Positions 1 through 33,328 of a stretch of DNA of 33,328 nt are shown here, one piece after another; the first letter of the stretch is position 1, and each line of letters starts with the position of its first letter. A program made the position numbers and the translations under genes. Under the pieces are notes generated by a model. It did no database searches and had not been told where the DNA came from. It saw only the letters and a program-made list of their open reading frames with translations. Source of the stretch: Bacteroidota bacterium (GTDB taxonomy: Bacteria; Bacteroidota; Ignavibacteria; Kryptoniales; JAKASW01); the NCBI GenBank assembly GCA_021845665.1, contig JAJZVO010000048.1, positions 1-33,328 of the forward strand, in the 5' to 3' direction.

Positions 1-754
1 CCGCACTTTCGATAGGCTGACCCAGAAGAAGTTTGCCACAAACAATTATCAGAAACATCGCTACAACAACGGTGAGCAAAGATCCGATTGCAGTGTCCCA
101 TTGCCCGAATTTGATGTCCTTCTCCTGTAATCCCTTGTCCACCACCGAGCTTTGCTGGAAGAACAGCATCCATGGTGCTATGGTCGTACCGATGTTTGCC
201 ATTAAGAGGAAAAACAAATCGTTAGTAAAACCACCTGGCGGCAGGTTGGGAATCACGCTGTTCCGTATGATATCTGGCACTGACGGATGAACCACGAACG
301 CTGCGGGAATGTAAATAAGATTTCCGATGCAAATCACAAGAGCTATTTTCTCCCAGGTCCAATAACTCCCGGTCAGAATCATCGACCCCATAAGCGTCCA
401 GCACGCTAATACCGTAATCCATGCGGGAATACCGAAAATGCTCATAGCGGCGGTCATCCCGATAAACTCCGTTATCATTGTCAGCCAATCTGTCAAAATA
501 AGATCGAGGAGGGAAAACCAACCCCAAAAAGATCCGAACGAATCAAAGATTGCTTCAGCATGGCCTCGTTTGGTCACCGCTCCCAATCGGACGGTCATTT
601 CCTGGACTAGATATGCAACAGGACCAAGCAAAATCAGGAACCACAAGAGGTGATTTCCATACTGCGCACCAGTTGTAGTGTAGGTTGTAATTCCTCCTGC
701 ATCGTTATCCGCTACCATCACGATTATGCCTGGCCCTGCGACAAGCGCGAACAT
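1..754 (-). CDS. NRAMP-family divalent metal transporter, C-terminus beyond window
   Basis: Membrane transporter of the NRAMP superfamily, which moves divalent cations with proton coupling. Translated from ATG 754, it begins with a hydrophobic segment containing GPGIIVMVADNDAGG. This corresponds to TM1 of NRAMP proteins, but the usual DPGN metal motif is replaced by DNDAGG. Further in, the segment NIGTTIAPWMLFFQQ takes the place of the canonical TM6 MPH region. These substitutions fit an NRAMP-related subgroup rather than classical Mn/Fe MntH, so the metal specificity is open. About 251 codons are present before the window edge. A better Shine-Dalgarno (GGAG) and ATG lie upstream at 811, in the same frame, but a TGA at 769-767 separates them from this start. 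The usable start may therefore be a secondary one. It lies downstream of and in the same orientation as the two-component genes, 157 bp away. Confidence 0.8.
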   Translation of the reverse strand, partial: MFALVAGPGIIVMVADNDAGGITTYTTTGAQYGNHLLWFLILLGPVAYLVQEMTVRLGAVTKRGHAEAIFDSFGSFWGWFSLLDLILTDWLTMITEFIGMTAAMSIFGIPAWITVLACWTLMGSMILTGSYWTWEKIALVICIGNLIYIPAAFVVHPSVPDIIRNSVIPNLPPGGFTNDLFFLLMANIGTTIAPWMLFFQQSSVVDKGLQEKDIKFGQWDTAIGSLLTVVVAMFLIIVCGKLLLGQPIESA

Positions 755-967
755 TCTTAATGCCTTTCAATATTTGCGAAGCTGGTAGAAGATTTTTGCC
801 AGTACATTCATTCTATTTCTCCGATCAGGACAGGGTTTTTGGTCAGTCGTTCCTCAATACAACAGAGGATATTCCGAATAAAGACATACCAAGATAATCC
901 CGTAACCTTAAGCGGACCGCGAAGTGAATGTTAAAAAAATTTTATGGTGGGAGAATATCTGAAGAGT

Positions 968-1900
968 TTACGATGCCTGTTCAATTGTTATGAGAGCGGC
1001 ATACCAGATTATTCCGTCGTGATAGTAGATTCCCATGTTCTTGTGGGCATCCACAAGAGCATTTACAACCCGATTACCGAGTCCAAGATGATGATCGTCT
1101 CGCGAAAATCCCTTTCGTTCATTATAGATAATGAGACTGATTTGATTTGAAGCGCATCGGATTTTGACTCTGACGTTTCCACGTCCGTGACGAACCGCAT
1201 TTGTGAGGAGGTTCTGCAAGATGAGTCGCATATACGTTTCATCTACATTCGCCTTACAGGAAGTGCTGATGACTTGAATATCGCGTCCGTCCTCCTGTGC
1301 GATCAAACGAAAATCGGTAACGACGTCAGCCATCAGAACATCGAGACTGCAGTTCGATCTGTGAAGCACAAGTTGTCCTCTCTCAGACCGTGCTATAAGA
1401 AGCATTTGTTCCACATCCTGGGTCAGTCGAGAAAGTTCAGATTGAAGTTCATCAGCGAGAACGGGATCGATCCGTTCCGCCGCTTGCTCAATTTTCAATC
1501 TTAAGATTGATAAAGGTGTTCTTAATTCGTGAGCGACTTGCCTTGAAAATTCATTGGCATGCATCATTTCGATGTGAACCCGGCTCGATAGCTCATTTAT
1601 ACTCTCCACAAGTTGCGTTATCGGCGGCGAGGTTTGTTCGAGCCAAATTTTCTTATTGACGTTTTGAGGATCGATGTTTGTAAGCTGCCTGTTTATCGAA
1701 TCGACGGGGTGATTGATTGAACGGCCAAGAATCAATGAGACAATAAGGAACGCTGCAAGCATACCGATTGCGAAGATTGATTCTGTGCGGGCGCCGAACG
1801 GTACACCATGGAACACGCTTACTGTGGCCAAGAAGACAATGGAAACCACCAGGAAAGTTGCAGAGAACCAGATGAATAGCCGAAGCGGGATGGAATTCAC
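968..1900 (-). CDS. Sensor histidine kinase
   Basis: Membrane sensor kinase of 310 residues, the partner of the response regulator just upstream. Two transmembrane stretches (about 8-30 and 43-60) enclose a very short periplasmic loop, followed by a HAMP-like linker (about 60-110). The HisKA H-box is VAHELRTPL with phosphorylatable His124. The N-box is LQNLLTNAVRHG, with Asn230 and Asn234. The G1 box is degenerate: YNERKG appears where DxGxG is expected. G2 survives as GLGNRVV (273-279). The missing G1 aspartate, which normally contacts the adenine of ATP, may lower kinase activity. The start overlaps the regulator stop by 4 bp, so the two are co-translated. The short sensing loop makes the signal unclear; the neighbouring metal transporter hints at a metal or envelope signal (inference). 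Confidence 0.88.
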   Translation of the reverse strand: MNSIPLRLFIWFSATFLVVSIVFLATVSVFHGVPFGARTESIFAIGMLAAFLIVSLILGRSINHPVDSINRQLTNIDPQNVNKKIWLEQTSPPITQLVESINELSSRVHIEMMHANEFSRQVAHELRTPLSILRLKIEQAAERIDPVLADELQSELSRLTQDVEQMLLIARSERGQLVLHRSNCSLDVLMADVVTDFRLIAQEDGRDIQVISTSCKANVDETYMRLILQNLLTNAVRHGRGNVRVKIRCASNQISLIIYNERKGFSRDDHHLGLGNRVVNALVDAHKNMGIYYHDGIIWYAALITIEQAS

Positions 1901-2574
1901 TGCTTTTCTTTCCTAAGGGCAAAACCAACTCCTCTTATGGTCTGCACAAGCGGCGGTATCCCTGCAAGGTCAATTTTTTGGCGAAGGTGGTTGACATAGA
2001 CATTCACGAGATTAGTATCGGAGTCGAAGAACTGGTTCCATACCCGTTCGATTATGAGCGCCTTGCTGACGGGCCTTGGTGATGCGGTCATCAATAGTTC
2101 TAGGAGAGCGAATTCTCTGTTGGTCAGCTCAATGGATTTCCCTTGACGGGTTACTGTTCGCCCTACCATGTCCATCTCAAGGTCTTCCACACGCATTACG
2201 GTAGAAAAGTTTGGTCGCTGTCGTCGAAGAAGCGCACGTACACGGGCAAGAAGCTCGACGATTGAAAATGGTTTCACTAGGTAATCGTCTGCACCTGCGT
2301 CGAGTCCCCGAACCCGATCTTCGACCTCAGTGCGGGCAGTGATGAATAGAACTGGCGTCGTATTTCCCTTACGTCGGATAGACCTGACCACGTTCATGCC
2401 GTCGCGCTGCGGTAGCATGATATCCAGAACCATTACATCAAAGGAATAGTTTTCCGCGAGCCATGACGCTTCTTCGCCATCGAGTGCCCAGTCAACGGCA
2501 TAACCTTCCGCTATAAGGGCTTGTTTGACATGTTCACCGAGTTTTGGGTCGTCTTCTGCGAGGAGAGTCCGCAT
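1897..2574 (-). CDS. OmpR/PhoB-family response regulator
   Basis: DNA-binding regulator of 225 residues. The receiver domain (1-115) has the acidic pocket Asp8/Asp9, phosphoacceptor Asp51 in VLDIMLP, the FITART switch segment and Lys in VKPF. The C-terminal winged helix (about 125-223) ends in the usual TIRGVGFAL. Length is normal for the family. It is transcribed with the histidine kinase (4-bp overlap) and probably acts on genes close by, such as the NRAMP-like transporter, although no clear regulator-binding direct repeat was recognised. The start ATG at 2574 follows AGAGG at a short spacing. Confidence 0.93.
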   Translation of the reverse strand: MRTLLAEDDPKLGEHVKQALIAEGYAVDWALDGEEASWLAENYSFDVMVLDIMLPQRDGMNVVRSIRRKGNTTPVLFITARTEVEDRVRGLDAGADDYLVKPFSIVELLARVRALLRRQRPNFSTVMRVEDLEMDMVGRTVTRQGKSIELTNREFALLELLMTASPRPVSKALIIERVWNQFFDSDTNLVNVYVNHLRQKIDLAGIPPLVQTIRGVGFALRKEKQ

Positions 2575-3011
2575 GACCTCTAATAAATTTGTTTAAAGTG
2601 TATTTTCCACAAAAAGTTTTTGAACTTTGATTAACAGCATTTCTCAACCAAACACCCAAAGGAGTCAGGACCTGAATTTTCAGGGGAAAGGTTGATGATG
2701 ACTTAAGTTAGGTTGTTACGGAGTTTTTCTCAATTCGCCAAGGTGAGCCTGATAAGATATAGGACGTTGAGATAGTTAATTTGTTATTTCGGCTGTCCAT
2801 CTGGATCCGCCTGTCTTATCTGTCGCCAGACGCTGTCTCATTCAGGTATCGCGCCAGGATAGCGGTCGGCCCGCATTTTCCCGCACAGTCCCGCACACGA
2901 CGTGCGGGATCTGGGGCGCTGACCGAACATACGGGATGCATGTCTTTTGATCCGCAATATCCACGCAGCCCACCCAACCAATTCCATTATCCCCACTCTA
3001 TGATTTTATCG
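2575..3011. other. Gene-poor interval between regulator and abiE locus 1
   Basis: A 437-bp stretch with no convincing gene. The part next to 2574 is AT-rich and should hold the promoter of the two-component genes (minus strand). The middle contains repeated CCCGCA words and a perfect hairpin at 2889-2909. An 82-codon plus-strand frame (2781-3029) looks accidental because it has no Shine-Dalgarno and a composition unlike protein. Confidence 0.6.
2889..2909. repeat. Perfect inverted repeat TCCCGCAC-N5-GTGCGGGA
   Basis: Eight-base arms (2889-2896 and 2902-2909) around ACGAC. No T-tract follows on either strand, so it is not a typical terminator. It lies about 100 bp beyond the 3' end of the minus-strand AbiEii gene and could stabilise or end that transcript. 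Similar TCCCGC/GCGGGA arms occur at 10853-10887 and in the terminator at 32202-32236. Confidence 0.5.
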
Positions 3012-3923
3012 CTACACCCAGTTATCTGACGCTCCCCACTTTTTCTTCAGCTCCTTCCCGATAGTGATTGCTTCGAGAACAGGTATAAGAAATTTCTCAA
3101 TGTCAGCGACGATCTTGCAGAAATCTTCATGGGCGTTCACTAGCTTGCTCTTTCCAAGAAATGCTTTCCATTGAGTTTGCTTGTTCTCATTGCTGCAGAA
3201 ACCGGCATCGAAAACCTGAGGATGAACAATAATCTCTGTCTTCCTCTGGTTGAAAGTTTTCTTGATGGCTTTCGCCAGATCCTCGCCTCCGAAGTCAAAC
3301 ATACGTGCCATCAGCCAAATGTCATAAAAGTCTTTCATTCTGCTATTCAGAAATCCAAGCTTGATCATCGCCTGGAGTTTTTCTGCAATGGAGGTCTCCT
3401 TGCTGTAGCCGCTAAACTTGGGAGCGGGGAAATCAAGAATTGTTGGGTATGAGATTCTAGCTGGGCGCGGGCTGACCACGTCTCCGAACCCAATATCGAT
3501 CTGAAGATTCACTCTTGCATTTCCGAGCGCTCCTTTGAGCGTGACTCTTATACCTTCATAGTCTGCATCCTCTGCAATCGATTCGCCAATTACGCTCTCT
3601 TGATCGAATGTCATTCCATCAGGTTCGACTCTGACCTTACAAGCATCTTTCATGATCTTTTCGATTGCACGGATATCGTTGGGGGTCTTTCCGAGTAGGT
3701 CTATATCCTTGGTAGGTCGCGACGCCGGTGCTCCCCAGACAGAAAACATCAGCGCTCCCTTCAGGATAAACTTGCTGGCATGTTCTGTTTTCGACAATCT
3801 GTAAATAAATCGCTCCATTGCAAAGTATTGCAGGAGTTCGTTGAACGGACGCTAAGTTTCCGTTGCCTTGTTCAGAAGTTTTTGATGGACCGATGCTGGC
3901 AGGTTGCTGATCTCGCGAGCCAT
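3012..3923 (-). pseudogene. AbiEii-type nucleotidyltransferase toxin (locus 1), in-frame amber stop
   Basis: Toxin of a type IV AbiE toxin-antitoxin/abortive-infection pair (DUF1814, nucleotidyltransferase fold). The NTase core is visible as FILKGALMFSVWG followed by the paired acidic residues in RPTKDIDLLG. The later DIGFGDVV and the SIAEKLQAM motif are also typical. Read from ATG 3923, which directly abuts the antitoxin stop, the frame gives an expected AbiEii N-terminus (MAREISNLPASVHQKLL...) but meets TAG at 3854-3852 (codon 24). The same frame then continues RPFNELLQYFAMERF to the normal end, 304 codons in all including the amber. An ATG at 3818 could restart translation but would remove conserved N-terminal residues. 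A nonsense mutation is the simplest reading. Confidence 0.85.
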
Positions 3924-4547
3924 CTAAAAGATTGCCTCAAGATATGGCCGCATAATATCCTTCACTCGACATATCGCTGCAAACTTCATGAGTTCGTTTG
4001 ACTTGATCTTTCCTCGCTGTCTGCATGTACGGAGAGCCTCGACTGCAGTATCGATCCCGATCTTATTACGGAACTTGAAACAGTCGGCAAGAGTCTTTTC
4101 CGCTGAATAGATTCGTACCTGTACACCATCTATGCTGTGGGATTCGATCCCTTCTGTGAACGACTTGCCTTTGAAACGGTAAGCCCGGAAGGGTGGATGT
4201 TCAAGACGTGGCTGCTCCGCACCAATCGGAAGTGCGATATCAACTTCATGTGGGATGTGGGTTGTGAGGTCGTGGAACGAGAGTGCAGATAGAAGGCATA
4301 TCACTCCGTTAGGAATCCTGGTGGCGATCTTTACGAGATCGGGGTTACTAAGCTGACGATGTCCCGCGATCTTGTAGACACCGCGGCTGAGCTTTTCAAG
4401 CTTTCCATCCTCGAGCAGAGAGTAAAGCGTCGCTGGATGGATTCCGGCCTGAAGAGCCTCCGTTGTCCGAAGGATACCGCCATTCTTTTGAAAGGCAGCA
4501 AGTGCTCTTTCCATACGCGACGTGGTTTTTCTTCCGACATCTGGCAT
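3924..4547 (-). CDS. AbiEi-type antitoxin/transcriptional regulator (locus 1)
   Basis: Antitoxin of 207 residues for the downstream AbiEii gene. The N-terminal winged helix-turn-helix (about 8-60; ALQAGIHPATLYSLLEDGKL, then SRGVYKIAG) binds DNA. The rest is the AbiEi C-terminal domain. In this family the antitoxin works by repressing its own operon and counteracting the toxin without direct protein contact. The stop codon touches the toxin ATG, so the pair is translationally linked. The gene looks intact although its toxin partner carries a stop. A palindrome sits immediately upstream at 4554-4585 and overlaps the AGG of the ribosome-binding site, consistent with autoregulation. Confidence 0.88.
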   Translation of the reverse strand: MPDVGRKTTSRMERALAAFQKNGGILRTTEALQAGIHPATLYSLLEDGKLEKLSRGVYKIAGHRQLSNPDLVKIATRIPNGVICLLSALSFHDLTTHIPHEVDIALPIGAEQPRLEHPPFRAYRFKGKSFTEGIESHSIDGVQVRIYSAEKTLADCFKFRNKIGIDTAVEALRTCRQRGKIKSNELMKFAAICRVKDIMRPYLEAIF

Positions 4548-4553
4548 GATAAA

Positions 4554-4585
4554 ATTACCTACACTTATCGATTTCGATAGGTAAT
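4554..4585. promoter_or_regulatory. Candidate AbiEi operator, nested palindrome
   Basis: Outer arms ATTACCTA (4554-4561) and TAGGTAAT (4578-4585) surround an inner TATCGA-TT-TCGATA (4566-4579). It lies 7 bp upstream of the abiEi locus 1 start codon. AbiEi proteins are known to bind inverted repeats in front of their own gene, so this is the likely autoregulatory site. Confidence 0.65.
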
Positions 4586-4776
4586 ATTATCAAGGGTCAA
4601 AACAGAATCAAGACTGATCTTGCCTTCAGGGATGTCTTGGAGATGAGATTTTCCGTGGCACGAATATGGCACGATGGTCATACACTTTTGTATCAGAACA
4701 GACTTCTCGGTATCAGAAAATCTGCCAAAACCTGCTAAAAGAGGCTAAAGCAGTTTGAAAAGGGCAAGTTATACTT

Positions 4777-4806
4777 TCTGTCACGCAGGAGGTCGCGAGT
4801 TCGAGT
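4777..4806 (+). other. tRNA-Asp (GTC) gene fragment, probable attachment-site remnant
   Basis: The segment reads like the middle of a bacterial tRNA-Asp: anticodon loop CTGTCAC (anticodon GTC at 4780-4782), 3' anticodon stem GCAGG, a variable loop, T-stem GCGAG and T-loop TTCGAGT (4800-4806). The 3' T-stem strand and acceptor stem are missing (GACGG follows instead of CTCGC), and the 5' half is also absent. Such tRNA pieces are typical cores left by tyrosine-recombinase integration. It lies between the two abiE loci. Confidence 0.65.
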
Positions 4807-4876
4807 GACGGTCATATCGAAGCAATGCGCTGCATTCTCACCTTGAAGGTAGTCCTCGAAATTGCCTTTCTCCAGA

Positions 4877-4897
4877 AAGTATGATATTTTCATACTT
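4877..4897. promoter_or_regulatory. Candidate operator of abiE locus 2, AAGTATGA-N5-TCATACTT
   Basis: Perfect 8-bp inverted repeat (4877-4884 and 4890-4897), placed 3 bp before the GGAGGA ribosome-binding site of the plus-strand abiEi gene. Its position also argues that translation starts downstream of it, at 4910 or 4934, rather than at the ATG at 4862. Its sequence differs from the locus 1 palindrome, so the two regulators should not cross-bind. Confidence 0.65.
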
Positions 4898-4909
4898 ACT
4901 GGAGGAGAT

Positions 4910-5548
4910 GTGGAAACCGGCTTGCAAGGCTATATGGATTATGCCTACCTACTTGAACAGGTAAAGGACTACCAATCCCCCAAGGCAAAGATCACAACAA
5001 TGATCAAGTCCGGAGAGATCATTCGAGTCAGAAGAGGACTTTACGTCCCGGGCCAGAGCAATTCCTACTCCTTGAAGACCCTCGCCAACCGAATCTACGG
5101 CCCATCCTACCTCTCGTTCGAGTACGCTCTCTCATATCACAACTTGATTCCCGAGAGAGTCGCCACAATTACTTCGGCCAGCCTCGCAAAGAACAAGCGA
5201 AGGGAGTTTAGGACACCCGTCGGGACTTTCGTTTACCACAGCGTTGCACCCGGCTTATACCCATATGGCGTGACCAGGAGGGAAGAGGAGGGCAGCCCGT
5301 TCCTGATCGCCACAAAGGAAAAGGCCATTTGCGATACGCTCTCAAAGCTCAAGGGGCACACCGACAGGAGCTCGCTCGAAGAGCTTCTCTACGAAGACCT
5401 GCGAATGGAAGAAGAAGATATCCTGAGTCTGAGTCTCTCCGATATCGAGTTCCTTGTCCCACTATATCGAAAAAAGCTGCTCACAGACTTACTTACATAT
5501 CTTAGGCAAAAGAGCACCTCGCCGGGAAGGAAGAAGCGCCGTGCATAG
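4910..5548 (+). CDS. AbiEi-type antitoxin/regulator (locus 2)
   Basis: Putative antitoxin of a second, unrelated abiE pair. The N-terminal winged-helix part (YLLEQVKDYQSPKAKITTMI, then IIRVRRGLYVPG) and the AbiEi-like central part (YLSFEYALSYHNLIPERV) are clear, and IATKEKAICDTL is typical. I prefer GTG 4910, 3 bp after GGAGGA; ATG 4934 after AAGG is an alternative. The frame also extends upstream to ATG 4862, but that would translate through the palindrome. The 3' end overlaps the GTG start of the toxin gene by 8 bp. It runs on the opposite strand to locus 1. Confidence 0.85.
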   Translation: METGLQGYMDYAYLLEQVKDYQSPKAKITTMIKSGEIIRVRRGLYVPGQSNSYSLKTLANRIYGPSYLSFEYALSYHNLIPERVATITSASLAKNKRREFRTPVGTFVYHSVAPGLYPYGVTRREEEGSPFLIATKEKAICDTLSKLKGHTDRSSLEELLYEDLRMEEEDILSLSLSDIEFLVPLYRKKLLTDLLTYLRQKSTSPGRKKRRA

Positions 5549-6413
5549 CGTTGTCGAAGACATGCTGAAGAAATATGATTGCAGCGACCCGGACCGATAT
5601 AAGAACGCGCTCAAGGAAGTCATCCAGGAAATCGCACTGCTCGGTCTTTTCAGAGGAGCGTTCTTCGACGAAGCCGCATTTTATGGTGGAACAGCTCTTA
5701 GAATATTCTACGGCATAGATCGCTTTTCACAGGACTTGGATTTCTCACTCCTCAAACCGGACAAGAAATTCAGAATTGACCCCTACTGCGAGTTCATCGA
5801 GAATGAACTAAGCGCATACGGATTCAAGGTCCAGGTCTCTCCCAAGAAGAAGTCTGCGCGTACGAACGTAGAATCGGCATTCATCAAGGGCGGTACAATG
5901 ATCAATATGATGCAGGTGAAGACTGTCCGACCTCCCGTTTCCGGCATCCATGGGGACGAGCTCCTGACGGTTAAGCTGGAAGTTGACGTTGACCCTCCGG
6001 CGGGGGCGACGTACGAACTCAAGCATCAACTGATGCCGATACCATACACCGTAAGGCTCTTCTCTCAACCTTCTTTATTCGCGGGAAAGCTCCATGCGAT
6101 ATTATGCAGGAGATGGGGAAGCGGCCGAATGAAGTGAAGGGACTTGTACGATTACGTCTGGTACCTCGGCCATTCGATTCCGGTTGACCTGACGCACCTT
6201 CAGGCCAGGATGGTCCAAACCGGTCATTGGAACAAAGGGAAGACACTAGCCGAAAAGGACCTGCGCAAATTACTTGACAAGAGATTCGACGCCATCGACT
6301 ATAGCCAGGCGAAACAGGACGTCCTTCCCTACATAACAGATCACTCAGCAGTTGACCTGTGGTCCACAGATTTCTTCAAGTCAATTACCGCCGACAAACT
6401 CATTTGTGGTTGA
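5541..6413 (+). pseudogene. AbiEii-type nucleotidyltransferase toxin (locus 2), disrupted
   Basis: DUF1814 toxin. From GTG 5541 the N-terminus MHSVVEDMLKKYD is typical, and AAFYGGTALRIFYG with FSQDLDFSL gives the nucleotidyltransferase core. The reading is normal up to about 6116 (FAGKLHAILCRRWG), then a TGA lies at 6135-6137. The same frame resumes RDLYDYVWYLG and runs to 6413. Between the two parts, a different frame encodes KRPNEVKG, which is what intact relatives have before RDLYDYVW. This points to a 1-base loss near 6119 followed by a 5-base loss near 6138 (AAGGGAAGGGAC collapsed to AAGGGAC). The two losses restore the frame but leave the stop. The gene is therefore a decayed toxin. Confidence 0.85.
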
Positions 6414-6479
6414 GGCTCTGACCAGCGACTCTGCCTTGCCCGAGAGGGCATCAATCCAGGTAAGCTCCTGCCCCAGCAC

Positions 6480-6508
6480 TTGCACTCTGTAAGTTTTGTG
6501 ATTAAAAT
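6480..6508 (+). promoter_or_regulatory. Sigma-70-like promoter of the fluoride cluster
   Basis: TTGCAC (6480-6485), a 17-bp spacer and TAAAAT (6503-6508). Transcription from this site would start close to 6515, that is, right at the first paired bases of riboswitch 1. The geometry strongly suggests that this is the main promoter of the cluster. Confidence 0.6.
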
Positions 6509-6513
6509 ATAAA

Positions 6514-6584
6514 GGCAGGTGATGGAGTTCGCCTCGAAACCATCCCGAATGTGCGAAAATGCACGGGATTGATAACTCCTACTC
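6514..6584 (+). promoter_or_regulatory. Fluoride riboswitch 1 (crcB motif)
   Basis: The aptamer core GGTGATGGAGTTCGCC (6518-6533) forms the first hairpin. The second hairpin has arms ATCCC (6542-6546) and GGGAT (6565-6569) with an inner GTGC/GCAC. It is followed at once by TGATAACTCCT (6570-6580), whose ACTCC pairs with GGAGT of the first loop to make the class-defining pseudoknot. The 3' strand is shared with the terminator downstream, so fluoride binding should favour read-through and switch the GTPase gene on. Confidence 0.93.
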
Positions 6585-6606
6585 AACGAAGAGTAGGAGT
6601 TTTTTG
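6575..6606 (+). terminator. Rho-independent terminator of riboswitch 1
   Basis: Perfect 10-bp stem ACTCCTACTC (6575-6584) / GAGTAGGAGT (6591-6600) with loop AACGAA and a run of Ts (6600-6605). The 5' arm contains the ACTCC needed by the aptamer pseudoknot, giving mutually exclusive folds. The only Shine-Dalgarno-like sequence for the next gene (AGGAG, 6595-6599) is inside the 3' arm. Confidence 0.9.
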
Positions 6607-6610
6607 TTTT

Positions 6611-8422
6611 ATGATGTCACCTGCGGACCTTCAATCTACAAGCGAGATCGGACTGGCCCCCACTAATTCTCCAGGCAAAGTCGATAAAAGGATGCGGCTG
6701 GTCCGGCTGCTCGAAAGTCTCACTCAAAGTCTGTCACCTTCTTTCCCGGACCTTATTCCGCACTCCGTTAACGTCGCCAGTAAACTCAGAGACAACAAAT
6801 TCAACCTGGTTGTCGTCGGACAATTCAAGCGTGGCAAATCCACTCTGGTCAATGCACTTGTCGGCGATGACATACTCCCGACGGCAGTTGTTCCCCTAAC
6901 CTCAATTATCACAATCCTTCGCCACGGATCAGAGGAAAAGATCACAGTCGCCTTCGCCGGCGACGTTAGTGAAGTGATCACACGGGAACAGCTCCCTGAT
7001 TTCGTAACCGAGAAACGCAATCCCAACAACCTCAAGAAAGTCGAATCTGTAGACATCGCACTACCGTGCAGCTTCCTCGAAGGCGGAGTGCAGCTTGTCG
7101 ACACTCCCGGTGTCGGCTCCATCTATGCACACAATACAGATGCTGCCAACCACTTCCTGCCTGAATCCGACGCGACCATATTCCTCATGACCGCCGATCA
7201 GCCCCTAAGTATCGGCGAGGTCGAGTTTCTCCGTAATGTCCGCGAACATGTCACCAAAATCTTCTTCGTGTTGAATAAAGTAGATATGCTAAATGAGACC
7301 GAGAAACAGGAAGCTGCGGACTTTATCAGGGACTCACTTTCCAGGGAAATGGCCGTCACTAAAGACAATATCAGACTGTTCCTCGTAAGCTCAAAAACCG
7401 CTTTGAAAGCGAGACTCCAAGGTGAGAAGAAACTGGAAGCCGAGAGCCATATACACGCTCTCGAAAGTTCTCTTATGCAGTTTCTCAACGAAGAAAAGTC
7501 CACCGTCATGGTCAGCTCGGCGGCCCGCAGGGCCAGGAGGATCGCAGCGGAAGCCTCGACACTGGCAAAACTCCGGCTCAAGGCGTACTCTGAATCGTCG
7601 GAAAGCCTCTGGAACAAGGTCGATGAGTTCAGGAAATTCCGCGCTGAGATCCATAGGCGTCAGGAAGATATCTCCCGGGTCATCTACACCGCCTACAACA
7701 TCGTGACGATGGTAGAAGAGGGCAGGGTGTTGTTCGAGGACAAGACGCTGCCAAAACTCGAAGCACGGTTCGATGAAATTGCTGCTAAGTACCGAAGCTC
7801 AATCGCCCCTGACCTTATTGACCAGCTGAACAAAGCGATCGTAAGCCTTGTAACCGAGGTGGTCGATAAATGGCGGGCAGACGAAGAGGCCAAAGTCAGG
7901 GAGAAGTTCAATAGTGCGGTCAAGGATTTATTCGGCCGGATGAACGAGCTTATCGACGACGTCTACCAGCACGCCGCGGAGCTATTCGATGTGGAGTTCC
8001 AGAGGCTGGAAAAGTATCCTCTCTTCAACGACGAATCCGAATTCTATTACTTCATCCTCGAAGATATCAAGCCGTCGCTCGAAGAACTCTCAGACGCAAT
8101 TGTTAAAAGGCTCCCGAGAGGAATCGCACGGCATCTGATAGTCAGGAAGCAAAAGGAGACTCTCAGGATCGAGTTCGACAGGCAGTGCGGAAGGGTTAGG
8201 TATGATATCGTCCAGAGAATAGACAAGAGCATGTTGAAACTTGGCAAGGCGTTCTCCGATTCCGTAAACGGTCATCTTGCCCGTATCGAGGAGATAATCG
8301 GAGACGCGATGAGCATGAGAGAGAAAAATGCATCTGAAACCTCAGGCAAGGTGAAAGAGTATGAAGCGGCTCTACACATCATGTCGAGACTTGAGGCCGA
8401 GTTCTCAGCGTTGGAAAAATGA
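6611..8422 (+). CDS. Dynamin-like large GTPase
   Basis: Cytoplasmic or membrane-associated GTPase of 603 residues related to bacterial dynamin-like proteins. The G1/P-loop is GQFKRGKS (70-77). The G2 region follows (LPTAVVPLTSIITI), G3 is VDTPGVGS with a catalytic-loop neighbourhood, and G4 is NKVD. The C-terminal two thirds is predicted helical, with long charged coiled-coil-like stretches and a hydrophobic patch near YPLFNDESEFYYF. I place the start at ATG 6611 (or 6614), because upstream codons of the frame lie inside the riboswitch. Bacterial dynamins remodel or protect membranes under stress. A role in envelope repair during fluoride or acid stress is inferred only from the riboswitch. 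Confidence 0.87.
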   Translation: MMSPADLQSTSEIGLAPTNSPGKVDKRMRLVRLLESLTQSLSPSFPDLIPHSVNVASKLRDNKFNLVVVGQFKRGKSTLVNALVGDDILPTAVVPLTSIITILRHGSEEKITVAFAGDVSEVITREQLPDFVTEKRNPNNLKKVESVDIALPCSFLEGGVQLVDTPGVGSIYAHNTDAANHFLPESDATIFLMTADQPLSIGEVEFLRNVREHVTKIFFVLNKVDMLNETEKQEAADFIRDSLSREMAVTKDNIRLFLVSSKTALKARLQGEKKLEAESHIHALESSLMQFLNEEKSTVMVSSAARRARRIAAEASTLAKLRLKAYSESSESLWNKVDEFRKFRAEIHRRQEDISRVIYTAYNIVTMVEEGRVLFEDKTLPKLEARFDEIAAKYRSSIAPDLIDQLNKAIVSLVTEVVDKWRADEEAKVREKFNSAVKDLFGRMNELIDDVYQHAAELFDVEFQRLEKYPLFNDESEFYYFILEDIKPSLEELSDAIVKRLPRGIARHLIVRKQKETLRIEFDRQCGRVRYDIVQRIDKSMLKLGKAFSDSVNGHLARIEEIIGDAMSMREKNASETSGKVKEYEAALHIMSRLEAEFSALEK

Positions 8423-8458
8423 ACCCCGGTTCTGCCTCATCATAAAGTTTAGCCTGAA

Positions 8459-8508
8459 GGCGATGGAGTTCGCCCGAGATATCATGCTAAGCATGATGAT
8501 GACTCCTG
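8459..8508 (+). promoter_or_regulatory. Fluoride riboswitch 2 (crcB motif)
   Basis: GGCGATGGAGTTCGCC (8459-8474) forms the first hairpin. The second hairpin is TCATGC-TAA-GCATGA (8482-8496), and TGATGACTCCT follows, with ACTCC pairing to the GGAGT loop. Only 36 bp separate it from the GTPase stop and no good promoter is visible there, so it probably acts inside the transcript started at 6515, as a second gate. Confidence 0.93.
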
Positions 8509-8538
8509 CTCCTGAAGATGTCGGAAGGAGGTTTTTTT
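8503..8538 (+). terminator. Rho-independent terminator of riboswitch 2
   Basis: The 5' arm CTCCT-(gc)-TCC (8503-8512) pairs with GGAAGGAG (8523-8530), followed by seven Ts. The 5' arm uses the ACTCCT strand of the aptamer, so it is the expected fluoride-controlled expression platform. Confidence 0.82.
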
Positions 8539-8562
8539 GTAATTAACCGAAGGAGCCACGCC

Positions 8563-8859
8563 ATGGTCCCGGCGTTGAAAGTTAAGTTCAGAAAGCGCAA
8601 GGGCGTCCCGTTCGCGGTCGAACGCCTCTCTGGCGTCCAATACAGGTGCAGAGCATGCAACAAGTTGTTTCTGGAAAAGGAGGATCTTGACAAACACCTC
8701 GATGCGAAGGTAGATGCTCATCGCATCGGCACGCCATCAGGTGAAGCTCCAAAGCTAAATGAGAATCTCTTAATAAAGGCTATATACATTCAGGACATCA
8801 TCGACAGCCTGAAGAAGGATTACATAAAACATGACCAGTACGACGATCCGTGGCAATGA
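8563..8859 (+). CDS. Small C2H2 zinc-finger-like protein, unknown function
   Basis: Basic protein of 98 residues directly behind riboswitch 2. Residues 27-53 read YRCRACNKLF...HLDAKVDAH, with Cys29, Cys32, His45 and His53, a C2H2-like metal site with wide histidine spacing. The N-terminus (KVKFRKRKG) is strongly basic, and the C-terminus is acidic and probably helical. ATG 8563 has AAGGAG 7 bp upstream and is preferred over the upstream in-frame codons, which overlap the terminator. A nucleic-acid or metal-binding role is possible. I do not recognise a named family. Confidence 0.72.
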   Translation: MVPALKVKFRKRKGVPFAVERLSGVQYRCRACNKLFLEKEDLDKHLDAKVDAHRIGTPSGEAPKLNENLLIKAIYIQDIIDSLKKDYIKHDQYDDPWQ

Positions 8860-8944
8860 ACGGAAGGAATAGTGGAAATGTGGAATGGTGGAATAATGTT
8901 GAGCCGAGCCGATTGCGGGTCGGAATCCCGCATGTGGCGGTGGA

Positions 8945-9613
8945 ATGATGGAGTGCTGCTGTAATGGGTTCATGGAGAGTACGGTTGCAGCGATGATGGA
9001 AAAGATTGAGAGCAATCGGGACGCAAGCGATCCAATGAAAAAGGATGCCGCGGAAGCCCAGGAAGGATGCCCGATTTGTGAGCGTATCTGGAATGTGCAG
9101 TTCGATACGCTGGCCCAACTGCAGTACAGAGTCGGGAGGGAAGACGAGAATTATCTCGAGACAAACGGGTTGTATGCAATCTGCGGAAAACACCTCAGGA
9201 TGTTTAACCGGATTACCTCTTCCGGGATTTCCTCAAAATTGCTCAGATATTTGATAAGGAAAAGCCTTGGTGAGGATGGTATGAACGATATCAATGGCAT
9301 CTTCCGCGAGTACGACCGGAAATGTCCAGTCTGCGAGTACCTTGAGTCGGTCGATAGGGAAGAGGTCCGGAAGATAGCGGATGTCCCGTTCGAAAATACA
9401 GCCGGAGATTTTGTCTGTCTTGATCATCTGAAAAACATACTCGCCGCCACTTTTGCTGAGAACAGACAGACAATAGTGGAAGCATATGCACAATCGTTGG
9501 GGATGCTGTCCGACCAGCTTAAGCTCCTTGAAACGGAGAACTATTACCAGGCTCCTGGCGAAGCAAGAAGTTCGCTGTGGAGAACCGTCGAGAAATTAAC
9601 AGGAAGGAAATAG
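8945..9613 (+). CDS. DUF6062-like Cys/His-rich protein, copy 1
   Basis: Protein of up to 222 residues made of two repeated modules, each with a CPxC pair followed by a C-x-x-H pair: GCPICERIW ... ICGKHLRMF, and KCPVCEYLE ... VCLDHLKNI. Helical spacers of about 40 residues separate the halves of each module. The arrangement suggests two zinc or metal sites in a helical protein and matches what I recall of DUF6062, a family without known function. The start is uncertain: ATG 8945 has weak GGTGG upstream, and internal ATGs at 8972 and 8996 are possible. It is directly followed by a relative at 9614. Confidence 0.72.
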   Translation: MMECCCNGFMESTVAAMMEKIESNRDASDPMKKDAAEAQEGCPICERIWNVQFDTLAQLQYRVGREDENYLETNGLYAICGKHLRMFNRITSSGISSKLLRYLIRKSLGEDGMNDINGIFREYDRKCPVCEYLESVDREEVRKIADVPFENTAGDFVCLDHLKNILAATFAENRQTIVEAYAQSLGMLSDQLKLLETENYYQAPGEARSSLWRTVEKLTGRK

Positions 9614-10363
9614 ATGCCGGAGCCTTTTATCGAAGACGAGATGACCCGCGCGAAGCGGGGGATAGCCTGGATTCGCCTTGAAGAAGCGCTCCGCGCGACA
9701 GGTTGTCCTGTTTGCGCGGAGGTAGAGAGTGCAGAAAAGCATTATATCGAAGGATTGCTTTACGAGTATGTGCTTGATGCCGGCGTTCGGAAAAAGCTTC
9801 ATCAGCAGCACGGCTTCTGTACGCGCCACGGAAAACTTGCATTGACAGCCGAGCTTACACTGAAAAGCGACGGCCTACACCTCGCCACGATGTTTGAAAC
9901 CGTTATGGAAGAACATCTCCAATTGCTAGATAAACAGGCAAGCCGAATCAAAGAATCGACGAAAGTGACGTCCAAGCGGAAAAGAAAGCCGACTTTTGGC
10001 GCGGTCGATGCCGGTGAATGTTTCGTCTGCGCATTTGTGAAGGGAACCGAAAACATAGCTCTCCACGGACTGGTTTATTTTTCCAACGACGATGAATTCA
10101 TTGAGGCCTACAGGAGATCCAGGACTGTGATTTGTTTCAGGCATGCTCAAATGATCGTGAAAGAAGCTGCCGATCCGATTTGGGCGCGTAGGATTAGTCC
10201 TCGTGTCCTTGAAGTTACGCATGAAAAAATGAAGAAAATGAAGACTGATCTTTCGAACTTCATACAGAAGCATGACTACCAGAGCGCTCATGACTACACA
10301 CGCGATGAGCTCGACAGCTACCTCGATGCCGTAAACTTCTTTTCGGGCCAGATGAGATTATGA
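9614..10363 (+). CDS. DUF6062-like Cys/His-rich protein, copy 2
   Basis: Protein of 249 residues with the same two-module plan as its upstream neighbour: GCPVCAEVE ... FCTRHGKLA, and ECFVCAFVK ... ICFRHAQMI. The segment YIEGLLYEYVLDAGVRKKL is characteristic of DUF6062. The two copies are diverged and lie stop-to-start (TAG immediately followed by ATG), with AGGAAGG as ribosome-binding site, so they may form a hetero-oligomer. A basic linker (SKRKRKPTFG) joins the modules. Metal binding is inferred from the cysteines; the function is unknown. Confidence 0.8.
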   Translation: MPEPFIEDEMTRAKRGIAWIRLEEALRATGCPVCAEVESAEKHYIEGLLYEYVLDAGVRKKLHQQHGFCTRHGKLALTAELTLKSDGLHLATMFETVMEEHLQLLDKQASRIKESTKVTSKRKRKPTFGAVDAGECFVCAFVKGTENIALHGLVYFSNDDEFIEAYRRSRTVICFRHAQMIVKEAADPIWARRISPRVLEVTHEKMKKMKTDLSNFIQKHDYQSAHDYTRDELDSYLDAVNFFSGQMRL

Positions 10364-10779
10364 CGGGGAACGCAGGCTCTATGAAACGCGCTCGTGATGA
10401 GCTCGCGTTTGCGGTCGACACTCTCCGCAAGGTGTGCACCTCCCGAACTGACACAAAGCGGCTGGATGCTCTCTTAACTCTCCTTCTCCATTTTATTGAG
10501 GATCCCGAGACAGCCGCCCGCGACTTGCTTGATTTTGTGGACAATTTGGAACGTGTCCTAAAGAGCGAAAAGATGGAGATACTCTATCCTTTCGAGAACG
10601 TGAAGATCGCCAATCACGATTTCGGCTCGAAGTTTCTCGAAGGTTACTTTGACTGGAACAAGGTATCCTACGATCCATACGAGCAGCTCGCCCTCGCTGA
10701 AAAAATGCTGGACGACGTCGCAGTTTCTAAGGAATACATAACAAAAGCCTTCGAGGAGTTGAAGAGAGAACGGGAATGA
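10360..10779 (+). CDS. Conserved-looking helical protein, unknown function
   Basis: Protein of 139 residues whose ATG overlaps the DUF6062 stop (ATGA), showing translational coupling. It is rich in Leu, Glu, Lys and Arg and looks all-helical, with a central aromatic patch (FLEGYFDWNKVSYDPYEQ). It has no signal peptide or membrane segment. I do not recognise a family. Its tight coupling with the DUF6062-like pair suggests a shared complex or pathway. Confidence 0.65.
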   Translation: MTGNAGSMKRARDELAFAVDTLRKVCTSRTDTKRLDALLTLLLHFIEDPETAARDLLDFVDNLERVLKSEKMEILYPFENVKIANHDFGSKFLEGYFDWNKVSYDPYEQLALAEKMLDDVAVSKEYITKAFEELKRERE

Positions 10780-10904
10780 AATGCCAATCGGGAAATCAAC
10801 ACCCGGGAGATGCGTCAGCCAACTGGATTTTGGTTTTTGTGCTTGGTGGTTGTCCCGCTCATCTTCATAAGAATAGGGTATGCGGGATAGCGCAGGGCGC
10901 TCAT

Positions 10905-10940
10905 TTAGAGTTTGGAGCTTAGGATTTAGAGTTTAAGACT
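10905..10940. repeat. AT-rich TTTAG-type intergenic repeat, copy 1
   Basis: A run of related words (CATTTAGAG, GGAGCTTAGGATTTAGAG) just before the zinc-ribbon gene. A similar run stands before the NuoB-like gene at 16871-16905. These may be dispersed intergenic repeats or imperfect repeats used by a regulator. Confidence 0.4.
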
Positions 10941-10942
10941 AC

Positions 10943-11335
10943 ATGTCTGAAGTGAAGCTGTTCTGCACCGACTGCTGGCATGAAATTCATGCGGACGACT
11001 CTGTGTGCACTGACTGTGGCAGCGACCTGTCTGTGTTCAACGGTCTGACATACGATGAAAAGTTGATAAAAGCCTTAATGCACTTCGAGCCCCAAACTGC
11101 GATTCGTGCCGCGGAAATCCTCGCGATGCGAAAATCGAAAGCCGGTGCGGCGGCAATCGCCAATGCTTTTGTGAACCGCGCAGATCTTGATCCCATTATG
11201 GCGCGCGCATTCATAAGTGCAATCGCCTCGATCCTTGGTGAAGACAACGCACAGGTCGCCTCGGATTTGCAGCGAAAGGGGAAATTCAGCTCTGCTGTCG
11301 CTTCTGTGGTTCTGGAGAGGATTCTGATCGAATAG
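10943..11335 (+). CDS. Zinc-ribbon protein with helical repeat C-terminus
   Basis: Protein of 130 residues. The N-terminus carries two CxxC knuckles (Cys8/Cys11 and Cys22/Cys25; LFCTDCWHEI and VCTDCGSDL), a zinc ribbon. Residues 40-130 form alanine-rich helices (AIRAAEILAMRKSKAGAAAI and following) resembling a few HEAT-like repeats, usually a protein-binding scaffold. It lies after a 163-bp gap behind the DUF6062-like group and 241 bp before crcB. The start ATG 10943 has only a weak ribosome-binding site. Function unknown. Confidence 0.72.
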   Translation: MSEVKLFCTDCWHEIHADDSVCTDCGSDLSVFNGLTYDEKLIKALMHFEPQTAIRAAEILAMRKSKAGAAAIANAFVNRADLDPIMARAFISAIASILGEDNAQVASDLQRKGKFSSAVASVVLERILIE

Positions 11336-11395
11336 GGAAGCCCGCTGAATTCCTTTCTTGATTTGCTTACTTGAGGCCGTTAGTTAAATTATTGT

Positions 11396-11427
11396 CGTGC
11401 CGGATCGTTGTAAACAGCGACGGCACG
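11396..11427. promoter_or_regulatory. Inverted repeat upstream of riboswitch 3
   Basis: Arms CGTGCCG (11396-11402) and CGGCACG (11421-11427) enclose an inner CGTTGT/ACAGCG. It ends 10 bp before the aptamer. It could be a transcription-factor operator or a terminator-like hairpin for the preceding gene; no T-run follows. A weak promoter-like TAAATT lies just upstream (around 11385). Confidence 0.4.
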
Positions 11428-11437
11428 TACTGACATA

Positions 11438-11492
11438 GGCGATGGAGTTCGCCGAATAAGCTTTGCGCCCCCGGCGCAAATGATGACTCCTG
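11438..11492 (+). promoter_or_regulatory. Fluoride riboswitch 3 (crcB motif)
   Basis: GGCGATGGAGTTCGCC (11438-11453) is identical to the core of riboswitch 2. The second hairpin is TTTGCGCC-CCC-GGCGCAAA (11462-11480), followed by TGATGACTCCTG. It stands in front of crcB, the gene that gave the motif its name. All conserved elements are present. Confidence 0.96.
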
Positions 11493-11542
11493 TCCGCACG
11501 GTCTTTTTAATCATGGACCAACTGTGCGCGGCAGGAATTTTT
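11488..11542 (+). terminator. Terminator of riboswitch 3
   Basis: The long hairpin pairs TCCTGTCCGCACGGTC (11488-11503) with GGACC...GTGCGCGGCAGGA (11515-11536), ending in a T-run (11538-11542). The 5' arm shares the TCCTG strand with the aptamer, as in riboswitches 1 and 2. Confidence 0.85.
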
Positions 11543-11576
11543 GTATATACCCAAATAAAAACATGAAAGAAGTCAA

Positions 11577-11921
11577 ATGTTTAGAAATATACTCGTTATT
11601 ATCGGTGGCGGCATCGGAGCTTTTTTCCGGTATCTGCTCTCCGGCTGGGTTTATAAAGTCCTTGGAACGAACTTCCCACATGGTACTCTCGCAGTGAACG
11701 TAATAGGCTGTTCCGTCATAGGTCTCTTTCTTACGATAGCAGAAGACAGGTTCCTCATCAGCCCCTCTTTCCGAATCTTCTTTGCGGTTGGAGTGCTTGG
11801 TGGATTCACCACATTTTCAACTTTCAGCTTCGAGACCGTCGGGCTGCTCAGGGATGGTGCCATCGCGATAGGGTTATTGAACGTTGGCGTTTCGATCGTC
11901 GTTGGACTCACCGCGACATGA
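11577..11921 (+). CDS. crcB: Fluoride channel CrcB/Fluc
   Basis: Inner-membrane fluoride channel of 114 residues with four hydrophobic segments, a normal size for one Fluc subunit. Family motifs are present: GGGIGAFFRY (10-19), the pore Asn41 in LAVNVIGC, and GGFTTFSTFS (75-84), which holds the phenylalanines and threonines lining the fluoride path and the central Na site. A single gene implies the usual dual-topology homodimer. It is under riboswitch 3 and followed closely by a DUF190 gene, a common partner of crcB. Confidence 0.96.
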   Translation: MFRNILVIIGGGIGAFFRYLLSGWVYKVLGTNFPHGTLAVNVIGCSVIGLFLTIAEDRFLISPSFRIFFAVGVLGGFTTFSTFSFETVGLLRDGAIAIGLLNVGVSIVVGLTAT

Positions 11922-11962
11922 GTCGGAATGCTGGCAGGGAGAATAATCTAATGGAGGATAAA

Positions 11963-12316
11963 ATGAAACTTGAAGGCACGGGTAAACTTCTCCGGATCTT
12001 TATCGGCGAAGAGGACCACCTCAACAGAAAGCCTCTCTATCAGGTATTCGTGGAACGGGCGAAGGAGTTCGGACTCGCGGGCGCGACCGTCCTACGCGGC
12101 GTGGAGAGCTACGGTGCTACAAGCAGGATCCATACCGCGAAGCTTCTCGAGCTAAGCGAAGATCTTCCTCTCGTGATCGAGATAGTGGACACTGAAGAGA
12201 AAATCGATTCGTTCCTTCCAATAGTTACCGAGCTCTTCGAGAAAGCAGGGTGCGGAGGAATGGTCACGGAGGAAAAAGCCACTGTGATCCACTATACTCC
12301 CGGGAAGGCGCCCTAA
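11963..12316 (+). CDS. DUF190 family protein, copy 1
   Basis: Small PII-like (ferredoxin-fold) protein of 117 residues, often encoded beside or fused to CrcB. Recognisable features are GKLLRIFIGEEDHLNRKPLY at the N-terminus, the AKEFGLAGATVLRGVESYG segment, DLPLVIEIVDTEEKI and the GCGG near the end. ATG 11963 is chosen because GGAGG stands 4-5 bp upstream; upstream in-frame ATGs at 11918 and 11951 lack such a site. The function is not established; a nucleotide- or ion-sensing regulator of the channel is an inference from the PII-like fold. A second copy lies at 23693. Confidence 0.9.
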   Translation: MKLEGTGKLLRIFIGEEDHLNRKPLYQVFVERAKEFGLAGATVLRGVESYGATSRIHTAKLLELSEDLPLVIEIVDTEEKIDSFLPIVTELFEKAGCGGMVTEEKATVIHYTPGKAP

Positions 12317-12324
12317 TAAGTGAT

Positions 12325-12360
12325 GCGGCCCCGCGATAGCATTTGATTCTTTACGGCCGC
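12325..12360 (+). terminator. Possible hairpin terminator after the crcB-DUF190 pair
   Basis: GCGGCC (12325-12330) and GGCCGC (12355-12360) can pair across a 24-base loop, followed by a moderately T-rich stretch ending TTGTTTTG. The stem is short and the T-run poor, so read-through is likely. Part of the loop (GCGATAGC, 12333-12340) is complementary to 12426-12433. Confidence 0.3.
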
Positions 12361-12382
12361 TTCACTAAATTGTTTTGTCATT

Positions 12383-12446
12383 TAGGAGATGACGCCCTCC
12401 TTTCCGGAAATCCTTTCGGAAACACGCTATCGCTGATGGCGCCTAC
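12383..12446 (+). promoter_or_regulatory. Divergent fluoride-riboswitch-like leader (candidate riboswitch 4)
   Basis: GGAGATGACGCCCTCC (12385-12400) has the layout of the crcB-motif first hairpin: a 4-bp stem around ATGxxxCC. TGATGGCGCCTAC (12434-12446) matches the conserved 3' strand, with GGCG able to pair with the CGCC loop. An AAAC linker is also present. What is missing is a normal second hairpin: between the halves lies TTTCCG/CGGAAA (12401-12422), and the bases directly before TGATG (GCTATCGC, 12426-12433) find their only good complement upstream, at 12333-12340. No terminator follows. It lies 80 bp before the Hyf-like operon. Confidence 0.5.
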
Positions 12447-12525
12447 CAAGTAGCAACATCATTACCCGAAGGTACGGTTACCTGAGTGGTATTGCGTTGA
12501 ACTTAGTGAGTGTAAGACAAGGTCG

Positions 12526-13491
12526 ATGATTATGCTTTTAGCACTGAGCTTGCTCCAGCTCCTGTATGTTTTACTGCTGGCGCCGCTGGCCGCGGGGATC
12601 CTTGTGAAGATCGAGGAAGTTCTCGAGTCGAAAAAGGGTCCGTCTGTTTTCCAGCCGTATTATGATCTCGCGAAGCTCTTCCGCAAGGAGAGCCTGGTGC
12701 CAACTGTTGCTTCGCCCTTCTTCATGGTTGCGCCATATCTAACCTTCGCATTCTATCTCCTGCTCACTTTGGTTCTCCCCATCATAACCGCCTTTCCGCT
12801 GACGTTCGGACCGGTTGTTGACTTCATCGGCGGCGGCCTCGTATTCGGAGCCGCGGCCACAGTGAAGAAGCTCGCTGCTATCGACAGCAGAAATAACTAT
12901 TCGCATCTGGGAACATCGAGGGCCGCCAGCGTCGGTGCCCTTTCGGAGCCTATTATGCTCCTCATCTTCATAATGCTTGGGGTCATATCCCAGACGAACA
13001 ACCCGTATGTCATAAACAACGTACTTCAGACTTCCGGCGCCTGGTACGGGTCACTCGTGCATTGGTTTGTCACGATAGCGTTCTTCATGGTCTTAATCGT
13101 TGAGACGGGCAAGTTGCCCATAGAGTCCCATACCATGGGGGAATTGGGGATGATAGACCAGTCCATGGAGATGGAGTATTCCGGCAGGGAACTGGCCCTC
13201 TATAAATGGGGAGGGTACATGAAGCATTTCCTCCTAATGAACGTCTTTATGAACGTGCTCGCCGTTCCTTTCCTCGTTCCGATGACACCTTCTACGACCG
13301 CACTCCTCGTTTACCCGGTAATAAATTTCATAAAGATACTGGCCCTCCTGATCGTATTTGCGCTTCTTAACGAGTCGGTCTCCAAATACCGTCTGTTTAG
13401 GATATTCGACTATGTCTCGGTCACGTTTGTATTCGCATTCCTTGCGGCACTGGTATTCTTCACAACCCGGACAGGTGGGGGATTTCGATGA
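12526..13491 (+). CDS. HyfC/HycD/NuoH-like membrane subunit
   Basis: Integral membrane subunit of 321 residues with about eight hydrophobic helices, homologous to NuoH/HyfC, the subunit that joins the peripheral arm to the membrane arm. Seen motifs: IEEVLESKKGPSVFQPYYD (about 28-46), equivalent to the conserved RxGPxxxQPxxD loop; the SRAASVGALSEPIMLL helix; and ETGKLPIESHTMGELGMI followed by MEMEYSGRELALYKWG (about 192-230), whose acidic residues line the coupling path. It opens the operon of six Hyf-like genes. The start is ATG 12526 or 12532. The next gene overlaps by 4 bp. Confidence 0.9.
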   Translation: MIMLLALSLLQLLYVLLLAPLAAGILVKIEEVLESKKGPSVFQPYYDLAKLFRKESLVPTVASPFFMVAPYLTFAFYLLLTLVLPIITAFPLTFGPVVDFIGGGLVFGAAATVKKLAAIDSRNNYSHLGTSRAASVGALSEPIMLLIFIMLGVISQTNNPYVINNVLQTSGAWYGSLVHWFVTIAFFMVLIVETGKLPIESHTMGELGMIDQSMEMEYSGRELALYKWGGYMKHFLLMNVFMNVLAVPFLVPMTPSTTALLVYPVINFIKILALLIVFALLNESVSKYRLFRIFDYVSVTFVFAFLAALVFFTTRTGGGFR

Positions 13492-14150
13492 CACTCAACA
13501 GCATCTTTGTTCTTGTCGGTTTCATTCAAATTGCGCTCGTCACATTCATGCAGTGGCAGACATATATATCGAGCGTAATCAAAACCTTCTCCATCGGTTC
13601 TTACGTTCTCGCCGCTTTTCTGCTTGCTGCCGGATATGTCGGGCATGAGCCGTACCTGATTGCACTCGGTGGGCTTACCGCGGTAATACGTGCATGGTTC
13701 ATCCCGAGCTTTCTGTCGAGGATGCTTCGACGCGACCGCTGGAGAGCGAGAGAAATCAAACCGGTCCTCGGAATCGCGTCGACAATTATCCTCTCACTCT
13801 TGTTCGCGGTGTTCGGTTACGTGATCTACGCATGGACGATGTATGACTATGTTCATTCGGCGTTGGGTGCGATACCGGTCGCCCTTTTCCTTCAGGGTGC
13901 CTTCCTCATAATATCAAGACGCACACCAACCACCCAACTCATCGGTTATCTCGTGATGGAAAACGCCCTTTATCTTTTTGGCTTTCTATTTCCGGAACTT
14001 CCATTCGTGGTGGAAGCCGGGGTCGTGCTCGATGTAATCGGCACCATAATGATCTCAGGAGTCATTGTCCGGCTGAAAGAAGAGCCCGCCCAGAACGCCG
14101 ATGTGGACGATTCGACTCCACGCGAGGATTTCACGGAATTGAGAGGTTAA
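13488..14150 (+). CDS. HyfE-like membrane subunit
   Basis: Membrane protein of 220 residues with six to seven hydrophobic helices, resembling hydrogenase-4 component E, which contains a NuoK-like part. Two acidic residues inside hydrophobic helices (VMENALYLFGFLF) fit the buried glutamate of NuoK-like subunits. It is coupled to the upstream gene by an ATGA overlap and lies 3 bp from the next gene. The C-terminus is a short, charged cytoplasmic tail. Confidence 0.8.
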   Translation: MTLNSIFVLVGFIQIALVTFMQWQTYISSVIKTFSIGSYVLAAFLLAAGYVGHEPYLIALGGLTAVIRAWFIPSFLSRMLRRDRWRAREIKPVLGIASTIILSLLFAVFGYVIYAWTMYDYVHSALGAIPVALFLQGAFLIISRRTPTTQLIGYLVMENALYLFGFLFPELPFVVEAGVVLDVIGTIMISGVIVRLKEEPAQNADVDDSTPREDFTELRG

Positions 14151-14153
14151 GCG

Positions 14154-15524
14154 ATGATTTGGATCTATTATCTGCCGGTCGTCCTCAGCGGTATTGGTGG
14201 ACTTCTTTGCCTCGTGCCGAGAACCAGGTTTGAGGAAGATGTCTCTATAATAGCTTCCTTTGCTGCTCTGGCATCATCGATACTTATCGCCTTTTTGCCG
14301 AACGCAACTTCGTTTGGACTCTATGTGGACGGATTCTCCAAACTAATGCAGATAATGATTTCTGCAGTCTACGTTCTCACTGTCATTTTCTCGATACACT
14401 ACCTTGAGCATATCGAGAACAAACTCTTTCAGGCCAATCTATACTTCCTCCTTTTGAATTTGTTCGTGGTCTCTATGTTCTTCACCGTCATGGTGGATAA
14501 CGTCGGGCTGCTGTGGGTTGGAGTAGAGGCCACCACCGTCACAAGTGCACTCCTGATCGCGACAGACAATAACGAGCTCGCAGTAGAAGCCACCTGGAGA
14601 TACATCATTATTGTCTCAACGGGTCTTACAATCTCCCTCCTTGCTACAATCTTCATCTATGGTGGCTTCCATACTTTGTCCCTTGATGCGCTTCTCCGGG
14701 CCCCGCAGGCCACAAAGATTGTTTCTGTTGGTGCCCTTCTCGGGATCATAGGTTACGGAACCAAAGGCGGAATCTTTCCGATGCACACCTGGCTTCCTGA
14801 CGCACACGGTCGTGCTCCGGCACCCATAAGCGCGATGTTCTCCGCCATTCTTCTCCCGGTCGCCCTATACACTATCGTGAGGTTCGTCCAGATCGTCCCG
14901 ATGCAGAGCGTGAGGAACTTCGCCGTTGTCCTGGGCTCGCTTAGTGTTATTGTGGCCTCGCTCATGACTTTCTCGCAGAGACAGTACAAGCGCATGTTTG
15001 CGTATTCTTCAATCGAAAATATGGGTGTCGCTCTCATCGGCATCGCGCTTGGAGGGAACGCCTTCATCGGAAGCGTGATAATTATACTGACTCACGCCTT
15101 CGCGAAATCAGCCGCCTTCTTTTTGACGGGTAACATCCTCGCCGCCTATCGAACGAATACCATAAAAGATGTGAAAGCTGTTTCCAGGACGATGCCACTC
15201 ACCGGTTATTCATTGTTCTTCGCCGGTTTGGCGGTTACCGGAGCCCCGCCGTTCGGGACTTTCTTCGGTGAGATCCTGATAATGACTCGCATGTTGCAAG
15301 TCTATGGTGTCTGGTTCACATTAGTAATTGCTTCGTTCCTTGTCGTGGCCTTTGTCGGCCTGAACTACCGGGTAATCAGGATGGTATTCTCCGAACCGGT
15401 CGAGCCGTCCGGAAAGATGGATGATAACGCCACGGTCCCGATTATCAGCCTCGTCATCGCATTCAGCATGGTCTTCCTTACACCCGTTGTCTACTTCTTC
15501 CTGAAAGGAGTGGTAGTACGATGA
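14154..15524 (+). CDS. HyfF-like proton-channel subunit (NuoL/M/N family)
   Basis: Antiporter-like membrane subunit of 456 residues with about fourteen helices. The residues that form the proton channel in this family are present: Glu in WVGVEATTVTSALL (about 125), Lys and His in KGGIFPMHTWLPDAH (about 204-218), Lys in RQYKRMFAYSSIENMG and Lys in THAFAKSAAFFLTGN (about 318). The channel is thus predicted to be functional. The gene ends in a 4-bp overlap with the large-subunit gene. Confidence 0.92.
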   Translation: MIWIYYLPVVLSGIGGLLCLVPRTRFEEDVSIIASFAALASSILIAFLPNATSFGLYVDGFSKLMQIMISAVYVLTVIFSIHYLEHIENKLFQANLYFLLLNLFVVSMFFTVMVDNVGLLWVGVEATTVTSALLIATDNNELAVEATWRYIIIVSTGLTISLLATIFIYGGFHTLSLDALLRAPQATKIVSVGALLGIIGYGTKGGIFPMHTWLPDAHGRAPAPISAMFSAILLPVALYTIVRFVQIVPMQSVRNFAVVLGSLSVIVASLMTFSQRQYKRMFAYSSIENMGVALIGIALGGNAFIGSVIIILTHAFAKSAAFFLTGNILAAYRTNTIKDVKAVSRTMPLTGYSLFFAGLAVTGAPPFGTFFGEILIMTRMLQVYGVWFTLVIASFLVVAFVGLNYRVIRMVFSEPVEPSGKMDDNATVPIISLVIAFSMVFLTPVVYFFLKGVVVR

Positions 15525-16774
15525 TTCGGGCCGTTGGCATCGCGGGAGGTGATCAGGATAAACTCATGCTCCACGACGGTAAGAAGGTTTGGACGACGTC
15601 GGAAAAAAGCGGGGATGAATGGATTACGGGCCAACTGAAGTTAGTGGCCGATCGCGACACCGGCATAAGAGGCCAGGAAGTCTTTGGCGACGGAGTTTTT
15701 GACTTCAGGTACGGCCCCGTTACCGGGGGGATTATTGAATCCGGGGCGTACCACTTGTTTACATACGGGGAAAGAATACTGTGCGTGAATGTCGACTGGA
15801 GTTACAAGCGCCGCAATCTCGAAAGCTCAGCTATCGGCCTCGGCCTCCAGGATGCCTTGAACGTTGCTGAAAGCGTTTGCGGTAATTTCGCCTTCTCTCA
15901 TTCGCTCGCAATGTCCAGGGCGATCGAGTCGGCCCTTTCTATTGAAATCTCTCCGCAACTCAGAAAGGTTCGCATAATTGCGCTCGAGTTGGAGAGGGTT
16001 TATAACCACATTTATGTGATCTCGCAGCTCGCATCCGCTGCGGCGCAAAAAGTCATGGTCAGTCATTTGCAGGCGATTTACGAAGACCTTCTCCGTCTTA
16101 ATAATGACTTCTTCGGGTCGAGGTTCCTCAGGGGATTCAATGGAATCTCAGGTACAACAAGACCTTTCAATGATGAAGCCCTGATTCATCTCTCCCGCCG
16201 ACTTGGGAACCTGTCCGACCGATTTGAATATCTCTACGAACGCGCACTTGAAAGCGAAAACTTCATGGATCGTTTGCACGATACCGCAACACTCGATTCG
16301 GACAAGGCTGAGAAAATTGGAGTTACAGGTCCGACGCTCAGAGCCACAGGAGTGAGGGAGGATTTCAGACTCCAAGACCCGGATTATGAAGGCCTGAGAT
16401 GCGCCACATCTCAGATGGGAGATTCACTGGCGCGAATGGAAGTCAGGGCGGAAGAAGTGTTTGAATCTGTGGAGATCATATCAGATATGTCTGGAGAGTT
16501 GAAGGAACTGAGAGATTCCGGAATCGCACCGGGCGCCGGCAACAAGTCCGCCCTTGACGGGTCCGGTTCGGGAATCGGCTACTGTGAATCGCCGAGCGGT
16601 CTCCTGGCATATATTGTCGAGCTGCAGCGCGGTAAGATATCCTCTGTTTATGCAGCCACGCCTTCCATATTCGGATTCAAAGCCATAACGGAATCTCTTC
16701 TAGGGAACATCTTCACAGATTTTCCCTTCGCGGTCGAATCTTTCGGAGCATATTTCGCAGATGCAGCAAGATAA
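15521..16774 (+). CDS. HyfG/NuoD-like large subunit lacking Ni-binding cysteines
   Basis: Cytoplasmic subunit of 417 residues homologous to the NuoD/[NiFe]-hydrogenase large subunit. GPVTGGIIESGAYHLF (about 65-80) and the later YKRRNLES correspond to the GPxHP and HRGxE regions, and ESVCGNFAFSHSLAMSRAIE (117-136) aligns with the L1 motif region. Only the first L1 cysteine (Cys120) remains; the second is Phe. The C-terminal DFPFAVESFGAYFADAAR has no DPCxxC. A Ni-Fe centre therefore cannot be bound in the normal way, so this is an energy-converting-hydrogenase-related protein, not a hydrogenase. The NuoC-like portion fused in E. coli HyfG is reduced to a short N-terminal stretch. Confidence 0.88.
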   Translation: MIRAVGIAGGDQDKLMLHDGKKVWTTSEKSGDEWITGQLKLVADRDTGIRGQEVFGDGVFDFRYGPVTGGIIESGAYHLFTYGERILCVNVDWSYKRRNLESSAIGLGLQDALNVAESVCGNFAFSHSLAMSRAIESALSIEISPQLRKVRIIALELERVYNHIYVISQLASAAAQKVMVSHLQAIYEDLLRLNNDFFGSRFLRGFNGISGTTRPFNDEALIHLSRRLGNLSDRFEYLYERALESENFMDRLHDTATLDSDKAEKIGVTGPTLRATGVREDFRLQDPDYEGLRCATSQMGDSLARMEVRAEEVFESVEIISDMSGELKELRDSGIAPGAGNKSALDGSGSGIGYCESPSGLLAYIVELQRGKISSVYAATPSIFGFKAITESLLGNIFTDFPFAVESFGAYFADAAR

Positions 16775-16870
16775 GCACGGAACTCGAATGTGCAAGAAAT
16801 CGGACTCGAATGAATTGGTACATAGTGCAAATGAGAAGTTCATGATTTTGTGCTTTGGTTTTTTGGATTT

Positions 16871-16905
16871 GTTTAGGATTTCGAATTTAGAATTTAGGAT
16901 TTGGT
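16871..16905. repeat. AT-rich TTTAG-type intergenic repeat, copy 2
   Basis: Three imperfect copies of a TTTAGGATTT/GAATTTAG word in the 149-bp gap before the NuoB-like gene, similar to 10905-10940. GAGCTTAG occurs beside both copies. This gap is the longest inside the Hyf-like operon. Confidence 0.4.
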
Positions 16906-16923
16906 TTGAGCGTGGAGCTTAGC

Positions 16924-17406
16924 ATGAAGTGGTGGCCCTTTTATGGATTGACCAGAAGACTTACCGAACGGACACGTTACGCAAAGGACATGACCTTCCC
17001 ATCGGCGTCCAGAATATTCAGAAAGTCCCTTCACATCTATCCTATCGACGTTGGCAACGCAAATGATCTGAACTTCGACATGAGAGCGCTTCAGGCTCCC
17101 CAATACAACATTCATAGATTCGGAATATTTTTTGCCGACGTACCGCGACACGCCGATGTTCTCCTCGTCCTCGGCAGGCCAACGGAAAAGATGGTCCCCG
17201 TCCTGCTCGAGACAGTAAATCAAATGCCCGGTCCTTATTCTATCGTCTCAATAGAAAGTGAAAGAGATAGACGCGATATCGAAAGTCCAGGTGGAGTTGA
17301 TATCGACAATCTCCAACTTCCTAACCTGGTGGCCCATATCACCGACTACCATGAACCAAGGGATATCATTGCGGTACTTTTGAACCTGATGGGGAAGGTG
17401 AACTGA
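16924..17406 (+). CDS. HyfI/NuoB-like subunit without any cysteine
   Basis: Cytoplasmic subunit of 160 residues homologous to NuoB, which normally carries the N2 [4Fe-4S] cluster. Homology is seen in YNIHRFGIFFADVPRHADVL, LGRPTEKMVPVLLETVNQMP and the following GPYSIVSI. The positions of the cluster ligands are replaced (PIDVGNANDLNFD where CGCNxCE is usual), and the whole protein contains no Cys, so it cannot bind the cluster. ATG 16924 has GGAG 6 bp upstream; a TTG 18 bp earlier in frame is less likely. It is followed 2 bp later by the HyfB-like gene. Confidence 0.87.
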   Translation: MKWWPFYGLTRRLTERTRYAKDMTFPSASRIFRKSLHIYPIDVGNANDLNFDMRALQAPQYNIHRFGIFFADVPRHADVLLVLGRPTEKMVPVLLETVNQMPGPYSIVSIESERDRRDIESPGGVDIDNLQLPNLVAHITDYHEPRDIIAVLLNLMGKVN

Positions 17407-17407
17407 T

Positions 17408-19285
17408 ATGATATTTCTTTATCTGGCGCTTGCCTTATACCTGTCCGGAGTTGCCGTTTCATCAAATAAGGAGCTGAGCTATTGGATAGCTTTCGCAGCC
17501 TCCATTTCGTCCCTCATCGCCGGGATGTCCGCCATGATAAACAGCTTCTCGTCGCCGGGTTTCTCCATTATGCCTGGATTCTCCATCAGCGTGGGCCTCG
17601 ACGCAACTTCCGGTGTCTTTCTAGTCGTCGCCTCGATCTCCTACCTGGCGCTCTCGTTCTACTCTGTCGATTTCGGAAAACTCTTCAGCAGAAAGATGGC
17701 TGCGTGGTTCAACCTGTCACTCTTCGGGATGACGCTCGTGATAGCTGCCCAGGATTCAGTCAATTTTATGATTGGGTGGGAAGTAATGACAATAGGTCTG
17801 TTTCTCCAAATCCTGGAACGCAAGGATTCCTACGAGGACGCTTTTCGATTCCTGGCATTCGGCGAAGCATCGGCCATGGCTCTCATCATCGGGTTTGCGG
17901 CTCTCTTTCTATCCAGCGGCACAGTCTTAATCAAAGCGGGTGTCACAGCGACCCCGTTTTTCCTCGTGATGGTGACGCTAGGGTTCATGATAAAAATGGA
18001 CATTTTTCCATTTCACACCTGGATCACTGGTGCCTATTCGAAGGCTCCATCAAATACCGCGGCTCTCCTCAGTGCCCCGTTGACTCTCATGGGGGTCTAC
18101 GGAATCGTCCGCGCTCTGTCGATTGCCGGGTACTCCGACTGGTGGGGAATAGGTGTCATGGCGTTTGGAGCGGTTTCGGCTTTTTGGGGCGCGATGCAAG
18201 CCGCCGCCGAGAGAAGTCTTAAGAAGCTTCCCGCCTATTCCACCGTGGAGAACAACGGTATAATACTCACTGCCATAGGGCTAAGTGCGATGGCAGGCGC
18301 GTCGGGTTCACAGCCTATGATGGTACTCTCGCGATTTGCCTTCCTGGCAGCTCTGTTTGTCGCATTCTCACACACCGCGGCAAAGTCGCTGCTCTTCATG
18401 TCTGTTGGGCACGCCAAAGAGTCGCTTCAGGAGGAATCGATAGACAACGTCCGTGGAATATGGAGCAACGTTGGGGGAATTCCTGCATTCGGCATCCTGA
18501 CCTCGGGGCTTTCATTCAGCGCGTTTCCTCCCACCATCGGGTTCGTGGGAGAATGGATGATCCTCGAAGCTCTCTTTCAGTCATATAAGTTTCAGGGCAA
18601 TGCTCAACGGCTATTGACGGCTTTCGCCGGAATTCTCATTGCTCTCGCGATTGGCCTCGCCGCGTTTTCTATGATAAAACTGATTGGGTACACGGCCCTC
18701 GGTCCCGACCACGGTAAAAAGGCCCACCGGTTCCCGTCGCTCAAGATAAGGTCTTCGGAGGTGTTCCTTACTGCGTTGATTCTTTTAAGCGGAATATTTT
18801 CGCCTTTCTTAGTCAAGATCCTCGGCTATTCTAATTTCTTGGGTGGGTTGCTAGCCGTACCGGATCCGTTACTCATTCTTTCGAGTAATCCGATATTCGG
18901 AGTTGTCTCGCCTACGATGTTCGTTGTGGTAGTTGGATTCCTGTTTATCGTACCGTACCTCATTTACCACCGAAGCGCAAAGAAAGCCAGGCGCGTACAG
19001 GCCTGGAACGGAGGCCAGACGCTTACCGAAGACGAGTACTTCACAGTACCGGCATACTCGTTCATTTTGGAATACATTCTCCGCAAGGTTTACCGCACGA
19101 AGGAGAAGAGGATGGGCTACACGGTGGAAGTCAGCAATAAAGATCTCGCTGAGTACCTTTACGAGGTTCTGGACAAGTTTGTAAGGAGGCTGAGCTACCT
19201 TGTCGGCCGGACCATTATGAATGGAAAAATCTCGCTGTACATACTGTATATCATCATTGTGTTTGTGCTTGCATTCTTGCTGTAG
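17408..19285 (+). CDS. HyfB-like proton-channel subunit (NuoL/M/N family)
   Basis: Large antiporter-like subunit of 625 residues with about fourteen core helices and a C-terminal amphipathic extension ending in one last transmembrane helix (YILYIIIVFVLAFLL). Channel residues are retained: Glu in GWEVMTIGLFL (about 125), Lys in IKMDIFPFHTWITG (about 196), Lys pair in RSLKKLPAYSTVENNG (about 272) and Lys in HTAAKSLLFMSVG (about 326). With the HyfF-like subunit this gives two complete candidate proton channels. It is the last gene of the Hyf-like set. No HyfA/HyfH-type ferredoxin or NuoC gene is present. Confidence 0.92.
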   Translation: MIFLYLALALYLSGVAVSSNKELSYWIAFAASISSLIAGMSAMINSFSSPGFSIMPGFSISVGLDATSGVFLVVASISYLALSFYSVDFGKLFSRKMAAWFNLSLFGMTLVIAAQDSVNFMIGWEVMTIGLFLQILERKDSYEDAFRFLAFGEASAMALIIGFAALFLSSGTVLIKAGVTATPFFLVMVTLGFMIKMDIFPFHTWITGAYSKAPSNTAALLSAPLTLMGVYGIVRALSIAGYSDWWGIGVMAFGAVSAFWGAMQAAAERSLKKLPAYSTVENNGIILTAIGLSAMAGASGSQPMMVLSRFAFLAALFVAFSHTAAKSLLFMSVGHAKESLQEESIDNVRGIWSNVGGIPAFGILTSGLSFSAFPPTIGFVGEWMILEALFQSYKFQGNAQRLLTAFAGILIALAIGLAAFSMIKLIGYTALGPDHGKKAHRFPSLKIRSSEVFLTALILLSGIFSPFLVKILGYSNFLGGLLAVPDPLLILSSNPIFGVVSPTMFVVVVGFLFIVPYLIYHRSAKKARRVQAWNGGQTLTEDEYFTVPAYSFILEYILRKVYRTKEKRMGYTVEVSNKDLAEYLYEVLDKFVRRLSYLVGRTIMNGKISLYILYIIIVFVLAFLL

Positions 19286-19286
19286 T

Positions 19287-20006
19287 ATGAATAAGAATGA
19301 TATAAAAACGTCAGGGCGTTTGCGTACGATAACGGCTGATTTTCAGCATCTCTGGAATGATCTCATTTCGTTTTACAGAATTCCGTTTGGTTGGACAAAG
19401 ACGACGTGGGAATATGTGGCCGTGGGAGTAATCGTGTTTCCCGGATTCTTCTTTCTCGATCCTCATATACGGGTGTTCTTCGCGGGAATTCATACTCCTT
19501 TTCTTGATCAGTTTCTTGGTTTCGCCCACTGGTATGGCAAGATTCACCTGACTCTCGACTCGTTTGTGATTATCTACATGTTCGGTTTGATTCTCCGGCA
19601 TGAACAACTGAGAATGGCGGGGTGGAAGATTTTTGAGGCGTTTGCGATATCCGGTATCATCGTCACAGTCCTTAAGTCGATCTTCGGCAGATGGAGGCCG
19701 TACACCGGACACGGCAGCTTCGCCTTCGTCGGATTCACATTCGGTCCCAATGCTCATCTGTCACTTCCTTCCGGCGACGTCGGCGTGGCGGTGGCATATT
19801 CAATGATCCTCGCAGGCTTTTCCAGTAACAAGATATGGAAGGCCTTCTGGTATTTGCTCGGAGCGCTTACCTGTCTCGGGAGAATCTATCATGATCAGCA
19901 TTGGTTCTCGGATGTCGTGCTCGCGGCACTAATTTCCGTATCCGTGGGAAATTATGTGAACGCCGTCTTCCGAAGGGATGCGGCAGAAATCGTGACGGTG
20001 GATTAG
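19287..20006 (+). CDS. PAP2-family membrane phosphatase
   Basis: Membrane phosphatase of 239 residues of the PAP2/PgpB group, acting on lipid phosphates or undecaprenyl pyrophosphate at the outer face of the inner membrane. The three motifs are KSIFGRWRPY, SLPSGD and GRIYHDQHWFSDVV. The middle motif normally ends in His (PSGH), and here it is Asp. The first Arg of motif three is in GRIYH rather than SRxYxGxH. Five to six hydrophobic helices are visible. ATG 19287 begins 2 bp after the HyfB-like stop, and the frame continues from inside that gene. Confidence 0.85.
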   Translation: MNKNDIKTSGRLRTITADFQHLWNDLISFYRIPFGWTKTTWEYVAVGVIVFPGFFFLDPHIRVFFAGIHTPFLDQFLGFAHWYGKIHLTLDSFVIIYMFGLILRHEQLRMAGWKIFEAFAISGIIVTVLKSIFGRWRPYTGHGSFAFVGFTFGPNAHLSLPSGDVGVAVAYSMILAGFSSNKIWKAFWYLLGALTCLGRIYHDQHWFSDVVLAALISVSVGNYVNAVFRRDAAEIVTVD

Positions 20007-20013
20007 CCAATCT

Positions 20014-21219
20014 ATGCCTGTACAGGAACAAGATATCGGGGCTCACCTCCAGCCGAAGAACAGAAGCTCGGCTTTGAGATTTGTTCTGTTGATTGGTATC
20101 GTGAGCCTCTTTGCCGATGCCACATACGAAGGAGCTCGCAGTATTGCAGGGCCGTATCTCGCGGTCCTTGGCGCGAGTGCCACGCTTGTCGGAATCATCG
20201 GAGGATTCGGCGAGCTTCTCGGCTACGGCTGGCGCCTTGTGTCCGGAAGGTTCAGCGAACGGAGCGGAAAGTTCTGGCCCGTTACACTCTTCGGCTACGT
20301 CATTCAAATGAGTTCAGTGCCGTTAATGGCGTTGGCTCCCAATTGGCTGGTCTTCGGACTTCTCGTAGTAATGGAACGACTCGGAAAGGCTACCCGCAAT
20401 CCGCCCCGCGACGTTATGCTCTCCCACGCTGGAAAGCAGCTCGGAGGTTACGGATGGGTATTCGGCACGCACGAAGCGCTCGACCAGCTTGGCGCACTCC
20501 TCGGCCCTCTTGCGGTAGCGGCTGTCCTCGCTGCCCATGGGAGTTACAGAATTGCCTTCGCGACGCTCCTCGTTCCTGCCGTAATATGCGTAAGTCTGAT
20601 CTTCACTGCCCGCATTCTGTACCCGAAACCGGAGGACCTTGAACCTGCTCCTCCACCAAACGTGGAGTCTAAGGGGCTCCCGAGAATCTTCTGGATCTAC
20701 CTTGCCGGGGCTGTTCTCGTCGCTGCAGGATTCGCAGACTTCTCGCTTATCGCATTTCACTTCCAGAAAACCGATGGTATACCCAGCACGTGGATCCCGA
20801 TTTTCTACTCGCTTGCCATGGCTGTCAGCGGGACCGGCTCACTCGTCTTCGGGCGTTTGTTCGATCGAGTCGGACTGAAGGTATTGATCCCTTTAACAAT
20901 TATCTCGGCCGCGTCGACGCCCCTCGTGTTCTTCGGAGGATTCTGGCTCGCTCTCCTCGGTTCCGCCTTGTGGGGGCTCGGTATGGGGGTGCACGAATCG
21001 ATCATTCCCGCTGCTGTTGCGACGATGGTACCGCAGCAGCGTCGACCCTCAGCCTATGGAATCTTCACAGCAGGCTACGGCGTCTTCTGGTTCATCGGAA
21101 GTGTTTTGCTCGGAATATTGTACGACGCATGGTTACCCGCGGTTGTCATCTTATCTGTTGCGCTCCAGCTTACCGCGGTCCCCATTTTTGTCAGCCTTAA
21201 CAGGAAGACGGCCTTATGA
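20014..21219 (+). CDS. Major facilitator superfamily transporter
   Basis: Membrane transporter of 401 residues with about twelve helices in two halves. GRFSERSGK, between helices 2 and 3, is the family loop motif in variant form, and ERLGKATRNPPRDVMLSHAG in the central part is typical of a bacterial MFS subgroup. GRLFDRVGLKVLI repeats the loop motif in the second half. The substrate cannot be read from the sequence. Its position inside a fluoride cluster suggests export of a toxic ion or a damaged metabolite (inference). Confidence 0.85.
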   Translation: MPVQEQDIGAHLQPKNRSSALRFVLLIGIVSLFADATYEGARSIAGPYLAVLGASATLVGIIGGFGELLGYGWRLVSGRFSERSGKFWPVTLFGYVIQMSSVPLMALAPNWLVFGLLVVMERLGKATRNPPRDVMLSHAGKQLGGYGWVFGTHEALDQLGALLGPLAVAAVLAAHGSYRIAFATLLVPAVICVSLIFTARILYPKPEDLEPAPPPNVESKGLPRIFWIYLAGAVLVAAGFADFSLIAFHFQKTDGIPSTWIPIFYSLAMAVSGTGSLVFGRLFDRVGLKVLIPLTIISAASTPLVFFGGFWLALLGSALWGLGMGVHESIIPAAVATMVPQQRRPSAYGIFTAGYGVFWFIGSVLLGILYDAWLPAVVILSVALQLTAVPIFVSLNRKTAL

Positions 21220-21292
21220 ATAATATTTGTCGCAGCCTCCTGTTCTTTCTACAGCATCGCGCACAGGATCATAAAGAATTTAGGACAATAAC

Positions 21293-22387
21293 ATGAAGAA
21301 CGGAGAAAAGACGTCTTTACGCGTGTCGAGTTCGATGGCAGCCGAGCACGTTACGCCAGGCCACCCGGACAAGATATGCGACCAGATGGCAGATGCCATT
21401 CTCGATGCGGCGCTCTCGCAGGATTCCCAGGCACGAGTTGCCATCGAAGTGACTGGCGGGCACGGAAAGGTTTTCGTTGCCGGTGAAATGACCGCGAAGG
21501 CCAACATCGATATCGAGAGCATTGTGCTCCGGACCTATCAGGAAATCGGTCACACCGACGATATCGACGTGGCAGTCAAAGTCGCAAAGCAGTCACGAGA
21601 TATTGCCGATGGCGTCGACACAGGTGGAGCAGGAGATCAGGGCATCATGGTTGGATATGCCGTAGAGGGAAGTGATGACCTGATGCCAACCCCATGGGTA
21701 ATCGCACGTAACCTATGCCAGCGTTTGAAAAAGCTGCGCATCGAAGGGACACTGCTATATCTTCGCCCGGATGGAAAGTCTCAGGTCGTGATGCAAGATG
21801 GAACGGTAACACATGTGACAATCGCATCCCACCACGCTCCGGAAATCTCTCTGGACGCTCTTTACCGGGATATCTATGACCGTGTCGTGGTACCGATCGT
21901 CCCCAACGTCCCATTCGAGAATACCGTTATCAACGGACAGGGAAAGTTTACCAAGGGCGGCTTCGAGGCCGACTCCGGGACTACCGGACGGAAACTCGTA
22001 GTAGATAATTACGGACCAAACGTTGAAATAGGTGGCGGTGCTTACTCCGGCAAAGACCCGACCAAGGTGGACCGCTCGGCCGCATACATGTGCCGCCTCG
22101 CCGCCAAGTCAATTGTAGCATCCGGAATCGCAAGCGAAGCTATCGTGAGGGTCGCGTACAGCATCGGCATTGACCGCCCGAGCCTCCTTACCGTGCAGAC
22201 TCCTCTTGCACCGCAACAGGACGCCAGGCTTACGGAAAAAATCCGGCGCGAATTCGATTTCAGACCGCGGGCAATTATTGAACGTCTTGGGTTGCAGCAT
22301 CCCGACGGGTGGAGCTATGCAGAAACCGCCTCGTTCGGCCACTATGGCAGGAATAATTTTCCATGGGAACACGCGGTGCAGCTGTAG
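21293..22387 (+). CDS. metK: S-adenosylmethionine synthetase
   Basis: Makes S-adenosylmethionine from methionine and ATP, releasing phosphate and pyrophosphate, with Mg and K ions. Length is 364 residues, slightly short for a bacterial MetK. Motifs are clear: EHVTPGHPDKICDQMADAI (18-36), the adenosine-site loop GAGDQGIMVGYA (about 112-123) and the phosphate-binding GGGAYSGKDPTKVDRSAAYM (about 246-265). AGGA 7 bp before ATG 21293 supports the start. The next gene is pyrophosphatase, which would remove the pyrophosphate product. Both are Mg-dependent phosphoryl enzymes, plausible fluoride targets. Confidence 0.95.
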   Translation: MKNGEKTSLRVSSSMAAEHVTPGHPDKICDQMADAILDAALSQDSQARVAIEVTGGHGKVFVAGEMTAKANIDIESIVLRTYQEIGHTDDIDVAVKVAKQSRDIADGVDTGGAGDQGIMVGYAVEGSDDLMPTPWVIARNLCQRLKKLRIEGTLLYLRPDGKSQVVMQDGTVTHVTIASHHAPEISLDALYRDIYDRVVVPIVPNVPFENTVINGQGKFTKGGFEADSGTTGRKLVVDNYGPNVEIGGGAYSGKDPTKVDRSAAYMCRLAAKSIVASGIASEAIVRVAYSIGIDRPSLLTVQTPLAPQQDARLTEKIRREFDFRPRAIIERLGLQHPDGWSYAETASFGHYGRNNFPWEHAVQL

Positions 22388-22426
22388 TTGAAGTGAGGAA
22401 GTTGTGGTAAATGAAAGAGTGAAGGA

Positions 22427-22954
22427 ATGTCTAATTTAAAAGATTTGCCGGTCGATGAAAACGCCCTGGCAGAGGTCAATGCAATCATCGAGATTCCGAA
22501 ATGGACTCATGCGAAGATTGAGTATGACGTCAAACTCGAGATTTTTAAGGTCGATCGAGTTTTATACTCCGCTGTCCATTATCCCACGGCATACGGCTTC
22601 ATACCGGGTACCCTTTGGGACGATGGGGACCCGCTCGACGTTCTTGTCCTGACAGAAGAACCATTACAAACCGGCCTGTTCCTTCAGGTCAGACCGGTAG
22701 GCATCCTTGTCATGACGGACGAGAAAGGTTCTGACAGCAAGATACTATCCGTGCCCGTTCAGGATCCCAGATACAACCCAGTGAACGATATCGGCGATGT
22801 CCAAAACCATTTCCTCCGTGAGGTGGTCCATTTCTTTGAGACTTACAAGGAACTTGAAGGAAAGTCTGTGAGAAGTTTCGGTTGGGAGGGAAAGGATAAG
22901 GCTAGAGAAGCAGTAACGAAATCTGTTGAAGCATACAAGTCATTGAAGCATTGA
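22427..22954 (+). CDS. ppa: Inorganic pyrophosphatase, family I
   Basis: Soluble Mg-dependent enzyme of 175 residues that hydrolyses pyrophosphate. The signature DDGDPLDVLVL (about 65-75) holds three metal-binding aspartates, and the substrate region EIFKVDRVLYSAVHYPTAYGF is also conserved. Length is normal for the bacterial hexameric form. Family I pyrophosphatase is one of the best-known fluoride-inhibited enzymes, and its gene is a recognised member of fluoride-riboswitch regulons. The AAGGA stands directly against the ATG, closer than ideal. Confidence 0.95.
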   Translation: MSNLKDLPVDENALAEVNAIIEIPKWTHAKIEYDVKLEIFKVDRVLYSAVHYPTAYGFIPGTLWDDGDPLDVLVLTEEPLQTGLFLQVRPVGILVMTDEKGSDSKILSVPVQDPRYNPVNDIGDVQNHFLREVVHFFETYKELEGKSVRSFGWEGKDKAREAVTKSVEAYKSLKH

Positions 22955-22975
22955 GATGAGCGAAATGGTGGAGAT

Positions 22976-23689
22976 ATGAGAACTCTGATTTTGTCTGACA
23001 TACACGCGAATCTTCCCGCTCTCGCGGCTGTACTGAGGGATGTCGGTCACTACGACCTTTGTTTGTTTCTTGGAGATTCCGTTGACTATGGCTCGTTTCC
23101 GAAGGAGTGTGTGGAATTTCTTCGCGAGAACATGGACCAGGGTGTAATGGGAAACCATGACAATGCAATAGCCAACAACAAGGGCTGCGGCTGTCGTGCC
23201 GATTTCAAGATATATGCCGAAGAGACACTTGAGTGGCACAGGTCGCTTCTTGGGAAGGGCGACATAGATTTTCTCAAATCCCTTCCGACTACGCTGTTCG
23301 CGCACATTGATGGCCAATATATATACATGACGCATGGTGCCCCTGATGGGAACATGTACAAATATCTTCGCGAAGAAGAAATCGGAGAAAATGAAATTCA
23401 AGGATTGGAAAGATATGATCTGATACTTCTCGGCCACACGCATTTTCAGTTCAAGAAACAAATTGGAAACGCTACGGTAGTAAATCCTGGTAGCGTCGGC
23501 CTATCACGCGAGGACCACAACGCGTGCTACGCGGTACTGGAACACGGCGATGTCACTCTTCACCGGGTACCGTACGACAACAAACGGACTGTCGAAATGC
23601 TTTGGCAAGGCCCGGTTTCCACTTTCACGAAAGAGGGGCTATCAAAGATGATCGGCTGGATGCCGCCACAGATACAGGAGAAAGGATAA
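22976..23689 (+). CDS. Calcineurin-like metallophosphoesterase
   Basis: Phosphoesterase of 237 residues with a two-metal site. The five blocks are visible in order: SDIHAN (7-12), GDSVDYG, GNHDN, THGAPDG and LGHTHFQ. This is the YfcE-like subgroup with unknown natural substrate. GGAG 4 bp upstream of ATG 22976 supports the start. It lies between pyrophosphatase and the second DUF190 gene, only 3 bp from the latter. Confidence 0.9.
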   Translation: MRTLILSDIHANLPALAAVLRDVGHYDLCLFLGDSVDYGSFPKECVEFLRENMDQGVMGNHDNAIANNKGCGCRADFKIYAEETLEWHRSLLGKGDIDFLKSLPTTLFAHIDGQYIYMTHGAPDGNMYKYLREEEIGENEIQGLERYDLILLGHTHFQFKKQIGNATVVNPGSVGLSREDHNACYAVLEHGDVTLHRVPYDNKRTVEMLWQGPVSTFTKEGLSKMIGWMPPQIQEKG

Positions 23690-23692
23690 CCC

Positions 23693-24046
23693 ATGCGATT
23701 GTATGGAGAAGGAAAACTTATCAGAATTTTCCTCGGTGAAATGGACCGAAAGGACAATGAGCAACTTTACAAAACGATGGTCCTCAAGGCCAAGGAGTTC
23801 AAACTGGCCGGGGCCACCGTGTCTCGCGGAGCGATGGGTTTCGGGCCGGACAGTACATTCAGCAATTCGAGGTCTGTAAAACTAAGCGATGATCTCCCCA
23901 TGATTATCGAGATTGTCGACACGGAGGCAAACATAAGGAAGTTCATCCCGATTGTCGAACAGATCCTCGACGACGCAGGGTGTGGTGGTATGATAACCAT
24001 CGAGAACGCGGAAGTCATAAGATATCTCAGAGGAAAAAACGCATGA
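23693..24046 (+). CDS. DUF190 family protein, copy 2
   Basis: A 117-residue paralogue of the DUF190 protein beside crcB. It shares GKLIRIFLGEMDRKDNEQLY, the AKEFKLAGATVSRGAMGFG segment, DLPMIIEIVDTEANI and AGCGGMI. Roughly half the residues match copy 1 by eye. The RBS is AAAGGAT, 4 bp before the ATG. The stop overlaps the next start (ATGA). Having a second copy far from crcB, beside metal-dependent phosphatases, suggests that DUF190 is not only a channel accessory. Confidence 0.9.
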   Translation: MRLYGEGKLIRIFLGEMDRKDNEQLYKTMVLKAKEFKLAGATVSRGAMGFGPDSTFSNSRSVKLSDDLPMIIEIVDTEANIRKFIPIVEQILDDAGCGGMITIENAEVIRYLRGKNA

Positions 24047-24777
24047 CACGAGTAATAGGAAACGGGAGAAAGGAAACACGCGGCACCCAAATCCTTTCCT
24101 CCTTGACGTTGATGTTGCTACTGGTGATCGCATTATTGCCATCGGCCTATTGCCAATCTAATGATCGTGCCGGTATCTATTCTACCCCGGAACCACAAAA
24201 TCTGGGGATCCTTCAGGATTCCATAAGGTCGTACATCAAATCGGCCTCGTACGAAAGAGGATTGGCTGAAGTGGCAGACTCGGCGAAGTCTTTCATCGAA
24301 TCGAGGTACACCAAAGTCAAGAAGCCGGCTATCGTACTGGATATAGATGAGACATCTCTCTCTAATATCGAGTTTGAATATCGCTACGGCTTTGGATTTA
24401 ACTCAAAGCTCTGGAACGCATGGGTCAAGGAAGAAGCCGCCACTGCAATAAAGCCGACCCTCGGCCTGGCGCAATGGGCAGCCAGCCATCATATAGCAAT
24501 CTTCTTCATCACGGAAAGATCTCAGATATCCCGTAATCTTGTTGCCGACCCGACAGTGGTTAACCTTGAAAAAGCCGGTTATCCCGATTGGAAGCGGATT
24601 TATTTCAAGAATTCTCGAACCATCTCCACATCCGCGTTCAAAACATCCGCAAGGAAGGAAATTGAATCCGAAGGTTACACCATCGTAGCAAACATCGGCG
24701 ACCAGTATAGCGACCTGGTCGGAGATTTTGCTGAGGGGAAATTCAAACTTCCTGACCCGATGTACTACATACCATAA
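24043..24777 (+). CDS. Exported HAD-superfamily acid phosphatase
   Basis: Predicted secreted phosphatase of 244 residues. A signal peptide is visible: positively charged start, hydrophobic core LTLMLLLVIALLPSAYC, then cleavage near CQS. The Tyr before Cys makes a lipoprotein signal unlikely. The HAD nucleophile motif is LDIDETSLSN (about Asp100 and Asp102). FFITERS and the later IGDQYSDLVGDF match motifs II and IV of the class B/C acid phosphatase group. It probably frees phosphate outside the cytoplasm. The start at ATG 24043 has GAGG upstream and overlaps the DUF190 stop. Confidence 0.87.
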   Translation: MTRVIGNGRKETRGTQILSSLTLMLLLVIALLPSAYCQSNDRAGIYSTPEPQNLGILQDSIRSYIKSASYERGLAEVADSAKSFIESRYTKVKKPAIVLDIDETSLSNIEFEYRYGFGFNSKLWNAWVKEEAATAIKPTLGLAQWAASHHIAIFFITERSQISRNLVADPTVVNLEKAGYPDWKRIYFKNSRTISTSAFKTSARKEIESEGYTIVANIGDQYSDLVGDFAEGKFKLPDPMYYIP

Positions 24778-24793
24778 ACACTAAGCGAACCTG

Positions 24794-27151
24794 ATGAAGA
24801 GAATAATATCACGAGTTGAACAGAAAGGCCTCGCCGGCGAAAAGCTTCAGTACCAGCCTAAAGAGAGAATCGGCGTAATTGTAGTAGAGAATTTTCCAAT
24901 GCTCGGGAAGCTGACGGCTTTGCGTTTCCTTGAATGGGTCCAGCAGAACCCCGGCGGAGTTGTTTCCTTGCCGACAGGGAAAACTCCAGAAGACTTCATA
25001 AAGTGGGTGGCCCACTATCTTGCCGGCTGGGAAGAGCGTTCAGTGAAGGACGACCTCGAATCGAACGCGATCGATCCCTCAATTGCTCCGGACATGTCTT
25101 CTCTGCACTTTGTGCAGATAGATGAGTTTTATCCGATCACCCCCGAGCAGGAAAACAGCTTCTACTCCTACCTTAACAAGTTCTACATGAGTGAATTTGG
25201 ACTCGACCCTCAGAAGGCAATGTCCATTGATTGCAGCAGGATCGGCTTGCCGCAGGGAAAGACACTCCAGGATGTCTGGCCCGATAATACCGTTGATCTC
25301 TCACTCAGGACAAGACAGGCAAGAACGGCGCAGGAACGATTGCAACAGTGCGTCCTGGAGAATATAGATCAATGGTGCTCCGAATACGAAGAACACATAA
25401 GGAAGATCGGCGGAATCGGATTCTTTCTTGGTGGAATCGGGCCCGATGGACATATCGGGTTCAACATTAGGGGATCCGACCTCAATTCGACAACGAGGCT
25501 TACGCCGACAAACTACGAGACTCAGGCTGCCGCAGCAACTGACCTTGGCGGAATCGAAGTGTCACGGAACAGGCACGTCATAACAATCGGACTCGGTACG
25601 CTGACTTATAACCCTGAGTGCACGGCCATCATAACGGCCGCCGGAGAAGCAAAAGCGGAAGTCGTCGCCGGCGCGGTTTGCAATGAACGGAACGTCAGAT
25701 ACCCGGCGACGGTCCTCCAGACCCTCCCGAATGCAAGGTTCTTCCTTACCCAGGGAGCTTCCAAGCTGCTTCTTGAACGCAAGTACGAAGCTCTGTCGAA
25801 AACAGACAGTCTGTCGGACCGTGAAGTTGAAGAGATCGTCATTGATTTGGCCATTAAAAAAAACAAGCGACTCAGGGACCTTGGCCGCGAAGATTTCCAG
25901 AGCGACAGATTTGCCGCGATGGTTTGGAAAAAGTCCGGGAAGGATGAGAGTACCATCACCTCGCAGATTGAAAAGAATCTCATCGAAAGGATCGGGAAAG
26001 GTAGCGGGATAGAGATCAACACGAAATTTCTTCATACTGAACCGCACCATGACGATTTGATGCTCGGATACCTTGCCTACATCGTAAGGAGAGCAAGAGA
26101 TGCATCAAACAGTCACACGTTTCTTACCCTGACCAGCGGCTTCAATGCAGTAACAAACCGGTATATGCAGGACCAGCTTCAGAACCTGAAGTCTCATATA
26201 GAGCGAGGGGCCTTCGATTCGCTGATAACCGAGGGGTATTTCAAACCTGCAGCGAACCCCGGCCATGGCGGCGAGGCCAAAGAGAGGGACCGTGATGTCT
26301 GGCAGTACTTGGACGGCGTTGCCGAGAATAACCCGGCGACGAAACGCGAAGGAGAAGCAAGGCGGCTGCTCAGAAATCTATACACGTTGTTTCCCGACAC
26401 TTCTGCAGACGCCATGCCGCACAAGATCGATGAATTAATAGATTACTTCGAAACTCAATATCCCGGCAAGAAGGATTTACCGCACATCCAGCAGCTCAAA
26501 GGAATGACCCGCGAATGGGAGGCGGAATGCCTCTGGGGATATTTCGGTTTCAGCACATCATCAGTACTGGCCGCGCGGCTCGGCTTCTACAAAGGAGATA
26601 TCTTTACCGAAGATCTACGGATTGAAAGAGATGTCATTCCGGTTCTTGAAATTCTCCGGCGGGTCAAGCCGGATGTGGTCGGTGTCGCACTCGACCCGGA
26701 GGCGAGCGGGCCGGATACCCATTACAAAGTGCTTCAGGTTATGGCGGAGTCGCTGAAAATATATGAGAAGGAGTCAGGAAAGAGCGACATCAGAGTGATA
26801 GGATATCGCAACATCTGGTACAAGTTTCATCCATCGGAAGCAAATGTCTATGTGCCTGTTTCCTTGAATATGTTTGCTGTGATGAACGCTTCTTTCATGA
26901 ACGCCTTCGGTTCGCAGCGTGTCGGATCCTTTCCGAGCTATGAGCACGACGGCCCGTTTTCTGAACTGGCTCAGAAAATTCAGGTCCGGCAATACCAAAT
27001 GTTGAAAACATGTCTCGGTCGTGAATACTTCAATGAGCATCCAAGCCCTCTCATCCGGGCCACGCGCGGTTTTGTATTCCTGAGATCTATGACTCTTCCC
27101 GAATTCTATGAAACCTGCATGGCGTTGAGGAAATCGACCGAGAATGTTTAA
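24794..27151 (+). CDS. Glucosamine-6-phosphate deaminase (NagB) fused to PIG-L/LmbE deacetylase-like domain
   Basis: Two-domain protein of 785 residues. Residues about 25-340 form a NagB-type isomerase/deaminase: SLPTGKTPEDF, FVQIDEFYPI and GGIGPDGHIGFN, the last holding the catalytic Asp and His. After a charged linker, residues about 405-785 form a PIG-L/LmbE-like fold with the zinc motif TEPHHDDLMLG (about 415; canonical PHPDD, here PHHDD). This fusion is known in Bacteroidota-like bacteria. It could couple N-deacetylation and deamination of amino sugars, linking cell-wall sugars to glycolysis, above the enolase step. Its place in a fluoride cluster is unexpected. Confidence 0.88.
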   Translation: MKRIISRVEQKGLAGEKLQYQPKERIGVIVVENFPMLGKLTALRFLEWVQQNPGGVVSLPTGKTPEDFIKWVAHYLAGWEERSVKDDLESNAIDPSIAPDMSSLHFVQIDEFYPITPEQENSFYSYLNKFYMSEFGLDPQKAMSIDCSRIGLPQGKTLQDVWPDNTVDLSLRTRQARTAQERLQQCVLENIDQWCSEYEEHIRKIGGIGFFLGGIGPDGHIGFNIRGSDLNSTTRLTPTNYETQAAAATDLGGIEVSRNRHVITIGLGTLTYNPECTAIITAAGEAKAEVVAGAVCNERNVRYPATVLQTLPNARFFLTQGASKLLLERKYEALSKTDSLSDREVEEIVIDLAIKKNKRLRDLGREDFQSDRFAAMVWKKSGKDESTITSQIEKNLIERIGKGSGIEINTKFLHTEPHHDDLMLGYLAYIVRRARDASNSHTFLTLTSGFNAVTNRYMQDQLQNLKSHIERGAFDSLITEGYFKPAANPGHGGEAKERDRDVWQYLDGVAENNPATKREGEARRLLRNLYTLFPDTSADAMPHKIDELIDYFETQYPGKKDLPHIQQLKGMTREWEAECLWGYFGFSTSSVLAARLGFYKGDIFTEDLRIERDVIPVLEILRRVKPDVVGVALDPEASGPDTHYKVLQVMAESLKIYEKESGKSDIRVIGYRNIWYKFHPSEANVYVPVSLNMFAVMNASFMNAFGSQRVGSFPSYEHDGPFSELAQKIQVRQYQMLKTCLGREYFNEHPSPLIRATRGFVFLRSMTLPEFYETCMALRKSTENV

Positions 27152-27180
27152 CGGCCGTTTTAACATGATCAAGAACAATT

Positions 27181-28782
27181 ATGTCTGAGAATCAAGAACA
27201 ACCATTGGCAGCCCCGGCGGATGAAGACGCCTTTAAGAGTATTCTATTCATCCAGCCCGGAGACTCTGCGGAAAATGCCGCAAAGGAGGAGCCGGCCTTC
27301 TTCAGCGATTTGAATCTCGACCAGGTCGTCGATACAATTACGCGCGGCAAAGAAAGGTACGAATTAAGACCGTTCTTCTATTCTCCGCTTAAAGACATCG
27401 GGACAATACAGTACCGCCACGAGGTGATGCGGGACCTGGAAGACCTAACGCTCCTCGACGACATAAGGTCGTTTGCGCAGGGAATGAATACGGTGCGGGA
27501 ATATATCGAATTATCCACAAAGCTTTCTTACAAGTACCAGAAGGAGAGGTTGTTTCTCGACGCTGTAGGTGTCTATTGCGATGAAGTAAGATATCTCCTG
27601 GACGATTTGACCCGCGCAGATGTGAAATCACGAGGTTTCCTGGCATTCCGTGATTACCTCGACTCGTATGTGAAATCGGACCGCTTCAGGTCCCTCTGTT
27701 CTGAAACAGAAATCGTGCTGAGTAAATTGTCACAGGTCAAGTATTCAATCATTATACGGGGTGGCAGTTTTACGGTGCGGAAATACAATTCCGAGATAGA
27801 TTACAGCACGGTAGTTGAGAACGCGTTCGCGAGGTTTAAAGTCGCAGCGGCGACCGATTATCTTGTCAAATTCTCAGATCCGCTGGAGATGAACCACATC
27901 GAGGCACAGATTCTCAGTTTTGTAGCTGAGATATTTCCCGAGACTTTCGGCGATCTCGATGATTACTGCGTCCGAAATGCCGACTATTTTGATACGACAA
28001 TCCGCAACTTCGACCGCGAGGTGCAGTTCTATATCGCTTACCTGGAATACATTTCTCCGCTGAAACAGGCGGGCCTGTCGTTTTGCTATCCTGACATTAC
28101 CGAGCCGGAGTTGAACGTTCCCAAGGGAGCGGTGCATCTTCATGACAGCGAATACTTTGATATTGCCCTCGCGAGTAAACTGGTTTGCGAGGATTCACCG
28201 GTAGTGTGTAATGACTTCTATCTCGCCGGTCAGGAGCGAATATTCGTTGTGACAGGTCCAAACCAGGGAGGCAAAACAACGTTCGCCCGAACGTTCGGGC
28301 AGCTGCATTATCTTGCCAGTCTCGGCTGCCCGGTTCCCGGCAGGGAGGCACGGCTAACGCTCTTTGACCGAATATTTACTCATTTCGAGAAGCAGGAGAA
28401 AATGACAAGCCTTCGCGGGAAGCTCGAGGATGACCTGATCAGGATCCACGACATATTGAGCCGGGCCACACCTCAGAGCATCATTGTCCTAAACGAAATT
28501 TTCACCTCAACAACGCTCGGTGACGCGGTCTTTTTGAGCAGGAAGGTCCTTGAGGATATTATCCGGCTGCGGTGTCTTGCCGTCTGTGTAACTTTCATAG
28601 ACGAGCTGGCTGCTATGAGTGAATCCACCGTAAGCGTCGCGAGTACCGTCGATCCGCAAAACCCGGCTGTCCGGACGTTCAAGATAGTGCGAAAGCCGGC
28701 TGACGGGCTCGCCTATGCTATGTCGATTGCCGAGAAATACCGCGTCACTTACCGCCATCTCAAACGACGCCTCTCGCCATGA
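27181..28782 (+). CDS. MutS-like ATPase, first of a pair
   Basis: Protein of 533 residues with the MutS core (helical lever region about 60-340) and ATPase domain (about 345-530), but no mismatch-binding domain I and no clear connector domain. Walker A is GPNQGGKTTF (about 359-368). Walker B is IIVLNEIFTST, with Asn in place of the usual Asp before the catalytic Glu. A signature region follows (MTSLRGKLEDDLIRIHDIL). The 3' end overlaps the next MutS-like gene by 4 bp, so a heterodimer is likely. MutS-like genes are among those reported downstream of crcB-motif RNAs. Confidence 0.9.
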   Translation: MSENQEQPLAAPADEDAFKSILFIQPGDSAENAAKEEPAFFSDLNLDQVVDTITRGKERYELRPFFYSPLKDIGTIQYRHEVMRDLEDLTLLDDIRSFAQGMNTVREYIELSTKLSYKYQKERLFLDAVGVYCDEVRYLLDDLTRADVKSRGFLAFRDYLDSYVKSDRFRSLCSETEIVLSKLSQVKYSIIIRGGSFTVRKYNSEIDYSTVVENAFARFKVAAATDYLVKFSDPLEMNHIEAQILSFVAEIFPETFGDLDDYCVRNADYFDTTIRNFDREVQFYIAYLEYISPLKQAGLSFCYPDITEPELNVPKGAVHLHDSEYFDIALASKLVCEDSPVVCNDFYLAGQERIFVVTGPNQGGKTTFARTFGQLHYLASLGCPVPGREARLTLFDRIFTHFEKQEKMTSLRGKLEDDLIRIHDILSRATPQSIIVLNEIFTSTTLGDAVFLSRKVLEDIIRLRCLAVCVTFIDELAAMSESTVSVASTVDPQNPAVRTFKIVRKPADGLAYAMSIAEKYRVTYRHLKRRLSP

Positions 28783-30326
28783 AAGCCCTCCTTCTGTATA
28801 AAGACCGTGACTTCGACATGGAGCAGCGGATGCCTTGGAACGAGGCCGCTTTGACGGAGGACCTCGGCCTAAGCACATTATTCGATGCGATGGCAAATCA
28901 GGACACGTTCCTCCTCGACGTCGCGAAGAAAGTGATTTTCACGGGTTCGATAGATTTGGACACGATTTTGTATCGCCAGGAAATCCTCAGAGACTCACTG
29001 GCTAACCCTTCTATCCTCAGGAATGCATATAAAATCGTGGTAGACACTCTTGAAGAGAAGAGGCAAAACTTTTGGGCTTTCTTCTCGCACCGGTCGCCCA
29101 ATTCAGTCCTTTATGGTTCAAATGAATCGATGAAGATATTCGTCGCAAAACTAAAGCAGCTGAAAAGCATTGCCGATGAACACGGACATGAATTTAAATC
29201 CAAGGGCTTTTCGAGACTCTTCGAGATGCTGAGGGAGGAACTCACTGATGAGTACTTTGCCGAGATCGAGTCACACCTGACATATTTAAGGTCCGACCAT
29301 GATGTCCTCGTAAGCGCTGGACTTGGTGCGGGCAACAAAGGTACGAATTATGTGCTCCGCAAGCCTCCGGACCTCAAGATTGGCTGGCTAAAGCGCGTCA
29401 CACTTGCCATCTCGCGCAAATCAGAACCATACACTTTTCACCTCGACCCTCGCGATGAGAGAGGTGCAGAGGCCCTGGGTAAGTTACGCGATCGCGGAAT
29501 GAACCTGGTCGCAAATGCGCTTGCCCAATCGGCAGATCACATCCAGAGCTTCTTCACCATGCTTCGTTTCGAATTGGGATTCTATGTGGGCTGCTTGAAC
29601 CTTTATGAGCGCCTCAAACAGAAGGGCGGCCAGATATGTTTTCCGGTTCCTGTGCCGGTTCACCATCGCGATCATTCATTCGTTGGACTTTACGATGCCT
29701 GTCTTGCGTTGACCACTAAAGAGAAGGTTGTTGGCAACGATATGGAAGGGGAGGGCAAATATCTCGTCATAATTACCGGCGCAAACCAAGGCGGGAAGTC
29801 TACTTTCCTCCGAAGTGTTGGACTGGCTCAACTGATGATGCAGGCGGGCATGTTCGTCACGGCCGAATCCTTCTCCGCAAACCTATTCAGCGCCGTTTTC
29901 ACTCATTACAAGAGGGAAGAAGATACCACCATGGAGAGTGGGAAATTCGACGAGGAGCTTCGCAGGATGAGTGAAATAACTGACCGTTTGACACCCGATT
30001 CCCTTTTATTATTCAACGAATCATTTGCAGCAACGAACGAAAGAGAGGGGTCCGAGATTTCCAGTCAGATAGTTTCCGCATTGCTGGAAGGCAAAAACAA
30101 AGTCTTCTTCGTCACTCATTTGTACTCATTCGCCCGCCGGTTTCATGAAACAGGGAAGCAGAGCGCACTATTCCTGCGAGCTGAAAGACGAGATGATGGT
30201 ATGCGCACGTTCAAGCTGATGCCAGGAGAGCCGTTGGATACCAGCTACGGTGAGGATTTGTATGACCGTATATTTGTAAACTCTAATGTCACAAAAAGTA
30301 GAAATGGAGAATCGTATGAAAGTTAA
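28779..30326 (+). CDS. MutS-like ATPase, second of a pair
   Basis: Protein of 515 residues with the same core-plus-ATPase plan as its upstream neighbour but clearly diverged. Walker A is [10 protein letters not shown] (about 334-343), and Walker B is [11 protein letters not shown], again with Asn before Glu. The [14 protein letters not shown] segment corresponds to the MutS signature loop. It lacks the mismatch-reading FxE motif. Sharing Asn in Walker B with its partner suggests a subfamily trait rather than decay. The role is probably a DNA- or nucleic-acid-structure ATPase, not standard mismatch repair. Confidence 0.9.
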
Positions 30327-31596
30327 ATCTATCGATGCACTCGAGATCCTAGATTCAAGAGGTAATCCAACCGTTGAAGTTGATCTTATTCTGGAAGATG
30401 GGATTCAGGCCCGTGCCATGGTGCCGAGCGGCGCTTCCACCGGTGAAAGGGAAGCTACCGAACTCCGGGACGGCGACAAGAAGCGTTATGGCGGCAAAGG
30501 TGTCACAAAGGCCGTCGAGAATGTTTTAAAGAAGATAGCTCCTGAGGTTACTAAAAGAGATTTCTCCTCACAGAAAGAGCTGGACTATTTTCTGATCGAG
30601 CTCGATGGGACAGAAAACAAATCGGTGTTGGGCGCGAATGCGGTACTCGGCGTATCAATGGCTTATGTCCGCGCATCTGCCGCGAGTGCGGGTGTTCCAT
30701 TATATCAGTTCATGGGGGGATTAAATGCCAATCTCCTCCCGGTCCCGTGCATGAACGTTATCAATGGCGGCAAGCATGCCGACAACACCGTCGATTTCCA
30801 GGAGTTCATGATCGCGCCGCACAACGCCCCATCGTTTGCGGAGGCCATCAGGATGGGAGAAGAAACATTCCACGCTTTGAAAGCTGTGCTGCACGGCAAG
30901 GGACTGAGCACCGGTGTCGGCGACGAAGGCGGTTTCGCTCCTGACTTGAAGTCGAATGAAGAAGCTGTTGAGGCAATTCTGGAAGGTATTATTAAGGCTG
31001 GATATAAACCGGGTGCAGACATCAGCATCTGTCTCGATCCTGCAGCGAGCGAAATGTGGGACAACGGCAAATATCTTCTCTTCAAGAGCACGAAGAAGAC
31101 GATATCAAGCGATGATTTGATCAAACAATGGGAGAGCTGGGTTAAGCAATATCCCATTGTCTTGCTTGAAGACGGCCTGGCTGAGAACGACTGGGAAGGG
31201 TGGAAGAACCTTACCGATGTGCTTGGTTCGAACGTAGAACTTGTCGGTGACGATATCTTTTGTACGAACAAGAAGATCCTTGCGCAGGCAATCGAAAAGA
31301 AAGTCGCCAACTCAATTCTAATCAAGCTGAACCAGATCGGAACCGTCACTGAGACCCTCGAGACAATCGAGCTTGCTTACAAAAACGACTACAACTGCTT
31401 CGTCTCCCATCGAAGCGGAGAGACCGTCGATGCGATCATCTCGGATTTGACAGTTGCCGTGAACGCCGGTCATCTTAAGACCGGAAGTGGCTGCCGCGGT
31501 GAGAGAATTGAGAAGTTCAACCAGCTGATGAGGATCGAAAGACAACTCGGGAAGGCTGCTCGCTTTGCGGGGAAGAAAGCGTTCAAGAATTCATAA
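30316..31596 (+). CDS. eno: Enolase
   Basis: Glycolytic enzyme converting 2-phosphoglycerate to phosphoenolpyruvate, 426 residues, a normal length. Conserved parts: [16 protein letters not shown], the mobile loop [36 protein letters not shown] (metal Asp), LLEDGL and [12 protein letters not shown] 30316 with GGAG 6 bp upstream is preferred to ATG 30286; the start lies inside the end of the MutS-like gene (11-bp overlap). Enolase is the textbook fluoride-inhibited enzyme (as the Mg-fluorophosphate complex) and a known member of fluoride-riboswitch regulons. It closes the cluster. Confidence 0.96.
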
Positions 31597-31642
31597 TTTC
31601 ATCCTGAGAACGGCGACTGTCCCTAAAGGCCAATGCTCTGAA

Positions 31643-31684
31643 AGGTGCTCGAGGGCAGTCGTCGCTCCCTCTGCTGCAGCACCT
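31643..31684 (+). repeat. Long imperfect hairpin after enolase
   Basis: AGGTGCT (31643-31649) pairs with AGCACCT (31678-31684), and inside it GAGGG (31651-31655) pairs with CCCTC (31667-31671). GCGACTG/CAGTCG words around 31613 and 31655 offer an alternative fold. No T-run follows, so it may protect the mRNA 3' end rather than terminate it. Confidence 0.45.
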
Positions 31685-31759
31685 GGTAAAGGTTTCTGAG
31701 GCTCACCCGCCTGCCTCAACAGGCTCAGTTGGTAGCGTGCCAGCAACAGAGGAATTCCC

Positions 31760-31970
31760 GATCACAATTATTTATATGTTCGGGATCCCGTCCGCGCTCA
31801 TGCGCGAACCGGGAAATCACTCGCTCCCGATGAATAAGAGGTGTGATGAGATCGAATACTGCCAGGCAAAACAGGATAACTCTCCTCACATAACTGATCA
31901 CTCAGCACCGGACTCGTGGTCCGCAGATTCCTTGGGATCAATTACGGCCGACAAACTGTCCTCCACCTGA
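31760..31970 (+). pseudogene. AbiEii C-terminal relic
   Basis: One frame (from about 31830) reads KRCDEIEYCQAKQD, ITDHSAP, SWSAD and SITADKLSST. This lines up with the end of the locus 2 AbiEii protein (KRFDAIDYSQAKQD, ITDHSAV, LWSTD, SITADKLICG), and the DNA is also clearly similar. Upstream the match continues only in pieces (ARTGKSLAPDE in another frame around 31800), so deletions and frameshifts have occurred. The rest of the gene is gone. Confidence 0.8.
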
Positions 31971-32025
31971 TCTTTCACTCACAACTGTACCATGATAGGA
32001 GCGCTTTTCAGGCAAAATCCCATGG

Positions 32026-32047
32026 CGATTATATGGCGATACGCTTA
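32026..32047 (+). repeat. Direct repeat copy A, possible integrase arm site
   Basis: CGATTATATGGCGATACGCT followed by TA. It is nearly the same as 32281-32302, and the two flank the tRNA-Met fragment. The spacing and place next to the recombinase gene fit arm-type binding sites. Confidence 0.55.
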
Positions 32048-32150
32048 GACATTTGTGTATCGGTACCTATCATCAGGTATCACGGAGTCCCTCTAATCAC
32101 AACGGAATCGCTGTTTCTGAACTATACGATCATGCCAAAGATGCCCTCAC

Positions 32151-32200
32151 GCTGACTCATAATCAGCGGGTCGGGGGTTCAAGTCCCTCAGGGCCCACCA
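32151..32200 (+). other. 3' half of a tRNA-Met (CAT) gene, probable att site
   Basis: Anticodon arm GCTGA-CTCATAA-TCAGC (32151-32167; anticodon CAT), variable loop GGGTC, T-arm GGGGG-TTCAAGT-CCCTC (32173-32189), 3' acceptor strand AGGGCCC, discriminator A and encoded CCA (32198-32200). The 5' acceptor strand (GGGCCCT) and D-arm are missing upstream. This is the usual footprint of a tyrosine-recombinase element that integrates into the 3' half of a tRNA gene. Confidence 0.85.
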
Positions 32201-32201
32201 G

Positions 32202-32238
32202 AAAATCCCGCAGATCAATCTGGTCTGCGGGATTTTTT
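32202..32238 (+). terminator. Rho-independent terminator after tRNA-Met fragment
   Basis: Perfect 13-bp stem AAAATCCCGCAGA (32202-32214) / TCTGCGGGATTTT (32224-32236) with a 9-base loop and a T-run. Its A-rich start makes it effective on the minus strand as well, so it can also end the recombinase transcript. Confidence 0.88.
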
Positions 32239-32280
32239 GTGCCTTCATCTCTCGAGACCATGATCAAAGAAATCCTATAC

Positions 32281-32302
32281 CGATTATATGCCGATACGTT
32301 TT
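32281..32302 (+). repeat. Direct repeat copy B, possible integrase arm site
   Basis: CGATTATATGCCGATACGTT followed by TT. It differs from copy A at only a few positions. It overlaps the 3' end of the recombinase gene. Confidence 0.55.
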
Positions 32303-33095
32303 AGTATTTTAGGACCTTAACAGCAGAGAGAAGTGGGTCAGGCTGAAGGTGAGCATAAGTCCTGGCCGTTGTCTCGATCGATCTGTGTCCCAGTATCTTC
32401 TGAATGAAATACAGACTCACGCCGCTCATTGCCAGGTGAGAGGCGAACGTATGTCTGAGGCTATGGAAGTGGAACCGAGAGTCCAGGCCGGCAAGATCAC
32501 AGTATTCCTTGAACTTCTTATTCGCTGTGCCAGTATCCACCTGTTTCATATCGATTCGGACAAAGACGAAAGGTGAGTGGTCGACCCGGGCCCGGAGCGC
32601 GAGAAGATCGGCCAGCTTTGGATGTAACGGGACTGTCCTCTCCCTCTTCGACTTAGTCGTAAAGTACTCAGTGTTCCTCACCCGAATCTTCATTCCCACA
32701 AAATCGATATCGTCCCAACTCAAGTTTCTTATGTCGCTGACACGCATTCCCGTGTAAAGCCCTGTCTCTATTGCATCCCTATACAATCCCGATTCCATGA
32801 CCTTTCGCAGTTTTTCGATGTCTTCCGAGGTCAAGAAAGGGCTCTCCTTTTCAGGAATCCTAACGAGATGGACATCCTTCAAGGGGTTCTCCTCCAGGTA
32901 GTTCCAGCTCACGGCCTTGCTAAATGCTGCTTTGAGATGACGAAGGATGATATTTACGGAAGTCGGAGCGTAATCCTTCAGGAGTGTCGACTTGAATTGT
33001 TCCATTCGTTGGGTCGTCAGGGGGTCTGCGACAAATTTGTGATTGGTCTTGCATTTTGTGATGGTTCTGGGCATGTTCTGAATGCTTATAGGCAA
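32301..33095 (-). CDS. Tyrosine recombinase/phage-type integrase, N-terminally short
   Basis: Site-specific recombinase of up to 264 residues. The catalytic set is complete: Arg118 (TGMRVSD), Lys148 (TTKSKRERT), His211 and Arg214 (HSLRHTF), His237 (LGHRSIE) and nucleophile Tyr247 (TARTYAHL). The core-binding helices are only partly present (EQFKSTLLKDYAPTSVNI onward). About 60-90 N-terminal residues usual for such integrases are absent: a TAG stands directly before the TTG at 33095, and ATG 33074 is the next start. A DUF6788-like gene begins 20 bp away on the other strand, so the 5' end was probably replaced by a later insertion. The recombinase may be defective in arm binding. Confidence 0.85.
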   Translation of the reverse strand: MPISIQNMPRTITKCKTNHKFVADPLTTQRMEQFKSTLLKDYAPTSVNIILRHLKAAFSKAVSWNYLEENPLKDVHLVRIPEKESPFLTSEDIEKLRKVMESGLYRDAIETGLYTGMRVSDIRNLSWDDIDFVGMKIRVRNTEYFTTKSKRERTVPLHPKLADLLALRARVDHSPFVFVRIDMKQVDTGTANKKFKEYCDLAGLDSRFHFHSLRHTFASHLAMSGVSLYFIQKILGHRSIETTARTYAHLQPDPLLSAVKVLKY

Positions 33096-33114
33096 CTAGA
33101 AGAGAGGAGATCTA

Positions 33115-33328
33115 TGGGAAATACCATCGAAAGCTTGCTGGGGAAACGGGAGGAGATTTTAAGAGAGATATCGGGGCTAGGAGAATTTCGCCGAGGAACG
33201 GTGTCGGCAAGTTACCGTAAGTGCGGGAAACCGGGGTGCCGGTGCGCACGGGAAGGAGAGAAGGGTCACGGGCCGCAGTATCTGTGGAACGGGACGAAGG
33301 GAGGGAAGAGTTTTGCGAAGAATCTGCA
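33115..33328 (+). CDS. DUF6788-like protein, 5' part only (cut by window edge)
   Basis: The first 71 codons from ATG 33115, with GAGGAG upstream. The N-terminus is a charged helix (IESLLGKREEILREISGLGE), followed by RRGTVSASYRKCGKPGCRCA, whose CxxxxCxC cluster is likely metal-binding, then HGPQYLWNGT. This pattern resembles DUF6788 proteins, often found with transposon-like genes. It starts only 20 bp from the recombinase frame on the opposite strand. Confidence 0.65.

Follow-up and report, generated by a model that had tools for sequence, protein, structure and literature searches.

The 33,328-nucleotide contig JAJZVO010000048.1 of a Bacteroidota bacterium, here called the window, carries six intact genes for subunits of the complex-I/Hyf type on its forward strand (12526-19285). 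They stand directly behind a fluoride riboswitch, which raises the question of what such a complex does in a fluoride response. Hyf/FHL-like genes downstream of crcB-motif RNAs have been read as formate hydrogenlyase (Weinberg 2010, PMC2864571) and are cited as such in PMC11139923. We will argue, from the sequence, that the complex encoded here is probably not the hydrogenase that the gene names suggest but an ion transporter induced by fluoride.

The operon and its lost catalytic sites

The features of the locus are collected in Table 1. The operon S1-S6 holds the full set of six Ehr homologues, HyfB, C, E, F, G and I. For S5, the start could be the ATG at 16924 or possibly a TTG at 16906. 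The island that follows carries many copies of enzymes that are sensitive to fluoride (enolase, pyrophosphatase, SAM synthetase), and its gene order is syntenic with that of three other island copies.

Table 1. Features of the fluoride island in the window.
Feature	Position	Strand	Basis
Fluoride riboswitch upstream of crcB-DUF190	11429..11499	+	37.8 bits
crcB (Fluc fluoride channel)	11577..11921	+	TIGR00494 above cut-off
DUF190 protein, adjoining the complex, co-conserved	11918..12316	+	PF02641 3e-35; same neighbour in relatives
Fluoride riboswitch RF01734, directly upstream of S1-S6	12376..12452	+	34.1 bits, gathering 34
S1, NuoH/HyfC-like membrane subunit	12526..13491	+	PF00146 1e-27; FHL subunit 4 alignment
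S2, HyfE-like subunit	13488..14150	+	hydrogenase 4 membrane subunit match 1e-9
S3, HyfF-like antiporter subunit	14154..15524	+	PF00361 2e-49
S4, NuoD/HyfG-like large subunit	15521..16774	+	PF00346 7e-22
S5, NuoB/HyfI-like subunit	about 16924..17406	+	NuoB family 3e-12; PDB NuoB 9e-11
S6, HyfB-like antiporter subunit	17408..19285	+	PF00361 1e-30; HyfB 1e-105
Rest of island: MFS, SAM synthetase, pyrophosphatase, phosphatases, DUF190, MutS-like pair, enolase	20014..31596	+	

Both antiporter-like subunits, S3 and S6, were found to keep the TM5 Glu, TM7 Lys, TM8 His/Lys and TM12 Glu (residue table and PDB alignments), confirming what the initial annotation had said of their channel Glu and Lys residues. 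The E-channel Glu residues of NuoH in S1 and the NuoK-like Glu pair in S2 are likewise kept, and the channel residues are conserved in all fluoride-linked complexes compared.

The large subunit had been described as lacking three of the four Ni-ligand cysteines, and the alignment of S4 bears this out. Only C120, the first Cys of RxCGxC, is kept; the second Cys of that motif and both Cys of the C-terminal DPCxxC are missing. Two residues that belong to the quinone site in complex I have changed too: S4 has Thr where GPQHP has its His, and Gly where the DY motif has its Tyr. The Ehr pocket signature is absent as well. The predicted structure of S4 is of low confidence (pLDDT 44.8). The pair C120/C355 was considered as a set of alternative ligands and dropped, since C355 is Val in the relative G556 and the model is too poor for geometry.

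In S5, none of the four ligands of the NuoB-type (N2/proximal) cluster is kept. The absence of cluster cysteines had been claimed before, and there is in fact no Cys at all, which holds for all four copies of the genus; in the corresponding protein of G556 the ligand positions are lost and a lone Cys lies one residue off. Although the S5 model is of low confidence (pLDDT 52.1), it still matches the folds of NuoB from complex I. The scan of window proteins detected neither an Fe-S nor a ferredoxin domain, and the claim that a HyfA/HyfH ferredoxin-type gene is not encoded thus holds for the proteins scanned. Acidic residues occur at lost ligand positions, namely E113 in S5 (ligand 3) and Asp/Glu at ligands 2 and 3 in Mycobacterium branderi and Allomeiothermus. 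An acidic cage replacing the cluster is a lead only, the acidic positions not being strictly kept in G556.

Alignment to NuoB and NuoD makes the losses visible: the complex has the channel Glu/Lys of the antiporter-like subunits in common with respiratory complex I, whereas the N2 ligands and the quinone-site His/Tyr are absent. The structures most similar in sequence (6cfw, 7z0s and 6u8y) are found among the group 4 [NiFe] hydrogenases (FHL-1, Hyf, MBH) and MBS. Compared with these hydrogenases, S1-S6 lack both the Ni ligands and the proximal cluster. MBS works at its proximal cluster, which it keeps; S5 has none. Mrp cation/H+ antiporters, including the stand-alone Mrp of P. furiosus, resemble S3 and S6 in having homologous Glu/Lys-channel subunits and no redox part, but S1-S6 also comprise NuoH-, NuoD- and NuoB-like subunits, and no MrpE, MrpF or MrpG Pfam match was found among the window proteins scanned.

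With Ehr complexes (Coppi 2005; Marreiros 2013), S1-S6 share the six subunits, a large subunit without Ni ligands and Mrp-like antiporter subunits; they differ in the riboswitch control, the position of HyfB as the last gene, the pocket signature, and the loss of the NuoB-type cluster and the ferredoxin domain. Ehr complexes were seen in Sulfobacillus, Nitrospira, Margulisbacteria and Methylacidiphilum. In contrast to the published reading of fluoride-riboswitch genes as FHL, there is here no Ni site, no Fe-S cluster in the window's branch, and no HypD: the latter was found in control genomes and not in the window's genome (95.6% complete), so [NiFe] maturation is not expected there.

Near relatives and the fluoride-linked clade

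The identical loss pattern was found in five copies from four genomes and two families: the window, copies a and b of G002, and G004 within one genus, and G556 in another family. Scanning genome contigs with the S4 profile recovered G004 and both copies of G002 and nothing else; these are the same loci as in the genome search and are counted once. The same profile, applied to 395 genomes of the phylum at E 1e-60, returned the window only; a NuoH profile run across class and phylum added one carrier, G556, and the scan of viral contigs gave no relative. All five Bacteroidota operons are headed by their own fluoride riboswitch, with scores at the equivalent place of 32.5 (G002 a), 32.0 (G002 b), 33.4 (G004) and 29.8 bits (G556). 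The proposed membership of the complex in a fluoride cluster has thereby become a direct link.

Relative to the nearest copy, dN/dS is 0.04-0.07 in the membrane subunits and lies at 0.13-0.19 in S4 and S5, which points to purifying selection on the operon. Many catalytic residues have been lost, as would be seen in a decaying pseudo-operon or an assembly error. However, the frames are intact, riboswitch and synteny are conserved, and dN/dS is well below 1; the recurrence of the same losses in five copies and two families, together with the low dN/dS and the match of the S5 model to NuoB folds, argues against chance or decay. We regard this alternative as extremely improbable and refuted by the selection data.

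In other bacteria, plasmid islands of Burkholderia, Caballeronia and M. branderi contain a riboswitch-led operon with the same unusual gene order, in which HyfB comes last. All fluoride-linked complexes form one group in the tree (100/100), apart from ordinary Ehr, and the result is the same with G556 added. The Ni ligands are missing in 10/10 fluoride-linked large subunits seen, which supports the earlier suggestion that fluoride-linked formate-hydrogenlyase-like genes do not encode hydrogenases. The motif GPxH...EPGHF with a C-terminal NKS is present in the large subunits of all eight Ehr complexes without riboswitch and in none of the fluoride-linked members, where the signature (GPxH...EPGHF, SGD, NKSFN) is replaced throughout; its first His is Arg in 5/10 and Thr in the Bacteroidota members.

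The clusters are distributed differently. Seven of the eight Ehr complexes without riboswitch have the NuoB-type cluster in the small subunit. Among the fluoride-linked complexes, those of Burkholderiales keep this cluster and a 2[4Fe-4S] ferredoxin domain, and that of M. branderi has lost the cluster and kept part of the domain. The absence of redox centres stated in the initial annotation is therefore correct for this copy and its nearest relatives but not general: across the fluoride-linked Hyf operons surveyed, the Ni ligands are lost in all and the NuoB-type cluster only in some. Cluster loss as a fluoride-specific trait was rejected, because the Ehr of Allomeiothermus, which has no riboswitch, lost its cluster independently (AU p 0.0005 against a joint clade). 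For M. branderi and the Bacteroidota, one loss event and two are both compatible with the data (support 77/69; AU p 0.25). Taken together, the sequences suggest that the fluoride-linked complexes are an Ehr clade of their own, specific to fluoride, whose terminal branch is free of redox centres.

Proposed function and alternatives

As read from sequence, the complex is a riboswitch-led operon of six-subunit architecture with intact channels, lost Ni, quinone and cluster sites, and genes under purifying selection. The best explanation of the whole, to which we give an even chance, is a fluoride-induced, redox-free Ehr derivative acting as a secondary cation/H+ transporter. HF entry acidifies cells, and Na+/H+ antiporters are, after exporters, the next most common fluoride-riboswitch genes (PMC11139923). 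Once F- enters, the riboswitch would raise expression of the operon. Entry of HF followed by exit of F- via CrcB would leave net H+ in the cell, and the complex may remove it by Mrp-like secondary exchange, probably of Na+ or K+ against H+, the ion, direction and stoichiometry being guesses. The handling of H+ and HF that the initial annotation suggested is likewise a hypothesis. Cytoplasmic pH and membrane potential, on which F- export depends, would in this proposal be restored, i.e. the exchange would serve pH homeostasis under HF stress. The NuoD/NuoB-like peripheral arm may have become a structural cap or gate on NuoH, its electron-transfer role gone.

There are precedents for such behavior. 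Isolated antiporter modules of complex I conduct protons without redox chemistry (PMC11496545), and the stand-alone P. furiosus Mrp, which has no energy-input module, guards against acidification, likely by exchanging internal H+ for external Na+ (PMC8415708). It is important to point out that a secondary transporter has no obvious need for two soluble arm subunits. Furthermore, Fe-S clusters persist in related fluoride-linked complexes, so that the original role in the fluoride response may have been driven by redox chemistry. The low confidence of the S4 and S5 models also weighs against this reading.

A rather unlikely option is that F- or HF itself is a ligand or substrate, binding where NuoD, NuoB and NuoH meet, in the cavity that once held the Ni or quinone site, and being co-translocated or gating the channels, which would couple F- exit to H+ movement. 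The strict riboswitch linkage and a pocket re-tooled specifically in the fluoride-linked members, half of them with the Arg mentioned above, speak for it; however, the Bacteroidota members have Thr there, a shared anion-site motif was not found, and most islands already possess a fluoride exporter.

Somewhat less probable still are two further scenarios, which we rank equally. One is that the complex borrows its redox centres. Cys-bearing paralogues encoded elsewhere had been named as evidence against a redox-free complex, and a complete Cys-bearing Ehr indeed exists in the window's genome (at C59), with the cluster Cys in its small subunit; small subunits of this type (66-100% identical) are encoded in 4/4 carrier genomes. 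Exchange of subunits, with a ferredoxin domain supplied as well, is thus formally possible. But the C59 operon is complete in itself, its type of small subunit also occurs where the fluoride complex is missing, in six members of the genus, the fluoride operon's own S5 is kept under selection, the two large subunits share only about 28% identity, and S4 would lack a Ni or quinone site even if clusters were supplied. In the other scenario the complex is a substitute for a fluoride-sensitive housekeeping Ehr, able to tolerate fluoride since, being metal-free, it offers no target, by analogy with the extra enolase, pyrophosphatase and SAM synthetase. The many copies of fluoride-sensitive enzymes in the island fit this, as does an Alicyclobacillus plasmid on which a fluoride riboswitch precedes a single Ehr large-subunit gene, although a NuoH remnant there makes this case look like a decayed operon. 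Ordinary Ehr is, however, already without Ni, the Burkholderiales versions keep their clusters, and a redox protein is not replaceable by a redox-free one.

Returning to the transporter, we consider the chances equally divided that this is a complex-I-type machine without redox chemistry which transports ions under fluoride control, either gated by a ligand or as a secondary transporter. The old electron arm would then act as gate or sensor, and the whole would be a natural uncoupling of the proton machinery from electrons.

Implications

Since 2010, formate hydrogenlyase genes have been listed among the common targets of fluoride riboswitches, with no convincing account of why they are there. 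The present data suggest that these genes constitute a separate fluoride-specific Ehr clade and not hydrogenases, some members being devoid of any redox centre. If this is true, a complex dedicated to ion translocation is part of the fluoride response, and nature would provide a complex-I-like system in which proton channels can be studied without electron input, which bears on long-range coupling in complex I.

The fluoride island and its operon

The window, which is the entire 33,328-base contig C42 from a 4.64 Mb draft genome that is 95.6% complete, is a fluoride island in which four riboswitches were counted. Its proteins include CrcB, two DUF190 proteins, a dynamin-like GTPase, DUF6062, a zinc-ribbon protein, PAP2, MFS, SAM synthetase, pyrophosphatase, phosphatases, two MutS-like proteins and enolase. 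The integrase and the AbiE pairs at its two ends likely form the borders of a mobile island. CrcB-DUF190 and PAP2 flank an operon of six genes, which are, in order, NuoH, HyfE, HyfF, NuoD-like, NuoB-like and HyfB (S1-S6), and the 3' end of a fluoride aptamer is found 73 bases before its first ATG. The genes overlap or abut except at S4-S5, where relatives have a spacer of roughly 120-570 bases at the equivalent place.

Features of the window and of related plasmid loci
Feature	Location	Remark
Two AbiE-type toxin-antitoxin gene pairs	window 3012-6137	one end of window
Dynamin-family GTPase	window 6551-8422	own fluoride riboswitch; also in Burkholderia and G556 islands
S4-S5 spacer	window 16775-16923	~150 bases, AT-rich
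785-aa protein	window 24794-27151	no family above cut-off; no homologue detected in other island copies examined
Tandem MutS-domain-V-like pair	window 27181-30326	recurrent in fluoride islands; relatives (43-55% identity) on many plasmids, enterobacterial included
Phage-type integrase	window 32301-33095 (-)	other end of window
Lone Ehr large subunit, Alicyclobacillus ALC3 plasmid	L054 27763-29256	behind fluoride riboswitch with terminator-like hairpin
NuoH fragment, Alicyclobacillus ALC3 plasmid	L054 32242-32484	3 kb from lone large subunit
Duplicated Ehr operon without fluoride riboswitch, Allomeiothermus silvanus plasmid	L061 12492-13364; L062 9136-10008	all four cluster ligands gone from NuoB-like subunit

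The operon was found again, within the same kind of island, in G002 (two copies) and G004 of the same genus and in G556, a genome of another family of the class. The aptamer lies closely upstream in all five operons, scoring 34.1 bits in the window, 33.4, 32.5 and 32.0 in the genus copies and 29.8 in G556, with the gathering score of 34 reached by the window aptamer only. Chance matches are unlikely given the equivalent position in each operon and the per-genome E-values, which are 1e-7 to 1e-6 for the genus and 5e-6 for G556. The operon is under selection and is not decaying, dN/dS against the nearest copy being 0.057, 0.042, 0.056, 0.135, 0.194 and 0.067 for S1-S6.

Redox sites and channel residues

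The large subunit aligns with MBH across most of its length (3.6e-22) and partially with FHL subunit 5 and NuoD. As the initial annotation held, three of the four Ni-ligand cysteines are lost: RxCGxC keeps its first cysteine only (C120) and the C-terminal pair is missing. Thr and Gly occupy the places of the quinone His and Tyr of complex I. Residues 44-118 of the NuoB-like subunit match NuoB (9e-11, PDB), and complex I NuoB subunits are the first structural matches of its low-confidence model. The reported absence of cluster cysteines here was confirmed, there being no cysteine at all in the four genus copies, and among the window proteins scanned there is indeed no ferredoxin or other Fe-S protein. 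HypD was not found in the genome, at its 95.6% completeness.

The claim that the antiporter-like subunits keep their channel Glu and Lys also agrees with our residue comparison. Both conserve TM5 Glu, TM7 Lys, TM8 His/Lys and TM12 Glu, and NuoH conserves its Glu residues and HyfE its Glu pair, in the window-type copies and in the other fluoride-linked complexes. With the redox sites lost, this means that the ion-translocating half has been retained and the electron-carrying half is gone.

Relation to other Ehr complexes

Plasmid islands with the same genes were reached through tblastn searches of plasmids, in which the large subunit and the island MutS-like protein served as queries. Burkholderia cenocepacia, B. 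multivorans, Caballeronia SBC1 and Mycobacterium branderi have the operon in the same order, HyfB last. A fluoride riboswitch scoring 40.9-55.9 bits leads each of these operons, with a NUDIX gene intervening in M. branderi. Six such riboswitches are carried by a plasmid of Alicyclobacillus, originating from acid mine drainage, and one of them leads a lone large subunit; together with a NuoH fragment, this appears to be the remnant of a fluoride Ehr (energy-converting hydrogenase-related) operon in Bacillota.

For comparison we considered eight Ehr loci, those of contig C59 of the same genome, G031, Rhizobium, Rhodococcus, Allomeiothermus, Methylocalor, Azospirillum and Paraburkholderia, at which riboswitch scans, including the own-genome scan for C59, found no fluoride riboswitch. 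None has this gene order; HyfB comes first in seven, and HyfI does in Rhodococcus. Their large subunits all have GPxH...EPGHF and a C-terminal NKS, and most have SGD, motifs that none of the ten large subunits of fluoride-linked type has, those of Alicyclobacillus and G556 among them. In a concatenated S1+S3+S4+S6 tree the fluoride-linked complexes form one side of a branch with support 100/100, and the grouping is recovered in an S1+S3+S6 tree with G556 added.

The cluster losses are not shared by all fluoride-linked operons. The NuoB-type cluster ligands are gone from the window's group, which has no ferredoxin domain, and from M. branderi, where a partial one remains, but the Burkholderiales retain them, with two ferredoxin-type motifs. 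M. branderi and the window's group may share a single cluster loss or may have lost the ligands twice (AU p 0.25). The Ehr operon on the Allomeiothermus silvanus plasmid is duplicated. A joint clade is rejected for Allomeiothermus (AU p 0.0005), and its loss, in the absence of a riboswitch, was a separate event. Cluster loss has thus been repeated in the wider family, and fluoride linkage is not its sole cause.

Cysteine-bearing paralogues elsewhere, which would speak against a redox-free complex if they substituted into it, do exist. C59 bears a complete six-gene Ehr without Ni ligands, whose small subunit has cluster and ferredoxin-type cysteines; all four carrier genomes encode this type of small subunit, as do six genus members that lack the fluoride complex. 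The fluoride complex may conceivably swap in these subunits, but its own S5 gene is conserved and the C59 operon is self-sufficient, both of which argue against such an exchange.

A possible role in proton balance

Ehr complexes without Ni ligands are already known, as are fluoride-linked 'formate hydrogenlyase' genes (PMC2864571). In the papers searched we found no report joining the two, or describing a redox-free branch, though priority is not certain.

HF passes the membrane and dissociates inside, so that export of F-, which relies on the membrane potential or a proton gradient, leaves a proton behind; among fluoride-riboswitch classes, only exporters are more common than Na+/H+ antiporters (PMC11139923). 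Antiporter modules isolated from complex I conduct protons when placed in proteoliposomes (PMC11496545), and a stand-alone Mrp without an energy-input module guarded P. furiosus against acidification (PMC8415708). For the complex, the sequences themselves show the subunits, the regulatory site, the losses and the selection, and induction, the ion, the direction of transport and the role of the arm are inferred. By analogy, we propose that the complex, presumably induced through its riboswitch, would act as a secondary cation/H+ transporter.
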